Positions 1-64,000 of a DNA stretch of 64,000 nt are shown here, one piece after another. The number at the start of each line of letters is the position of its first letter. Position 1 is the first letter of the stretch. The stretch lies in NCBI GenBank assembly GCA_022842065.1, contig JALHQH010000043.1:41781-105780 (forward strand), in the 5' to 3' direction. The notes under the pieces were generated by a model. That model searched no databases. It worked only from the letters and a program-made list of their open reading frames with translations, and was not told the origin of the DNA. Source of the stretch: Caldilineaceae bacterium. GTDB lineage: Bacteria > Chloroflexota > Anaerolineae > Caldilineales > Caldilineaceae. The position numbers and the translations under genes are program-made.

Positions 1-2
1 TG

Positions 3-1254
3 GGCAATGGCATCGGTGTCGTCGCCAGCAGTTGCCCCGGCTGTGAACTTGGGCGGATCACCCTCCAAAACAACCTGATCTCCGGCAACGAAACCGGTGC
101 GCGCCTATTACATGTGTTGCGCAAGTGGCGGCAATCTCTTTGGTGTTGATCGTACCAGGCAGTTGCCGCTGCCCAATACGGGGGATGGCCTCATCGTCAG
201 CTCCTATGATCTGACGGTGGGCGGTAATCTCTTGGCCTATAATGGTGGCAACGGCATTCGGGTGATTGACGCTGGTGGCGCAAACGTTGTCACACTGACG
301 GGCAACCGGATCTTTGCCAACGGCGCGGCCGGCATCACGATCACCAGCGGTCGCGCACGCGCGCGGTTCACCCAAAACACAATCTATGACAACGGTACGC
401 TCGGCATTGATCTGGGCAATGACGGGGTGACGCCGAATGATCAGGGTGATGGGGATAGCGGCCCTAATCTCGGCCAGAACTATCCCGTGTTGCAATTAGT
501 TGGTAGCGATAACGGCCACAGCGTGATCAATGGCACCATCAACAGCACACCCAACCTGCCCCTCCTGCTGGAATTTTTCGCCAATCAACAGTGCGACGCC
601 AGCGGCCATGGCGAAGGCGAACGTTATCTAGTCGCGCAGGCGGTGACGCCCGATGCGACTGGCAATGCAGCCTTTACCATTCAAATACCGCTGGCAATCC
701 CTTTAGGCCAGGCCATCACGGCGACGGCAACCGATGGTGTCAATTGGGCCGAAAGTGGCAATCCCACCTCTGAGTTTGCCCGCTGTCGCGCGGTGGCCGG
801 GCAGATCAACCACTATCTACAAGCGGCGACCACGACCACGCGCTACAATCCGGCCCTGGTGCTCGGTGCACCGGCCGGCATCTTTACGATTGAGGCGACC
901 TTTGTTAACCGGTCAGCGACTGCGCTCACCGACCTTTTTTTCAAAGTGCAGCGGCTGAATAATAATAATCTACTGCTCAACGCCGAAGGTGGCCCTGGGG
1001 CGGTGGGCGCGCTGAGCATGGGACCGGAAACGCTCTCGCCAGGGGCAACTTTTTTGGTTACCTTCCAAATTGGCCTACAAGCGCGTGCACCCTTCACCTT
1101 TTTGGTTGACGGCTATGGCCGACCGGCCGCCGGCTCGGTGGGCGCCGACGCGCCAGCAGCAGCGCTTGGTTTTAGCTATGTGGCCACCACCGACGAAATC
1201 GGCGTGGAAGCAGAAAGGGCGCATGTGATCTATTTGCCGTTGCTTAGCCGCTAA
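3..1254 (+). CDS. secreted right-handed beta-helix protein, 3' part, apparent frameshift
   Basis: The 5' end lies outside the window. From base 3 the third frame reads beta-helix-like text (NNLISGNETG) up to about base 95. The continuing protein is then in frame 1, from about base 97 (a GTG codon). This implies a one-base frameshift between about 85 and 125, either real or a sequencing error. Downstream come N-rich beta-helix rungs (GNRIFANGAAGITIT), then the domain with FFANQQCDASGHGEGE...ITATATD that often follows beta-helices in exported proteins, then a beta-sandwich-like segment. The protein ends in HVIYLPLLSR, the tail shared with other exported proteins here. It is probably surface-attached or secreted; the substrate is unknown. 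A perfect hairpin follows the stop. Confidence 0.7.
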
Positions 1255-1285
1255 GTCATTTATTCCTGGGTAAATATTCAATTGC

Positions 1286-1313
1286 GCTAAGGGGATCTGG
1301 CGATCCCCTTAGC
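1286..1313 (+). terminator. 12-bp perfect hairpin after the beta-helix gene
   Basis: GCTAAGGGGATC pairs perfectly with GATCCCCTTAGC across a 4-base loop, 31 bases after the stop codon. No U-tract follows, so it may be a transcript-end stabiliser or a weak terminator. The rest of the 1255-1553 gap shows nothing recognisable and is AT-rich. Confidence 0.45.
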
Positions 1314-1553
1314 ACAAAACATCTATCGAAACTTAATTTACAGAGTATGTAGTGTTTTATAATATAAGTATGGAGATTCCTCACCAAAAGGCCGGTTTGG
1401 AATGACAAGCTAAATCTATCTGAATTTATTCCACAAAACGGTAGTAGGCATCTGTTACACCAAGGAATAGCCTGCTTGCCATTCATCTTTCTTTTTGCTA
1501 GCATTAACCAACGGTTTGATTACAATAATGCTTCGTTATGCCCTAAATACAGG

Positions 1554-1647
1554 GTCATTTCTTCGAAATGACAACCAGTCTTTAGATAAAGGATCAACGC
1601 AAAGGGTAACTTGGCAGTGACCAAATTACCCTTTGCGTTGATCCTTT
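1554..1647. repeat. two hairpins upstream of the first STAND regulator
   Basis: An 8-bp hairpin (1554-1572, GTCATTTC/GAAATGAC) is followed by a 22-bp perfect inverted repeat (1588-1609 with 1626-1647). After one mismatch that repeat continues with TTGG/CCAA around a 6-base loop. It ends 29 bases before the preferred ATG at 1677, and a possible TTG start at 1611 lies inside its loop. It could be a regulatory leader hairpin, an operator, or a mobile palindrome; the sequence alone does not decide. Confidence 0.6.
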
Positions 1648-1676
1648 CTATCGAACAAATGGGTAAGGTATACAAG

Positions 1677-4600
1677 ATGTCCACCGCGCGCCAAAGCAAC
1701 CAACTACGTGTCGTTGCCCTCAACGCGCTAGCCATGAGCCTTAACAATATCGATCTCTGCACAGCGTTGAGCAGTACCGCCCAACTGCTGTTGATCTATC
1801 TCCTGACCAACCCCACTACCCATCACCGAGAAGCAATCGCTGAACTATTTTGGCCCGAACGCCAAGCGAAACAGACAGCATCCAACTTGCGCACAGTGCT
1901 GACAGAGTTGCGCAAAGTGGGCGCCACCCAGTTAACGATTACGCGAGAGGAGATTACCCTTGATCCAACCACTGTCGACTATGATGTTATAACATTCCGC
2001 ACCCAGATGACAGCAGCAAAGGTCGCCTTGACGCGAGGCGAGGTCGCCCTGGCGGTCACCCATTGGGAAGCTGCCGTGCGCCTGCATCAACGCCCCTTTC
2101 TGCTTGGCCTGCGTGAACCGGCGAGCCCGGATCTACAATTATGGTTGCGCTTGGAACGTGAACTACTCTACCATCAGCTCTTAAGCGCGCTGCGTCACTT
2201 AGTGGAGCATTATGCCAAACAGGGGGAGGTTGCGACGGCTTTGCGCTTAGCGCAACGCTGGTTGGCACTCGAACCAATCGATGAGGATGCGCTGCAACAG
2301 GTGATGCGCTTATTGGCCCAACAGGGTGAAGCGGCAGCCGCCTTGGCCCACTATCGCACCTATCTGCGCTTACATGAGCAAGAACAGGCAACCGCAGCCG
2401 TAAACCCCGCGCTTGCGGCCTTAGTGGATGAAATTGTGCAGGGCCGACTCCCAAACATTGCGACACCGGCATTGCCGGCAACCCCAGCGCCGCCGCAACC
2501 TAAGCCAGGCGAAACGCGACCAACAACTGAGAAGCAGCAGCCAACCAATCTTCCTGGAGAACTGACGCCATTGATCGGGCGCGCGCAGGAGATCGCGCAG
2601 GTGCGCGCCTTGTTGCGTGAGGAACGGCAGCGGTTGGTCACCATTGTCGGGATGGGCGGCCAGGGCAAGACGCGCCTGGCATTGGCCGTAGCCGCGGCCT
2701 GTCAGGCAGATTACAGCGATGGCGTCTGGTTTGTGGCGCTGGAAACTGTGGCGGGGAGTGGTGCCGGCCACGAGCAGGTTGACAACCAGGCGTTATGGCG
2801 CGAACAGTTGGCCACGGCAATTGCGGCAGCGCTTGGTCACCCATTGGCCGGCCCCCAATCGGGCGTCGAGCAGGTGCTGCGGCAGTTGCATGACAAAGTA
2901 ATTTGTTTAGTCCTGGATAACTTTGAGCATTTAGTCGCGGTTGCGCCTTTCTTGACACAACTGCTGGAAGGTGCGCCCCACCTTAGCCTGCTCGTCACCT
3001 CGCGGGTACGGCTGAATGTGCTGGCCGAGCGGGTCTATCCGCTGGGTGGCCTTGCCCTGCCCACCGCGCCAACGCCGGCAGCAGTCGCGCAATCGGCAGC
3101 CGGCCGCTTATTTCTGGATAGTGCCAAGCGTCACCTAAATCACTATATGCTTGATGAGGCCGATGCAGACGCGATTGCCAAGCTGTGTCAATTAACGGCC
3201 GGCTTACCCTTGGCCTTGATCCTAGCTAGCACCTGGGTTGAACACCTTACCCCAGCGGAAATCGTGACGCAACTTGAAGCAAATTTGGCTTTTTTAGCCG
3301 ATGAGGTGGCCACGTTGCCACGCCGCCAGCAAAATATTGCGCAGATGATCGAGGTGAGTTGGCAAACGCTGCCACCGTCAGCACAGTTGGCCCTGACCCA
3401 GTTGAGTGTCTTTATCGAACCCTTTAGCCGGCAGGCAGCGCAGGCAGTCGCGGATGTGACCCTAGTGCAACTGCGCACCCTAACCGATAAAGCCCTCTTG
3501 ACGGTTGCCGGCCCCGGTGTTTATCACTTTCACCCGCTCATTCATCACTTTGCCCGGCAGAAGTTGGCCGCAATGCCTGATGCGACCGAGGTGCGGCAGC
3601 GTCATGCACACTATTTTCAACAACTGGTTCAGACGATGGCGACACTCCCGGCGACCACTGACCGGCAGCAGGGAGGCCAACAACATTGGCCGGGGTATCG
3701 CGATGTCTGTGCCGCGCTTGAATGGCTGTTGACCCATATACCGGCAACAGGGATTGCGTTTCTCTTTGATCTCTATCCCCTGTGGGAGCGCTATGGCTAT
3801 TTAGGCGATGGGCGGCATTGGTTGCAAGTGGGCTTACGGTACATGCCCGCAGCAGCGCTACCGCGCGCACATTTACTGCGGCTGGCTGGTTCCTTGGCCG
3901 AGAAACAGCGCGATCTGGCAGTGGCCAAGCAACTGCTCAGCGAAGCGCTCCAACTCTATCAGGTGCTGCAGCACGCTGAAGGGCAAGCGGCGACGCTAGG
4001 AGTCCTGGGCTGGGTGACCTTCCATGAACGGCTGCACTATACCGCGGTCCAGCCGGCGCTGGACTATTTCGAACGTAGTTTGCAGATCTATCGCACCCTG
4101 GGCAACCGCGCACAAATTGCCAACCAGCTTGGCAACATTAGTCAACTACTGATTATGGAAAAGCAGCGGCCGGCGGCCCAAATTCGAGTCGATCTCGAAG
4201 AAGCATTAACGATTTACCAAAGTTTGGCGGATCGGGCGGGACAGGCGCTCATTTGGAAGTTGCTGGGGGATCTCGAGTTAGCGATCAACAATCACACAGC
4301 CGCGGCCATCTATCTGGATCTGGCGATTGGCTGTGCCGAAACAGCGGCGATGGTCCACGATCTCGCCTGGATCTATCATACGCGCTGTGCGGTCGCCTAT
4401 GAGCAGCAGGACATCGCAACGCTACAGCGGTACAGTGTAAAAGCCTGGACGATCTTCAAAGCGGTCCAGGATCCCTATGGTATCATGTTGACCGCATTCT
4501 TCATCGGTCTGGCGGAACAGCGGCTTAGCAATTACCACACAGCGTTGACCTATTTGCGCGAGAGTCTGCGCATTGCCCACACCATGCAGGAGCGCTACCG

Positions 4601-4934
4601 GATCAGCCGCGCGTTATGTGTGTTAGGAACAACAGCATTGGCGCTGCACTGGTACACCGGCGCGGCCTTGGCCGGCGCCAGTGAAGCGCTGCTGACTAGC
4701 CCAGCGGAGAGCTTCACGGAGTGGGAGCGGCAAGATTTGTCGGCTTTGCTGGCCGACGCGCAACGGTATTGCCATGACCCACTTGCCAGCCAAAATTGGG
4801 CACAGGGCAAAAGCTTGCCCTTAGCGACGGTCGTCGATTTAGCACTGAATGGGGCGGTATATACGCAATCGCCCGCAATGCTCGCGCCCGCCGGATCGGG
4901 CGATCCAGCGGGAACAAGCATTGCGGGCGACTGA
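1677..4934 (+). CDS. AfsR/SARP-like transcriptional regulator: winged helix, BTAD, NB-ARC STAND ATPase, TPR
   Basis: A cytoplasmic protein of about 1085 aa. Order: OmpR-like winged helix (about 11-105, ELFWPERQAKQTASNLR), BTAD helical domain (about 108-255), Pro-rich linker, then a STAND NTPase with P-loop GMGGQGKT (325-332), Walker B CLVLDNF (about 410) and the GLPLAL helix (about 508), then TPR-like repeats (about 690-1010). Family knowledge: such proteins are ATP-switched transcription activators, and the TPR end senses a signal. The ATG at 1677 is chosen because the paralogue at 10379 aligns from there; TTG 1611 and ATG 1659 are alternatives. It is convergent with a subtilase gene, with 28 bases between stops. 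The last 20 or so codons lie in a palindrome. Target genes are unknown; the neighbouring protease is an inference only. Confidence 0.85.
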   Translation: MSTARQSNQLRVVALNALAMSLNNIDLCTALSSTAQLLLIYLLTNPTTHHREAIAELFWPERQAKQTASNLRTVLTELRKVGATQLTITREEITLDPTTVDYDVITFRTQMTAAKVALTRGEVALAVTHWEAAVRLHQRPFLLGLREPASPDLQLWLRLERELLYHQLLSALRHLVEHYAKQGEVATALRLAQRWLALEPIDEDALQQVMRLLAQQGEAAAALAHYRTYLRLHEQEQATAAVNPALAALVDEIVQGRLPNIATPALPATPAPPQPKPGETRPTTEKQQPTNLPGELTPLIGRAQEIAQVRALLREERQRLVTIVGMGGQGKTRLALAVAAACQADYSDGVWFVALETVAGSGAGHEQVDNQALWREQLATAIAAALGHPLAGPQSGVEQVLRQLHDKVICLVLDNFEHLVAVAPFLTQLLEGAPHLSLLVTSRVRLNVLAERVYPLGGLALPTAPTPAAVAQSAAGRLFLDSAKRHLNHYMLDEADADAIAKLCQLTAGLPLALILASTWVEHLTPAEIVTQLEANLAFLADEVATLPRRQQNIAQMIEVSWQTLPPSAQLALTQLSVFIEPFSRQAAQAVADVTLVQLRTLTDKALLTVAGPGVYHFHPLIHHFARQKLAAMPDATEVRQRHAHYFQQLVQTMATLPATTDRQQGGQQHWPGYRDVCAALEWLLTHIPATGIAFLFDLYPLWERYGYLGDGRHWLQVGLRYMPAAALPRAHLLRLAGSLAEKQRDLAVAKQLLSEALQLYQVLQHAEGQAATLGVLGWVTFHERLHYTAVQPALDYFERSLQIYRTLGNRAQIANQLGNISQLLIMEKQRPAAQIRVDLEEALTIYQSLADRAGQALIWKLLGDLELAINNHTAAAIYLDLAIGCAETAAMVHDLAWIYHTRCAVAYEQQDIATLQRYSVKAWTIFKAVQDPYGIMLTAFFIGLAEQRLSNYHTALTYLRESLRIAHTMQERYRISRALCVLGTTALALHWYTGAALAGASEALLTSPAESFTEWERQDLSALLADAQRYCHDPLASQNWAQGKSLPLATVVDLALNGAVYTQSPAMLAPAGSGDPAGTSIAGD
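4869..4930. repeat. long palindrome spanning the 3' end of the STAND regulator
   Basis: TCGCCCGCAATGCT (4869-4882) pairs with AGCATTGCGGGCGA (4917-4930). Inside it, CCCGCCGGATC pairs with GATCCAGCGGG with one mismatch around GGGC. The hairpin encodes the last residues of the regulator and precedes its stop. It also faces the 3' end of the convergent protease gene, so it could end transcription from both sides. There is no clear T-tract. Confidence 0.65.
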
Positions 4935-4962
4935 CACGGCACGGCAGCACCTAACGTAGCAC

Positions 4963-7900
4963 CTATTGCCGCCAAATCTCCACGCCGGAGAAGTTGGCCG
5001 AGCCGCCACTCGATTCAAGCTTGATCTGGCCATTGGTCACTGTGGTGGTCCACGGGCCTAATTTGCGCCAGGCGCCGGCTGCGCCGCTGTAAAAACTGCC
5101 GTGTACCGTAACGCCATTTAGTTTGATGCTAAAGGTTTCGGCGTTATTGTCCTCCCAAACATAAAGATAAACTTGATACGTGGCGTTCGGCACGGCGCTC
5201 ACCGTCACCTGAGCGCCGACGGGGCCACGGCCCCAGACCGAACAGCGCATCATCGTGGCGCGTGTGCTGTCCGTGGCTGGTGTGAGGGGCACGGTCTGGT
5301 TACAAAAACGATTCGGGCCACTGCTGAGGTTGGCCGCCGTACCATTTTCCCAAGTGCGCCCATCAAGCGTTACGGCGCTACCATTGAGATTAATAGCGCG
5401 GTAGAAGGTAGGTGCCGCCGTAACTGTCGCGATCACTGGTGTACTGGTCGTGGTGGCACCACTGTTGTCGGTTGCTTTGGCAGTCAACGAATAGCTACCA
5501 AGCGTAACATTGTTCCAGGTGAAGGCATAGGGTGCAGTCGTATCTTCGCCTAAGCGCGTCGTGCCGTTGAAAAACTCGACCTTGCTGACCGTGCCGTCAC
5601 TGTCACTCGCCGTAGCGGCTAGGCTGATCGACGCTGGCGCGTAGAAGGTGGCATTGGCCGTCGGTGCCGTCAGGCTAACGGTCGGCGCTTGCGGCGCTGG
5701 CATATTTCCGCTGGCCAACAGCATGATCTCGGCGGTACTCAGCGCACGGCGATAGATGCGAATATCGTCGACTTGCCCTGCGAAAAGTTCATCGGCTACA
5801 TTGGGATCGCCAGTATTTGCATTGCCACCGATTAGCAGGGGTTTAGCGCCCGTATTAAGTTGGCCGCTCATGGGCCTACTATTCACGGCAACGCCATTCA
5901 CATAAAGTGTAATCTGGCTACCATCGTAAACACCGGCCAAATGCACCCACTGATTCAGCGTATTGACGCCGCCCCAAGTATGTTGATTGCCGTCATTCGG
6001 GGTGTTGATCCCAAAGACATAGCTATCATCCACAATCGATAAATAGAACTGGTCATCCAAATCAGCGCCATATTGCCGGGAGATAGCTGCCTGCCAGCCG
6101 TCCTCCGCCCTGGTGCGGTTGAGCCAAAGACTGACGGTCAGTTGGTCGGTAACGGTGCTCAAATTCGACGGCGAGGCAATATTGATCACCCCGCCGTTGA
6201 GTTCTACTGCACCATTGCGTTTACCATTATTTTGGCGGCTTACAGCATTGTCGAATTGTCCGACGTTGTTGTTACCGGAGGCATCGGCAATTAGGGTGCC
6301 GTTAGTCTCATCCATGCGCCAATGGCCGAGCAAGCCGGTTGGGCTGACATCATAACAATTGTACTGCGGCGCACTTTCGGCGGCACTATTACTGTTCCAA
6401 CTGACACTGTTCCAGCTCACCGAATTCCAACTGACGCTATTCCAGCTCACCGAATTCCAACTGACGCTATTCCAGCTCACTGAATTCCAACTGACACTGC
6501 TCCAAGTTACCGGCTGTGCGCCAGACCAGAGCAAGCGGCTGGCGGTGACACCAGTATTGGCGCTGCTGGTCGTTGCGGCTTTGGTTGCGGCGTAGATGTC
6601 CAGATAGCCAGCACCCCCAGCACAGCCTTGGGCCGTGGTAAAGGGTTTCGCCGTATTCATCAAACGATACTTGACCTGATCGGGGTTCAGGGTTGGCTCC
6701 TTTTGCAGGAGCAACGCCACTGCACCAGCGACCACTGCCGAGGCCATCGACGTACCAGACATTTTGTAATAAGCGGTGCCTTCACTGCCGGCAAGCTTAT
6801 TATCAGGATGGTTGCTGGCGAGATTGTTATCATCAGCCGATAGTAGGGCCACCAGATTGCGTCCCGGCGCGACCAGATCAGGTTTGGCAAAGCCATCTTC
6901 GGTAATGTTATAGGCCGAAAATTTGGCCAACTCGTCATCGGCAAGGTCAGCGGTCCCTTTGTCATCAGCAGCGCCTACGGTGATGACAAAGGGATCATTG
7001 GCCGGTGCATTGAGCTTATAGCTTCCCTCGTTGCCGGCCGAAACGACAACCACAAGCCCATTAAACCAAAGAATCTCAACCGCAGCATTGAGCGGACTCA
7101 CATGATAGGAATCGGGGACAGTGCTGTTGAGCGATAAATTGACAACACGGATATTGTAGGTGTTCTTGTTGTTTAGCACCCATTGGAGACCAGCGACGAC
7201 ATCCGACATTTTGCCAATGCCCTGATCATCGGTCACTTTCACATCAAGCAGATTGACATCCGGTGCGACGCCCATATATTTGCCGCCCGACTGTGCCCCA
7301 TTGCCACCAATCAGGCCGGCGACATGGGTGCCATGACCATAATAATCATCCGGTGATTTGCCATCCTGCACAAAAGAGACGCGTGCCAGCACCCGCGATT
7401 GGCCGTTCGCCTTTTTGAGATCGGGGTGTTCGGTAATGCCACTATCAACCACGGCAATAGTGACGCCCTGACCAGTAAGATAACCAGGCGCTTCGGTCCA
7501 AAGGCGGTCAGCGCCAATCGCTTTGACATAGGTACTGGCGAGTACGGCAGGGTTATAGGCCGCAGCCTGCACCGCTGCGCTATCGGCTGTGGCGGCGTCA
7601 GGCCCGACGACGAGGGGAAGATAGTTTTTCTGCACCAACGGCGCAGCCACCGCAGCGTCCGGCGTTACCTGCAAGTCGATCGAATCGAGATAGAACTTGC
7701 CTGCTGCGTTCATCGTCGCCGTCGTGCTGAATTGGATCAGCAAGGGCTGACCAACATAGCCAGTCAGGTCGTAATAGCCAGATTGGATCGCCGCATCTGT
7801 CCCAGGCCCACCCCAGCGGGTCACCTCTTGCCAAGTAGTGCCGCCGTCGGTGGAGACAGTCAGCACAACTGCGGCGTTTTCAGCCGCGAACTCTTTGCGC

Positions 7901-8535
7901 CGGTAGGCTACGGCCAAGGTGGCTTGGGCCGCGTGGGTGAGATCGACGGAGCGCATGACCCCACGCGCCGCCCCTTGCAGGCGCAACCCTTGCAGCGCAC
8001 CGCCCCAAAAGGGCGTAATGGCAATATCGCCATCCGCTGGACCATCATTTTCCCCGATCTCCTGCCAGGCATCGCGCCAGAAGAGATCGCCATCATGGTT
8101 GGTAAACGCAATCTGGCTGAACTCATCGCGCGCGTGTACCACACCGGCGCTGCTCTCGCTCATCTTGACGATGGGCGCATCCAGGCTGATCCATTGCACG
8201 GCTGGCATGGCCGCCAAGTCTGGGAGGGCATGCGCCGGCAATTCGGCAACAAAGGCATTGATGAGTGCCAGATCACACCGGTAATGACCGCCCAATTGTG
8301 TAACGATAGCTTGGGCATTTGGCAATGGCGTGGCCAATTGCACGATGACCTGTACCCGTTCATTGGGTTCAGCCTGTGCCAACTTGGCTAGATAACTTTG
8401 TAAATTCGCCGTGGGGCGGGGAGCCGCAACGACAGCAGGCGGCAACGCCGCTAAACAAAATAGCAGTAGTAAAAGTAGCCGGGCTGCTCGCAACTGCCCA
8501 GTCCAGAGGTTCACCTTAATGAGTTGGTTCCGCAT
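4963..8535 (-). CDS. secreted subtilisin-like (S8) protease with jelly-roll insert, SVSWN repeats, LamG, Ig-like and malectin-like domains
   Basis: About 1190 aa. The start at 8535 has AAGGAG eight bases upstream and gives a clean signal peptide (RLLLLLLFCLAALPPAVVAA). Order: I9-type prodomain (about 32-120); a beta-sandwich insert (about 125-300) ending in KNYLPLVV; the S8 catalytic domain with Asp364 (VVDSG), His401 (HGTHVAG) and Ser596 (GTSMAS); SVSWN repeats (about 674-715); LamG/concanavalin-like domain (about 732-945); Ig-like domain (about 950-1035); C-terminal malectin-like domain. The triad is intact, so activity is expected outside the cell. The add-on domains suggest binding to polysaccharide or surface. 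The gene is convergent with a STAND regulator, and a paralogue at 13828-15705 has the same arrangement. The odd feature is a folded insert between prodomain and catalytic domain. Confidence 0.9.
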   Translation of the reverse strand: MRNQLIKVNLWTGQLRAARLLLLLLFCLAALPPAVVAAPRPTANLQSYLAKLAQAEPNERVQVIVQLATPLPNAQAIVTQLGGHYRCDLALINAFVAELPAHALPDLAAMPAVQWISLDAPIVKMSESSAGVVHARDEFSQIAFTNHDGDLFWRDAWQEIGENDGPADGDIAITPFWGGALQGLRLQGAARGVMRSVDLTHAAQATLAVAYRRKEFAAENAAVVLTVSTDGGTTWQEVTRWGGPGTDAAIQSGYYDLTGYVGQPLLIQFSTTATMNAAGKFYLDSIDLQVTPDAAVAAPLVQKNYLPLVVGPDAATADSAAVQAAAYNPAVLASTYVKAIGADRLWTEAPGYLTGQGVTIAVVDSGITEHPDLKKANGQSRVLARVSFVQDGKSPDDYYGHGTHVAGLIGGNGAQSGGKYMGVAPDVNLLDVKVTDDQGIGKMSDVVAGLQWVLNNKNTYNIRVVNLSLNSTVPDSYHVSPLNAAVEILWFNGLVVVVSAGNEGSYKLNAPANDPFVITVGAADDKGTADLADDELAKFSAYNITEDGFAKPDLVAPGRNLVALLSADDNNLASNHPDNKLAGSEGTAYYKMSGTSMASAVVAGAVALLLQKEPTLNPDQVKYRLMNTAKPFTTAQGCAGGAGYLDIYAATKAATTSSANTGVTASRLLWSGAQPVTWSSVSWNSVSWNSVSWNSVSWNSVSWNSVSWNSVSWNSNSAAESAPQYNCYDVSPTGLLGHWRMDETNGTLIADASGNNNVGQFDNAVSRQNNGKRNGAVELNGGVINIASPSNLSTVTDQLTVSLWLNRTRAEDGWQAAISRQYGADLDDQFYLSIVDDSYVFGINTPNDGNQHTWGGVNTLNQWVHLAGVYDGSQITLYVNGVAVNSRPMSGQLNTGAKPLLIGGNANTGDPNVADELFAGQVDDIRIYRRALSTAEIMLLASGNMPAPQAPTVSLTAPTANATFYAPASISLAATASDSDGTVSKVEFFNGTTRLGEDTTAPYAFTWNNVTLGSYSLTAKATDNSGATTTSTPVIATVTAAPTFYRAINLNGSAVTLDGRTWENGTAANLSSGPNRFCNQTVPLTPATDSTRATMMRCSVWGRGPVGAQVTVSAVPNATYQVYLYVWEDNNAETFSIKLNGVTVHGSFYSGAAGAWRKLGPWTTTVTNGQIKLESSGGSANFSGVEIWRQ
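6391..6513 (-). repeat. 15-bp tandem repeat coding for SVSWN units
   Basis: About eight 15-bp units encode the pentapeptide S-V-S-W-N in frame within the subtilase, between catalytic and LamG domains. Units alternate between two nucleotide versions (CTGTTCCAACTGACA-like and CTATTCCAGCTCACC-like), giving a 30-bp superperiod. Unit gain or loss would keep the frame. Confidence 0.85.
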
Positions 8536-8558
8536 TGTCCACTCCTTAGTCAAGAAAT

Positions 8559-8602
8559 ACAATTTTTAGTGACAAAATAAATATTTCATCACTAAAAATT
8601 GT
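8559..8602. repeat. AT-rich hairpin upstream of the subtilase gene
   Basis: ACAATTTTTAGTGA (8559-8572) and its exact reverse complement (8589-8602) flank a 16-base AT-rich spacer, 24 bases upstream of the protease ATG. The position fits a leader hairpin or a regulator-binding dyad. The rest of the 8603-8844 gap holds nothing I recognise. Confidence 0.45.
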
Positions 8603-8844
8603 GCATTAATTTATTCCTTAATTACCTGTCAGAAAGCTGTCAGTTACACTGGAAAGGCAACGGGGAAAAAGCCGAGTGGCTGGTAGCAATCAGGTCAACC
8701 GTAACCAATCCAGCATAAAGCAAGCACGCTTATGCCACGCTTCTAAGCAGGCAAAATGCGCTTGTAAATTTGCGCGGAGCGCTTATGCGATACGTCAAAT
8801 GGTTGAGTTGGAGAAAAGCAGCAGAATTATGGTAAGGTAGCCAA

Positions 8845-8879
8845 ACAAAAAAGCTACCCGCTTGCTACAGCCGGGTAGC
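8845..8879 (-). terminator. intrinsic terminator, minus strand
   Basis: GCTACCCG (8853-8860) pairs with CGGGTAGC (8872-8879). On the minus strand the stem is followed by TTTTTTGTTT, the classical U-tract. It would end transcripts coming from the decayed kinase/dehydrogenase copy at 9126-9993, which suggests that locus once had a transcript. Confidence 0.6.
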
Positions 8880-8937
8880 AGAAAAACCATTAAGTAAGTT
8901 AAAAAAGTTGGCGCAGCGGGAATGCAAGGGGTTGACA

Positions 8938-9018
8938 AGATCGCCCTGGGCTAAAGCCGCAGGGCTAGCGAACAACGCCGGGTAAACCCGGCTATGGGAG
9001 GGGGTACCCGGCGTTGTT
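8938..9018. repeat. nested-hairpin intergenic repeat
   Basis: Two consecutive stem-loops: GCCCTG/CAGGGC around a GGCTAAAGCCG loop, then a 14-bp perfect inverted repeat AACAACGCCGGGTA (8971-8984) with its complement at 9005-9018. No coding frame is convincing. The look is that of a dispersed non-coding repeat; other copies outside this window are expected but not verified. Confidence 0.5.
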
Positions 9019-9125
9019 GGGTAGCACGGGTGCCCACTGGGCGCGCTGACGGCGGGGCGTGATGGCAACCCCCTATGATCCCATTGAACCAAAAAGTTCT
9101 CTTTGCCTAAACGCGCCGTCCCTGA

Positions 9126-9431
9126 TCAAGTTGCGTCCATCAATGCCAACACCTGCGCCTTGGAGTGGAGCGCCGCGGTAACGCCAAAATCGGTCACCGT
9201 AATCGCGGCCAGGGCGCAGGCAAAGCGGGCGGTGCGTTCTAAATCCCATTGCCAGACCTGCCCGGCGAGAAAGCCGCCGGCAAAGGCGTCGCCGGCACCG
9301 GTGGCGTCGACGACATCCACCGCAAAACCGGGCACCTGCACCCGTTCGCTGGCACTTTTCACCAGGCAACCATCTAGACCAAGTTTAACCACCGCGGTTT
9401 TGACGCCATGATCTAAGAACCACTGTACCAT
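9126..9431 (-). pseudogene. truncated PfkB-family kinase (C-terminal third)
   Basis: The translation matches the last 100 or so residues of the intact kinase at 30034-31005 almost residue for residue, including the GAGDAFAGGF anion-hole/catalytic motif and the TARFACALAAITVTDFG helix. It lacks the N-terminal two thirds with the sugar-binding GGNAANAA region. It starts right beside a truncated dehydrogenase copy. With no substrate-binding part it cannot be a functional kinase; it is the remnant of a duplication followed by an internal deletion. Confidence 0.85.
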
Positions 9432-9432
9432 C

Positions 9433-9993
9433 TCAGCGGGTCGATGCCGCCCAGTAGAGGAAAAGGGCGGCGTTGGCGACTTCTGCGGCGTCGATCAGGT
9501 CTTCGGCCAGCGGCTGTTTGATCTTCATATAGTCGAGAATCACAGGGTTTTGCTGGGCGCGTGCGCTCATCGGCGTGCGGATCAGGGCCGGGGCAATCAC
9601 ATTGACGCGGATTTTATGTGGCGCATAGTACGCGGCCATCGACTTGCTCAGCCCGATGATCGCGCCTTTGCTGGCGGCGTAGGCGTGGGTGGCAAAGTGC
9701 TTGGCTTCGGGCGAAAAGCCCAAGACACTGGCCATGCGGAGAATCGACCCACGCGAGCCATTTTCCCCAACCCCTTGGGCGAGCAGTTGGTTGAGTACGG
9801 CGCGACACATCAGAAATTGGCTTTTAACATTGGTGTCAAGGGTGATCTCCCATCCCTCCACTGTACACTCGTGTAGTGGACCATCGCCAAAGCGGCGACC
9901 ACTGATGCCGGCCACATTAAAGAGCGCGTCAATTTGACCATAGCGGGCAACACAGGCTTGCACCACCGCCTCAACCGCGTCGGGATCGGTCAA
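9433..9993 (-). pseudogene. truncated SDR dehydrogenase copy
   Basis: Nearly identical to the middle of the intact SDR at 31064-31855, from LTDPDAV through the active-site YAASK to VANAALFL, where it runs into unrelated residues (YWAASTR) and a stop. The N-terminal nucleotide-binding motif is missing: homology to the intact copy ends at about 9993 (GGGATCGGTCAAT), although an open frame continues to 10041. The C-terminal tail is lost at the junction with the kinase remnant near 9432-9455. A deletion joined the two genes. Confidence 0.85.
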
Positions 9994-10378
9994 TAATGTA
10001 AAGTTTATTACTGGCAAGTTTGTGAAATGGCGAGCAAACAAAAGTTAATCGTCTGCGAGCTATTTGGATGACCAATCAATTTGAAAGCCAACTATATTGT
10101 GGTTCGCGATGAGGTTAACTTCTCAGTCAATAGGCCGATTGTAATGGACGCTGAATCCGTTGATAATGAATTGTACCGTTCAAAAACCAACGCCCCAGCA
10201 TGAAAATCGACCATTCAACTGGGGGGAGAAACAAAACCAAGGTGTATGAAACGTTGTAAAATAGGCTACAACACTTGTCAAGTATGTAGGTTTTTATGAT
10301 CAGAGTAATCAAGGTGGATGGACTATTACTATCGATTTAGGCACTGGGTAACGGCAATTGACAGCAGAAAATACGACC
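9994..10378. other. intergenic region upstream of the second STAND regulator
   Basis: About 385 bases, AT-richer than the surrounding genes, between the decayed SDR copy and the next regulator. I see no convincing gene, strong hairpin or canonical promoter. It presumably holds the regulator's promoter. The weak TTG at 10358 is a possible alternative start for the regulator. Confidence 0.4.
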
Positions 10379-13300
10379 ATGGATCTAACAGACGTCGGCA
10401 GTTCAACAGCCACGGCAAACTCATTTGCGACAGTGGGTTCAAGAGACAAAACGCTCCATGTCACCACGCTCAATGCGCTGGCGATTGTACAGAACAACCG
10501 CAACATTAGCATGATGTTGAGCAACACCGCACAGTTACTCCTGATTTATCTCCTAACAACCGCCCAGTCACATCCACGTGAGGCGTTGGCGGAACTTTTC
10601 TGGCCGGAACGCCAAGCCAAACTGTCTGCCTCCAATTTGCGCACACTATTAAGTGCGCTGCGCAAAGTGTGTGGTGATCAGCTCGTGATTACACGCACAA
10701 TGGTTGCGGTGGATCCAAGCAACATTATCTACGATGTCGCTAATTTCCATGCGCACGTTACAGCAGCACAAGTTGCCGTACAAAACGGCACGCCGCATTT
10801 GGCAGTCCCTGATTGGGAAGCAGCTGTGCGGCTCCATCAACGCCCATTCCTGAGTGGGATCCGCGAGCCGGGCAGCGCTGAGCTACAACTTTGGTTGACC
10901 TTGGAGCGTGAACTGCGCTATCACCAAATGCTCAGCATGTTACGCCAACTGGTTGGCTACCATACAACCCAGGGCAACCAGCCTGCGGCATTGGCGTTTG
11001 CACAGCGCTGGCTGGCCTTTGAACCCCATGATGTCGAAGCATTACAAGCAGTGTTGCGCCTGTTGGCCGCAGCGGGAGAAGCAGCGACAGCCCTTACCCA
11101 CTACCAGAGATTTCGCCAGGCGTATCAACGTGAACTTGGTGTGCTGCCGGAAAATGCAACGCTGGCTGCATTGGTGAAGGAGATCACGGCGGTGCGCGAC
11201 CAAGGGCCGGCACAATCACTGGCCGTAAAGAGCCAAGCTCGCCCACCAGCAGCAGTCACAGAACCGCGCAGCAATCAAGCACAGGCATCCGATCACTTTG
11301 CTGGTCCACTGGGCGCGGTCTATGGCCGCGCGGCACAGATCAAGCGGATCGTGGACAAATTGCGCGGGAATACGGAACGGCTGATCAGCCTGGTTGGCAT
11401 GGGCGGCGTTGGGAAAACCGTACTGGCACAGGCGATTGGTAAGCGGTTGCAACAAGAGTTTCAAGCGGGCGTCTGCTTTGTCTCATTGGCAGATCTCCCG
11501 GCAGAGAATGGCAGCGAGAGCGGTGCTGCGGTTACACAACAGGTAGCCCTCGCCATTGCAGCCGCAGTGGGGTTGACGGTACGCGATGACGGTGAAGTGA
11601 TGGCAGCGCTGCAAGCCCATTTGCAGCCATTGGCATTGCTGTTGATCCTCGACAATTGTGAACAGCTGATCGGAATTGCCCCCTTTTTACAGCAACTGTT
11701 ACAGCATGCCCCCCAACTCCGCCTGTTGCTCACCGCTCGCATCCGGCTGAACCTGACCAACGAACGCGTGGAGCTAGTTGACACATTGCCGTTGCCCCCA
11801 ACACCACCAAGACTCGCCACAATGGCCGACAATCCGTCGGTGCAACTGTTTGTCGCGCGCGCCGAGCAACAGCTTTCTACCTTTACCCTAGATGCTGAAA
11901 ATATGGCCGCCATTCACCAGATCTGTTGTGTCCTGGGTGGGCTACCCCTGGCCTTGGAAATGGCCGCCTATTGGATCACGCTCTATACACCCCAGGAAAT
12001 TGCGGCAACGGTTGCTCAAGAAAGCGCTTTTCTAACGCGACAGACCAACGATGGGCCACAACGCCAACGCAGCATAGCCGAAGTCTTTAACTATTCATGG
12101 CAGTTGCTAGCGCCGGCCGAGCAACATATGTTAATCACCCTCTGCATTTTTCAAAGTACCTTTGATCGGCAAGCAGCCCTTACCGTTACAGCATGTACGA
12201 CACGTGAGTTGAGCACATTAATCCACTGTGCACTGCTAGAGGTGAAATCACCAGGTGTCTATGCGCTACATCCGCTCATTAAAACTTTTGCCGCCGCACG
12301 CGGTGTCATAGAGCGAGCAGCGACGGCGCGCTACATTGCCTATTTCTTTGAGCGGCTACCGCCAAGTGACGGCACGCTACCGGCGACACCACCAAACCAA
12401 CCAGCAGCTGCGCTATCAACTCAGCACACGGCGGATTTAGCCCATGCTTGGGAGTTAGCAGTGACACAGCAGGATGATGAGCAGTTGGGCCAAGTCCTGC
12501 CGCGCTTTAGCTACTTCTGGTGGGTCATCGGCCGACCCCGAACCGGCATTCGTCTGTTGCGCCGCCTTCAACAGCGGCTGGAAGGGGAAGCAAAGCTAAA
12601 CACCGCCCAACAACAGCTGCTTGGTGCCACCCTCCATCAAACAATGCGGCTTGCGTATATTCTCCTGGCCGATCTTTCCACGGCACTTACGGATGGGGAA
12701 CGTGCCCTGGCCCTGCTGACGCCATGCGGCACAGCGCTAGAGCGAGGATCCATTCTGTTAGACCTTGGCAATCTTTATGTTAGTCAAGCGCGCGCAACCG
12801 AGGCAGAAGTGGTATTAGCGCAGGTGCTGGCGATTGCCGAACAAGAGCAGTCCTTGCGGCTCCAAATTGGGACGCTGGTTGTACTTTCGCGGATTGCGTG
12901 GGCGCGCGGGAATTGGGAGGCAGCAGCCACCTATGGCCAAAAGGCTTTGGCCGCAGTTCCCCCATTGGGGAATGCAGTAAAAGATAGTGTGGTGGACGCA
13001 CCACCGGAAATCACGGATCTCTTGTGGGAGATGTTCAACCAGGCGTTACTCCGCCATGATATCAAAACGGCTGAACAGATCTATCAACATACATGTAGCT
13101 GGGGGAGTCAACATACGATCGACAGCAACCAGCAAGGACAACAACGGGAAATGGCGTTTAGCTTAGCCGTTGTTCAGGAACGGTGGGACGATGCATATGT
13201 CCTTGCCCAATCCCATCTGGCAGCAATCGCGGAGCAGGATAATCCTCAAGCCTACGCCTCTGCACTGACTGCGCTGGCCATGACCACGCAGCATGTTGAC

Positions 13301-13762
13301 ACCCCAACCACTGCACTCGGGTTTGCAGAACAGGCATTGGCCATTGCCATGACTAACACAGAGCCATTCGCGGTAGGCAGTTTACAAGTGCATCTGGTTC
13401 TTGGTGACATTAAGGCAACATTAGGCCGAATTGCGGAAGCAGAGCACCACTTCCATCTGGTGCTGGAACAGGCTTTGGCACACAAAGGCGAACTCTATGC
13501 GCTACGCAACCTGTTGGGAAGTCTGTTTCGCTTTGCCAAACTTAAACGGGCCAAGCTCGCCCCCGCCCTATTTGCCCACGTCGTTGCCACGGTGGCCGCC
13601 CAGCCACAGAGTGCGACACGAACGCGCACAGAAGCCGCTCGCTTAGCCGAGCGTGAAGGGGTTGATCTCGCCGCAGCCAAGGAACAGGCTGGCCGTGCAG
13701 TCGATTGGGTGGCGCTGGAAGGATTGGTCCGGCTGGTGCAGAGGCAGATTGATGGCGAGTAA
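10379..13762 (+). CDS. AfsR/SARP-like BTAD-STAND transcriptional regulator, paralogue
   Basis: About 1127 aa from the ATG at 10379 (in-frame TTG at 10358 possible). Same architecture as the 1677-4934 protein: winged-helix N-terminus (AELFWPERQAKLSASNLRT), BTAD domain, linker, NB-ARC ATPase with P-loop GMGGVGKT (340-347), Walker B LLLILDNCEQL (about 420) and GLPLAL (about 520), then TPR-like helices. The DNA-binding and BTAD parts are the most conserved between the copies; the TPR sensor halves differ clearly, suggesting different signals. It is again convergent with a subtilase gene, 65 bases between stops. Expected role: ATP-dependent transcription activation. Targets unknown. Confidence 0.85.
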   Translation: MDLTDVGSSTATANSFATVGSRDKTLHVTTLNALAIVQNNRNISMMLSNTAQLLLIYLLTTAQSHPREALAELFWPERQAKLSASNLRTLLSALRKVCGDQLVITRTMVAVDPSNIIYDVANFHAHVTAAQVAVQNGTPHLAVPDWEAAVRLHQRPFLSGIREPGSAELQLWLTLERELRYHQMLSMLRQLVGYHTTQGNQPAALAFAQRWLAFEPHDVEALQAVLRLLAAAGEAATALTHYQRFRQAYQRELGVLPENATLAALVKEITAVRDQGPAQSLAVKSQARPPAAVTEPRSNQAQASDHFAGPLGAVYGRAAQIKRIVDKLRGNTERLISLVGMGGVGKTVLAQAIGKRLQQEFQAGVCFVSLADLPAENGSESGAAVTQQVALAIAAAVGLTVRDDGEVMAALQAHLQPLALLLILDNCEQLIGIAPFLQQLLQHAPQLRLLLTARIRLNLTNERVELVDTLPLPPTPPRLATMADNPSVQLFVARAEQQLSTFTLDAENMAAIHQICCVLGGLPLALEMAAYWITLYTPQEIAATVAQESAFLTRQTNDGPQRQRSIAEVFNYSWQLLAPAEQHMLITLCIFQSTFDRQAALTVTACTTRELSTLIHCALLEVKSPGVYALHPLIKTFAAARGVIERAATARYIAYFFERLPPSDGTLPATPPNQPAAALSTQHTADLAHAWELAVTQQDDEQLGQVLPRFSYFWWVIGRPRTGIRLLRRLQQRLEGEAKLNTAQQQLLGATLHQTMRLAYILLADLSTALTDGERALALLTPCGTALERGSILLDLGNLYVSQARATEAEVVLAQVLAIAEQEQSLRLQIGTLVVLSRIAWARGNWEAAATYGQKALAAVPPLGNAVKDSVVDAPPEITDLLWEMFNQALLRHDIKTAEQIYQHTCSWGSQHTIDSNQQGQQREMAFSLAVVQERWDDAYVLAQSHLAAIAEQDNPQAYASALTALAMTTQHVDTPTTALGFAEQALAIAMTNTEPFAVGSLQVHLVLGDIKATLGRIAEAEHHFHLVLEQALAHKGELYALRNLLGSLFRFAKLKRAKLAPALFAHVVATVAAQPQSATRTRTEAARLAEREGVDLAAAKEQAGRAVDWVALEGLVRLVQRQIDGE

Positions 13763-13827
13763 CTGCGCTGATGGCGCACGTAACACAACGTAGGTGGTGC
13801 ATTAAGCCCTAGGGCGATGGCGGCACG

Positions 13828-15705
13828 TTATCGATAGATCATCGGCAAAAATAACTGTTCGCGCAGCGGTGGCATCGCCGCACTTTCTTGTGCCGCAGGG
13901 GGGACAGTTGTCTCTGTCATTGTCGCTGTAGCTGTCGCCACTGCCGCAGCATTGATCAACCCCAGATTCCCGAAATCCAGCGTCAAATTTGGATCTAGCG
14001 AAATATCAAATGTACCGTCTGTGGGAAGCTGCGATGGATCCCACACGAAGCCATCCACACCGAGATGCCACGAATTTGCATTGGTCGGGAACGTAAGCGC
14101 AGTCTTATCAAAGCCCACAAAACCAACGGTGTCAAACGTGGTCTCTTCACCTATCGCTGGGAGGTCAGTCACCGGTGAAGCTTCCCAGTAGTCGCTATTC
14201 CAACTGACACTGTTCCAACTCACACTATTCCAGCTGACACTGTTCCAGCTCACACTATTCCAACTGACACTGTTCCAACTGACGCTGTTCCAAGCCACCG
14301 GTTCAGCCCCACTCCAGAGCAATTGGTTGGCGTTGAGGCCAGTATTGGCACTTTGGATTGTGCTGTCGGCGAGGGCAGCAGCAATATCCAAATAGCCGGC
14401 ACCAGCTTTGGTCGAGTTGTAGCCCGCCCAATTCTTGTTGGCCGTTGCCATGAGCCGGTATTTCACCTGATCGGGGGTGAGATGAGGTTCCGCTTGCAAC
14501 AGCAGGGCAACGGCACCGGTCACGACAGGGGCAGCGACCGATGTTCCGGACATGACAAAATGATTTGCATCCACAATGTTATTCGGACGATCATGCTGAA
14601 AGGTGCTATAGGGTGCCAATAACGACACAATGTTGCGGCCGGGGGCCACGATCTCTGGTTTGATCAGACCAGATGCCGTCGTGCCGTAGGCGGAGAAGGA
14701 GGCGATCTCATCATCGGTCAGGCTGACCGTCCCCCGATCATCAGTGGCGCCGACGGTGATGACAAAGGGATCATTGGCCGGCGGATAAAGGGTTGCCGAA
14801 CCGTTATTGCCGGCTGAGGTTACCACGACAATGCCGTTAAACCAGAGAATTTCCGCGGCCGCGCCAATCGCGCTGGTCTGATAGGATTCGGGAACGGCGC
14901 TGTTGAGCGAGAGATTGACGACACGAATGTTATGTTGGGCACGGTTCTCGAGAATCCATTGCAGTGCAAAGATCACATCAGAGGCGGACATCGCGCCGTT
15001 GCTGTCGGCAACTTGGACATTGATGAGCTTTACCTTTGGTGCGATACCGATGTAGGCGCCATTGGAAGCAGCACCGTTTCCGCCAATCACGCCGGCGACA
15101 TGGGTGCCGTGACCAAAGCTATCGGCATAACTATTAGTGATCGAGACACGGGTTGAATAGCCACCGGAGAGTGAAATCTTGCGAGTCTTCACCCAAACCG
15201 ACGCGGTAACACGCCCGGCAAAGTCAGCGGCATAACGGTCCAGGGAACTATCAACGACAGCGACGCCGATGCCACTGCCCTGATACCCCTGCGCCCACGC
15301 CTGGTCGGCGCGGACAGCACTGTTGTAGACATTGCGCAAGTTTGCCGTCACCACAGGCCCGTCCGGCCCGCCCGCATCGACCATCGGGGCATCCGTAGAG
15401 ATCCAGCGCACCCCTTCAGCGGCGGCCAATCTCGGCAATGCTTTGGCCGGCAGCATAGCGCCAAAGGCATTGATAATGTGCAGATCAACGGTGACAACGC
15501 CACCCAACGCTTCGATCAGTGCTTCAAGATGTGCATCATTCGTTTGTTTTTGGACGATGATCTGGGTGAGCGCATCCGGTTGCGTTTGACTCAACTGTAA
15601 CAGCTGGGATTGTAGCGGTAAATCGGCGCTGCCGGTATGGCCGGCAGGGGCAAAACTTAACACAAATAAAGCGACAAAAAACCAAATGACGACCTTCTTC
15701 ATCAT
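13828..15705 (-). CDS. secreted subtilisin-like (S8) protease with SVSWN repeats
   Basis: 625 aa. The start at 15705 has AGGAAAGGG upstream and a signal peptide (VVIWFFVALFVLSFAPAGHT). An I9-like prodomain (about 30-110) precedes the S8 domain with Asp152 (VVDSS), His199 (HGTHVAG) and Ser389 (GTSVAAP). SVSWN repeats follow (about 468-504), then a short beta-rich domain. The end is LFLPMIYR, a variant of the (Y/F/W)LP(L/M) tail. Compared with the 4963-8535 paralogue it lacks the jelly-roll insert and the LamG, Ig and malectin domains, so it is the minimal form. Triad complete; extracellular activity expected. It is paired with the convergent regulator at 10379. Confidence 0.9.
   Translation of the reverse strand: MMKKVVIWFFVALFVLSFAPAGHTGSADLPLQSQLLQLSQTQPDALTQIIVQKQTNDAHLEALIEALGGVVTVDLHIINAFGAMLPAKALPRLAAAEGVRWISTDAPMVDAGGPDGPVVTANLRNVYNSAVRADQAWAQGYQGSGIGVAVVDSSLDRYAADFAGRVTASVWVKTRKISLSGGYSTRVSITNSYADSFGHGTHVAGVIGGNGAASNGAYIGIAPKVKLINVQVADSNGAMSASDVIFALQWILENRAQHNIRVVNLSLNSAVPESYQTSAIGAAAEILWFNGIVVVTSAGNNGSATLYPPANDPFVITVGATDDRGTVSLTDDEIASFSAYGTTASGLIKPEIVAPGRNIVSLLAPYSTFQHDRPNNIVDANHFVMSGTSVAAPVVTGAVALLLQAEPHLTPDQVKYRLMATANKNWAGYNSTKAGAGYLDIAAALADSTIQSANTGLNANQLLWSGAEPVAWNSVSWNSVSWNSVSWNSVSWNSVSWNSVSWNSDYWEASPVTDLPAIGEETTFDTVGFVGFDKTALTFPTNANSWHLGVDGFVWDPSQLPTDGTFDISLDPNLTLDFGNLGLINAAAVATATATMTETTVPPAAQESAAMPPLREQLFLPMIYR
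14192..14300 (-). repeat. 15-bp tandem repeat coding for SVSWN units
   Basis: About seven 15-bp units encode S-V-S-W-N in the second subtilase, just after the catalytic domain, the same relative position as in the first subtilase. Unit number differs between the paralogues, so the array expands or contracts in frame. Confidence 0.85.
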
Positions 15706-15838
15706 AAACCCTTTCCTAGCCCAAAGGCATCAAATGACCCTTTGCCGATTGGGCGACTGCGCCAGGGGACACCGGGCGTCTAACCAGAGATAGAAATGTA
15801 AGTCATCCGCATCCCGTAACATGCCAGACGTTGCGTCT

Positions 15839-15895
15839 TCAAATCCGGCGTTTTGCGAAGGCGGCAACGCCGGGTTTGCAAAACGCCGGATTTGA
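15839..15895. repeat. 18-bp inverted repeat upstream of the second subtilase
   Basis: TCAAATCCGGCGTTTTGC (15839-15856) and its exact complement (15878-15895) flank a 21-base spacer with its own GGCG/CGCC mini-stem. It lies in the gap 15706-16049, between the subtilase start and a gene relic. No other feature is evident in that gap. Confidence 0.6.
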
Positions 15896-16049
15896 TTGCA
15901 ATCGCAGTAGCGTTACTGAGATTCCGTACAGCATGACTAGCGCTGATCATACGCCGGCACAGCTTATCAATCGCTTATCGACGCGAGAAATTCATTTACA
16001 AAAAGAGGATTATCGCTTATGCCATAGGACAAATAATGGTATTTTGTGA

Positions 16050-16199
16050 ATAAGTAAGGTTCACGCCCGACGCCGGCTGCGTTGCGGTCCCAACCTTGAT
16101 AACGATGGAGACGGCCTTCCGAACTACCTGGATCTCGCTGCCGACGATGATACAATTCCCGATGCGCTGGAACGTAAAGAGGAGGAATGGCTGCGTTGA
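16050..16199 (+). pseudogene. relic of a thrombospondin type 3 repeat protein
   Basis: A short plus-strand frame after a stop at 16047 reads ...NLDNDGDGLPNYLDLAADDD..., then a run with no repeat character and a stop at 16197-16199. The DxDGDGLPNYLDL pattern is the calcium-binding repeat of the large surface proteins at 38.8-56.5 kb, but here on the other strand and isolated, with no start or signal peptide. Most likely a leftover of a former gene or rearrangement. Confidence 0.55.
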
Positions 16200-16210
16200 G
16201 GGTTTGAACA

Positions 16211-19036
16211 TCAAGCGCTGAGGGCAGCGAGCAGTTGAGAAGTCGCCTGCACTTCGGCGTCAATGGCGAGTTGCCGGAAGAGGGTCAGGGCCTGCTGATA
16301 GGCCGGCTCGGCCAGGGCAGGTTGCCCTTGCCCGGCATAGATCTCACCCAGCCCCCGTTGGGCGTAGGCCAGCAGAAAGCGATCTTCATTTTTCTCGGCA
16401 ATGTGGCAGGCTTGGGTATAGAATTGCTGCGCATCGGCCAAGCGCTGCTGCCGGCGTCGCACTGAGCCCAGGGTAAAGAGCGCATAAGGGTAACTATCGA
16501 CCTCTTCATGCTCGATCACCTGTAGGGCATAGTGCTCGGCATGATCAAGATCGCCTAATTCAAAATAGGCCTCGGCCAGGTTGGCCGCATTCATCGCCAT
16601 CCAATAGGGGGTGTTCATCCGCACACAGAAGGCGAGCGCTTGTTTGGCTTCGGCAATGGCGGCAGGATAATCACGTGCGGTCAGATAGGCCGCGGCCAGG
16701 TTGCTGCGCACGTAGATCTCCTGCGCACGGTTGCCAGTGCGCTGATAGTCGGCAATGGCGGCGCGATAGTACTCAAAGGCCGCGGCCAGATCCTGCTGCT
16801 GCATGGCGGCAATGCCCAGGTAGTAGTGCGTACGCGCGACCGCTTGGGTATCGTCAACTTCAGCGGCCAGGGCAAGCGCCACCCGATAGTGGTCACGGGC
16901 GGTCGCATAGTTGCCAAGATTGGCCTGGACTGCACCCTGCAAATTTTCGGCATAGTAGCGGGCGCGGGTCGCCTCTTGCCAGGCCGCCTGCATCTCGCGC
17001 TGTTGTAGGTGGATCAAGCCACGCTGGACATGCAGATGGGCATGTTGCTCCAACAGGTATGCCACCACATGGACGCCCTCTTGTAACTTTTCCTGCGCGC
17101 CCAGCGCATCACCCTGGAGATTGAGCGCTTCGCCCCATAGCCGCAGCGCCTCGATGCTCTCCGGCTCTTCCCGGCTCCATTCAAGCGCGGCTAGGCTGTC
17201 CACCACCTTTGTCGGCTCGCCCAGCAGGGCATAGAGTTCACCGCGCACCAGGGCCAACTGTTTCTGTTGGGGCCGCTTGAGCCGATGGGCCGAGATCTGT
17301 TCGACAATCGCCAAGGCCGCTCCCGCCTGCCCGCGCTGAATTTCGGCCCGGCGCTCCGGAAACCAAAGTTCAATCGCCCGGTCCGGCTGGTCGCCCCGGC
17401 AGAAGTGGTAGGCCGCTTCGGTAAATTCGCCCCGCGCCGCATAGATCTGCGCGGCGACCAGATGATAACGCTGACGGGCCTCGACCGCCAGCTCATCATA
17501 AAGGGTTTCGCGCAGCAGCGGCAGCAGCCAGATGCCACCGGCCTCGTCTTCTTGGATCAATTGCCGCGCCAGCAAACGTTCAATACTTGCGGGTAGGCCC
17601 AGTTCGGCAGGAGCGGTGGGTACCTGTTCGGCATAACGTTGCCAGGCATCTTTGGGCGCGGGGGTACGGAAGACGGCCAGGGCTTGCAGAATCTGCCGTT
17701 CAGACGACGAAAGCCGTGTCCGCAAGCGATCCCAAATCGGGGCTAGCGCAGGCGTGTGGGGCAAACGCAACAACGTATTGGTTAGCCTGGATTGGGTCGC
17801 TTGCGCGTGAACACCCGCTGTGACCAGTGGATCAGTTGGCGCGCTCGCGCCCTCTAGCTGGTGCAACGTCATGCAGAGCGTCAACAGTCGTGGATTGCCG
17901 CCAGTATAGGCTTCGAGCTGTGTTACGTCTTCCGTGCTGTAACGGATGGCAAGCTGACGGAGCCAACGTTCAATCGCGTCCCGTGGCAATCGATCCAGCG
18001 CCAAAGTAAGATCGGTCTCCAACACGGCACGCTGGCCGATCAGTAGGAGGGCCAAATGGGGGCGCAGGCTCTCAATAAAGTGCTGGATCTGCACGTGGTG
18101 GGGGTTCGGGCGGTCAATATCGACCGCCCGCAACAGGTCGATCTCATCAAAGCAGAGAAGCGCCGCCTGTTGCAACGTTTCAATATCCGCGCGCACAAGG
18201 CCCAAAGCCAGATTCAGATCGGCCAGTTTGCCTTCATCGGCAATCAGTTGCAGCCACAGGGCCGAAGCGCCCTGTTGGTGGAAGAAGTAGCCCAACGCGA
18301 AGAGTAGACTATTCAGCCGGTCATTCAGCCCTGGGCGCAGCGTAAACCAGAAGACTGCGGGCGTTTGCCACGCCTCCACAATGGCCGCGCCCAAAGTGCT
18401 TTTCCCCATCCCGCCGGCACCGGTAATGGTGACGCTGCCCCCCCGTTGCAGCCGATCCAAACATTGGGCCTGCACCGCAGCACGGCCAAGCAATAACCCA
18501 CGCAACGCGGGCATTTCCAGCCGCAAGGGCGGGCGCAACCGTTGTAACAATAGCGTGCCCAAATGTTCCACCGCTTCTTTGAGATAGCGGTCGTGGGAGG
18601 TGCGCGAAATATGCAGGATGTCGCTGTAAATCTCGGCCTGGGTTTTGGGCGATGGGTTAAAAAGCCGCTTGAAATAGTTCAGTTCCAGGATCAGATAATC
18701 GTAGTGGGGACCGCGTCCCCGTTGCGCCGCCTCTTCGGCAACGGCAGCAAGCAACGCCTGCGCCGTCGTCGGCGGCTGACCGCGCCAAAGCGCCGCGGCC
18801 GCTTCAGATAACTTCACGCTGAGCACCTGCCCCCAATCAATGGCGGTCAGCGTTGCGTCCGGCAGTGTGGTTGCCGCTTCGGGGCGGTGCTGGGCTAGAA
18901 AGTACGGTTTGGCCAACGGTGAATAGTCGCGCAAAATTGCCGGCTCGGCTTGATATTCCAGCGCCAATTTTAGCTGCTCATAGAAGGTCGTGGCATTGCG
19001 GTAGCGTTTTGCCAGCGTACTAGTCGCGTTTGTCAT
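16211..19036 (-). CDS. STAND-type ATPase with C-terminal TPR repeats
   Basis: 941 aa, cytoplasmic. An N-terminal helical region of about 200 residues (no DNA-binding motif recognised) precedes a P-loop NTPase: GAGGMGKS at 206-213, Walker B LLCFDEIDLL at about 290-300. From about 550 on come TPR-like units (e.g. ANLGNYATARDHYRVAL, YYLGIAAMQQQDLAAAFEYY). The architecture is that of signal-transduction ATPases with numerous domains. Unlike the two neighbours it lacks winged-helix and BTAD domains. It could be a regulator needing a partner, or a defence or scaffold ATPase; the sequence does not decide. RBS upstream of the ATG at 19036 is weak. Confidence 0.75.
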   Translation of the reverse strand: MTNATSTLAKRYRNATTFYEQLKLALEYQAEPAILRDYSPLAKPYFLAQHRPEAATTLPDATLTAIDWGQVLSVKLSEAAAALWRGQPPTTAQALLAAVAEEAAQRGRGPHYDYLILELNYFKRLFNPSPKTQAEIYSDILHISRTSHDRYLKEAVEHLGTLLLQRLRPPLRLEMPALRGLLLGRAAVQAQCLDRLQRGGSVTITGAGGMGKSTLGAAIVEAWQTPAVFWFTLRPGLNDRLNSLLFALGYFFHQQGASALWLQLIADEGKLADLNLALGLVRADIETLQQAALLCFDEIDLLRAVDIDRPNPHHVQIQHFIESLRPHLALLLIGQRAVLETDLTLALDRLPRDAIERWLRQLAIRYSTEDVTQLEAYTGGNPRLLTLCMTLHQLEGASAPTDPLVTAGVHAQATQSRLTNTLLRLPHTPALAPIWDRLRTRLSSSERQILQALAVFRTPAPKDAWQRYAEQVPTAPAELGLPASIERLLARQLIQEDEAGGIWLLPLLRETLYDELAVEARQRYHLVAAQIYAARGEFTEAAYHFCRGDQPDRAIELWFPERRAEIQRGQAGAALAIVEQISAHRLKRPQQKQLALVRGELYALLGEPTKVVDSLAALEWSREEPESIEALRLWGEALNLQGDALGAQEKLQEGVHVVAYLLEQHAHLHVQRGLIHLQQREMQAAWQEATRARYYAENLQGAVQANLGNYATARDHYRVALALAAEVDDTQAVARTHYYLGIAAMQQQDLAAAFEYYRAAIADYQRTGNRAQEIYVRSNLAAAYLTARDYPAAIAEAKQALAFCVRMNTPYWMAMNAANLAEAYFELGDLDHAEHYALQVIEHEEVDSYPYALFTLGSVRRRQQRLADAQQFYTQACHIAEKNEDRFLLAYAQRGLGEIYAGQGQPALAEPAYQQALTLFRQLAIDAEVQATSQLLAALSA

Positions 19037-19328
19037 CGATCATCGCAGTAAGATTTTTGTAAAGAGATTGTCCGCCCGGTGGCACAACAGACCGGGCGTA
19101 GTGAATGTGCAAGGACAGGTGTAAAGGTGCGCTGATTCAGCGGAGTTTGCCTGCGTCTGCACGGTGGATGATGAAAGGTTGCAATGAGAGCATTGTCAGC
19201 AATCGGAAGCAAATTATCAGAATTTTGACGCGCCAATTTGTTTTTCCAATGTTATACTGTGGCCAAACTTGAACCCACGAACCGATCGTTGACAATTCGC
19301 CAACTGCCCGCAAGCACAGGAGTCTTTC

Positions 19329-20093
19329 ATGCAAACTATCAGACATACCGCACATCGGCTAGCCATTTTCCTGCTCATGGCTGTTGCGCTCATCGCACCG
19401 GCGCAAACAGTCCACGCCGCCGACACCGAAATCGCCCACATCTGGCGCTTTACCTACCAACATAGCCCCGGTACCGGCACGTTGGAGGTGATGGTCGTCG
19501 AACACGACAAGCTCACCCATGAGATTATAACGGTACTGCAAGCGTTTACCTATGCGGTCCCCTGCACCCCTGCCGGCAACGGTGCCACCTGCGATCTGGA
19601 TATTCGCAGCGCGCTCCAAGATGCTTATATCCAGATGGATCGCAAAGAGGAGGCGGCAAAGGTGAGAGCGGCAGAATCCTATCGCTGGATGATTGTCGAA
19701 GCGACCGGCACCTGGAGCAGCGCTGTTCCCAAAGCCCAGACCGTGCTGGCCGCTCATCCATCCTTGCAATTCGCGGTCGCAACGCCGGGCGGCAACAGTA
19801 CACGTTTTACCAGCGGTTGGAACAGCCATAACACTACCAGCCAACTGCACAAAACGACCACTGGTGTACGCGAGACCATGACCAACAAATTCAGTTGCGT
19901 GCAGAATGGCCCTTGTACCAGCGAAAACTATGTCATGGTCAGCCAGCGCAAGGTTGGGCTTGGTAGTACCAACTTAGCGAGTAGCACCACCGTCGGTTTC
20001 CAGCTTGCACCGGCGCAGATCAGGATTACCGTACCGGCTGGTTTTCAATTAGAGAGCTTCGTTATCGATCCGCCTAAGGCCGGTTACGGATAA
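19329..20093 (+). CDS. secreted protein of unknown function
   Basis: 254 aa. AGGAG precedes the ATG at 19329. A signal peptide is clear (LAIFLLMAVALIAPAQTVHA, cleavage about residue 31). The mature part is mixed alpha/beta with Cys pairs (PCTPAGNGATC, CVQNGPC) that may form disulfides. I recognise no family. It ends in FVIDPPKAGYG without the YLPL tail. A -10-like TATACT lies at 19253-19258. It has its own terminator, so it is probably a single-gene transcript heading the run of exported proteins. Confidence 0.75.
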   Translation: MQTIRHTAHRLAIFLLMAVALIAPAQTVHAADTEIAHIWRFTYQHSPGTGTLEVMVVEHDKLTHEIITVLQAFTYAVPCTPAGNGATCDLDIRSALQDAYIQMDRKEEAAKVRAAESYRWMIVEATGTWSSAVPKAQTVLAAHPSLQFAVATPGGNSTRFTSGWNSHNTTSQLHKTTTGVRETMTNKFSCVQNGPCTSENYVMVSQRKVGLGSTNLASSTTVGFQLAPAQIRITVPAGFQLESFVIDPPKAGYG

Positions 20094-20120
20094 ACTTTTT
20101 GCGATAAAACTTGCGTGTAA

Positions 20121-20158
20121 GAAAAGCGTCGGACAGTTGTCCGGCGCTTTTCTTTTTG
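20121..20158 (+). terminator. intrinsic terminator
   Basis: GAAAAGCGTCGGACA pairs with TGTCCGGCGCTTTTC (one G-U pair) across three bases and is followed by TTTTT. It ends the transcript of the secreted protein 28 bases upstream. Confidence 0.85.
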
Positions 20159-20290
20159 CCATTGTAGCGCAACTAGGGGCGGAGGGCAATCAACTCGGCG
20201 CTGCATCAGCGGCCTTAGGCCCAGGATGTCACTAGAGAAGACCCCACTTGGCCATAAAAGGTAACGTTGAATTTTTCCAGCGAGCATGTT

Positions 20291-20383
20291 GCCTGAGCGG
20301 CACCAATAACGATGAAAATGGTACGTAGGTCAGCGCCTCCGGCGTGACAAGCTTGGTTGTCACGCCGGAGGCGCTGACCTACG
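20291..20383. repeat. direct repeat plus perfect 27-bp palindrome (CGTAG...CTACG type)
   Basis: CGTAGGTCAGCGCCTCC... (20324-20350) and its exact reverse complement (20357-20383) are separated by GCTTGG. A leader of about 30 bases ending in CAATAACGATGAAAAT (about 20291-20319) recurs at about 20411-20440 before a second inverted repeat. The arms begin and end with CGTAG/CTACG like the palindromes at 32701, 36829 and 63862. Confidence 0.8.
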
Positions 20384-20410
20384 ATTAGGTTATTTTCCCA
20401 TCAGGCACCA

Positions 20411-20519
20411 TGCCTTGGCGGCATCAATAACGATGAAAATTTTTCTACCGCCAAGGTCGCGAAGAGCGCAAAGGTTCGCTTAAGGCTTTTCTTCGCGCTC
20501 TTGGCGACCTTCGCGGTGG
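20411..20519. repeat. second leader plus imperfect inverted repeat
   Basis: The leader GCATCAATAACGATGAAAAT is followed by arms of about 28 bases (about 20446-20473 and 20491-20519; ACCGCCAAGGTCGCGAAGAG type) with four or five mismatches. Together with the preceding unit it makes a tandem of leader plus palindrome. The gap 20520-20785 holds only a possible micro-ORF. Confidence 0.65.
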
Positions 20520-20599
20520 GCCTATTTACAGAACAGGCAGTGGCGACGGGCGGCAAGGCATTTGCGCGGCAAATACACCTGAAGGAGAACGAAAGCTAA

Positions 20600-20674
20600 T
20601 GAGGGGTTCGACCGCAAAAAGAAGCAAAGTGCACGGATTTAGACGCATCAAGCCACCGCCAACCGGGCTATGAT
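20600..20674 (+). CDS. possible 24-residue basic microprotein
   Basis: ATG at 20600 with AAGGAG about 11 bases upstream; translation MRGSTAKRSKVHGFRRIKPP then PTGL and stop. The KRSKVHGFR stretch resembles the start of ribosomal protein bL34, but the frame stops where bL34 would continue (no RKVLARRRAKGR part) and no rnpA or dnaA is near. It may be a relic, an unrelated microprotein, or chance. Confidence 0.25.
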
Positions 20675-20785
20675 AGCAGCCACACATTGATGCTCACACT
20701 ACAGTCAAACTTGGTGATGTCCCCTTGGTCGCTGTGGCCAGTGATGGCGAACATCTGTGTACTTTTGCTTGTGAAGGACTCGATC

Positions 20786-21145
20786 ATGCAACCGTTATCT
20801 TTACTGATTGTCATTGCGTTGACCCTGACTGCCGGCTTTGCCGATGCCCAGGGTTTTCTCTACTCCACCGCGGTCTGGCGTAACGGGATCTTTAACTGGT
20901 CCGCCGCGCTGCGTTCGGCGTTGGGCTTTGGCCTCGGCATCCCCTGCTATTGGATTGCCGTTCGTTATCTACATGAAGGGGGGATTATTACCCCCGAAAT
21001 TCAGACGCTCTTCTGGTTTGTCGTCACCATCACTGGGGTGGCGATTGCCGGCGGCAACTTCCTCGGCTGGAATGTGATCGACAAAGCCGTGGCCGTAGCG
21101 ATTCTGGCGGGGGTGGTCTGGTTGATGGTGCGGACGAGTGTATAA
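20786..21145 (+). CDS. small membrane protein, about four transmembrane segments
   Basis: 119 aa from the ATG at 20786, chosen for GAAGGA eight bases upstream; the frame is open further up (20687) but that extension looks non-coding. Hydrophobic stretches at about 3-20, 42-60, 70-90 and 100-117 suggest four membrane helices with short loops. No family recognised. It lies 45 bases before the legumain-like protease gene on the same strand and may share its transcript. Confidence 0.6.
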   Translation: MQPLSLLIVIALTLTAGFADAQGFLYSTAVWRNGIFNWSAALRSALGFGLGIPCYWIAVRYLHEGGIITPEIQTLFWFVVTITGVAIAGGNFLGWNVIDKAVAVAILAGVVWLMVRTSV

Positions 21146-21190
21146 GCGCAACCGCGTTGGCGACAGTTGCAAAGCATTGGGAGAATAGAG

Positions 21191-24100
21191 ATGAACGTTC
21201 AACCTTCAATAAGAGTGCCACTGATGCCGCAACCGCAGAGACGCGCCCTCGCGCTAGCGCTGCTGCTGTTGCTGCTCTTGCTGTTCATTGGCATGCAATA
21301 TGGACAGACCTTAACGGTGCAGGCCCGGAGCTTTTTGGCGTGGAGTGGCAGCGTCATGCCCGTTGACAGCATGGCCGGTGCGCCCCCCTTCGCCACGGAT
21401 CGCCTGACCGTGGCTCTAACCGGCGTGAGTGCACCGCCAGCCAATCGCCAGCTGAATGTTTACCTGCATAACAGCACAAACGCCACGGGGCTACGCTGTG
21501 CCAATCTGCCCGTCGCAGGCGGTGCCATTAACACCGATTGTGACTTCTCCGGCCGCCTCTTGATCGGGCGTTACGACACCCTCACCTTTGTGCAGGAGAG
21601 CACCGTCTTCAATGCCACAGTACCCACCACGGCGCTTGCGGATCTGCGCCGGGCGCTCTACCAGGCGGAGGGGACGCCCAATCTGACGGCCTATGGCGTT
21701 GGCTTGAAAAGCGAAGCCAAGCTGCTGGCCGAACATGCTGACTTTGCTGCGAGCGCCGCCGCAGCAGGCAATCTTGTCATGGCCAAACGGCACACCGAGC
21801 ATCTGCTCAACATCCTCTATGGCAAGGGTGATAGCCGCTACGGCGACCAGGATAACGATGGCGTCACGACCAATCCCGGTGACGGCTATGGCCTGTTGCC
21901 TTACCGCCAACAGTTGCTAGCTACCATGCAAGCTGTCGCCGCCGGCAGTGACAGCAGCGCAAACATGCAGACGCGCGCCGCCCAAGTGGCCGTTGCGCTG
22001 GCGAACATTGGCGACGGCAGCAACGGTGGCAGCGGCTGGACAACCTTGCTGATTGCCAGGGCAGCAGCGTTGCTGGCAACGAACAACAGCAGTGCCGCCG
22101 CGACCGCCGCAACGCAAATGGCCGGCCTGGCCACGCGCATCTACCAAGGCGAAGATCTCAACGATAACGGCGAGATCGAGCCCATTACCGGTGAAGGCGG
22201 CGCACAGACCGCATGGCGCTACACCCAATACGCCGCCGATTTTCTCACGGCGGACGGTACAGGCTACGTGCGCTACCGCGATTCGACCAGTGCCACCAGC
22301 AACGACAGCCTACAGGTCAAACTCACTGGGCTGCCGCCGCTTAATGGGGGTGAACAATATTGGGTCTATCTCGCCACTGCGGCGGGCGATTATTTCATGG
22401 CTGGGGCCGTTGATGGATCAGGTGGCGTAATCGATACGACCTTGCCGACCGCGGGACGGAATCTGGCCGGGGCTTACAGCAGCGCCTTCGTCACTGTGGG
22501 CCAGAAAATTGCCACCGATATCTTGCCGCCCTTGATGCTTGGCTATCTCTGCACCGTCATGGATAGCGCCGACACCACCCCCGGCAAGGTTGGCTATGGC
22601 GTCGGGCTAGCCGACCAGGCTAAGATTCTGGCCGACCATGCCGGCTTTGCGCGCGACGCGGCCAACGCCGGCAATCGCACCGAAGCGCGCCGCCACGCCG
22701 AACATGTGCTCAACATTCTCTACGGAGCCAACGATCCCCGTTATGGCGATCAGGATAACGATGGTGTGCCGACCAATCCGGGTGACGGCTTTGGTCTATT
22801 ATCCTACCGCCAGCAGATGGCGAGTACACTAGCCCTGGCCGCGGCAGCCACTGATGCCACTGCCAATGTGCGCACCAGGGTGGCCCAAGTCGAAGTGGCG
22901 CTCAACAACATCGGTGACGACACGATGAGCAGCAGTTGGACAGCACCGCTCATCGAACGCGCCGAGGCCCTCTTGGCCGCGGGAAATATCGGTGACGTCC
23001 AGACCTTTGCCGGCCAGGTGGCCGCGCTCGGCGATCGCATCTATCGGGGCGAGGAGATCAACGACAATGGGACCATTGAGCCGATCATAGGCGAGGGGGG
23101 CGCGCTGACCGCCTATCGCTACACGCAACATGCCGCCGACTTCTATCCACAAGCCTTGACCCTCGCTGATCCCACGCCGACACCCACAACCGGGACGCCC
23201 ACGCCAACCAGCCCCCCAACCGCGACGCCTGCCCCCGGCACACCGACCGCCACCCCGCCGGCCGGCAGCGACAGCTATGAAAATGATGATCAGTGCGCGG
23301 CGGCTCGCCCAATTACCACGAATGGACTGGTGCAGCGGCGCACCTTTCACCAAACCGGCGATAACGATTGGGTGCGCTTTGACGCCACGGCCGGCGAGCA
23401 ATATCTGATCGAGGTGAATATCCCCGACAGTTCACCGGCCGATGTGGCCATGGAGATGTACACCGTCTGTGGTGGTGTCGTCGCACAAGCGCAAGACTTC
23501 TCCTTTAGCCCGGCGATTCGGCTCGATTACACCGCCCCGGCGACCGGCCCGGTCTATCTCAAATTTTCCAACAACGACCCCAGCACGATTGGCAGCCAGG
23601 TTGCCTACGATCTCACTGTGCGCTCACTCGCAACCGCGGCGGCCCCTGGTCTGCTCATTATCGTCGCCGGGCAGATCAAGAACAACGATCCGGTGCAGCC
23701 GAATATCTATCATGTCACCGACGCTGTGCGCCAACTCTTCATTGACAAAGGCGCGACCGATGAGCAGATCTACTACCTCTCCCCGGATCTCAGCCGCCCA
23801 GGGGTCGATGCGTCAGCCACCGCGGCCAACCTGGAAGCCGCCATTACCCAATGGGCCGATCAACAGGCAGCAACGGCGCAATCGCTCACCATCTACCTGA
23901 TGGATCACGGCGGCCAGGATCTCTTCTATCTGGACAAGTTGCGGGGCGAGTGGATCAGCCCGACCGAGCTCGATAGTTGGTTGGATCAGTTGGAAGCACT
24001 GCGCCCAACGCTCACCATCAATGTGATCTACGAAGCGTGTGAATCGGGCAGCTTTATCAGCGGCGCGCAGAGCATCAGCAAGCCGGGGCGCGTCATCATC

Positions 24101-24715
24101 GCCTCGACCGACGATGTCAACCTGGCCTGGGCCTCGGACGATGGTGCGATCTTCTCTGATCATCTGCTGGACAGTTTGCGCCGCGGCGAAAGTCTCTACA
24201 TCAGCTATCAAAATGCGCGGATTGCGGCCCAGATCGCGCACCCCAATCAACAGGCATGGATCGACGGTGATGGTGACGGCAATGGCACCGACGACGCCAG
24301 CCAGACGGTTGCGGCCCAACGCGGTTTCAACTTTGCCGGCACCTTCCCCGACGAAGTTTGGCCCCCCTTCATTGCCGAAGTGCAGGAGATCACCCCCGAT
24401 GAAGCGGGCCGCGCCGTGCTGCGGGCACAGGTGCGCGACGATGTCGATGTGGATCGGGTTTGGGCGGTCATCTATCCCCCCACCTACAAAGCACCAACCG
24501 AGAGTGAAGAGCTGGTGCAAGAGGTGCTGCCGACCACCGTACTGCTCGACCAGGGCAACGACTGGTATGGGGCCCGCTTTGATGGCTTCCGCGAACAAGG
24601 GACGTACCGCGTCGTCTTCTTTGCCGACGACAACCAGGGCAGCAACGCGCGGCCGGTTTCGGTCAATGTGCGCTTTGGCGCAAACACGATTTATCTACCG
24701 CTGGTAAGTAAATAA
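21191..24715 (+). CDS. exported legumain-like (C13, clan CD) cysteine peptidase with duplicated N-terminal domain and PPC domain
   Basis: About 1174 aa. The ATG at 21191 has GGGAG upstream and leads into a strongly hydrophobic signal/anchor (ALALLLLLLLLFIGM). Two homologous blocks follow (about 70-350 and 350-650; LNILYG..D.RYGDQDNDGV, PIxGEGGAxTAxRYTQ), then a Thr/Pro linker (PTPTPTTGTPTPTSPP), a pre-peptidase C-terminal-like domain (about 695-812) and the catalytic domain (about 818-1050). His906 in YLMDHGGQD and Cys950 in YEACESGSF match the legumain dyad, so it should be active. An Ig-like domain and the tail NTIYLPLVSK end it. Family knowledge: C13 enzymes cleave after Asn or Asp or act as transamidases. 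Duplicated blocks are of unknown function. Confidence 0.85.
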   Translation: MNVQPSIRVPLMPQPQRRALALALLLLLLLLFIGMQYGQTLTVQARSFLAWSGSVMPVDSMAGAPPFATDRLTVALTGVSAPPANRQLNVYLHNSTNATGLRCANLPVAGGAINTDCDFSGRLLIGRYDTLTFVQESTVFNATVPTTALADLRRALYQAEGTPNLTAYGVGLKSEAKLLAEHADFAASAAAAGNLVMAKRHTEHLLNILYGKGDSRYGDQDNDGVTTNPGDGYGLLPYRQQLLATMQAVAAGSDSSANMQTRAAQVAVALANIGDGSNGGSGWTTLLIARAAALLATNNSSAAATAATQMAGLATRIYQGEDLNDNGEIEPITGEGGAQTAWRYTQYAADFLTADGTGYVRYRDSTSATSNDSLQVKLTGLPPLNGGEQYWVYLATAAGDYFMAGAVDGSGGVIDTTLPTAGRNLAGAYSSAFVTVGQKIATDILPPLMLGYLCTVMDSADTTPGKVGYGVGLADQAKILADHAGFARDAANAGNRTEARRHAEHVLNILYGANDPRYGDQDNDGVPTNPGDGFGLLSYRQQMASTLALAAAATDATANVRTRVAQVEVALNNIGDDTMSSSWTAPLIERAEALLAAGNIGDVQTFAGQVAALGDRIYRGEEINDNGTIEPIIGEGGALTAYRYTQHAADFYPQALTLADPTPTPTTGTPTPTSPPTATPAPGTPTATPPAGSDSYENDDQCAAARPITTNGLVQRRTFHQTGDNDWVRFDATAGEQYLIEVNIPDSSPADVAMEMYTVCGGVVAQAQDFSFSPAIRLDYTAPATGPVYLKFSNNDPSTIGSQVAYDLTVRSLATAAAPGLLIIVAGQIKNNDPVQPNIYHVTDAVRQLFIDKGATDEQIYYLSPDLSRPGVDASATAANLEAAITQWADQQAATAQSLTIYLMDHGGQDLFYLDKLRGEWISPTELDSWLDQLEALRPTLTINVIYEACESGSFISGAQSISKPGRVIIASTDDVNLAWASDDGAIFSDHLLDSLRRGESLYISYQNARIAAQIAHPNQQAWIDGDGDGNGTDDASQTVAAQRGFNFAGTFPDEVWPPFIAEVQEITPDEAGRAVLRAQVRDDVDVDRVWAVIYPPTYKAPTESEELVQEVLPTTVLLDQGNDWYGARFDGFREQGTYRVVFFADDNQGSNARPVSVNVRFGANTIYLPLVSK

Positions 24716-24784
24716 GCCACGGCCCGTTACATCCGTATACCTATCGTTTACACAAAGCATTCTATGATAAGTAGGGAGACTTGC

Positions 24785-27628
24785 ATGAAACGTTCCATCC
24801 ATCGCGTTGTACGGGGCTTGCTGTTGCTCCAAGCATTGCTCTTGGCGCTCATCCCGGCGCTGCCGGTTGCGGCCCAAGAATTCCCAGCACCAGAACGTCC
24901 CATCCACAATGGGGTCGATGCGGTCGATGTCACCGTGTTGGCGGCAGATAATCAGGAATTGAGCGTGGAATACACCTTTCCCGCGCCCCACCTGTGGGTT
25001 ACCGCAGAAGAGAAGATCAACTATCTGCAATTTGCCATTCCCGGCATGGAGCAAGCCTATGGCGAATTGGGCAAACCGGCGGTTCCCTTTTACAGTCGTC
25101 TGCTGGCGTTGCCGCAGGGTGCGGAGGTCACCGTAGCAGAAGTGACAATCAAGGAGAGCGATAGCTTGCAACAGTTGCTCTACCCGGTGCAGGAAAGCCC
25201 AGTTGATCACCCATTGCAGCAGGAGGATGAGGAGTTCCTCACTGCCGCTTACCAGGATCCGCCTTTCACAATCAATGATGATTTTTACAATGGCGACAAT
25301 CTCTATCCGGAAACACCGGTCCTGGTCGAGGTGTTGGGCGAAATGGGCACTTTGCGACTGGCCAGGGTGAGTGTCGCCACAGCACAGTATAACACGGCGA
25401 AAACGCAGCTCACCTTCTTTGCGTCGGTGCGCTTCAAACTCAGCTTTAGCGGTGGGAAAGATCACTTTCTCACCAAACGCGACACCATCGCCTTCAATCG
25501 ACCGGATCAGGGCATCGTCGATCTTTTGTTAAACCACGCGGTGATCTACGCGCATGTGGCAGAGATCTCCTTGGCCCAGTTCGCCTGCCTAGGACAGGAG
25601 TATTTAATCATCACAGATCCGATCTTTCGGACCGCGGCCGATAACCTGGCCGCGGCCAAAAATGCGGCCGGCATCTCAACCAGCGTGGTGGAAACGGGCA
25701 ACGGGGCTGGGCAAGCCGGCACCTCCAGAATCGCGATCAAGAGCTATATCAGCAACCGCTATGACGCCTGCTTGATTCAACTAAAGTATGTGCTCTTGCT
25801 CGGTGATGCGGAACACATTCCGCCGGCCTATAACCGCACCTACGGCAACACCTTTAGCGGGATTGACACCCCTGGCTCGGATCTCGAATATACGCTGTTG
25901 AGTCCGAATGGGCCGGACGATCTGCCCGATGTGGCACTGGGCCGGATTCCGGTTGATACCATTACGCAGGCCAACATTGTCATCAATAAGATCATTCGTT
26001 ATGAGCAGACGCCACCAACAGCGGCCAATTTCTACGAAGATGTAACGGTAGCCGGCTATTTCCAATGTTGCCGCCCGCGCGTCCACGAATGGGTGTTAAA
26101 TCTGTTCAATCCACTGCAACTTGTTGATGGGGTAGCCTCACGCAGCTTTATCGAGACAGCCGAATTGATCCGCGCCGAGTTAGTCGGCGAAGGATATAAC
26201 GTCAACCGGATCTATACCACCGACAACAGCTATCACAACAATAATACCGTCGGTAGTGCGTGGAATTACTACAACCCCACGACGCGAGATACCACACCAC
26301 GCTTTTACTACAACCAGGCCCCTTTACCAGCGGCCATTGGCCCCGATAGCAGCTTCAATTGGTCGGGCTCGGCCGGTGATGTCATCGATGCCTTTAACGA
26401 TGGCTCCTTTCTCGTGGTTCACCGCGATCATGGCAGCAAGAACGGGTGGGGCGATCCTTCATTCAAGGTTGACAACCACTTTGCCCTCACCAACGGCGAT
26501 CTGACGCCGGTCGTCTATAGCATCAACTGTGCCAGCGGTCTCTTTGACAACGAGACGCGCAACCCGGCGAGCGATGACTACGACTATAATACCGAGGTGG
26601 GCAAGACCTATTGGGCAGAAGATCTGCTCCGGCGCAGTGGAGGTGCCGTCGCCATCATCGGTGACACGCGCAACAGCCCAACCTGGGCAAACAGCGCGAT
26701 GCTACGTGGCCTCATGGATGCAACCTGGCCGGGGACCGTACCGGAGGGCGGTACCACCCACACCCGCCGCATGGGCAAAATTCTCAACTATGCCAAAGTT
26801 TACTTAATCGGCCAGGTCGGCGTCTCACAGACGGCGGGCAGCGTCTCAACGGCACAAGCCAAGGGCAATGTGTTGATGTATCACCTCTTTGGCGATCCGA
26901 CGATGAAAATGTGGCTGCAAAATCCGCATCTGACGCCACAGCCAACCAGTTACAGTTTCAGCAACAGTGCGCCGGCCCAATGGACGCTCCGCCACCCACA
27001 GGAAGGGGCAACGGTGACGGCCATGCAAGGCGCAACCGCGCTGGCACGCGGCATCGTTGAAAATGGCGCGGCCACCCTGGAATTCTGGGCAGAACGTTCA
27101 GCCGGGCAACCAGTAAACTTTGTGCTGAGCGCTGGTGATGCCGTTGCCGTAACGCTACCACTCACGCAAACCAGCACCACTGTTACCAAAGAGAAAGGTG
27201 GTTCGCTCAGCACAACCGATAGAATGATCAAGATTGCCATCCCGCCGGGGGCCGTGCAGGCTGAGAGCGAGACCATTCTTACCGATCTCGCCACCGCTTC
27301 GTTTGAGCTACCGCCCAATCATGTAGCGTTACGCAGCTTTCAGCTCAATGCCACCAACGCGCAGGGGGCGGTGACCGGATTACAACAGCCGCTTACCATG
27401 CAGATCTGCGTGGAGAAAGCGGAGCAGAAGCAGCTCAAAGCCGCCTTTATCGCGTACTTTCAGGTGGCAGAAGGGCGTTGGACTGCCCTAAAATCGACCA
27501 TTGATGCGCAGAATGGCTGTGTCACTGCCGCAGGAGAGCAGCTGCGTGAATTTGCGCTGCTCCGTGATGATTCGCTCTCATTCGGTGTGGACGAAGCAAC
27601 CATTTACCTCCCACTCATCACCCGGTAA
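24785..27628 (+). CDS. exported gingipain-like (C25, clan CD) cysteine peptidase
   Basis: About 947 aa. GGGAG lies six bases before the ATG at 24785; signal peptide LLLLQALLLALIPALPVAAQ. A propeptide-like region (about 30-270) precedes the C25-type domain: EYLIITDPIF, LLLGDAEHIPP, then His549 in HRDHGSKNGWG and Cys582 in SINCASGLFD, the positions expected for the catalytic dyad, and FGDPTMKMW closing the domain. A beta-sandwich region and the tail ATIYLPLITR follow. It starts 69 bases after another clan CD peptidase gene. Family knowledge: gingipains are secreted by type IX systems in Bacteroidota; none of that system's C-terminal signal is seen here. Target residue specificity cannot be read from sequence. 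Confidence 0.87.
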   Translation: MKRSIHRVVRGLLLLQALLLALIPALPVAAQEFPAPERPIHNGVDAVDVTVLAADNQELSVEYTFPAPHLWVTAEEKINYLQFAIPGMEQAYGELGKPAVPFYSRLLALPQGAEVTVAEVTIKESDSLQQLLYPVQESPVDHPLQQEDEEFLTAAYQDPPFTINDDFYNGDNLYPETPVLVEVLGEMGTLRLARVSVATAQYNTAKTQLTFFASVRFKLSFSGGKDHFLTKRDTIAFNRPDQGIVDLLLNHAVIYAHVAEISLAQFACLGQEYLIITDPIFRTAADNLAAAKNAAGISTSVVETGNGAGQAGTSRIAIKSYISNRYDACLIQLKYVLLLGDAEHIPPAYNRTYGNTFSGIDTPGSDLEYTLLSPNGPDDLPDVALGRIPVDTITQANIVINKIIRYEQTPPTAANFYEDVTVAGYFQCCRPRVHEWVLNLFNPLQLVDGVASRSFIETAELIRAELVGEGYNVNRIYTTDNSYHNNNTVGSAWNYYNPTTRDTTPRFYYNQAPLPAAIGPDSSFNWSGSAGDVIDAFNDGSFLVVHRDHGSKNGWGDPSFKVDNHFALTNGDLTPVVYSINCASGLFDNETRNPASDDYDYNTEVGKTYWAEDLLRRSGGAVAIIGDTRNSPTWANSAMLRGLMDATWPGTVPEGGTTHTRRMGKILNYAKVYLIGQVGVSQTAGSVSTAQAKGNVLMYHLFGDPTMKMWLQNPHLTPQPTSYSFSNSAPAQWTLRHPQEGATVTAMQGATALARGIVENGAATLEFWAERSAGQPVNFVLSAGDAVAVTLPLTQTSTTVTKEKGGSLSTTDRMIKIAIPPGAVQAESETILTDLATASFELPPNHVALRSFQLNATNAQGAVTGLQQPLTMQICVEKAEQKQLKAAFIAYFQVAEGRWTALKSTIDAQNGCVTAAGEQLREFALLRDDSLSFGVDEATIYLPLITR

Positions 27629-27802
27629 ATCGTTAACCCAGTTAGCGTATAGGCAACGGTGCCATAAAGTGACACTTTTCAGGTGTAAATAGGTTACTTT
27701 ATGGGCTGCCGTGCAGTAAGCAACGAACAGCTTGGCAGCTGTCGCCCGACCAGTTGCGCGTCGGCACGCTGATCACTTAAACAAGAAAATTAGGAGAAAC
27801 AA

Positions 27803-29827
27803 ATGTACACAAAAATAGGTCAAACTCTCGGCGTGATGATAGCAACGCTCGCCATCGGCTTCATCGGTCACCTACTCTTAACCAGCGGTGCCGCCCATGC
27901 CCAGCCGCCCTTTACCACGATCATTAGCATCGATACAACCGCCGATCCAGATGATGATCGCACAAACTACACCTGTAACTTTACCCTTGGCTCCGGTGCG
28001 CTGGGTCGCCCGGCTCCAGATGGCAAATGCACCTTGCGCCGCGCCCTTATTGAGGCATCCTTGCGCCCACAGGTAGACCGTCCGATTGCGATCCACTTCA
28101 ACATTCCCACCAGCGACCCTGGTTATAGCCCAGAAGTGAGCGGGACGTGGGTCATCTCGGTGAGCAATACGTTGCCGGCGCTCAAGACCGATACAATCAT
28201 CAACCGCAATGGCCAGGTGACCATCGACGGCAGCAGCCAACCGGGTGGCCGCAGCGATGGGCCGCCGATCATCATTGATACGAGCGATTTTTCGCTGGAG
28301 ATTGAGAGTTCGCGCAATGTGATCCGCAACCTCGCCTTCAAAAATGGCGGCGCGATCCTGGTCAAAACCTTTGCCCCCACCACCACCATTGAAGGCATCT
28401 GGATGGGACTGAGTGACGATGGCCAACGCGTGCAATTCCGCACACCAAGACAGCCCAACCGCATGGCCTTTGGCGCGATCAACCTGGCGTCGGACGGCAA
28501 CGTGGTGCGCAACAGCGCGTTGACTGGGGCCTTTGCCCGTGCAATTACGGTTGACGGGGGAGACAACAATCTGCTGGAGAACAACTTAATCGGCACCCGC
28601 GCCGATGGCACCGTCCCCACGGTCGATCCGGCCATCCGCTGCCTGATCGAGATTACCAATCCGGAGGAACCCTTTGCCTTTTACTACAATCCGGCAGATT
28701 GGTACGGTGGCTGGGGGATCGCGATCAGCGGCACCGGCAATATCATCCGCAACAATCGGCTTGTCGGCATGAACAACGTACGCTCGGGCAACGATACACC
28801 GGCCATGGCGCTTGAAGTCTTTGGCAGCAACCATCAGATCATCAGCAACACGATTGGCATCGATGTCAACGGCTACGAATTAGGCGTCTGTGGGCAAGCA
28901 ATCAAAGTCTCCGGCCATGACATCGATGTGCTCGACAACTTAATTGTCGGTGCCGGCCGCTTCAACCCCGACGACCCCAACGTCTCGGCGATCCTGGTGA
29001 GTGATACATCGCCGCTCTTTGATCGCATCACCGTGCGCCGCAACGTTGTGCGCGATGGCATTCTGCCCAGCACGAAAGACCTCTATGAGTTCGGCCCCGG
29101 CCTGCCAGAAGCACTCAAACTTTATGCCTCTGGACGCATCACCAGCATCGACGGCGTTACCGTGCGTGGCACCAATGGCCGGGACATTCTCGGCGGCACC
29201 CATCCCTGCCCCAACTGCCTGATCGACCTCTATCTTGATGACGACGATGCGCGCAACGAAGCGCTGGCCTGGCTGGGCAGCACACAGGCGGATCTCAACG
29301 GCAACTTTGTCTTCACCCTGACACAGCCGCTGTCCAGCACGCAGGGCTTACATACCATCAGCACCAGCACCGAAGATGATGTGATCGTTGATTATAGTAC
29401 CGGCATGAGTGCCGAGGCCTCCAAGCTCTTCCTGCCGATGCAAAGCGTGCTGATCTCTGGGCCGGTGCAAGCGCCCGTCAACCGCGATGTGACCTTTACG
29501 ATTACGGTTGATTCACCCAATGCCACGGCCCCCTTCACCTACACCTACAGCGCGACCGATGCCAATACAGCGGTCCACAACAGCCAGAGCAGTGGGATTC
29601 TGCTGACCTATCACTGGCCGCTTTCGGGGAGCAAAACGATCAGTGTCACGGTGACCAATGAATTGGGCACCGTCAGCAGCAGCCACACGATCCAGATCGG
29701 CAGTGACAGCGCCACCCCAACCCCGACGCCATCGATTACACCAACGCCAGGTCCCACACCCACACCAACCCCTGGGTCGCTTGGTGGTGACGCAGGGATC
29801 TATTTGCCATTGATTAGCAGGCCATAG
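27803..29827 (+). CDS. exported CSLREA/right-handed beta-helix protein
   Basis: 674 aa. TTAGGAGAAACAA precedes the ATG; signal peptide MIATLAIGFIGHLLLTSGAA. The N-terminus has the CSLREA-type pattern (TTADPDDD...CTLRRALIEA). Beta-helix rungs follow (about 150-440: SRNVIRNLAFKNG, DNNLLENNLIGT, GNIIRNNRLVG), then an Ig/PKD-like domain, a Thr/Pro linker (TPTPTPSITPTPGPTP) and the tail GIYLPLISRP. It resembles the truncated protein at the window start. Possible polysaccharide-binding or lyase-like fold; no catalytic residues identified. It is followed by a strong terminator. Confidence 0.82.
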   Translation: MYTKIGQTLGVMIATLAIGFIGHLLLTSGAAHAQPPFTTIISIDTTADPDDDRTNYTCNFTLGSGALGRPAPDGKCTLRRALIEASLRPQVDRPIAIHFNIPTSDPGYSPEVSGTWVISVSNTLPALKTDTIINRNGQVTIDGSSQPGGRSDGPPIIIDTSDFSLEIESSRNVIRNLAFKNGGAILVKTFAPTTTIEGIWMGLSDDGQRVQFRTPRQPNRMAFGAINLASDGNVVRNSALTGAFARAITVDGGDNNLLENNLIGTRADGTVPTVDPAIRCLIEITNPEEPFAFYYNPADWYGGWGIAISGTGNIIRNNRLVGMNNVRSGNDTPAMALEVFGSNHQIISNTIGIDVNGYELGVCGQAIKVSGHDIDVLDNLIVGAGRFNPDDPNVSAILVSDTSPLFDRITVRRNVVRDGILPSTKDLYEFGPGLPEALKLYASGRITSIDGVTVRGTNGRDILGGTHPCPNCLIDLYLDDDDARNEALAWLGSTQADLNGNFVFTLTQPLSSTQGLHTISTSTEDDVIVDYSTGMSAEASKLFLPMQSVLISGPVQAPVNRDVTFTITVDSPNATAPFTYTYSATDANTAVHNSQSSGILLTYHWPLSGSKTISVTVTNELGTVSSSHTIQIGSDSATPTPTPSITPTPGPTPTPTPGSLGGDAGIYLPLISRP

Positions 29828-29861
29828 TAGCGCGAAGTATAAGTACAGCCGCCCTTCCTAC

Positions 29862-29900
29862 ACGAAAAAGCCGCAGCGCGTTGCGCTGCGGCTTTTTCGT
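29862..29900. terminator. strong bidirectional terminator hairpin
   Basis: ACGAAAAAGCCGCAGCGC pairs perfectly with GCGCTGCGGCTTTTTCGT around a 3-base loop. The A-tract and T-tract at the stem base suit termination from both sides, chiefly of the plus-strand beta-helix gene 35 bases upstream. Confidence 0.85.
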
Positions 29901-29914
29901 ATGGGCAAAGACTA

Positions 29915-30015
29915 TCAGTAGACCGCAGTGTAGTCTGCATCCCCAGATGCAGACACCCGTTCGCATCTGGGGATGCGAACTACACGTTGCAGAACTACAC
30001 GTTGCAGTCTACTGA
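29915..30015. repeat. complex inverted repeat with 15-bp tandem duplication
   Basis: Outer arms TCAGTAGAC/GTCTACTGA (29915-29923, 30007-30015), an inner perfect stem GCATCCCCAGATGC/GCATCTGGGGATGC, and on the right arm two copies of GAACTACACGTTGCA in a row (29977-29991, 29992-30006). The outer TCAGTAGACCGCA start recurs at 42427. It lies just downstream of the kinase stop and may end that operon. Confidence 0.7.
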
Positions 30016-30033
30016 CTATGAATTCAGCGTTGG

Positions 30034-31005
30034 TTAAGCGGCAGCCAGGAGCGCAAGCACCTGCTCCTTGGAATGAAGCGCCGCGGTGACCCCAAAATCG
30101 GTCACCGTAATCGCGGCCAGGGCGCAGGCAAAGCGGGCAGTACGTTCTAGATCCCATTGCCAGACCTGGCCGGCGAGAAAGCCGCCGGCAAAAGCATCGC
30201 CGGCACCGGTGGCGTCGACGACATCGACAGCGAAGCCAGGCACCTGCACCCGTTCAGTGGCATTTTTCACCAGGCAGCCATCCGGCCCCAACTTGATGAC
30301 CGCGGTCTTCACGCCGTGATCCAGCAGCCAATCGGCCATCGCATCGGGGGTTTGTTGACCGGTAAGTTGGCGCGCCTCGGTCTCGTTGGGAAAGATGAAA
30401 TCGCAATAGGGCAGACAGGGTGCCAACGCCGTGGCCCACTGGCCATTGGGATCCCAACAGACATCCAGGCTGGTGCGCATGCCCAGTTGGCGCGCCTGTT
30501 TCAGCACCGCGGCGGTTGATACCCCGTCGAAGCCAGGCAGCAGAAAGAAGCTGCTAAAATGGAGAAAGACCGGCGCATCACCATGCCGCTGCGCTAGATT
30601 TTGTGCCAGCGCCGGCCAGTCGAAATCCGCAGACGTAAAATTGGTCGTCGCGCCGGGGACGTGCGCGCAACGGCGCTTGCCTTCGGGGTCAATGGCGGCG
30701 ACGGTGGCAGCAGTCTTGGCAGTGGGGTCGGTGTGCATCAACCCCGTATCAACCTGTAGTTCAGCCAACGTCTGGCGCACAAAGTGACCAAAGAAGTCGG
30801 CCCCAATCCGACCAATCACTGCAGCATTCACCCCCACCCGCGCCAAACAGGCCGCCGCGTTCGCTGCGTTGCCGCCCAAAATTAGTTCGATATCGTTAAT
30901 AATCGCGACCTGATCCGCCGGTAACAACTGGGTCAACGGTTTGGCCTGCACATCAGCAACAATGTTGCCGGAACAATAGACTTGAATCATAGTTGTGTCA
31001 GTCAT
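30034..31005 (-). CDS. PfkB-family carbohydrate kinase
   Basis: About 323 aa from the ATG at 31005 (30990 also possible; neither has a strong RBS). It shows the ribokinase-family N-terminal motif GGNAANAA with the preceding beta-lid region, and the C-terminal DATGAGDAFAGGF with the catalytic Asp and anion hole. Reaction: ATP-dependent phosphorylation of a sugar or keto sugar acid; the exact substrate is not readable. It is the last gene of the operon, 58 bases after the SDR. With an enolase-type dehydratase upstream, a 2-keto-3-deoxy sugar acid is a reasonable guess. A truncated copy lies at 9126-9431. Confidence 0.87.
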   Translation of the reverse strand: MTDTTMIQVYCSGNIVADVQAKPLTQLLPADQVAIINDIELILGGNAANAAACLARVGVNAAVIGRIGADFFGHFVRQTLAELQVDTGLMHTDPTAKTAATVAAIDPEGKRRCAHVPGATTNFTSADFDWPALAQNLAQRHGDAPVFLHFSSFFLLPGFDGVSTAAVLKQARQLGMRTSLDVCWDPNGQWATALAPCLPYCDFIFPNETEARQLTGQQTPDAMADWLLDHGVKTAVIKLGPDGCLVKNATERVQVPGFAVDVVDATGAGDAFAGGFLAGQVWQWDLERTARFACALAAITVTDFGVTAALHSKEQVLALLAAA

Positions 31006-31063
31006 AGGGTGATTGGTGATTGGTGTGGCCAATGACCCAATCACCAATCGTTTGATGATTCTG

Positions 31064-31855
31064 CTAGCCACTCACCGCCCAGCCTCCATCGACCGTGAGC
31101 ACGTCGCCGGTGATGTAGCGGGCTTGGTCGCCGAGGAGGAAGAGGGCAGCGTTGGCGACTTCCTCGGCGTCGATCAGATCTTCGGCCAGCGGCTGTTTGA
31201 TCTTCATATAGTCGAGAATGACGGGGTTCTGTTGGGCACGGGCGCTCATCGGCGTGCGGATCAGGGCAGGGGCGATCACATTGACGCGGATTTTGTGGGG
31301 CGCATAGTAGGCGGCCATCGACTTGCTCAGACCGATGATCGCGCCTTTGCTGGCGGCGTAGGCATGGGTGGCAAAGTGCTTGGCTTCGGGCGAAAAGCCC
31401 AATACACTGGCCATGTTGAGAATCGACCCACGCGAGCCATTTGCCCCAACCCCTTGGGCCAGCAGTTGGTTGAGCACGGCGCGGCACATCAGAAATTGGC
31501 TTTTGACATTGGTGTCGAGAGTGATCTCCCACCCCTCCACTGTACATTCGTGCAGGGGACCATCGCCAAAGCGCCGCCCACTGATGCCGGCCACATTAAA
31601 GAGCGCGTCAATCCGCCCATAGCGGGCGACACAGGCTTGCACCACCGCGTCAACGGCATCGGGATCGGTCAATTCCGCAGGCAAAAAATCACATTCACCC
31701 CCTGCCGCCCGCAATTCGTCAAACAATTGTTGACAGTTCGCCGCGGTGCGGCTGGTAAAAAAGACCCTGATCCCGGCCTGCACAGCCAACTTTGCCGTCG
31801 CCGCCGCAATCCCCGTCGATCCCGTCATCAGATACACTGCTGAATCGGTCACCAT
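31064..31855 (-). CDS. short-chain dehydrogenase/reductase
   Basis: 263 aa. The Rossmann motif TGSTGIA is one residue shorter than the usual TGxxxGIG. The catalytic Ser (MASVLG) and YAASK are present, as are FNVAG (NNAG position) and the C-terminal GDVLTVDGGWAVSG, which mark a classical SDR. It probably oxidises or reduces a sugar or sugar-acid hydroxyl with NAD(P); substrate unknown. The ATG at 31855 is 17 bases after the SIS gene's stop, so the two are co-transcribed. A decayed copy is at 9433-9993. Confidence 0.87.
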   Translation of the reverse strand: MVTDSAVYLMTGSTGIAAATAKLAVQAGIRVFFTSRTAANCQQLFDELRAAGGECDFLPAELTDPDAVDAVVQACVARYGRIDALFNVAGISGRRFGDGPLHECTVEGWEITLDTNVKSQFLMCRAVLNQLLAQGVGANGSRGSILNMASVLGFSPEAKHFATHAYAASKGAIIGLSKSMAAYYAPHKIRVNVIAPALIRTPMSARAQQNPVILDYMKIKQPLAEDLIDAEEVANAALFLLGDQARYITGDVLTVDGGWAVSG

Positions 31856-31872
31856 ATCACCCTGTCACCTTG

Positions 31873-32643
31873 TCACGCATACAAATGGGCCAAACTCTGG
31901 CGGAAGGCTTCATAGTAACGTTCCAACTGCTCCTCGGCGCTGGTGTTGCCGATGAAGTGGTGGCTGGGTAACATCTCAACCCGCACCCCTTTGGCCACGA
32001 GGCGTTCCGCAATGGCACAGCGCAACATGTTCATGATCATTGCGCCAGTCACGGTTGAGGTCGGACCGGTACGCCATTCCAAGCCTTCGATCTCAACGAT
32101 ACAGTCGCCTTGGGGGCAGTGGTTATCCAACACAATGTCGGCGTAGTCGATCAACTTTTTGCCGGACGAGTGGCCGGGCTTGGCATTTTCACAGTGCTTG
32201 CGCGAGAGCATGGCGATCACGGGCAGCCCGCGATCCTTCGCGCCCTTGGCCATCTCCACAATGATGGGGCGAATGCCACTGGTAGAGATGATGATAAAGG
32301 CATCATGCGGGCCAAACTTGAAGCTATGTAAGAGCTCTTCGGCATAGCCTTCGATTTTTTCCAGAAAGAGCGGCCCGCGCAGCCCATTCATGCCCACGGT
32401 GGCGGCATGGTTAGAGAGCGCCTGTTCCACCAGCGGATAGAAGCCGACAAAACAGCCCTGACGCGGCGTCATCTCTTCGCACATCATGCGCGAATGGCCG
32501 GCCCCAAAGAGGAAGATTAAGCCGCCTTGGGCAATGCGGTCAGCACAGAGATCGGCGGCTGCTTCGATTTGCGGGACTTGGCTGGCGCGGATCTGCTGTA
32601 ACAATTCAATCGTTTTATCAAAATAAGTCAGTTCGGAAGGCAT
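31873..32643 (-). CDS. SIS-domain sugar isomerase-like protein
   Basis: About 256 aa from the ATG at 32643; a longer frame starts inside a palindrome and is unlikely. The SIS fold is seen in LIFLFGAGHSRMMCEE and FIIISTSGIRPIIVEMA, with the sugar-phosphate-binding Ser/Thr loops. The family (single SIS domain, UPF0309-like) binds phosphosugars as isomerase or regulator. Conserved tail SHHFIGNTSAEEQLERYYEA. Third from last gene of the operon. Confidence 0.78.
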   Translation of the reverse strand: MPSELTYFDKTIELLQQIRASQVPQIEAAADLCADRIAQGGLIFLFGAGHSRMMCEEMTPRQGCFVGFYPLVEQALSNHAATVGMNGLRGPLFLEKIEGYAEELLHSFKFGPHDAFIIISTSGIRPIIVEMAKGAKDRGLPVIAMLSRKHCENAKPGHSSGKKLIDYADIVLDNHCPQGDCIVEIEGLEWRTGPTSTVTGAMIMNMLRCAIAERLVAKGVRVEMLPSHHFIGNTSAEEQLERYYEAFRQSLAHLYA

Positions 32644-32679
32644 AAATTGGTTCACAATCTTTGGGTTGTCAATTGAATT

Positions 32680-32753
32680 AGGAAGTAGAGCCATCTCCAT
32701 TCGTAGCGGCACGGCATGCCGTGCCGCTACGAATAGAGATGGCTCTACTTCCT
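32680..32753. repeat. 74-bp near-perfect nested palindrome between operon genes
   Basis: Two 37-bp arms without spacer (32680-32716, 32717-32753) differ at one pair (C32698 with A32735). The inner 36 bases (32699-32734: ATTCGTAGCGGCACGGCA plus complement) are identical to those at 63859-63894; the outer arms (AGGAAGTAGAGCCATCTC) are specific to this site. It sits between the dehydratase stop and the SIS start. Confidence 0.9.
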
Positions 32754-32771
32754 GTACATTTTATGGTCTAA

Positions 32772-33914
32772 CTATTGGTAAGCGAGCGAGCCATCTTCGC
32801 GCCAGCTAAAGCCACGGTGCCAGCTCTTAAAGGGATATTTTGCCATCGCATCTTCATTGAGGTCGATGCCCAGCCCCGGTTTCTCTGGTAATTCCAGATA
32901 ACCGTTGACCAGCTTGATCGGCTCATCAACAATTTCGCGGCGGGCCCCCTCATCGTCGGCATGGTATTCGAGGATCAGGAAATTGTGGGTGCTGGCGGCA
33001 AAATGGACGTTGACCGCCGTCGCCACCGGCCCACAGGGGTTGTGCGGCGCGACGGTCACATAGTGCGCATCGGCCATTGCCGCAACTTTCTTCATCTCCC
33101 AGAGGCCACCCATTAAACAGATATCAGGCTGAATGATGTTGACTGCCTGACGGGCCAACAGTTCACGGAATTCGTGGCGGGTGTAGAGCATCTCGCCGGT
33201 GGCTAGCGGTACATCGACAGATTCGCTCAGTTTTTGCATGGCGTCGTAGTTTTCCGGGCGCAATGGCTCCTCGACAAACATGGGGCGGAAAGGTTTCACG
33301 ACTTCGCAAAGTTCCATGGCGCGCGACACTTCAAAGAGGCGGGCGTGGGGATCGAGACCAATGTCAATATCTTCGCCCACCGCTTCGCGCACGGCAGCAA
33401 CGCGTTTTTCCGTCTCGCGCAAGGCTTTGTTCCAGGGCATCTGCTGCCAGTTGGGGGGCAGTGGACCCATTTTAATCGCGGTGTAGCCATATTTTTCGAT
33501 CAGTGCCACGGCATCTTCGGCGATTGCTTCGGGGGTATTGCCACGGGGGGCTTGATAAACCCGAATTTTGTCGCGGCATTTGCCGCCCACCAGGCGGTAA
33601 ACCGGCAACCCCGCCGCCTTGCCGGCAATATCCCATAGCGCATGTTCGATGCCACTGATCGCGGCATTGAGCACCATGCCACCGGGAAAGCGTGAACCAG
33701 CATACATCAGTTGAAAGAGGCCCTCGATGTCGCGTGGATCGCGACCGATCAGCCACTCTTCAAAGTCACGAATGACTTCAATCGTCGCTTTATCCGGTCC
33801 ACAAGAGTAGGCTTCACCGACACCGTAGATGCCTTCATTCGTATGCACTTTGACATACGGGATGTTGCGATGGCCCATGTTGACGAGAAAGGTGTCAATT
33901 CTGGTAATCTGCAT
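32772..33914 (-). CDS. enolase-superfamily sugar-acid dehydratase (galactonate/mannonate dehydratase-like)
   Basis: 380 aa. AAGGAT is eight bases before the ATG. An N-terminal capping domain (about 1-115) precedes a TIM barrel. Mg ligands: Asp188 (GLDPHAR), Glu in FVEEPL (about 215) and Glu in ATGEM (about 241). Two apparent acid/base histidines: His190 two residues after the first ligand, and His in VAPHNPCGP (about 290). This arrangement is that of galactonate dehydratase-type members (mandelate racemase family) and predicts loss of water from an aldonate to give a 2-keto-3-deoxy acid. The exact stereochemistry of the substrate is not readable. Confidence 0.85.
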   Translation of the reverse strand: MQITRIDTFLVNMGHRNIPYVKVHTNEGIYGVGEAYSCGPDKATIEVIRDFEEWLIGRDPRDIEGLFQLMYAGSRFPGGMVLNAAISGIEHALWDIAGKAAGLPVYRLVGGKCRDKIRVYQAPRGNTPEAIAEDAVALIEKYGYTAIKMGPLPPNWQQMPWNKALRETEKRVAAVREAVGEDIDIGLDPHARLFEVSRAMELCEVVKPFRPMFVEEPLRPENYDAMQKLSESVDVPLATGEMLYTRHEFRELLARQAVNIIQPDICLMGGLWEMKKVAAMADAHYVTVAPHNPCGPVATAVNVHFAASTHNFLILEYHADDEGARREIVDEPIKLVNGYLELPEKPGLGIDLNEDAMAKYPFKSWHRGFSWREDGSLAYQ

Positions 33915-33931
33915 TAGGTTTTATCCTTATT

Positions 33932-34126
33932 TTACTGTTGCAGTAGCCAAGCCGCGGCGGACTGCCATTGCAGCGGCGGCGGCAGTGGTGGCTGTGGGGG
34001 AATTGCGTCCAAGGTAAGTAAGATCGGCGTGGCGTGTGGATATTCACCATAGGCCGCAAGCAACGCACAGACTTTGCGCTCGCGTGTGGTTGGACAAGTC
34101 AGCACAGACTTATAACAACGTCCCAT
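33932..34126 (-). pseudogene. possible C-terminal gene fragment
   Basis: A minus-strand frame reads CPTTRERKVCALLAAYGEYP...LTLDAIPPQPPLPPPLQWQS and stops 17 bases before the dehydratase gene. It looks protein-like (Pro-rich end, no low complexity) but lacks a plausible start or RBS. It may be the tail of a lost ATPase-like gene. Otherwise the gap 33915-34200 shows nothing. Confidence 0.25.
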
Positions 34127-34200
34127 TACCTTCCGGCGACTGGGACAGGAAATCTACCTCAAACCAAAGAATACGAACGAGAAACGTATCCTCCAGGTAA

Positions 34201-34527
34201 TCAAGAGACGACTTCTGCTACGGATTTGAGCGTTTGCGGCATTTCAGACCATGTCTGCGCCATCTTGATCATTGCTTCACCCACGGTATCCCAATCGTGC
34301 AAAGTAGCTGGATCAAAAGCTGCTTCGTTCGGCCAGACGACAGTACCCTCCTCCTCATCCAATCGAACTTGATTGAACAAGGACAGATTACGCAGTGGGG
34401 CATATAGCTCGCCACGCAACATCGGCCAGAAATTGATGACCTGTGTACTCCCGTCATCAAACACAATCCGTAAAGTATAGGGCGCAACAATTTCAAACGC
34501 GGTTATCACGTAAATCTCATGTTCCAT
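34201..34527 (-). CDS. DUF2442-family small protein
   Basis: About 108 aa from the ATG at 34527, with AGGTG upstream; a longer frame from 34572 overlaps its neighbour and is less likely. The sequence EIVAPYTLRIVFDDGSTQVINFWPML matches the DUF2442 pattern (small beta-rich protein with a C-terminal helix). It begins seven bases after the DUF4160 gene, and the two families are often paired and suspected of toxin-antitoxin-like behaviour; function is not established. Confidence 0.72.
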   Translation of the reverse strand: MEHEIYVITAFEIVAPYTLRIVFDDGSTQVINFWPMLRGELYAPLRNLSLFNQVRLDEEEGTVVWPNEAAFDPATLHDWDTVGEAMIKMAQTWSEMPQTLKSVAEVVS

Positions 34528-34534
34528 ATCGCAC

Positions 34535-34804
34535 CTATTGCAATGGGTCAATCTTCCATGTCGACTGACCATTCACTAGTGCTGCCCAGACCGCTTGTAA
34601 TTCGGGTCGATGCAGCTCCACCCAAGCCTGGAGCAAACGCAATTGCGCCTGTGGCAATGAACCAGCCAACGGATCACCTGTCGCGATCCCTACCGTTATA
34701 CGATTTCCGCTATAGCGAGCGTGAAAATGGGGCGTATGATGACGTTCGCCCGCTTCGGGATACATCGTAATCACAATGCCGTAAAACCGAGAAATTTCAG
34801 CCAT
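34535..34804 (-). CDS. DUF4160-family small protein
   Basis: 89 aa. MAEISRFYGIVITMYPEAGERH then PHFHARY is the DUF4160 signature (GIxIxMYxxDHxPPHFHA type). It forms a two-gene unit with DUF2442, inserted in the sugar operon 104 bases after the second permease. A possible toxin half of a toxin-antitoxin-like pair, on family knowledge only. Confidence 0.75.
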   Translation of the reverse strand: MAEISRFYGIVITMYPEAGERHHTPHFHARYSGNRITVGIATGDPLAGSLPQAQLRLLQAWVELHRPELQAVWAALVNGQSTWKIDPLQ

Positions 34805-34908
34805 AGTCCAAGCACTTCACGATAAAGTAGCTGTTTCTTGTTTGCTACTATATCATGTGAGAGCATAAAATCCAACCTGTGTTCGTTCAGTTCTTTTCTT
34901 GCTTTGAT

Positions 34909-35826
34909 CTACCCTTTTAACCCCGTTGTCACAATCCCTTGGACAAAGTACTTTTGCGCGATAAAGAACAAGATCAGCGAGGGGGCAGCGACGATTAACG
35001 AAGCCGCCATGAGGATCGCCTCGCGGGGTTCATCGCTTTCAAATGGATTGGCAATAAAGTAGCGCAGGCCAATCGAGAGGGTATATTTGTCTTCGGTGTT
35101 GAGAAAGATCAGCGGGCCGATAAACTCATTCCAATGTTGCAGAAAGGAGAAGATCGCCACCGTCGCGATTGCCGGCCCTGACAAGGGCAGGATAATACTC
35201 CAGAAGATCCGCACCGATGAAGCACCATCGAGTTTGGCCGCTTCATCGAGATCGCGGGGAATCGTCATGAAGAATTGGCGTAAGAGGAAAATAAAGAAAG
35301 CACCACCACCAAAGAACGACGGCACGATCAAAGGCATAAAGGTGTTCAACCAACCGAGATAACGGAAGAGCAAAAACTGTGGCACAATCGTGACTTGCCA
35401 AGGCAGCATCATCGTGCTCAACACGAGAAAGAAGAGCATCTCCCGGCCTGGAAAGCGAAAACGGGTAAAGCCAAAGGCCACCGCCGCCGCGGAGATGATC
35501 TGCCCAATCATCGCCAGGGAGGTCACGATCACCGTGTTCCAGATAAAGCGCGCAAAGGGCGCCAGGCGGAAGACATCGGGATAGTTGGCCCAGCGAATCT
35601 CTTCCGGCCAAAAGGTAGGGGGAATCTGGCGGATTTCGGCTGCCGTTTTTAAGGAACTGCTCACGGTCCAGAAGAAGGGCAGGCTAAAGGCCAGTGCGGT
35701 CAGAATGGCAAGCGTATAGAGCGCAACCTGACGCCAAAAATAATTGGCGGCTACGCTGCCGGTTTTGCGAGGGGCAGTGGTTTGTGGTTGAGCGGCTGAG
35801 CGCACACTGGGTTGGGTCGTTGCCAT
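34909..35826 (-). CDS. ABC sugar transporter permease (CUT1, MalG-like)
   Basis: 305 aa. GAGGAG precedes the ATG. About six membrane segments; the EAA loop reads DEAAKLDGASSVRIFWSIILPL, which couples to the ATPase, and LPFFWTVSSSLK and the YFVQGIVTTGLKG end are typical of the MalG-side subunit. It transports a sugar or oligosaccharide inward together with the adjacent MalF-like permease and the binding protein. No ATP-binding subunit lies in the window, so a shared MsiK/UgpC-type ATPase elsewhere is likely. Confidence 0.92.
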   Translation of the reverse strand: MATTQPSVRSAAQPQTTAPRKTGSVAANYFWRQVALYTLAILTALAFSLPFFWTVSSSLKTAAEIRQIPPTFWPEEIRWANYPDVFRLAPFARFIWNTVIVTSLAMIGQIISAAAVAFGFTRFRFPGREMLFFLVLSTMMLPWQVTIVPQFLLFRYLGWLNTFMPLIVPSFFGGGAFFIFLLRQFFMTIPRDLDEAAKLDGASSVRIFWSIILPLSGPAIATVAIFSFLQHWNEFIGPLIFLNTEDKYTLSIGLRYFIANPFESDEPREAILMAASLIVAAPSLILFFIAQKYFVQGIVTTGLKG

Positions 35827-35838
35827 GGGAACTCCTCT

Positions 35839-36771
35839 TTAGGAAAATTCATAATAGACCCAGCGGTCCGATAGCTTGATCTGGAGGTAGGACAGAATAA
35901 AGATGAAGACAAAAAAGATCCAGGCCAGTGCCGACGCATAACCCATCTGGAAAAAGTTAAAGGCGTTGGCGTAGAGGTGCAACATGTAAAACCAGGTGGC
36001 GTAGTTCGGGCCGCCGGGCGGGCTGGTGGCCAAATAGGCAACCGAAAAGGTACTAAAGGCCCCAATCACCCCTAGAATCAGGTTGAAAAGAATCACCGGC
36101 GAGATCAGCGGGACAGTCACATTCCAGAAGCGTTGCCAACCGTTGGCACCATCGATTTCCGCGGCCTCTTGCAGCTCTTTCGGCACCCCCTGTAAGCCAG
36201 CCAGGAAGATGATCATCCGCCCGCCCCCCACCGTTGACCAGAGTGTGATCAAGATGATCGACGGAATCGCCCAACTGCGGTCAGTCAACCAACCAGGGCC
36301 GGGAACGCCAACCATGCCCAACAGATAGTTGACCAAACCCTGCTGCGGTGACAAAAGCCAGCCCCAGAGAATCGTCAGCGCGACCACAGGCGTCAAGGAG
36401 GGTAAGTAATAGAGCGCCCGAAAAACCGCCCTGCCCTTGAGATTCTGGTTGAGCAACATGGCCGCAAAGAGCGAAAACAACACACCCAAAATCACCGAGG
36501 CTAATGAAAAATAGACGGTGCGCCAAATCGACGGCCAGAAGAGCTTGTCATCGAAAAGGGCCATTTGATAATTGGCCAATCCCAACCATTCCGGTGTGCC
36601 GCCAATTTTATACTTAGTCAGGCTCAGATAAAAGGAGACGATAATCGGCCCGAGCGAAAAAACGAGAAAGCCGATCAGCCATGGGCTGATCCACAAATAG
36701 CCTTCCAGGGCTTCACGCCGTTGTAGCCGGGAGCCAAACCAGGAACGACGCCGAACAACTTGACTTGCCAT
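35839..36771 (-). CDS. ABC sugar transporter permease (CUT1, MalF-like)
   Basis: 310 aa, GGAG before the ATG. Six membrane segments; EAA loop EAAEIDGANGWQRFWNVTVPL; N-terminal GYLWISPWLIGFLVFSLGPI and the central ALYYLPSLTPVVA region are typical of the MalF/UgpA type. The stop is 12 bases from the next permease start (likely translational coupling). Upstream lies a 58-bp palindrome that separates it from the binding-protein gene. Confidence 0.92.
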   Translation of the reverse strand: MASQVVRRRSWFGSRLQRREALEGYLWISPWLIGFLVFSLGPIIVSFYLSLTKYKIGGTPEWLGLANYQMALFDDKLFWPSIWRTVYFSLASVILGVLFSLFAAMLLNQNLKGRAVFRALYYLPSLTPVVALTILWGWLLSPQQGLVNYLLGMVGVPGPGWLTDRSWAIPSIILITLWSTVGGGRMIIFLAGLQGVPKELQEAAEIDGANGWQRFWNVTVPLISPVILFNLILGVIGAFSTFSVAYLATSPPGGPNYATWFYMLHLYANAFNFFQMGYASALAWIFFVFIFILSYLQIKLSDRWVYYEFS

Positions 36772-36814
36772 TACTTAACTCCATCCCTGTGCAACAGATT
36801 CAGCACACAAGCGC

Positions 36815-36872
36815 AAGCCGGTCGTTTTCGTAGGCGCACGGCCTGCCGTGCGCCTACGAAAACGACCGGCTT
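36815..36872. repeat. 58-bp perfect palindrome between binding protein and permease genes
   Basis: Two exact 28-bp arms (36815-36842, 36845-36872) around CT. The core CGTAGGCGCACGGC resembles the core at 32701 and 63862 (CGTAGCGGCACGGCA); the outer AAGCCGGTCGTTTT is site-specific. It lies 12 bases after the binding-protein stop and 43 bases before the permease start. Confidence 0.9.
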
Positions 36873-36883
36873 AAATCCGATCA

Positions 36884-38233
36884 TTACGGGCGCGGTAGAT
36901 CCAAAATGTCTTGAATTTGCTGCGTGACGCCATCGACAAAGGCTTGGGTCGGCTGTTCGGCACCGGTCCACAAGGGCTGCATCAACTGCGCCAAGGCGGT
37001 TTCCGCTTCGGCTTGACGCCAGTTGGCCGTGATCCGGCTGGCCATGGCATTGTCCATGATCTCTTTGAAGACCACGCGGAAGGGGAACGCAAGCAACTCT
37101 TCGCTGCCATAAACATCTGCACGACCACCAACCGTACCGCCAATCAAACCGAGTTGGACGCCGGAATCCTTGCTACAGAGATATTGCACCCATTTGAAGG
37201 CTGCGTCTGGGTTTTGGCTGGCCGTGGTGACTGTGTAGGCATCCACTTCGTAATCCGAACCGCCGACGCCGCCTGGTCCAACTGCATTGGGTGCAACCAT
37301 CCACTCGAAAGTATCGCCAATCGTGCCACCAGTAACCGACACCGAAGTGCCACCCTGATACATGCCCAGCGAATTAGCGATCCACATATCATTGCCGCCG
37401 CCAACCATCTGCTCTGGGGTGGGGGCAACTTTGTGGGTTTGGAAGAGATCATAAAGCCAGGTAACCGCCTGTACACCCAACTCACTGTTGAGTTGGAATT
37501 GGGTACCACCTTCGTTAAGCAGCTCGGTACCAAAGGCGCGCGACAGGGTAACGAGGGTCTTCCAGATGTTGCCAACCCCGGGCAGGAAGCCATAGAAAGG
37601 TGGGGTTGCATCGCCCTTGGTCAAGGCTTTGGCCGCTTCGACCTGCTGCTCTTGGGTCCAACCGGATGTCGGGAGATCCAAGCCCGCTGCTTCAAAGGCC
37701 GTCTGGTTGTAGTAGACCACGGCAAGACCAGGATGCGCCTTGAAGGGCAAGCCAAGCAGATTGCCTTCGACGGTAATGGCATTGAGACAGCCCTCATACC
37801 ACTGCGTCAGATCAATGCTGTTCGAGGCAACCAGATCATCGATCGGGGCGACGATACCCTGTGCCCACATAAAGTTGATTGTCGCGCCACCGAGCGCGCT
37901 CCAGGCGGCATCGCCCAAGGTGTTACCGGCCAACATCGTCGAGACCTTGGTGTTGTATTCTTCACCGGGGAAGGATTCTTTCACGATCTCGATGTCGGGA
38001 TTTTCTTCCATGAATTTGGGGATCTGCATATCATAGAGGGTATCCTCTTGCTGACCGATGCGCGCATGGAAACGAACGGTTACCTTCTCGCCGGCCGGCG
38101 CGGCAGCTTCACCACCACCCGTGGCGGCCGGCGCAGCACCAGGGGCCACACAGGCAGCCAGTGCGAGTCCAACTGCAGTCACTGACGAGGCGCGCAGAAA
38201 GGCGCGGCGTGACAATCCCTTTTGATGATCCAT
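36884..38233 (-). CDS. ABC sugar-binding lipoprotein with Tat signal (CUT1)
   Basis: 449 aa. AAAGGAG precedes the ATG at 38233. The N-terminus has twin arginines (SRRAFLRASS) and a lipobox (LALAAC), so it is exported by Tat and lipid-anchored outside the membrane. A low-complexity Ala/Gly linker follows, then a MalE/UgpB-like fold (MQIPKFMEENPDIEIVKESF, GVQAVTWLYDLF, DAFKWVQYL). It captures the sugar for the two permeases downstream. First gene of the operon 38233-30034. Confidence 0.92.
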   Translation of the reverse strand: MDHQKGLSRRAFLRASSVTAVGLALAACVAPGAAPAATGGGEAAAPAGEKVTVRFHARIGQQEDTLYDMQIPKFMEENPDIEIVKESFPGEEYNTKVSTMLAGNTLGDAAWSALGGATINFMWAQGIVAPIDDLVASNSIDLTQWYEGCLNAITVEGNLLGLPFKAHPGLAVVYYNQTAFEAAGLDLPTSGWTQEQQVEAAKALTKGDATPPFYGFLPGVGNIWKTLVTLSRAFGTELLNEGGTQFQLNSELGVQAVTWLYDLFQTHKVAPTPEQMVGGGNDMWIANSLGMYQGGTSVSVTGGTIGDTFEWMVAPNAVGPGGVGGSDYEVDAYTVTTASQNPDAAFKWVQYLCSKDSGVQLGLIGGTVGGRADVYGSEELLAFPFRVVFKEIMDNAMASRITANWRQAEAETALAQLMQPLWTGAEQPTQAFVDGVTQQIQDILDLPRP

Positions 38234-38356
38234 CGTCTACTCCTTTGATTTTGTGAATTTACGATATACGTCACTGGGCCCACTATCGGGTTAAGAGAGT
38301 AAGCGGCAATGCGCACTTGCACAGGACAATAACAGATTTTGCCAACCATAAGCTGG

Positions 38357-38452
38357 CGTTCAATGAACGACAAGTTGGCGTTCGGTGGTTGTTGTGGTCT
38401 GCTGATTTTGGTTCTCTATTATATCCTAGCATGGCAGTGAAACTTCTGTCAA
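38357..38452 (-). promoter_or_regulatory. candidate promoter and operator of the sugar operon
   Basis: On the minus strand a perfect -35 TTGACA (38452-38447) is followed after 18 bases by TAGGAT (38428-38423), a fair -10; TATAAT a few bases further is off-spacing. In the long leader, CGTTCAATGAACG (38357-38369) is a perfect odd palindrome flanked by two TGGCGTTC copies, and could be a regulator site. No regulator gene is adjacent. Confidence 0.35.
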
Positions 38453-38548
38453 TCAGCGGTTGTGCCCTGTCATCCTCTAGTAGTGCTCAGGTTATTCACA
38501 GTATAACGATTTAAGCAATTTTTCAGCTTTCCACCTTTAAAACGCTGA

Positions 38549-38592
38549 CCAACAAAAAGAGCGAAGCTGATCAGCTTCGCTCTTTTTGTTGG
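38549..38592. terminator. 44-bp perfect palindrome, terminator-like
   Basis: CCAACAAAAAGAGCGAAGCTGA is followed directly by its exact complement, ending in CTCTTTTTGTTGG. A and T runs at the stem base fit a bidirectional terminator. It lies between the sugar operon's promoter region and the end of the surface-protein gene at 38756. Confidence 0.65.
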
Positions 38593-38659
38593 CTTTAGGA
38601 ACATTACCGATAGACTAAGGCCACTTATGCGCCGCAACTATCCCTAGCCTAGTTCTATT

Positions 38660-38734
38660 GTATACCAGCGGTTGTCATAATTTAGCATTTTTACTCGTGT
38701 AGAAAATGCTAAATTATGACAACCGCTGGTATAC
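38660..38734. repeat. 32-bp perfect inverted repeat after the surface-protein gene
   Basis: Arms 38660-38691 and 38703-38734 (GTATACCAGCGGTTGTCATA...) are exact complements around 11 bases. It begins 22 bases beyond the stop of the minus-strand gene at 38756 and probably forms the transcript's 3' hairpin, although no U-tract follows. Confidence 0.75.
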
Positions 38735-38755
38735 GATCATCAGCGTCGATAGATG

Positions 38756-41700
38756 CTAGTAGCTAAGGATCATGGGCAGCCACATACCGGGAATAATACT
38801 CCGGCGATCGGCGTCGAGATAATCGGGGATGCCATCGCCGTTGCTATCGTCATTGGTGACATCACCGTCACCATTCCCATCTTCGATTCGGGTCAAGATA
38901 CTATCGCCGTCATCGTCGGGATCGAGATAGTTGGGAATGCTATCACGGTCCAGATCATCATTGCGTAGATCGCCATTGTTGTCGAGATCCTCGTTCTTGG
39001 ATAGCAACGTATCACCATCATCATCGGTATCGAGATAATTGGGCGTGCCGTCGCCATCGGTATCATCATTGGTTGGGTCGCCATTCTTATCGACATCCTC
39101 GTCTTTGGTCGGCATCGTATCAGCATCATCGTCAGGATCGAGATAGTTGGGTTTACTATCGCCATCGGTATTGTCGTTGGTCGGGTCACCATTACGATCA
39201 ACATCCTCGACTTTCGTGGGCACCGTATCATCATCGTCGTCGGCGTCTAGGTAGTTGGGTATGCCGTCACCGTCGCTATCATCATTAGCGGGGTTACCGT
39301 TGCGATCGAGATCTTCGGTCTTGGTTGGGATCGTATCGCCATCATCGTCGGGATCGAGATAATTTGGTTTATTATCGCCGTCGGTGTCGTCGTTGACTGG
39401 GGTGCCGTTATTGTCGCGATCCTCAGACTTGGTGGGGATAGAATCGCCATCGTCGTCGGGATCGAGATAGTTGGGTATGCTGTCGCCGTCGGTGTCGTCA
39501 TTGGCTGGGTTGCCGTTAGCATCAACATCTTCGTTCTTGGTAGGCACCGTGTCGCCGTCATCATCCGGGTCGAGATAGTTGGGTTTGCCATCGCCATCGC
39601 TATCATCAGTGGCAGGGTTGCCATCACTGTTGGGATCTTCGTTCTTGGTCAGGATGCTGTCATTGTCATCATCGGCATCGAAATAATCCGGTTTGCTGTC
39701 ACCGTCGCTATCAGGACAGGGCAACCCGGTCGGACATTCAACATTATCCAGTAAACCATCGCCGTCACTGTCACCAACCCCACTCTGGTGATCATTCGGA
39801 TCAAGATAGGCCGGAATGCCGTCGTTATCGGCATCGTCATCAAGCCAGTTGCCGTTGCCGTCGAGGTCTTCTTGTTTGGTGGGGATCCCGTCGCCATCAT
39901 CGTCGGCATCGTCATAGTTTGGTTTGCCGTCACCATCGGTATCAAGCGTTGCTGCCCCCTCTTTGCCGTCGGTGAGGCCATCCTGGTCGGTATCGAGCAG
40001 TGGGTTTGGAATGCCACCAAAGAGCGTATCCTGCGTATCCACATTGTCGGGGATGCCGTCGTCCTCGCCATCTGTCTTGTTGTCGACGGCACCATCCTGG
40101 TCAACATCCAAGTCGGCATTGCCGGCTTCAACAATATCCTTGACGCCATTGCCGTCGCTATCGTGATCACGGAAATTGGGCAGGAGATCGCCGTCGCTGT
40201 CGGGCAAAGCAGGTGCCGTGGCATCGCCAAAGTCGTTGTCAACGCCATCATCATTACCATCGGCGCTGTCAACAATACCGTCACCATCAACATCGGGGCC
40301 GTCGGCAACACCATTGCGGTCGGCGTCAGTGGCAGCGCTGCCCCCTTCCACGAGATCACTGATGGTGTCATTATCACTGTCCAGGTCACGATAATCCGGA
40401 GTGGTATCACTGTCGCTGTCAACCACGGTATAGTTGATGCGCCCACTTTCTGCGGCAGTCTCCAACCGGTCAGCGAGGCCATTGGCACCATAGGAACCAT
40501 CAACTAAACCATTGTGATCAGCGTCGGCCTGTTGATGACCTGCTTCATCAGCATCGTTAATACCGTCATTGTCACTATCGAGATCCAACCAATCTTTGAC
40601 GCCATCGCCATCTGTGTCACCCGATTGCGGTGCGTTTGCGAATTCGACCCCATCCGGCAGGCCATCGTTGTCACTGTCCAGATCTTGATCATTGGGAACG
40701 CCGTCGCCATCGGGATCGGTCGTGCCTTCGCTCTTATCGGTCATGCCATCGCCGTCGCCATCAGCCAGCCCATTGGGAATCCCGCCGAAAATTGTATCCT
40801 TGGTGTCGGCACTATTGGGAATGCCATCCTTGTCGGTATCGGCGGTATCATCGATCTTACCATCATTGTTACCATCAAGTGCATCATTGAACGCATCTTT
40901 AAGATCAGGTGTACCATCCCCATTGCTATCCAGATCGCGGAAGTCGGCGGTACCATCACGGTCACGATCAGGCAGGCCACTGATGGGGGCATCACCAAAA
41001 TCGTTGGCATCGCCATCATCGTTGCCATCGGCGCTGTCAACGATGCCATCGCCATCAACATCGGGGCCGTCGGCAACGCCATCATCGTCACTGTCCGTAG
41101 CGCCGCTACCACCTTCAATTAAGTCACCAATGCTGTCATTGTCGCTATCCAAGTCAAGATAGTCAGGCGTGCCGTCGGTGTCCGTATCCGCCAGCGTATA
41201 GTTGAGGAGACCACTATCGGCCGTCGTCTCAACCCGATCGGACAAGCCATTGGTGCCATAGGGCGTATCGACGAGGCCATCCCGCAGCAGGTCGGCATTT
41301 TGATGGCCGGCCTCTTGGGCATCATTGATGCCATCATTATCACTATCCAGGTCCAGATAGTCCATGATGCCATCGCCATCCGCATCGTGGCCAGCCGTCG
41401 GCGTATTGCGATACTCAAGCAGATCAGGAATCCCATCGTTATCACTATCATTGTCACGAAAGTTGGGCGCGCCATCGCCATCACTGTCAGCGGTACCCTC
41501 CTCATCGTTGGGAATCCCATCGTCATCATCGTCGCCATTGCCGACTGAACAAGGGGCGTTCCCTTGGCCGTAGTTGCCGACATACGCATTATCCATCCCC
41601 AAACCCAGCACATCAATCTGATTGCCTGGATTTGTGCTTGCCGAATTCGGCAATTGATTAAATGGATCACTGTTTTCCATTAAGGCGACTGGGCCAAGGC

Positions 41701-42133
41701 ATGGACCACTATTGCGGAAGGAGAAGACCAACTGTTCAACATTTCCTGCCCAATCGAAGGCGCTGTAGTCACCGGCGGGAAAAGAGGCTGAAAAAGAGAG
41801 GTAGTCGGCATTCGAGTCTTCCACCGGCGCATCAATGCGTGAGGTCAGCGCCCAGGCAGTACCAGCAACATGGCTCTGCAAGTTGCTCACCAAAAAACGA
41901 TTCAGACCGGTTGCATGAGGCGTCTTGATCGTTACCTGCGCCGTCAGCGTCAGATTCGGCGCGCCAGGAGTGCTCTTGGGACGCATATAAACTTCATAAA
42001 GCTCGCCATTGAGCACAATCTTGTATTCAAAGCCAGGAGCCTGCGCAAAGGCCGGCTTCAGCGCGCTGCTCAGTAACAAAAGTACAGTCAGGATGCCCAG
42101 TAGTGCCTGTAAAATAGATCGAGGATGGTTCAT
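38756..42133 (-). CDS. exported calcium-binding surface protein: shared beta-rich domain plus thrombospondin type 3 repeats
   Basis: About 1125 aa. The ATG at 42133 is chosen for a GAGG upstream and a clean signal peptide ([20 protein letters not shown]). Residues about 31-200 form the beta-rich domain shared with three neighbours (YEVYMRP...[14 protein letters not shown]...[14 protein letters not shown]...[12 protein letters not shown]). The rest is TSP3-like Asp-rich repeats (DSDGDGxPNxxDxDxDxDGIPD), which bind calcium and make a stiff rod. The end reads [13 protein letters not shown], a variant of the YLPL tail. Function inferred as cell-surface or matrix structure. Gene is minus-strand, monocistronic by look. 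Confidence 0.85.
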
Positions 42134-42426
42134 GGTTGCCTCACATTCATTGCTAACGAATTTTGATAGGATCAAGCAACGCTTAATCGGTCCTAACATG
42201 CGCCGTGACAACCTCGCAAGTTGACGAAGCGACTAGCCTCACGACTGAATTTTGGGATAATTTTCATCAGTTTGTGATTAATAAATGACAAAAAGGCATA
42301 AGTATAGTTTTGGAATTGGCTATGATTTTTGGCCCGTTTTATCACGCTATGCATAAGCAGGCTTTTATACAGTGCGCGATAGGAGATCTGAAGTTTCTAC
42401 CAGTGCGCAAAACGCTGGTGCAATTC

Positions 42427-42475
42427 TCAGTAGACCGCAATACCCGCTCAGACGCCGAGCGTTGCGATCTACTGA
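42427..42475. repeat. inverted repeat with TCAGTAGACCGCAA arms
   Basis: TCAGTAGACCGCAA (42427-42440) pairs with TTGCGATCTACTGA (42462-42475) with one mismatch, with an inner CGCTC/GAGCG stem. The arm start equals that of the element at 29915. The remaining gap 42134-42555 is AT-rich and holds the promoter of the 38756-42133 gene, not identified. Confidence 0.65.
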
Positions 42476-42555
42476 TTTTAGCCGCTAGAGACGACCAGAT
42501 TTGTGGGGGAGAAAGATTACCGATCTCTCCTGCAGCTGTTATCTCTAGTGGATAG

Positions 42556-43206
42556 CTAGTTGTTGTTGATCAGTGGTAGCCAGAAGAAATTCTCTAGCTC
42601 GCCAGCGCGATCAGCACAAGCCGCGGCGCTGCCGTAGTTCCCGGTATAGAGATTGCCGTCACCCAAGTTGAGGACATCGATCTGATTACCTGGATTTGTA
42701 TGGGCAGAATTATGTTGACCACTGGCAACACCCGCATTGAAGGGATCATCATTGTTCATCAAGGTTACATTCCCCTGACAGGTGCCAGTATTAGCAAAGC
42801 TGAAGACTTTAACCTCTTGATCAGCCTGCCAGGCAATCGCTTGATGATTGCCGTCAGGAAAAGCAATGGTAAATGAGAGATAGTCAGCGCTTGTATTTTC
42901 GGTGGGCGCATCGATCCGCGAGGAGAGACTCCACTCTGTGCCGGCAACATCGCTGCTCAGTTCGCCGATGACAAAGCGATCGGCAGCAGTGGCATGCGGC
43001 ACCTTCAATGTCACCTGTGAGGTTAGGGTCAAAGCGGCACCACTGGCATTCACATTGGGACGCATGTAGACTTCATAGCGGCCATTGGCGTAAGCCACGC
43101 GGAAGGCAATGCCATTGGCGGTTTCCGCAGCTAGTGCGCTATTGGGCACAGCTAACAACGTCAACAGGCCAATCAGCATCAAAAGCAAGGTGTAATACTG
43201 TTTCAC
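42556..43206 (-). CDS. small exported protein with the shared beta-rich domain only
   Basis: 216 aa; AAAGGAG before the ATG, signal peptide LLLMLIGLLTLLAVPNSALA. About residues 28-195 are the domain shared with the 38756, 43404 and 48718 proteins ([59 protein letters not shown]). It lacks TSP3 repeats and ends in ENFFWLPLINNN, a variant of the YLPL tail. It may be the stand-alone binding module of the system. Function unknown. Confidence 0.8.
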   Translation of the reverse strand: MKQYYTLLLMLIGLLTLLAVPNSALAAETANGIAFRVAYANGRYEVYMRPNVNASGAALTLTSQVTLKVPHATAADRFVIGELSSDVAGTEWSLSSRIDAPTENTSADYLSFTIAFPDGNHQAIAWQADQEVKVFSFANTGTCQGNVTLMNNDDPFNAGVASGQHNSAHTNPGNQIDVLNLGDGNLYTGNYGSAAACADRAGELENFFWLPLINNN

Positions 43207-43249
43207 TTCATAGCTCCTTTATCTTGGCGGTAGTACTTTGCTCTCAATA

Positions 43250-43287
43250 AGTAGCAGCGTTTTTCAACTGTTCAAAACGCTGCTACT
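43250..43287. repeat. 14-bp hairpin between surface-protein genes
   Basis: AGTAGCAGCGTTTT (43250-43263) and its complement (43274-43287) around 10 bases. Lying between the stop at 43404 and the start at 43206 on the minus strand, it may end the larger gene's transcript. Confidence 0.5.
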
Positions 43288-43403
43288 CATGACAACCGCA
43301 GTTTAACCAAACATACACGAAGCACGATCCTGTACGTGCGGTTCACACAGAGCACAGGACGCTGGGCGAACAAAGAGTAGCTCGCCCATATTTACTGCAG
43401 ATC

Positions 43404-46400
43404 CTACGGCACTTGCTTGGTCACAATGTAGTTGGCGGCATAAGTGCTGTTGCCGGGGTGGGTAAAGATCGTCGTCAAGATCGTGTTGAGGTCATTACTC
43501 GGACCAGCAGCAATCGTTCGGCCATCCATATTGACATCCGTCACAGCATAACCGTCCACGATATAGTTAGCACTCAGGTTGTCGTTATTTTCATGCGCAA
43601 GCACTTTGATCAGCACTGGATTTACATCATTGCTAGGCCCAGCGTTGATGATAGAACCGTCACCCGAGGCATTACCAGCCCACAGGCCATAGACGCCGGT
43701 CTCCATCTGCACTAAGGCATTGGTGCCATTCACGCTAGCGCCGGTGGCAAAGTTGACACTGGTCGTTGGCGAGAGGGTAATAGCAGCCGCCGTCATCACG
43801 CCCAAATGGTTGCGATGTTGGACCGCCACATAATACGAACCACTGGTAGAACCGAAGTTCAGTGGTGAAACCCCGTCGACGCTAACCACATCACCATCCG
43901 CTTGGAGTAAACCGGATTGACGTACCACAACCGTTGCCGGGGTAGTGCTGTTCCGCAACTCGACCAATACCCAGTCAACAATGGCATTACTGCCGCCAAG
44001 CGTAAAGACCGTGGCATTGGCGGTTGCCGCTGCCGTCGTATAGGGCGATGCCGTCGGCAACAGGTTCTTGGTGCGCAGGTTATCACGCATCAGATCAGTG
44101 CTTTTGTTGTAAGCGCCGGCCAGGAAAACCTTGATCGACAACATGTTGTCCACATCGTTGTAATCCGGCGTACCGTCACCATCAATGTCTGGACAGGGAA
44201 TACCACCTGGGCATTCAGCCACATCAGTCAGACCATCACCATCGCTGTCTCCACCGGTACCATCAGTCGTGCCAGTGTCAACGTCCAGATAATCGGGAAT
44301 GCCATCGCCGTCAGCATCGGTCGGGTTGAGCGGGCCGCCCACACCAACTTCACCACTGGTGTTCGTGCCGTCACCATCATCATTGTTATCCTGATAGTTC
44401 GGTGTGCCGTCACCATCGGTGTCAACGTTGTTCGGTTCCAGATAGTCGGGTACTGAATCGCCGTCCGTATCACCGCTGCCTTCGGTCACAGTCTGGATGC
44501 CGTCACCATCGTCATCGGTGTCAAGATAGTTGGGAGTGCCATCACCGTCACTATCCGGGCAAGGTAGACCATTCGGGCATTCCTGACTATCGAGAATCCC
44601 ATCGCCATCACTGTCTGGATCAAGGTAATCAGGGGTGCCGTCATTGTCGGTGTCATCATTGGTCGGATCACCGTCCCCGTTTGGATCTTCGTCCGTCGTT
44701 GGGATGCCGTCACCATCATCGTCCGAGTCGAGATAGTCAGGCGTGCCGTCGTTATCGGTATCATCGTTGGTCGGATCGCCGTCGTTGTTGGTATCTTCGT
44801 CCGTCGTTGGGATGCCATCGCCGTCATCGTCTGGATCGAGGTAGTCAGGCGTGCCATCGCCATCGGTATCATCGTTAGCAGGGTTGCCGTCATTGTTGAT
44901 GTCTTCATCTGTCGTCGGTACGCCATCGCCGTCATCATCGGCGTCGAGATAGTTGGGCGTACCATCGCCATCGGTGTCGGTGGGGTTAGTGGCCGGGTTG
45001 TTGTCCCCATCAGTGTTGGCATCTTCGGTCGCCGTTGGCACCCCATCGCCATCATCGTCCGCTTCCAGGTAATTGGGTGTACCGTCACCATCGGTGTCTG
45101 TCGGATTAGTCGCTGGGTTGTTGTCCCCATCGGTGTTGGCATCTTCGGTTGTCGTCGGAATGCCATCGCCGTCATCGTCTGTGTCGAGATAGTTGGGCGT
45201 GCCATCGCCGTCCGTGTTGGTAGGATTGGTCGCCGGGTTGTTGTCGCCATCGGTATTGGCATCTTCCGTCGCCGTCGGTACCCCGTCGCCATCATCATCG
45301 GCGTCGAGATAGTTGGGCGTGCCATCACCGTCGGTGTTGGTAGGATTGGTCGCCGGATTGCCGTCGCCATCGGTGTTGGCATCTTCCGTCGCCGTGGGAA
45401 TGCCGTCACCGTCATCATCAGCATCCAGAAAGTTGGGCGTACCATCGCCATCGCTGTCGGTGGGGTTGGTCGCCGGGTTGTTGTCGCCATCGGTGTTGGC
45501 ATCTTCGTTCGCATCTGGAATGCCGTCACCATCAGCATCAGCATCGAGATAATCAGCCGTACCGTCACCATCGGTGTCAGTCGGCGTGGTCGCCGGGTTG
45601 TTGTCGCCATCGGTGTTGGCATCTTCAGTTACCGTGGGAATGCCGTCGCCGTCATCATCCGTATCGAGATAGTTGGGCGTACCATCGCCGTCGGTGTTGG
45701 TGGGGTTGGTCGCCGGGTTGTTGTCGCCATCGGTATTGGCATCTTCCGTCGCCGTCGGCACGCCGTCACCGTCATCATCAGCATCGAGATAGTTGGGTGT
45801 GCCATCGCCATCGCTATTGGTGGGGTTGGTCGCCGGGTTATTGTCGCCATCGGTATTGGCATCTTCCGTCGCCGTGGGAATGCCGTCGCCGTCATCATCG
45901 GCGTCGAGATAGTTGGGCGTGCCATCGCCATCGCTGTCGGTGGGGTTGGTGGCCGGGTTGTTGTCGCCATCGGTGTTGGCATCTTCCGTCGCCGTTGGCA
46001 CCCCATCGCCGTCATCATCAGCATCCAGGAAGTCGGGCGTACCGTCGCCGTCGGTGTCATCGTTGGTTGGGTCGCCATCGCCATCCGGATCTTCGTTGGC
46101 ATCTGGAATACCGTCGCCGTCGCTTTCGGTGTCGAGGTAGTTGGGCGTACCATCGCCATCGGCATCGTCATTGGCCGGGTTGCCATCGCCATTCCCATCT
46201 TCAGCGGTGGTCAGGATGCCGTCGCCATCATCATCGGTGTCGAGATAGTTGGGCGTACCATCGCCGTCCGTGTTGGTGGGGCTGGTGGCTGGGTTGTTGT
46301 CGCCATCCAGGTTCAGATCTTCTGTCGCCGTGGGTACCCCGTCGCCATCATCATCGGCTTCGAGATAGTTGGCGATGCCATCCCCATCGGTGTCGAGTGG

Positions 46401-48191
46401 GTTGGTCGCCGGATTGCCGTCGCCATCGGTGTTCGGGTCTTCCGTCGCCGTGGGGATGCCGTCGCCGTCATCGTCGGTGTCGAGATAGTTGGGCGTGCCA
46501 TCGCCGTCGGTGTTGGTGGGATTGGTCGCCGGATTGCCATCGCCATCAGTGTTGGCATCTTCCGTCGCCGTCGGTACCCCGTCGCCGTCATCATCGGCAT
46601 CGAGATAGTTGGGTGTACCATCACCATCGCTGTTGGTAGGATTGGTCGCCGGGTTGTTGTCGCCATCGGTATTGGCATCTTCCGTCGCGGTGGGAATGCC
46701 GTCACCGTCATCATCGGCGTCGAGATAGTTGGGCGTGCCATCGCCATCGCTGTCGGTGGGATTGGTCGCCGGGTTGTTGTCGCCATCGGTGTTGGCATCT
46801 TCCGTCGCGGTGGGAATGCCATCGCCGTCATCATCGGCATCCAGGAAGTCGGGCGTACCGTCGCCATCGGTGTCATCGTTGGTTGGGTTGCCATCGCCAT
46901 CCGGATCTTCATTGGCATCCAGAATGCCGTCGCCGTCGCTGTCGGTGTCGAGGTAGTTGGGCGTACCATCGCCATCGGCATCGTCATTGGCCGGGTTGCC
47001 ATCGCCATTCCCATCTTCAGCGGTGGTCAGGATGCCGTCGCCATCATCATCGGTGTCGAGATAGTTGGGCGTACCATCGCCGTCTGTGTTGGTGGGGCTG
47101 GTGGCTGGGTTGTTGTCGCCATCAAGGTTCAGGTCTTCCGTCGCCGTCGGTACCCCGTCGCCGTCATCATCGGCTTCGAGATAGTTGGCGATGCCGTCCC
47201 CATCGGTGTCGAGTGGGTTGGTCGCCGGGTTGCCATCGCCATCGGTGTTCGGGTCTTCCGTCGCCGTGGGGATGCCGTCACCGTCATCGTCCGTGTCGAG
47301 ATAGTTGGGCGTACCATCACCGTCGGTGTTGGTGGGATTGGTCGCCGGGTTGCCATCGCCATCGGCATTGGCATCTTCCGTCGCCGTCGGCACGCCGTCA
47401 CCGTCATCATCAGCATCAAGATAGTTGGGTGTCCCATCGCCATCGCTGTCGAGCGGATTGGTGAAAGGATTGTTGTCCCCATCGGTGTTGGCATCTTCGT
47501 CCGCAGTGGGAATACCATCACCATCATCATCAGAATCCTGATAGTTCGGGATGCCGTCGCCATCGGTGTCATCGTTGGCGGGGTCACCATCCCCATCCAG
47601 ATCCTCTTGGGTGTCGGAGATCCCATCACCGTCGGTGTCCTGACAATCCGCAGAGCCAATCCCGTAGTTACCGGTATAGGCTTCCCCGGTGACCAACGAC
47701 AGCGTATTCCCGCTGTTGATGTTATAGGGCGGGTTGGGTGGAATGAACGGATCAGTCGCATTATCGATCAATTCGACTGCACCTAAACAAGAGCCGGTAT
47801 TCGTAAAGGTGAAGACCAGCAATTCGTTCCCCGCCGTCCAGTTGATTGCTTGGAAGTTATTGGTTGGGAACTTAAGCTCGTATGAGATGTAGTCAAACCC
47901 AGGCGCCATCGTTGGGGCATTGGTCCGGTTGGCAAATTGCCAATTGGTGCCGGCAATCGGACTCGTCGCGCCATTGATGGTAAAGTCACCAGTCGGAACC
48001 TTGAGCGTAAACTGACCAGTTAAGGTCAAGTTGGTGGTAACGCCGGTCGGCTGCATGTAGACTTTATAGACGCCGTTTTCATAGGCGACTTTGAATTGGA
48101 TCTCGTTCGCCTGTGCATAGGTGAGGCTTGGTACCAGGAGCAGTAAGAGCACTCCCAATAATAGCGCCACCTTGTGCCGCATGTATTTCAT
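43404..48191 (-). CDS. giant exported thrombospondin type 3 repeat protein with dockerin-like C-terminus
   Basis: 1595 aa; AAAGGAG seven bases before the ATG, signal peptide VALLLGVLLLLLVPSLTYA. Residues about 28-185 are the shared beta-rich domain (YKVYMQPTGV, LTGQFTLKVPTG). About 190-1345 are tandem [21 protein letters not shown] repeats, 36- or 40-residue units, rich in Asp and expected to bind many calcium ions. The last 240 residues form a domain (IKVFLAGAYN...MRDNLRTKN...VDWVLVELR...[13 protein letters not shown]) followed by two dockerin-like repeats (SGDGSIINAGPSNDVNPVL, TDVNMDGRTIAAGPSND). The same end occurs in the 48718 protein. Role inferred: cell-surface or matrix adhesin; partner unknown. 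Confidence 0.87.
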   Translation of the reverse strand: MKYMRHKVALLLGVLLLLLVPSLTYAQANEIQFKVAYENGVYKVYMQPTGVTTNLTLTGQFTLKVPTGDFTINGATSPIAGTNWQFANRTNAPTMAPGFDYISYELKFPTNNFQAINWTAGNELLVFTFTNTGSCLGAVELIDNATDPFIPPNPPYNINSGNTLSLVTGEAYTGNYGIGSADCQDTDGDGISDTQEDLDGDGDPANDDTDGDGIPNYQDSDDDGDGIPTADEDANTDGDNNPFTNPLDSDGDGTPNYLDADDDGDGVPTATEDANADGDGNPATNPTNTDGDGTPNYLDTDDDGDGIPTATEDPNTDGDGNPATNPLDTDGDGIANYLEADDDGDGVPTATEDLNLDGDNNPATSPTNTDGDGTPNYLDTDDDGDGILTTAEDGNGDGNPANDDADGDGTPNYLDTDSDGDGILDANEDPDGDGNPTNDDTDGDGTPDFLDADDDGDGIPTATEDANTDGDNNPATNPTDSDGDGTPNYLDADDDGDGIPTATEDANTDGDNNPATNPTNSDGDGTPNYLDADDDGDGVPTATEDANTDGDGNPATNPTNTDGDGTPNYLDTDDDGDGIPTATEDPNTDGDGNPATNPLDTDGDGIANYLEADDDGDGVPTATEDLNLDGDNNPATSPTNTDGDGTPNYLDTDDDGDGILTTAEDGNGDGNPANDDADGDGTPNYLDTESDGDGIPDANEDPDGDGDPTNDDTDGDGTPDFLDADDDGDGVPTATEDANTDGDNNPATNPTDSDGDGTPNYLDADDDGDGIPTATEDANTDGDNNPATNPTNSDGDGTPNYLDADDDGDGVPTATEDANTDGDNNPATNPTNTDGDGTPNYLDTDDDGDGIPTVTEDANTDGDNNPATTPTDTDGDGTADYLDADADGDGIPDANEDANTDGDNNPATNPTDSDGDGTPNFLDADDDGDGIPTATEDANTDGDGNPATNPTNTDGDGTPNYLDADDDGDGVPTATEDANTDGDNNPATNPTNTDGDGTPNYLDTDDDGDGIPTTTEDANTDGDNNPATNPTDTDGDGTPNYLEADDDGDGVPTATEDANTDGDNNPATNPTDTDGDGTPNYLDADDDGDGVPTTDEDINNDGNPANDDTDGDGTPDYLDPDDDGDGIPTTDEDTNNDGDPTNDDTDNDGTPDYLDSDDDGDGIPTTDEDPNGDGDPTNDDTDNDGTPDYLDPDSDGDGILDSQECPNGLPCPDSDGDGTPNYLDTDDDGDGIQTVTEGSGDTDGDSVPDYLEPNNVDTDGDGTPNYQDNNDDGDGTNTSGEVGVGGPLNPTDADGDGIPDYLDVDTGTTDGTGGDSDGDGLTDVAECPGGIPCPDIDGDGTPDYNDVDNMLSIKVFLAGAYNKSTDLMRDNLRTKNLLPTASPYTTAAATANATVFTLGGSNAIVDWVLVELRNSTTPATVVVRQSGLLQADGDVVSVDGVSPLNFGSTSGSYYVAVQHRNHLGVMTAAAITLSPTTSVNFATGASVNGTNALVQMETGVYGLWAGNASGDGSIINAGPSNDVNPVLIKVLAHENNDNLSANYIVDGYAVTDVNMDGRTIAAGPSNDLNTILTTIFTHPGNSTYAANYIVTKQVP
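45753..47384 (-). repeat. two 816-bp copies of a higher-order repeat in the TSP3 gene
   Basis: Matching points (GTTCGGGTCTTCCGTCGCC at 47247 and 46431; GGTGGGGCTG at 47091 and 46275) are exactly 816 bp apart. The unit is five 120-bp plus two 108-bp TSP3 modules (272 codons), and the two copies read almost identically. The boundaries given are approximate. Confidence 0.85.
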
Positions 48192-48551
48192 GAAATTCTC
48201 CTTTGAATGTTGCGGTGGTTATCGACCGCGTGTGCCTTGTTTTACAACTGACATAGACTCACTGAACAATGAATTCCGCATCTACCCCCTTTCCGGAACG
48301 GTGAGGTCTGTGAAGTTGCAGTGAAGTTTATGACATCTATCCCGATCGCTCGTAGCCCCATGCCCAGGGCAAAGCTGTCGCGGTGAAGCAGACGGCACCT
48401 GGCAAGGCATAACCGATAGGGGTTAAAAAGGAGAGTTCCTGATGGCATACGGCTTGGTACACAGCAAGGAAACTGACAGTGGTAAGGTATGGCAGTTTCT
48501 GTTATACTGTAGACCGGTAAGATTGTTCGCCCAACAATGCCTACCACCAGG

Positions 48552-48588
48552 GGTAGCCTGTTAGCGCAGGCTACCTCTCTCTTTTTTA
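48552..48588 (+). terminator. orphan plus-strand terminator in an intergenic region
   Basis: GGTAGCCTG pairs with CAGGCTACC around TTAGCG and is followed by TCTCTCTTTTTT, a good intrinsic terminator on the plus strand, although the genes on both sides are on the minus strand. A TATACT box lies at 48503-48508. Nothing else was recognised in the gap 48192-48717. Confidence 0.55.
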
Positions 48589-48717
48589 CAATGGTAAAAA
48601 GCTTACTACTTTAGGCATTATGCACGGCCTTCTGGCTTCGCGCCCCCAAGGGCTCTTGCGCAGCCGCTGGGCCGTGCGTAACGCCTATCCAGCTTTGGCT
48701 GCGGCGTCTTTGCCGCG

Positions 48718-51700
48718 CTATGGCAATTGCTCCTCCACAATAAAATTTGTGGCGTCAGCACTGTTATCCGGATGGAGGAAGACCGTGCTGAGAATGAGAT
48801 TGTCATCGTTATCTGGGCCGGCCGCCAGCGCCACCCCATCTAGATTGAGATCCGTGGCTCGATAGCCGGCGACAATATAGTTGGCCGCATAACTGCTGTT
48901 GCCGGCAGCCAGGAAAATCGTTTCCAACAGTTCGTTGCGATCATTGTTCGGCCCGGCAGCGATCACTTGACCGTTATTTTTGGCGTCGCCGGCCCAGAGC
49001 AAGGCCACCCCAGCGCCCGTCAACTGACGGCTATTGGTGCCGTAGACCAGGGTGCTCGGTAAGGTCAAGTCAATGAGCGGCGTGGTTGCGGAAACCGCCA
49101 CGGGGTTGGCTGTCATCACGCCCAGGTGGTTGCGATGTTTCACCGCCACGTGGTAGTTACCCACCGCAATGGTAAAGGTGAGCGCGCTGCTGCCATTCAC
49201 CCCGACGACATCGCCATCCCGTTGGAGCAGCGCCGCCTGCGTGGCAACGACGGTGGTGATCGAGGTGCTGCTCCGCAGTTCGATTAACACCCAGTCAACC
49301 ACAACACTGGCCGTCAGGATAGCGCGGCCGGCGATGGTCTCGCCGCCGCCATAGGGGCTGGTCAACGGAAAGTCGGGCAGGGTGCGCAGGGTGTCATTCA
49401 TCATCCCGGTGGTACTATTATAGGCACCGCCGAGGAAAAACTTGATCGGCACGGTCACATTGCTCACCGTGGCGTCACGATAATCGACATCGCCACCACT
49501 GCCGGCGTCGCTGTCACTGTCTGGATAGGCCGTCGCCGGCGTGGTGAGACCGGCGTTAACCGGACCATAGGCGCTGTCATTGCTATCCACCCCATCATCC
49601 AGCCCATCCAGATCCGCGTCGACCCCAGTCAGCGTCAAGCCTGCTTCCGCGCTATCGTCACCCTGGGCGTTGTCACTGTCGGTATCCAGATAATCCGGTG
49701 TGTCGGCCCCGTCGGTATTGACTGGGGTCAGCGGCGTACCGCCGTTATCAGCGTCATAAGCATTGTCAATCCCGTCGCCATCGGTGTCACTGCCGCTAGG
49801 GGCGACATAGCCCGCCGTACTTTGCGCTTCGATGTTGTCGGGAATACCGTCGCCATCGCTGTCGGTGTCGAGCGCATTCGGGATGCCGTCGCCATCGCTG
49901 TCCACCGTCAGCGCGCCTTCGACGCTGTCGAGTATACCGTCACCATCGTCGTCGGCGTCGTTGCCATTGACCACCCCATCGCCATCGCGGTCACAGTCCC
50001 CCTGGCCCAAGCCATAGTTGCCCAGGAAGTCGTTGGCCGGGTCACTGCCGAGGCCGAAGACATCGATCTGCTGACCAGGGTTGTTCGGCGGCGCATTGAA
50101 CCCATCACTGTTCTCCATCAACGTGACCGCCCCGGCACAGACACCGCCATTGGCAAAGGTAAAGAGTAAAATTTCTTGCCCACCCAGCCAGTTGATGGCG
50201 GCGTTGTTATTGGTCGGGAAATCCAGCCCAAACGAGATGTAGTCAGCGCTGCTATCCGCGCTCGGGGCATCGGTGCGTGAGCCGATTGCCCAGGCCGTGT
50301 CGGTAACTTGGGGCGTGAAGTTGGTCGGCGCAAAGCTCCCGATACCTGTCAGATGAGGTACTTTAATCGTCACCTGCGCCGTACCGGTGGTGCCGGGCGT
50401 GCCGGGGGTGGCAGTCGCCCGCATCCAGATTTCATAGAGACCGCTGGTACTGTTATAGACAAGCTTGTACTCGATGCCCTGCGCCCCCTCGGCCACGTTG
50501 GTAAGGGTGACCGCGAGATCTTGCACATCGGTGCCACCGTTGCCGTCACTAACGGTAACCTGCACGTCATAGACATTGTCGGCACCCACATCAGTCGGCG
50601 TCTCAAAGTCGGGGGCAGCCACAAAGGTGAGCACGCCGGTGCTGCTGTTGATGCTGAACTTGGCGCTGTCCGCACCGCCCGTGATGCTGTAGCTCAGCGT
50701 GTCGCCGTTGCCATCGGTGGCGGTGACCGTGGTGACCGCGGTTTGGTTCTCCGCCGCGTTGACACTCGCCGTCGCCCCGCCGCCGTTACTTGTGATCACG
50801 GGGGCAGCGTTAGCCGCATTCACCGTCGTGTTGACGGTATTGGAGCTGGCCAAACTCGTGTCACCGCCGCCGATGACCGTGGCCGTGTTGGCTTTGGCTC
50901 CCGTTGTTGTCGGGTTGACGGCGAGGGTAATCGTCGCCGTGCCGTTGATGGCGATGACACTGCTGCTCGTGCAGGTGACCACCTGTCCCACCGCTGCGCA
51001 AGTGAAGCCACCACCGCTACCGCTGACAAAGCTCAAGCCCGCGGGCAAGGTGTCGGTGACGGTGATGACGCCGCTGGTCGCTGCCGTGCCGGTGTTGGTG
51101 ACGACCAAGGTGTAGCTGAAGTTGGTGCCTTGGGTCGCTGTGGCTGGGCCGCTCTTGCCGATGAGCAAGTTCGGCGTGGGCAGGAGCGGATCGCGATAAT
51201 CCACATCACCACTCAGATTACTGTTCGGATAGGTCGTATTCGGGCTGTTGATGTTAGCATTGACTGGCCCAAAGGCGCTGTCGTTGGTATCAACCACATC
51301 ATCCAAGCCATCGCTGTCGCTGTCTGTCCCGGTCAGCGTAAGGCCAGTTTCGCTGGTGTCATTACCCTGGGCGTTGTCGCTGTCAGTATCGATGAAGTCG
51401 GCGCTGTCCGTACCGTCGGTGTTGACCGGAGTCAAACCGCCGGTACCATAGGCAGTGAGCCGGCCCAGGGCATCCACTGTTGTGCCGGGCACAGCATAGC
51501 CGGCCGTGGTTTGCGCTTCAATGTTGTCCGGCAGGCCATCAGCGTCGTTGTCCAGATCTTGGAAATCAGGTAGATAGATGGCGGTGTCGTCGTCAGTGTC
51601 GGTGGGACCGTCACCACCATCCGGGTCGCCATTGTAGCTGTCAACGCCGGAATCGGGGGTGGTTTCTAGTGCATCAGCAAAACCATTGGTACCTACCGCG

Positions 51701-54700
51701 ACATCAACCGTGCCGTCGCCATTGCTATCCACCGCAGCCGGGTTGCTGAGACCGATCTCATAGAGGTCGAGAATGCCATCATTGTCGGCGTCAAGGTCCA
51801 GGCGATCCACGAGCAGATCGCCGTCGGTGTCACCAATACCTTCATAGCCATCGGGAATACCGTCGTTGTCGTCATCCAAGTCAATCTGGTCGGGAATGGT
51901 GTCGCCGTCGCTATCAATGGCCGAGTAGCGGAAGTCCACGTCACCGGTTGGCACAGTATGGGTGAGGTCCGTAGCCGGCGTATTAACATTACCATTGGGG
52001 TCGGCATAGCTGGCAGCCACACCATCACCGATACCGTCGCCATTGCCATCAGCACCAGCGGTCAGGCCAGATTCGGCACTATCCAGGGCACTGTCATCAT
52101 CACTATCGGTGTCGCGATAATCCGGCGTGCCATCCTCATCGGTGTCGATGGGGTCGAGTTGCGGGTTGCTGACACAGCCCGGTGAGGAGAGTACCACATT
52201 GTCGAGTAGGTTGCCTTTGTTCTTATTCTTGGCCGTAATGGCTTGAAAGGCAAAGCGGGTAAGCGTCTGGCCGGCGGGCACGGTATAGCTGCCGCTGTAG
52301 AGCGCCCAAGCGGTATTGCCGGTGCTAAAGTTACCCTGGCTCACGGGGCTAATCGGGGGACCAATCAGCAGGGTCAGGGTATCCGTCTGTTTGCGCCCAC
52401 GGTGGGCAAAGCTCCAGTTAATGGTGGTCCCCGGCGTGGTCTTGACATCCTGGTAGACGACATCATAGCGGTCTGAGTTAACCTCCAGCCGTTGCCGCCC
52501 ACTGTAGGAGGCCGTGCCGTCGTAGTTAGAGACATGAATTTCCAAGCGGTTGCTGCCACTGCTGTACCAGCCACCTGCCAGTGGCTCGCGATAGAAGCCG
52601 TTGCCGCTCCTGCGGTAGGGTGCTTCAAAGCTGCCGTTGACAATATTCGCTAAGCAGCCAATGGAGGCATCGTAGACATCTTTTATACCATCGAGGTCGC
52701 TGTCGGTGGCGGTGGGGGCCACATAGTCGGTTGTGCTTTGGGCTTCCACGTTGTCGGGGATGCCGTCGTTGTCGGTGTCCAGATCGAGATAGTCGGCTGG
52801 GCCGTTGCCATCGGTGTTAAGGGGAGTCAGCCCCACGCTGTAGGCGGTGTCGAGGCCGCTGGCCGCCACGGTGCCGCTGGGGGCAATGTAGTCGGCCGTG
52901 CTTTGGGCTTCGATGTTGTCGAGGATGCCATCGTTGTCGCTATCGCTATCGCGGCTGTCGAATTTGCCGTCGCCATCAGTGTCGATCGCACCGTTGCCCT
53001 CGGTAGTATCGAGAATGCCGTCATTGTCATCGTCGATGTCGGTGGTGTCTGCAATGCCATCAGCATCGGTATCGACCCCGACCACACAGGCACTGCTGAC
53101 CGTCGTGCCGGCGGCGTAGATCGGTTCGATCGAGGTCGATTCTGAGCCATCAAAGCCGGTGCCGAAGACCGCAAGGCCATTGGTACCGTTGGTGACAATC
53201 GGCGTGGTCTGGAAGGTACCGTCACCGTTGCCGGCGTAGACATAGATCCCACTAGAAGTGCCGTCATTATCCTTGGCCATGACATAGTCGGGAATGCCGT
53301 CGCTGGTGACATCAATGACTTGGCTGGATTTGTTGGCATCAATCCCCTGTTTGGAAGTGATGGCACCGGTCAATACACCTGTGGTCGCCGTCTTGCTGGT
53401 GGCAAAGTAACCGTCGCCCAGGTTTTGCCAGACAAAGATGCCCGTGCTGCGCGCGGCAATGTAGTCGGGCAAACCGTCGTTGGTCACATCGACGAGGAAG
53501 GCGCCACTGTTGCTGTTAAACCCAGCAAAGCCATTGTTGATACTGGTGCCATCGGTGGTGCTGGTCAAGCGATAAACAGGGTTAAAGCTGCCATTGCCCA
53601 GGCCCAGCCAGACGATGATGTCGCCACCATTGTTGTCATAGCTCCCAAGCAAGTCAGGGAAGCCATCGGCATTGACATCTTTTAGGAAGAAATATTCACC
53701 GCCGCTGGCACCCGAAGTGTTTCTACCGCTGCCGTCGTCGTTAAGCAGGGTGGAAGTTGGGGTGGTCTGGAAGGTGCCATTGCCATTGCCCAGCCAAACG
53801 TGGATGCGTCGGTCATTGCCGGATTGAATATAGTCGGCCTTGCCATCGCCATTGACATCGGCCATCCAGCTCTGTTGGCTGCTGCTTAGACCGCTGAAAC
53901 CGTTGCTGGTAACGCCCGTAAAGCCGGTGGTGGCAATGGCGGTGGTGGCAAAGGTGCCGTCACCGTTGGTCAGATAGACGTAAATGGCGTTTGCGTTGTT
54001 TTGCGTGCTATGAACCACATCCACCAAACCGTCACCATTGACATCCACAAAGAAGGTTTCCGAATTGCCATCAAAACCAAAGGTTTCAGTACCACTACCA
54101 TCACGGTCAAAGCCACTGGTCGTAATCTTGCAGGTGGTAAAGGTGCCATCGCCATTGCTGGTCCACACCGAAGCACCTAAACCAGAAGTGCCATTGGCAT
54201 CATCACCACGCACCATGCCTAATAACCTAGTCTCGACTGGCAATTCGCCGGCAAAGGTAAAGTAATCACCGTCGTTAAAGTCGATGGTGGCCGAACAGAG
54301 GTTGCGGACACAACTCAGGGTGATCTGCTCATCCGTGCTGTCAAAGGTGGCATCGCTACTACGCACCAGTGTGCGCGAGATTAGCGAGCCGAGGGTCGCC
54401 CGCACAGTGACTGTGCCTACGGCGTTGGTCTCATCCACACGCCAGATGCGGCTTATGCGTTTGAGGCTGGTGCCGGTGAGTGGATTGGTTAAACCGGTGG
54501 ACGCACCGTTGTCACCCCAGACGAGGAAGCTCTTATCAGCGGCAAAGGTGTTGGTGTTGGCCGCATTGGTGGCGGCAATCGTGCCCAAGCCGATGACCGG
54601 TTGGAAGCCGCTGTTGACGCTGGTCGATTGTTTCTGGTTGAGCGCTTGGGTGTCGTCACGGCCAATGCCGGCGATGTTGTTGCTGTAGGCGCTGTTGGCC

Positions 54701-56478
54701 GTGGCATCCCAGATAGTGGCGGCAGCCGTGTCGACATAGTTACCGGCTTTGGTGATGCCATACTTTAGCGCCAGATAGCTTTCGACCTTGTTGTAGTCGG
54801 CCGCCGCCTGTTTACTGCTGTAGAGGATGACTTCGACAATGTTGCCTTGCCAGTAGTGGCCTGCGCCGTTCGCGCGCGAACCGATGGCGAAGTTGAGGAC
54901 GGTGACATTAGGCGTCACGTTGCTGCTGGTCGTTTCGGTGCCGCCATTGGACGCCTGGTAGTAGGGCTGGGCAGGGCCACCAGTGAAGCCGGCGCGGGTC
55001 AGGTTGGCAATGGCTGCCGTCCATTGATTGGTCTGGGTCGCAAAGGTGCTGCCGCCGGAAACCTTGGAGGTAGCTGTCCCGAGTGGTGCCCCCGAGTTAA
55101 AGCCGTTGTTACTGACCGTGGCGCCAAAGCTCAACACGTACTTGTTGGCGGAGGGCGTGGTGTTGCTCGCCACATAGTAGGCGGTATAGCCGCCATTGAT
55201 AAAGGCAACGCCCGCGAAGGGATTGTTCAAGTAGTCCCCCGCTCCGTCAAAGGTCAGCGACGGGTTGAAGTTGAGCAGGTTACTCGCCGTGTTATAGACC
55301 GGCTGGTTGGCGGTCGTCGCCTGGGTCACGTTCGCCTCATTGCCCGATAGATCAGCCCATTGGGTAACACCGGTGACCGTGGTCACCCCCGCATCGGCTC
55401 TGTACCAACGCAGGAGATTCGTACCAACACCACCGGGGCCGGTCACCGCTGGGAAAGAGCTAGGATCATAAGGATCGGTGCCAAAAGCGGCTTCCACCCC
55501 ATTGGAAGCCCCATCACCATCACAATTAGCCGCGCGCCAAGTGGCATTGCCGGCCACATAACCGGTATAACCAGGCGATTGGGTTGGGCTACACGGGTCG
55601 TTAGGGGCAATGTCGAAGCTGCCATCAATGCCATCGCCGTCAAGATCCAGTGCCATCGCCAAAGTACAATCAGTTATTTGCTCATAAGCGGAGGTCAAAA
55701 TACTGTAATAGGCGATCTCACAGCCATCGAAATCAGCCGGCACTAAATTGGTTATATTCAAATTACAGAGCTTTGTACCGGAAGCAAGCGATTGACCGGC
55801 AGACGCAACACCCTGTTGATGAATGGTAATATACTCGTTCGTATTCGGGTTTGAGAGGATAGCGTAAGAGACGTTACTACTAGTTTCCTCAAACAGCCCT
55901 TCGCCGCCCGTGTTGTAGTTGGCTTCAAACCAATTCGTCGGTAAGGCAGGCGAATTATTATCGGCTGTGCCGGCGCTATTCCATTCCGCGATCACGACTA
56001 CTTCTTTATTAGGTGCCAAAGTAGTCGATGCGGGGAAGGTGAAAACCGGTGCAGCCGTGCCGGGAACGTCCGTATAGAGTCGCCAACCGGAAATATCAAC
56101 CGTACTACTCCCTGAATTAAAAAAAGCAATAAAATCATCGCCGTCTTCGTCGTCGGTGGTAATGTCACCCAGACTTTGCGAATCGCCATCACCTAACCAT
56201 TTGCTTAGGGCAATACCCTGTAAAGCACAGGAAACTTGCGCCGCGGCGGTTCGTGGTTGGCCCCAAACCAGTTGTCCAGCGCCGGTGATAGCGCCGACGG
56301 CGTTAGCAGCCCAGTCGCTTAGGCCGGCCTGTTGGGCGATGGATTGCGCCATTTGCGGCGTGGGTTGGATGGCCGCCACCAACGCGCCCAAGGGCAACGT
56401 GATCTGGGCCAATATAACCAACGCAGTGATGAGCGACAAAGCACGCGCACGTGTTTGGCGGTTGAATAAACGGCTCAT
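48718..56478 (-). CDS. 2586-residue exported mosaic surface protein (lamin-tail-like, LamG-like, FG-GAP, TSP3, DUF11, cadherin-like, dockerin-like)
   Basis: AGGAG precedes the ATG; signal peptide [23 protein letters not shown]. Order by residue: lamin-tail-like domain (about 83-235); LamG/DUF8202-like domain (about 356-693, [16 protein letters not shown]); FG-GAP/VCBS repeats (about 772-1112, [11 protein letters not shown]); TSP3 (about 1129-1263); DUF642-like module (about 1276-1430, [12 protein letters not shown]); TSP3 (about 1436-1750); DUF11 (about 1766-1882, [20 protein letters not shown]); cadherin-like (about 1893-1996); shared beta-rich domain (about 2000-2163, [12 protein letters not shown]); TSP3; the C-terminal domain with two dockerin-like repeats (about 2340-2586). 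Presumed calcium-stiffened adhesin or matrix protein. It has no YLPL tail. Confidence 0.87.
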
Positions 56479-57082
56479 GTTAAACTCCTAAATAGTTGCG
56501 TATGTACTGCGTGAATCACCCATTGGCTTTAACCAATACAAAGTGCCAATGGTTTGTGATTGTCCAAATGCGTGGGCCAGAGAGAGGAGGCAAGGCAACC
56601 GGGATGGGTAGCCGGTCGGTGAGTCGGGGGCCTCTGGTACGCTGATTGCGGCGCAATTTGTTACACACATCGCACCGTTGCCACGGTGTTGATGTGCTGG
56701 GGGCATTGTGACATAGAGAAGCAGCGCTGTCAGTAGTACCGCGGCGCTAGGGTCACTCATGGTCAAGGTGAGGTAAAACAGGGTTTTGTCGGCATAGCGG
56801 CCCCGGCTACAGTAGTATGGCTGTGCGCGTAGCGCGCAAGGGTTGTTTTACATGGCCGGATCAGCTTTTTTGGGGCTGAGTGTGGGTGAAGGTCGTAGAT
56901 TTCAAGTCAACTGTTGGTTGTAGGAAGTAACTTACTTTGGACGTAACCCTGTGCAAAGCCGAACCACGAGCGTAAGCGAGTGGCGGTCTGCACTCGCTGA
57001 CCGGGTGACCCCTGGGCGTGGTTCGGACAAAACTCGCCCCCAACGTGAAATATACCCAATGCGCCGGGTGCGTCCCAAGAAA

Positions 57083-57246
57083 GATACCGCTGGCGAATTC
57101 GCCTTGAAATCAATTTCAGGCTCAAAACCCAAGTTGGCTAAAGCCAACTGTCGTACAAGGCGCAGTCCACTTCAGTGGACTTCAGCTATCAGCCTGAACT
57201 TCGGGAACCCCTTGGGTGCAAGGCGGACGAATTCGCCAGCGGTATC
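57083..57246. repeat. 164-bp non-coding element with 19-bp terminal inverted repeats
   Basis: GATACCGCTGGCGAATTCG (57083-57101) and its exact complement (57228-57246) bracket internal stems AGTTGGCTAAAGCCAACT, GTCCACTTCAGTGGAC and TTCAGGCT/AGCCTGAA. It has the shape of a miniature inverted-repeat element and no transposase. It lies in the gap 56479-57455, where no gene is convincing. Confidence 0.65.
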
Positions 57247-57267
57247 AAGAAAGGGGTGATTCGCACT

Positions 57268-57333
57268 ACGTCCCCGGCACAGGCGAGGAAATGGTACGCA
57301 AACGAACCAATTTTTCGCCTGTGCCGGGGACGT
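57268..57333. repeat. 19-bp inverted repeat next to the terminal-repeat element
   Basis: ACGTCCCCGGCACAGGCGA (57268-57286) is the exact complement of 57315-57333, around 28 bases. It may be an independent hairpin or a terminator for the minus-strand side. Confidence 0.6.
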
Positions 57334-57373
57334 TTACCCCAAGATTGGGACGTACCCGATGTTACGGGATGCG

Positions 57374-57402
57374 TTGAAGCAACCAGGATCGTATGGTATA
57401 CT
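57374..57402 (+). promoter_or_regulatory. sigma70-type promoter of the small two-gene unit
   Basis: TTGAAG (57374-57379), 17 bases, TATACT (57397-57402); the ATG follows at 57456 with AAAGGA upstream. The TTGAAGCAA box recurs before the next gene at 58349. Confidence 0.6.
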
Positions 57403-57455
57403 AATGCCGGTTGGCCTGACGGCTTGAGGTCCTTCTATATTGCGAAAGGAAAATC

Positions 57456-57752
57456 ATGATGACACTTTCTGAAATCTTGCAAGATATCCATGCGATGGAA
57501 GAAGACATGTTGATGTTTGAGCGTAAATATGGCATTTTGACCGATCTCTTTTATGAATCTTATATGCAAGGCGATGAACCGCCGGACGATGCTTGGGTCA
57601 TGGATTGGACCGGTTGGGCGGCCAGTTACGAAATCTGGTTACAACGCCGTCAGATGTATGCAGATGCAGTCAACAAACTGCGGGGAACGACATCACTAGC
57701 TGCCATGATTGAGAAAGCGGTCAATCGTGAACCCATTCTCGTCCCGGCATGA
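57456..57752 (+). CDS. small helical protein, possible antitoxin partner of TumE-like protein
   Basis: 98 aa. AAAGGA lies a few bases before the ATG, with a good promoter 54 bases upstream. The sequence is helical and acidic (LSEILQDIHAMEEDMLMFER), with WTGWAASYEIWLQRRQ in the middle. No family recognised. It overlaps the next gene by about 26 bases, the usual arrangement of a toxin-antitoxin pair with the antitoxin first. That role is inferred from the neighbour only. Confidence 0.65.
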   Translation: MMTLSEILQDIHAMEEDMLMFERKYGILTDLFYESYMQGDEPPDDAWVMDWTGWAASYEIWLQRRQMYADAVNKLRGTTSLAAMIEKAVNREPILVPA

Positions 57753-58155
57753 GTATGAAGCAAGCATCTATGCGTTGCCGACGCGCTTTCCATCGATCTT
57801 ATTCTCCACTTTGGTGGCAATTCGTCGCAGTGCCACCGTTATCACCGTCAAAGGTGAAGTTCATTTTGCCGCCGGGATTCGCCTAAGTATCATCGAATAT
57901 ATCACTTTTCACACCAGCCCAGGATTCATTTTGGGCTACAGTTATGAAACTTGGCATAGCGCAAGCAAACTCTATTGGTATGATTCGCAGCCCCATCCCC
58001 ATCCCCATATCCCTGAACTGGCCTTGAATCATCCACACCACAAACATGTGCCGCCGGACATCAAGCACAACCGTATTGTGGCTCCCGACCTTAGTTTTAC
58101 CCAGCCCAACCTGCCCTTTTTGATCCGCGAGATCGAACAGACGTTGTTGGTCTAG
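57727..58155 (+). CDS. TumE/DUF6516-like protein, putative toxin
   Basis: About 142 aa from a GTG at 57727; TTG at 57709 or 57775 are alternatives, and the overlap with the upstream stop supports translational coupling. VITVKGEVHFAAGIRLSIIE, the SYETWHSASKLYWYDSQPHP stretch and the closing HHKHVPPDIKHNRI resemble the TumE family of toxin-antitoxin proteins (DUF6516). Activity not known for this member. Confidence 0.65.
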   Translation: MNPFSSRHEYEASIYALPTRFPSILFSTLVAIRRSATVITVKGEVHFAAGIRLSIIEYITFHTSPGFILGYSYETWHSASKLYWYDSQPHPHPHIPELALNHPHHKHVPPDIKHNRIVAPDLSFTQPNLPFLIREIEQTLLV

Positions 58156-58348
58156 CGGATCAGTCACACGGCGATTAGGTAGGCGGCGGTGGAGTACCTA
58201 ACCGTTGCGCGCCGACAAACGAAGGTAGTCGCATCCGCGCGTCGTCGCTGCTTGTCGCTGCTTGTCCAGCTAGGACGAGCTTGTTGTTTAGCGCATAAGA
58301 TTACGCCTGTGAATGAAAAGAACTACCCGATTTGTGTTGCACCCACGG

Positions 58349-58375
58349 TTGAAGCAAGCCGGCTTGTGCTATAAT
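58349..58375 (+). promoter_or_regulatory. promoter candidate of the PD-(D/E)XK-like gene
   Basis: TTGAAG (58349-58354), 15 bases, then a perfect TATAAT (58370-58375). The spacing is short by two bases. The TTGAAGCAA sequence is shared with the promoter at 57374. Confidence 0.45.
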
Positions 58376-58449
58376 GGATGCAGCGTTTTGTGCGACGATC
58401 CAGCTAGGTAACTTTGTGATGCACAAACTGATTGCAAGACAAGTGAGCC

Positions 58450-59106
58450 ATGCAAAAATATTATTTTCGCCAATGCACTTCAACCCTTTTAGATAAGACA
58501 TTTGGCTTGCGCAAAGTATTTTCGAGCCAAATTTTAGACCAGTGGCTACACACTGAGCTTGCGCTTTCTGAAAAAGAAAAGAGTATCCTGGAAAACTATC
58601 AAGAACTACTGATTCTCAACAGCGATGCTTGGAACGAACAAGAGCTTGCCCTCTATTTCATTGGCCCGATTCTCGGCTTAGTCCATTTCACCGAACCCTA
58701 TCGTTTCAATCTCTTTGCCGAACGCAGGATCAGCGCCGTGATTAGCACAGATGAGGCTGAGATTGAACTCAGCGGCGAGCCAGATGGCTTGATTGCGACC
58801 GGCTATCGTGAGCCCGAAGTGCCAATGTTTGCCTTTACCGAATATAAGCGCGAGCTTGATCCCACGGGTGACCCGGCCGGCCAGACTTTGGCCGCCATGC
58901 TCGTTGGTCAAGCCTTAAATCGCTACCACCAGCCGCGCTATGGCGCTTATGTGGTCGGCAGCGATTGGCGCTTCATGGTGCTCGATGGTCAACACTACGC
59001 CATCAGTCGCGATTATTCTGCCCTCTCCGATGAAATTTTCATGATTCTACGCATCCTGAAAGCGCTAAAAGCCATTGTGATGCAGCAGACCGAACCGCCT
59101 ATCTAG
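58450..59106 (+). CDS. PD-(D/E)XK-like protein of unknown function
   Basis: 218 aa. The core GEPDGLIA followed by FAFTEYKRELDP gives Asp...Glu-x-Lys, the catalytic pattern of the PD-(D/E)XK nuclease fold. An N-terminal helical part and DWRFMVLDGQHYAISRDYSA follow the layout of small single-domain members found in many bacteria, mostly of unknown role. The gene stands alone with its own promoter. A restriction or repair function is possible but no partner methylase is seen. Confidence 0.55.
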   Translation: MQKYYFRQCTSTLLDKTFGLRKVFSSQILDQWLHTELALSEKEKSILENYQELLILNSDAWNEQELALYFIGPILGLVHFTEPYRFNLFAERRISAVISTDEAEIELSGEPDGLIATGYREPEVPMFAFTEYKRELDPTGDPAGQTLAAMLVGQALNRYHQPRYGAYVVGSDWRFMVLDGQHYAISRDYSALSDEIFMILRILKALKAIVMQQTEPPI

Positions 59107-59219
59107 CCGGCCTGTTCGCCATTGGGTAACTACCAAGCCACCCCCTCCGCGCCCAAGGGCGGTTGCCTTTTAGGCGCGTCCCCCTGATAAGGAGAGGGAC
59201 TGTTACGCGTACCACGGTT

Positions 59220-59321
59220 CCCTCCCCAAGCTGGGGAGGGTTAGGGAGGGGTTAGTAGTTACGCACCGGTTAGAAACTCAGTAGCTGCTACGCGAAAAAC
59301 CCGCTAGCGTAGGTGCCTACG
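59220..59321. other. intergenic hairpins before the response-regulator locus
   Basis: CCCTCCCCA/TGGGGAGGG (59220-59240) forms a 9-bp stem next to a GGTTAGGGAGGGG run, and CGTAGGTGCCTACG (59308-59321) is a small palindrome of the CGTAG...CTACG type. No gene is apparent in 59107-59344. Confidence 0.4.
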
Positions 59322-59344
59322 ATTCACCCCATTATCACCCATCA

Positions 59345-59495
59345 CAACCGCGGCTTCCAATAAGGCAATCAAGGCTTTTTCTTCAAAAGCGGCCGCTACG
59401 TTTGCACTTTGTTGGTAAAGGGGGTCAAGGTAGCAGCCTGTGCAGCAACCCGTGCCGCCAAGTTGCGTATAAGGCGTAGATCACCCAGGCGGGTG
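59345..59495 (-). pseudogene. frameshifted C-terminal segment homologous to the histidine kinase end
   Basis: In the frame next to the response regulator's stop, the minus strand reads ATRLGDLRLIRNLAARVAAQ then AATLTPFTNKVQT and a stop; after a one-base shift it continues AAAFEEKALIALLEAAV. This matches the end of the hybrid kinase (LGDLRRVHTLAAELAAQDAL, PFTDQVQTLALAFEEKALIA). The regulator appears to have lost this C-terminal part by two frameshifts. Confidence 0.65.
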
Positions 59496-60071
59496 GCCTT
59501 GATAATCATTAAGCGGCGGCAGCAACAGATCAGGCAGCGGCTGATCGGCAAGCTGCGCCAGCAACGCTTCCTGTTCCAACACTTTGCGCGTCAGCAGCCG
59601 ATTCGCTATTTCCCATTCAGCAGTGCGCAAGGCCACCTGGCGTTCTAAGTGGGCATTGGCCTCTTGTAATTGGCGCACCAAGTCGGCAATGCGCAGGTGT
59701 GTGTTGACGCGCGCCAACAATTCTTCCCATTGGACCGGTTTGGTGACATAGTCAACACCACCACTCTGAAACGCTTTGACCTTATCGGCCGGGCGTTCCA
59801 GAATCGTCAAAAAGATAATGGGGATGGCTTGGGTTGCAGGGTCAGCTTTTAGTTGTTGACAGAGCGCAAAGCCATCCATATCGGGCAGAATCACATCAAG
59901 CAGGATCAGGTCAGGCTGGGCATAGCGGGCGCGGTTTAACCCACTTGCCCCATCTTGGGAAATTAAGACCTGAAACGCTTGCGTTTCCAGGTAATCCAGC
60001 ATCAAGCGCAAGTTATTGAGTTCATCATCGATCACCAGAATCGTTTGTCGTGGCTGCGCGGGCTGTCGCAT
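59481..60071 (-). CDS. response regulator receiver protein with C-terminal coiled coil
   Basis: 196 aa from the ATG at 60071; AAAGGA lies upstream within the kinase gene. Receiver domain about 10-125: ILVIDDE acidic pocket, phosphoacceptor Asp59 (LILLDVILPDMDG), Thr in FLTILE and Lys in DYVTKPV. A long helix (VRQLQEANAHLERQVALR) follows, without an output domain. The last residues (NDYQGHPPG) are read in the wrong frame relative to the kinase-like tail beyond. The gene overlaps the kinase 3' end by 47 bases, so the two are a translationally coupled pair. Confidence 0.85.
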   Translation of the reverse strand: MRQPAQPRQTILVIDDELNNLRLMLDYLETQAFQVLISQDGASGLNRARYAQPDLILLDVILPDMDGFALCQQLKADPATQAIPIIFLTILERPADKVKAFQSGGVDYVTKPVQWEELLARVNTHLRIADLVRQLQEANAHLERQVALRTAEWEIANRLLTRKVLEQEALLAQLADQPLPDLLLPPLNDYQGHPPG

Positions 60072-63000
60072 CAGTGATTTTCCTTTCCGCTTGATAGGCG
60101 TTCCAAAAGGCAATCAGCGCTTTTTCTTCAAAGGCAAGGGCTAAGGTTTGCACCTGGTCGGTAAAGGGCGTTAAAAGCGCATCTTGGGCAGCCAGTTCAG
60201 CCGCCAGGGTGTGGACACGCCGTAGATCACCCAGTTGGATCGCCTCGCCCAAAGCGGCCAAATCGACCGGGTTCTTGCTTAGGTCATCGCTTGGGTCATC
60301 GTTCGCACCATTAGCCAGGGCGTGATGCGTTTGTGCCGCCGCGATCAGCGCAGGTGAGGCGAAGGCCGGTAAGGGTGTGCCGGGCACCGCCGCCGCCATA
60401 TCCCAAGCCAAGTCAAGGTGCTTGACCAGCAGGGCTTCTAGTTGTCGCTCATTGACCGGCTTGGGCAAAAAGGCATCAAACCCAGCGGCAAGACAGCGCG
60501 CCTGGTCCGCCATAAAGACACTGGCCGAGACGGCAAAGACGACGCAGTGCGCAAGCGGCGGGCTTTGCCGGATCGCGGCTAAGGCCGCAAAGCCATCCAT
60601 TACCGGCATGGCCAGATCCAGGCAGATCAAGGCCGGCTGATGACGGTGGGCTTGCGCCACGCCGGCTTGCCCATCACTGGCCTGCACAACTTGGAAACCA
60701 ACCAGTTCGAGCATGGCGGCCAGCACCTGGCGATTCTGCATCTCATCATCGACAATTAAAGCGGTTTGGCGCGCCCCGGTATAGCCGGCCAACCCTGGCG
60801 GCGGTGCGGTGACCGTGACCGTTACCACCGGTAGCGCGACATCAAACCAGAAGGTGCTACCCTGGCCCACTGCACTACGACATTGTAACGTACTCCCCAT
60901 CAGTTCCAACAAGCGCTGGCTGATCGTCAACCCCAACCCCGTCCCACGCGCCCGGCTCGCCGCATCGCCGGCCTGCTCAAAGGGCAACAAGATGCGCGCT
61001 TGTGCCGCCGGGTCAATGCCGCTCCCGGTATCATGCACAGCAAAGTGCAGGTGCGCCAGCGCCGCGCCGGCCGCTGCGGTCTCGCCGTCGGTTGCGCCCG
61101 GCCACGGCCGGTCAACACGCGACACCGCCAACGAAACCGTGCCTTGCGCGGTAAATTTCACCGCATTGCCCAACAAATTGAGTAAGATCTGACGGAGATG
61201 GCTGCCATCGACCAGGATGGTTGTCGGCAGATCGGGCGCAAAGGTAGCCGCAAAGTGGAGTTGTTTCTGTTGCGCCTGAAATTGCACGAGCTTGACCAGC
61301 CCTTGCAGCAGTGCGGGCAGGTCCACCACCGTGGGGTGGCTTTCGGCTTTGCCGGCTTCGATCTTGGCCAGGTCGAGCACATCGTTGATCATGTTCAAGA
61401 GATGCTCACCACTCTGATAGATGATGGCCGGCGCTTCGCGCAGGTGCTGCGGTGCGGGGGGTTGACGTTGTAAGAGCTGGGCATAGCCCAAGATCGCGTT
61501 GAGCGGGGTGCGCAGTTCGTGGCTCATGTTGGTCAGAAAGAGACTCTTGGCTCGATTGGCTGCTTCGGCGGTGGCTTTGGCCACTTCCGCCGCCTCCTTG
61601 GCCGTATTTAACGCGTCGGTGCGTTCTACCACGCGCGCTTCGAGGACAAGGTTGCTCGTTTGTAGCTCTGCGCGGCTCGTGCGCAACGACCGGATCATCT
61701 CGTTGAACGAAGTGGTGAGAAAACCGATTTCATCGGAAAATTGCACGGGCGCGGCTACCGTCAAATTGCCGCTGTCGACCTGCCGCATGGCCGCGACCAA
61801 CAGTGTCAGCGGGCGAATCAGGTTGATGTTAAAAAAGAGGGGGAAGGCAATCAGGATAAAGAGCGTCGTCCCCACCGCCAACATGGCGAATGGCAACAAG
61901 TGGCGATGCAAATATTGGCGAAAATCGATCTTGTAATTCTCCACCAACGCGCCTATAAGCGGGCCAATCTGGGTCTCGTCACCACTAAAATGGGGGTGGG
62001 TGGTAATGATGCTACCATCCCCAGGGAGCAGGCCCACCAACCACAAACCTTGATCGCCATCGGGATTCAATTGCGGTGGCAGCGCCAGCGCGGCATAGGC
62101 GAATTCAATCACGCCACCGGCCTGGAGCAGCACCTGGAAGGTATTGGCCCCACCCCCACTTTTGGATCGCACCTGCTGCCAGGTGATGGTGAGCGCGGCT
62201 GCCGTCTGTACATACGTAATTGCGCCATCAGCGTTGTCCACATCAAGGTGTAAAGGGACAATCGCTGGTTGGGCGTGGCCGTCAAAGCGCCGCAGATCAT
62301 AGGGTTGGTTGAACGTGAGCACGCCGTTCTGATTGACGGTGACGGCCGCTCGCGGTTGACCATAAAAGGCAAAGGCAAAATCCAGCGGCAAAAGTACACT
62401 GCGCAGCTCGTTGGTCTGCGTATCAAGCGTCAGGGGCAAACCCGGCTGCTGGTCAAAGTAATAGGGGAGACGGGTGGCCGTGTAGCCATTGGCGGTGGGT
62501 GTAAAGCGCCAGCGCTGGTGCTCCGCCAACTGGTGCACTGGTTGGTAGGTTGTTTGCAGGGCGTTACTGACTGTATAGGTGGTTATGCTCAGCACCAGTT
62601 GCAACGTGACCAGGGAAGCCGCCACCAGTTTGACCAGGAACGAAGTGGGTTCCGGCGTATAGTTGGTATAGATGATGACCACGGCAAAGAGATAGCTCTG
62701 AAGGAGGATCACTTCAAAGAGATTGGCCTGCTGAATGGTCAAATAGCCGGCAATCAGGAGCGCGAGGACAGGCGACAGCATGAGGGTGATACATTGGGCC
62801 AAGGCAAAGTTGCGACAGGCCAACGCCGCCCTGCCCTGCGGTCGGCGCAAGCGCGTCCAGACCCCGGTCTGCTCTGGCGGGGGGCCGCTACGCGTTGCCG
62901 CGCTCAACAAGATGCTGCGGCGGAGCGCAGCAATCAATTGCCAAAACACACCGGAAGCTTGAAAAATGATATAGAGGGTAGCCGGATCAGGCCCAGGCCA

Positions 63001-63390
63001 GCGGCCGGCGAAGTAGAGTTGGTTGAGCATGCCATAGAGGTGCACCACCAGGACAGCCAGTGAAACCCCAAGTACGATCCTGGCCTCAGTGGGCTGCTTG
63101 GTCTGGGAATACCCAATCAAATAGATGCCCTGAATCGATACAAGAATGGTCAGCAAGCCAAAAAACCAAGTCCATAACTCCAAGGGTTGACGCCAAGGGT
63201 GAGGATTGGGCAATGCCCCAGCCCAGACGTTGCCGCTGGTCACGAACATGCAGGAGATCGTGAAACCAAGCATAAGCCGCGTAAAGGGAGCCTTCTGCTG
63301 CACGGTGGCAAACAAATAGAGCATGGCGACCAGCGTACAGCCATTGAGCAAAAGCCCAACCGTATATTGGTTAAGGTAGAGAGATGGCAT
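60025..63390 (-). CDS. hybrid histidine kinase with multi-pass N-terminus and nidogen-like extracellular domain
   Basis: 1121 aa. The N-terminus has about seven membrane helices (about 5-270), then a periplasmic/extracellular region of about 200 residues (VNQNGVLTFNQPYDLRRF, IVPLHLDVDNADG, NTFQVLLQAGGVIEFAYAAL) with the pattern of a NIDO (nidogen-like) domain, another membrane helix, HAMP (about 530-585), a coiled coil, HisKA with His624 (NMSHELRTPLNAILGY), HATPase (NLLGNAVKF, DTGSGID, GTGLGL), a receiver with Asp925 (CLDLAMPVMDG) and a C-terminal helical domain. It should sense an outside cue and phosphorylate its own receiver and/or the adjacent regulator. The signal is unknown. Confidence 0.85.
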   Translation of the reverse strand: MPSLYLNQYTVGLLLNGCTLVAMLYLFATVQQKAPFTRLMLGFTISCMFVTSGNVWAGALPNPHPWRQPLELWTWFFGLLTILVSIQGIYLIGYSQTKQPTEARIVLGVSLAVLVVHLYGMLNQLYFAGRWPGPDPATLYIIFQASGVFWQLIAALRRSILLSAATRSGPPPEQTGVWTRLRRPQGRAALACRNFALAQCITLMLSPVLALLIAGYLTIQQANLFEVILLQSYLFAVVIIYTNYTPEPTSFLVKLVAASLVTLQLVLSITTYTVSNALQTTYQPVHQLAEHQRWRFTPTANGYTATRLPYYFDQQPGLPLTLDTQTNELRSVLLPLDFAFAFYGQPRAAVTVNQNGVLTFNQPYDLRRFDGHAQPAIVPLHLDVDNADGAITYVQTAAALTITWQQVRSKSGGGANTFQVLLQAGGVIEFAYAALALPPQLNPDGDQGLWLVGLLPGDGSIITTHPHFSGDETQIGPLIGALVENYKIDFRQYLHRHLLPFAMLAVGTTLFILIAFPLFFNINLIRPLTLLVAAMRQVDSGNLTVAAPVQFSDEIGFLTTSFNEMIRSLRTSRAELQTSNLVLEARVVERTDALNTAKEAAEVAKATAEAANRAKSLFLTNMSHELRTPLNAILGYAQLLQRQPPAPQHLREAPAIIYQSGEHLLNMINDVLDLAKIEAGKAESHPTVVDLPALLQGLVKLVQFQAQQKQLHFAATFAPDLPTTILVDGSHLRQILLNLLGNAVKFTAQGTVSLAVSRVDRPWPGATDGETAAAGAALAHLHFAVHDTGSGIDPAAQARILLPFEQAGDAASRARGTGLGLTISQRLLELMGSTLQCRSAVGQGSTFWFDVALPVVTVTVTAPPPGLAGYTGARQTALIVDDEMQNRQVLAAMLELVGFQVVQASDGQAGVAQAHRHQPALICLDLAMPVMDGFAALAAIRQSPPLAHCVVFAVSASVFMADQARCLAAGFDAFLPKPVNERQLEALLVKHLDLAWDMAAAVPGTPLPAFASPALIAAAQTHHALANGANDDPSDDLSKNPVDLAALGEAIQLGDLRRVHTLAAELAAQDALLTPFTDQVQTLALAFEEKALIAFWNAYQAERKITDATARAATTNDSGDR

Positions 63391-63453
63391 AGGTTAGAAT
63401 GGCGGCAACATGGATCAAGCGCCGGCGTGCGCACTTGCGAAACGATAGACATC

Positions 63454-63528
63454 AAGCGCAAGATTTTCTCGCGCCCCCTGAGCCCGTGCCCACTGGGCGT
63501 GAAGGGCAAGCTGGAAAATCTTGCGCTT
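63454..63528. repeat. 15-bp inverted repeat upstream of the histidine kinase
   Basis: AAGCGCAAGATTTTC (63454-63468) is the complement of 63514-63528 around 45 bases. It lies in the leader of the kinase gene. The gap 63391-64000 otherwise holds the three palindromes listed below. Confidence 0.55.
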
Positions 63529-63777
63529 ATAAAAACGATAGCCAAGCAATACCTGGTACAGCCGGCGGATAGTTGATCTGTAAGGGCGACACCGCACAAT
63601 TGCAGCGAAGAAAACAAGTAACAAAAATACCAAACATCCTAAAAAAATTACTACTTTTTGCTTAGATTGTAACAATAGCTTACGATTTTGGCAAGTATGC
63701 GAAGTTGCGTTAAAGTGAAACAACCTGTAAGGCTACACTAACAAGCCAATTTTGGTTCAACCGGATTTCAAGGGTGG

Positions 63778-63826
63778 CGTCAAAATAATCCCGAAATCTT
63801 TTGGAGATTCCGGGATTATTTTGACG
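63778..63826. repeat. 22-bp inverted repeat
   Basis: CGTCAAAATAATCCCGAAATCT (one mismatch) is complementary to 63805-63826, spacer TTTGG. One of three palindromes in a row in this gap. Confidence 0.8.
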
Positions 63827-63844
63827 TATGAAGAGTAAAAATTA

Positions 63845-63908
63845 AATCCGGTAAACATATTCGTAGCGGCACGGCATGCCGTGCCGCTACGAATATGTTT
63901 ACCGGATT
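63845..63908. repeat. 64-bp perfect nested palindrome sharing its core with 32680-32753
   Basis: Exact 32-bp arms (63845-63876, 63877-63908) with no spacer. The core (63859-63894) is identical to that at 32699-32734; the outer AATCCGGTAAACAT is specific. Without the core the outer part would itself form a perfect 28-bp palindrome. Confidence 0.9.
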
Positions 63909-63931
63909 ATTTTATTAGGGTTACAGGCACA

Positions 63932-63987
63932 GCAAAAGCCCGCTGATTGCGCGCCGACCGGTCGGCGCGCAAACAGCGGGCTTTTGC
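63932..63987. terminator. 56-bp palindrome, terminator-like
   Basis: GCAAAAGCCCGCTGATTGCG... and its complement (28-bp arms, one mismatch, no spacer) with AAAA/TTTT at the base. It probably ends a transcript entering from the right, outside the window, or bounds the kinase locus. Confidence 0.6.
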
Positions 63988-64000
63988 ATCTCAATCGTGG

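Follow-up and report, generated by a model that had tools for sequence, protein, structure and literature searches.

The window, that is, the whole stretch of 64,000 nucleotides of Caldilineaceae DNA that was analysed, contains four consecutive genes on the minus strand, which according to its ORF list are transcribed in the order D, C, B and A (Table 1). A domain of about 160 residues, here named domA, is present in all four proteins. The extreme C-terminus of C and D is formed by a module of 243 residues, named Cmod, the end of which is a dockerin-like pair. In A and B this place is taken by a short LP motif; neither Cmod as a whole nor this motif had been noted in the original prediction. 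The likelier start of A is the ATG at 42133 rather than the TTG. The original prediction had placed domA alone in B, at the N-terminus of A and C and internally in D, and BLASTP and HMM agree with this. It had also named TSP3 repeats beside the domain in A and C; Asp-rich repeats are indeed seen there by eye, but the family assignment does not hold at the Pfam cut-off, since PF18884 remains below it in A and D and has no match in C. The array of C is probably a spacer. The identities suggested by the NCBIfam models BamM and MtsC for A and C were set aside, as the matches are under the cut-offs (298.6 versus 315 for BamM on C) and lie inside the Asp-rich repeats.

Table 1. Positions of the four genes and their modules within the window
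Feature	Position	Strand	Content or evidence
Protein D, 2586 aa	48718..56478	-	LTD, FG-GAP, DUF11, cadherin, internal domA, C-terminal Cmod; ORF, Pfam, HMMs
domA of D, residues 1995-2156 (internal)	50005..50493	-	HMM 1.4e-50
Cmod of D, residues 2345-2586	48721..49446	-	ends VEEQLP; BLASTP to C, HMM
First dockerin-like loop-helix unit of D (degenerate)	48910..48990	-	sequence; homologous to unit modelled in C
Second dockerin-like loop-helix unit of D	48778..48855	-	sequence; homologous to unit modelled in C
Protein C, 1595 aa	43404..48191	-	domA, long TSP3-like array, C-terminal Cmod
domA of C, residues 26-177	47652..48116	-	HMM 1.3e-43
Asp-rich TSP3-like repeat array of C	44157..47624	-	translation; by eye, without Pfam match
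Cmod of C, residues 1353-1595	43407..44135	-	ends TKQVP; model pLDDT 96.5, pTM 0.92
First dockerin-like loop-helix unit of C	43596..43676	-	helix at Cmod 171-179
Second dockerin-like loop-helix unit of C	43461..43541	-	helix at Cmod 215-224
Protein B, 216 aa	42556..43206	-	signal-like N-terminus, domA alone, LP tail
domA of B	42619..43119	-	cohesin-like model
LP tail of B (NFFWLPLINNN)	42559..42591	-	
Protein A, 1151 aa counted from TTG	38756..42211	-	domA, TSP3-like array, LP tail
domA of A, residues 56-216	41564..42046	-	HMM 6e-73
Asp-rich TSP3-like repeat array of A	38798..41539	-	translation; PF18884 16.2 bits, cut-off 25
LP tail of A	38759..38788	-	

Sequence relations and predicted folds of the two modules

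With B as the BLASTP query, E-values of 3e-53 to A, 6e-40 to D and 5e-34 to C were obtained, which are clean because B has no TSP3 repeats; those of the pairs A-C, A-D and C-D are inflated by alignments extending into the repeats. Chance similarity of the four domA copies is ruled out by the BLASTP values. Neither domA nor Cmod has a match in Pfam or NCBIfam or a related chain in PDB sequence searches, and the Pfam scan of 37 domA and 39 Cmod segments returned scattered weak matches, the commonest being PF07495 (4/39). The original prediction had proposed a cohesin or CBM fold for the shared domain, with an unrelated fold as the outcome that would speak against it. That outcome did not arise: the domA model is a beta-sandwich of the cohesin kind, and the top 29 rows of the structure comparison are all cohesins (4–14% identity in the rows listed; compare CipA 1anu/1aoh and Clostridium perfringens 2vo8). 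In sequence, however, domA is unlike the cohesin family PF00963, which matched none of the 37 domA segments and none of the four domA-holding genomes, although the control Methanosarcina acetivorans was positive; when domA was compared with three CipA cohesins by hhalign, the profiles showed no similarity (0.1%). In the conserved-face test, the polar columns of the 8-3-6-5 sheet reached 0.50 versus 0.44 (permutation p 0.19).

The Cmod copies of C and D are 48% identical over 245 positions (BLASTP, E 2e-51). The Cmod model consists of a beta-sandwich and two tandem loop-helix units, as expected of a dockerin, and each helix is preceded by a D/N-x-N-x-D loop. The paired repeats DxNxDGxxxAAGPxNDxNxIL that had been read at the ends of C and D are thus borne out for the second repeat, while the first is degenerate. 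The dockerins (PF00404) at the X-module-dockerin ends of scaffoldins likewise show two C-terminal tandem loop-helix units after a beta-sandwich, and the layout of Cmod, the front half of which is beta-rich in the model, presumably corresponds to an X-module plus dockerin. One difference is that the canonical calcium loop of dockerins has 12 residues and is present in neither Cmod unit, the conserved closing Asp standing at position 16 in both; moreover, conserved HPxN and QLP follow the second helix in Cmod. Aligned with two cellulosomal dockerins, the end of Cmod keeps register although the match is weak (19% probability), and loop 1 shows a four-residue gap relative to the dockerins. PF00404 matched none of the 39 Cmod segments, and its one match in the four genomes was under the cut-off and off the Cmod contigs. 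Sorting-tail models did not match Cmod either (Pfam on the segments scanned, NCBIfam on C and D). By the sequence tests made, domA and Cmod are not members of PF00963 or PF00404. Hence the likeness to cohesin and dockerin stood in fold, in the loop-helix pair and in the co-occurrence described below, and failed in family membership and in profile similarity to CipA; the two modules probably work in a cohesin-dockerin-like manner.

Gene order and co-occurrence in three phyla

B has 51 matching proteins including the window's own, the named ones being from Caldilineaceae or Caldilinea, and Cmod has 2008 matching protein clusters within one length range. The best 120 of these 2008, which are the Cmod relatives examined, carry the names of Caldilineaceae, other Chloroflexota, Thiothrix, Thiofilum and Bacteroidota, and although they were chosen by Cmod alone, 50 of them are matched by the domA HMM. 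Because this HMM was iterated (inclusion 1e-6), its E-values are too favourable for the sequences taken into it. The 193 proteins collected comprise 55 with both modules, 70 with only Cmod and 68 with only domA. In 118 of the 125 Cmod proteins the module lies at most 20 residues from the C-terminus, with QLP as a common ending; four of the other seven have an LP tail.

The order in the window is D and C (Cmod), then B (single domA), then A (domA plus tail). The locus tags KF832_08380 (Cmod, P0111), 08390 (single domA, P0006) and 08395 (domA plus LP tail, P0183) point to this order in another Caldilineaceae genome as well. Of 12 stretches checked, six were confirmed as named genome contigs with domA, five being from Gammaproteobacteria (Thiothrix and kin), one from Emticicia and none from Chloroflexota. 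A Thiothrix locus (L005) encodes, in order, a Cmod protein, a single-domA protein of 207 aa, two domA...Cmod proteins of 1247 and 656 aa, and a two-domA protein of 711 aa with an IPTL-CTERM-like tail, and this order is repeated with variations in L001, L002, L021 and L040. L026 has an additional single-domA gene and one gene split by a stop, and in L004 and L039 the tailed two-domA protein directly follows the Cmod protein. Such tailed proteins with two domA copies beside Cmod partners have the layout that a cellulosome-like anchored scaffold with several sockets would show. In the Cytophagales (L054-L057, L061) a Cmod protein comes first, next a single-domA protein of about 193–229 aa (in L056 the open frame is 276 aa), and then a domA protein of about 290–330 aa.

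Among 60 genomes of the Thiothrix order, domA was found in 25 and Cmod in 26, both in 25, with G446 as the exception; without the five entry genomes the numbers are 20, 21 and 20 of 55 (Fisher p 4e-14; the Fisher values here and below ignore the relatedness of genomes). The places of domA and Cmod are at most 10 kb apart in at least 21 of the 25, G402 and G438 being left out of this judgement, while the six Cmod places of G409 are separated from its domA genes by some 30 kb or more and the two modules are on different contigs in G405. Among 241 genomes of the order of Emticicia, domA occurs in 14 and full-length Cmod, defined as a match from column 12 or before to column 238 or beyond, in 13; both occur in 12, always at most 10 kb apart (p 2e-17, and 3e-16 when G006 is left out). 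Matches ending at columns 215–235 (for example in G020, G039, G097 and G099) were thereby not counted as full-length, and the match in G040 has an internal stop. In 23 genomes of this order the Cmod match is partial throughout, and domA is present in two of them. In the phylum sample of 395 genomes there are 52 with any Cmod match and six with a full-length one, and the three with domA are all among these six. Since A3 includes rows from G006, G341 and G232, this search returns them by construction; A1, made without those rows, still found G006 and G341. Cmod without detected domA occurs in G446, G255, G040 and G164, and domA without full-length Cmod in G469 and G657. As the coupling is to full-length Cmod and not to its front half, it is the loop-helix part that travels with domA, rather than the beta-sandwich.

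In Thiofilum flexile there are 25 Cmod places and 11 domA places, and the Cmod genes are scattered over many contigs at a distance from the domA genes. So many candidate plugs for few candidate sockets, dispersed in this way, is what cargo docking on an anchored receptor would look like. Cmod is N-terminal or internal in three of the 20 Cmod-bearing Thiofilum ORFs examined (two of them being the same gene). Among the 25 Cmod proteins of Thiofilum, the 11 that were scanned contain cadherin, Big_9, GEVED, TSP3, VWA, DUF4114, IgGFc-binding and one M60 peptidase domain, and no glycoside hydrolase. A plain plant-degrading cellulosome is ruled out by these adhesin-like partners and by the lack of glycoside hydrolases in the proteins scanned; PF00128, PF00331, PF00150 or PF00704 appear in a few of the best 120 of 2008 Cmod relatives.

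The LP motif ends 52 of the 68 domA-only proteins, where about 1% is expected from shuffled tails, and three others have IPTL-CTERM-like tails. It is absent from all 118 proteins with C-terminal Cmod, a result that is partly by construction. No sorting model matches A or B; the LP motif may be their anchor. Known sorting tails are carried by other domA proteins: PF18203 (26.0 bits, cut-off 20.8) and TIGR04174 (23.6, cut-off 20.5) in L021 (907 aa), PF18962 in L029 (290 aa; 61.8, cut-off 27), PF13585 in L030 (2214 aa; 95.3, cut-off 27), TIGR04131 in L006 (519 aa; 46.4, cut-off 35) and L060 (556 aa; 54.3, cut-off 35), and TIGR04183 in L059 (310 aa; 37.6, cut-off 23). Scores under the cut-off of 23 were given by L006 (310 aa; 19.8) and L060 (276 aa; 22.7), and sub-cut-off or no matches by L023, L024, L054 (two proteins), L055, L056, L057 and L058; the domA protein of L061 has only a sub-cut-off match to an unrelated enzyme model. 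Several Cytophagales domA proteins (L054-L058, L061) are thus without a known sorting model, which counts against docking on the cell surface.

A candidate docking system and its alternatives

We consider it probable, with some reserve, that the four genes are part of an extracellular plug-and-socket system working like cohesin and dockerin. In such a system, domA with its cohesin-like fold would be the socket, and Cmod, with its beta-sandwich and two EF-hand-like loop-helix units, the plug. The receptors on the cell would be domA proteins with a surface tail, namely A, probably B, and elsewhere the IPTL-CTERM or T9SS-tailed proteins, on which Cmod proteins would dock through the loop-helix face, perhaps depending on calcium. 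Proteins with both modules, such as C and D, could serve as adaptors that dock, offer further sockets and lengthen the assembly, with the Asp-rich rods as spacers, and the Cmod-alone proteins, mostly adhesin-like in the sample scanned, would be the cargo. The recurrence in two other phyla with different surface tails points to a so far unrecognised way of assembling bacterial surfaces from parts that snap together. The failure of cohesin and dockerin models to recognise either module, the loops of 16 positions, the Cmod copies away from the C-terminus and the genomes with one module alone speak against this reading.

That Cmod instead acts as a C-terminal signal for sorting or export, recognised by machinery for secretion or attachment like the C-terminal domains of T9SS, with domA as an ordinary adjacent surface beta-sandwich, seems unlikely. 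The nearly constant C-terminal position and the common QLP ending would suit a signal, and Bacteroidota Cmod sits where T9SS cargo has its sorting domain, so that the export route is otherwise unexplained. But Cmod is also N-terminal or internal in some proteins, occurs in lineages with unlike export systems and is tied to domA, for which a signal has no need, and 243 residues with two metal-loop-like units are large for a signal. Also improbable, and a little more so, is that proteins with domA near the N-terminus and Cmod at the C-terminus join head to tail as polymers, forming fibres or a sheath, with TSP3-like rods as spacers and cargo docking beside the point. The frequent position of domA at the opposite end in the 50 of the best 120 Cmod-found proteins that have it agrees with this, as does the filamentous habit of Thiothrix and Thiofilum; yet a homopolymer needs neither the 70 of 125 Cmod proteins without domA nor the many tailed domA proteins without Cmod. 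Binding of domA to Cmod is presumed there too, so that polymerisation may be a sub-case of docking. We give least credence to domA and Cmod being independent adhesive or carbohydrate-binding modules that have spread together in surface-protein gene clusters without binding one another, as Thiofilum keeps both despite the scatter of its Cmod genes, the coupling is to full-length Cmod, and the best folds for domA are cohesins and not carbohydrate-binding modules.

Cohesin and dockerin are known outside clostridial cellulosomes, from ANME archaea (PMC9012536) and from the Cloacimonadota member Ca. Stygibacter (PMC8542988), the latter with a scaffoldin-like protein bearing a C-terminal surface-attachment domain. 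Those domains were found by standard domain libraries, whereas neither Pfam nor NCBIfam nor sequence searches of the PDB detect domA or Cmod. The present pair also differs in loop length, and its single gene set recurs, with differing tails, in three phyla other than those. Our literature search found no paper pairing such modules with these hosts, most subscription journals being outside its coverage. In cellulosomes the partners are mainly plant cell-wall enzymes, while the Cmod partners scanned in Thiofilum are adhesin-like.

Going further than docking at this locus, we would give about even chances to a wider reading, that a cohesin-like and dockerin-like pair, diverged or independently arisen beyond the domain libraries used, is a general surface-assembly toolkit of Chloroflexota, filamentous Gammaproteobacteria and Bacteroidota. 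Each lineage would put its own tail (LP motif, IPTL-CTERM or T9SS) on the same receptor domain, and a cellulosome-like hierarchy of anchored receptor, adaptor and cargo would build adhesive coats, sheaths or fibres. Internal Cmod, the four LP-tailed Cmod proteins and the genomes with one partner fit loosely, internal dockerins and extra anchoring being possible explanations. If docking is right, the C-terminal module of 2008 protein clusters, absent from Pfam and NCBIfam, would gain a partner and a role, the cohesin-dockerin logic would reach three phyla in adhesin-like proteins rather than cellulases, and a new orthogonal binding pair would be at hand for protein engineering. In addition, secreted proteins of this Chloroflexota group may carry a sorting signal in the form of their C-terminal LP motif.

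C-terminal tails of domA proteins and other ORFs

A short LP motif (e.g. IYLPLITR or FLPMIYR) forms the C-terminal end of 7 of the 28 window ORFs examined, and it is also present on 52 of 68 relatives that carry only domA, the domain of about 160 residues with a cohesin-like predicted fold. In this Chloroflexota group the motif may serve as a sorting signal at the C-terminus. Proteins of the Bacteroidota domA clusters, and the relatives P0189, P0190 and P0192, have comparable endings that recall the LP tail: a short hydrophobic-Pro motif placed after a Cys, for example CVPVVVSRLR, CVPIVITKRTR and CVPFTIKKIKK. Two stand-alone domA proteins have a helical-looking C-terminal tail in place of a known sorting signal.

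Coordinates of the features discussed
Location	Feature	Remark
Window 97-1254	LP-motif ending	
Window 13828-15705	LP-motif ending	
Window 21167-24715	LP-motif ending	
Window 24764-27628	LP-motif ending	
Window 27803-29827	LP-motif ending	
Window 38756-42211	LP-motif ending	gene A
Window 42556-43206	LP-motif ending	gene B
Window 34909-38233	Solute-binding protein gene, two permease-like ORFs	SBP_bac_1 match; permeases by eye
Window 57709-58155	148-aa ORF	PF20126 TumE match
Window 59481-63390	Receiver-domain histidine kinase, response regulator	same strand as gene D
L058:1784-2656	Cys/hydrophobic-Pro ending	Bacteroidota domA cluster
L060:9260-12877	Cys/hydrophobic-Pro ending	Bacteroidota domA cluster
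L062:1498-2769	Cys/hydrophobic-Pro ending	Bacteroidota domA cluster
L023:1702-2508	Stand-alone domA protein	250-269 aa, outside cluster
L024:2316-3065	Stand-alone domA protein	250-269 aa, outside cluster
L032:9411-16640	2410-aa ORF	G255, adjoining full-length Cmod gene
L051:1999-5676	Cmod in N-terminal region	Thiofilum

Front half and placement of Cmod

Cmod is a 243-residue module, modelled as a beta-sandwich and two dockerin-like loop-helix units. Its front half, spanning roughly columns 2-174, is an uncatalogued domain in its own right. It is found without the loop-helix part in several copies per genome in Bacteroidota such as G094, G138, G249 and G318, and also in relative P0052, the proteins being roughly 300-2900 aa long. 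The 2410-aa ORF of genome G255 contains this front half, matches part of domA weakly (1.3e-5) and has a C-terminal end resembling an ordinary dockerin unit. Cmod lies at or near the N-terminus in the Thiofilum protein, where M60 peptidase domains follow, in P0067, where a PF00150 enzyme follows, and in P0065, P0073, P0086 and P0094.

Genes around A-D

The solute-binding protein gene and the two permease-like ORFs lie directly downstream of gene A, and the histidine kinase and response regulator genes are upstream of gene D. The TumE match marks a toxin-antitoxin-type protein.
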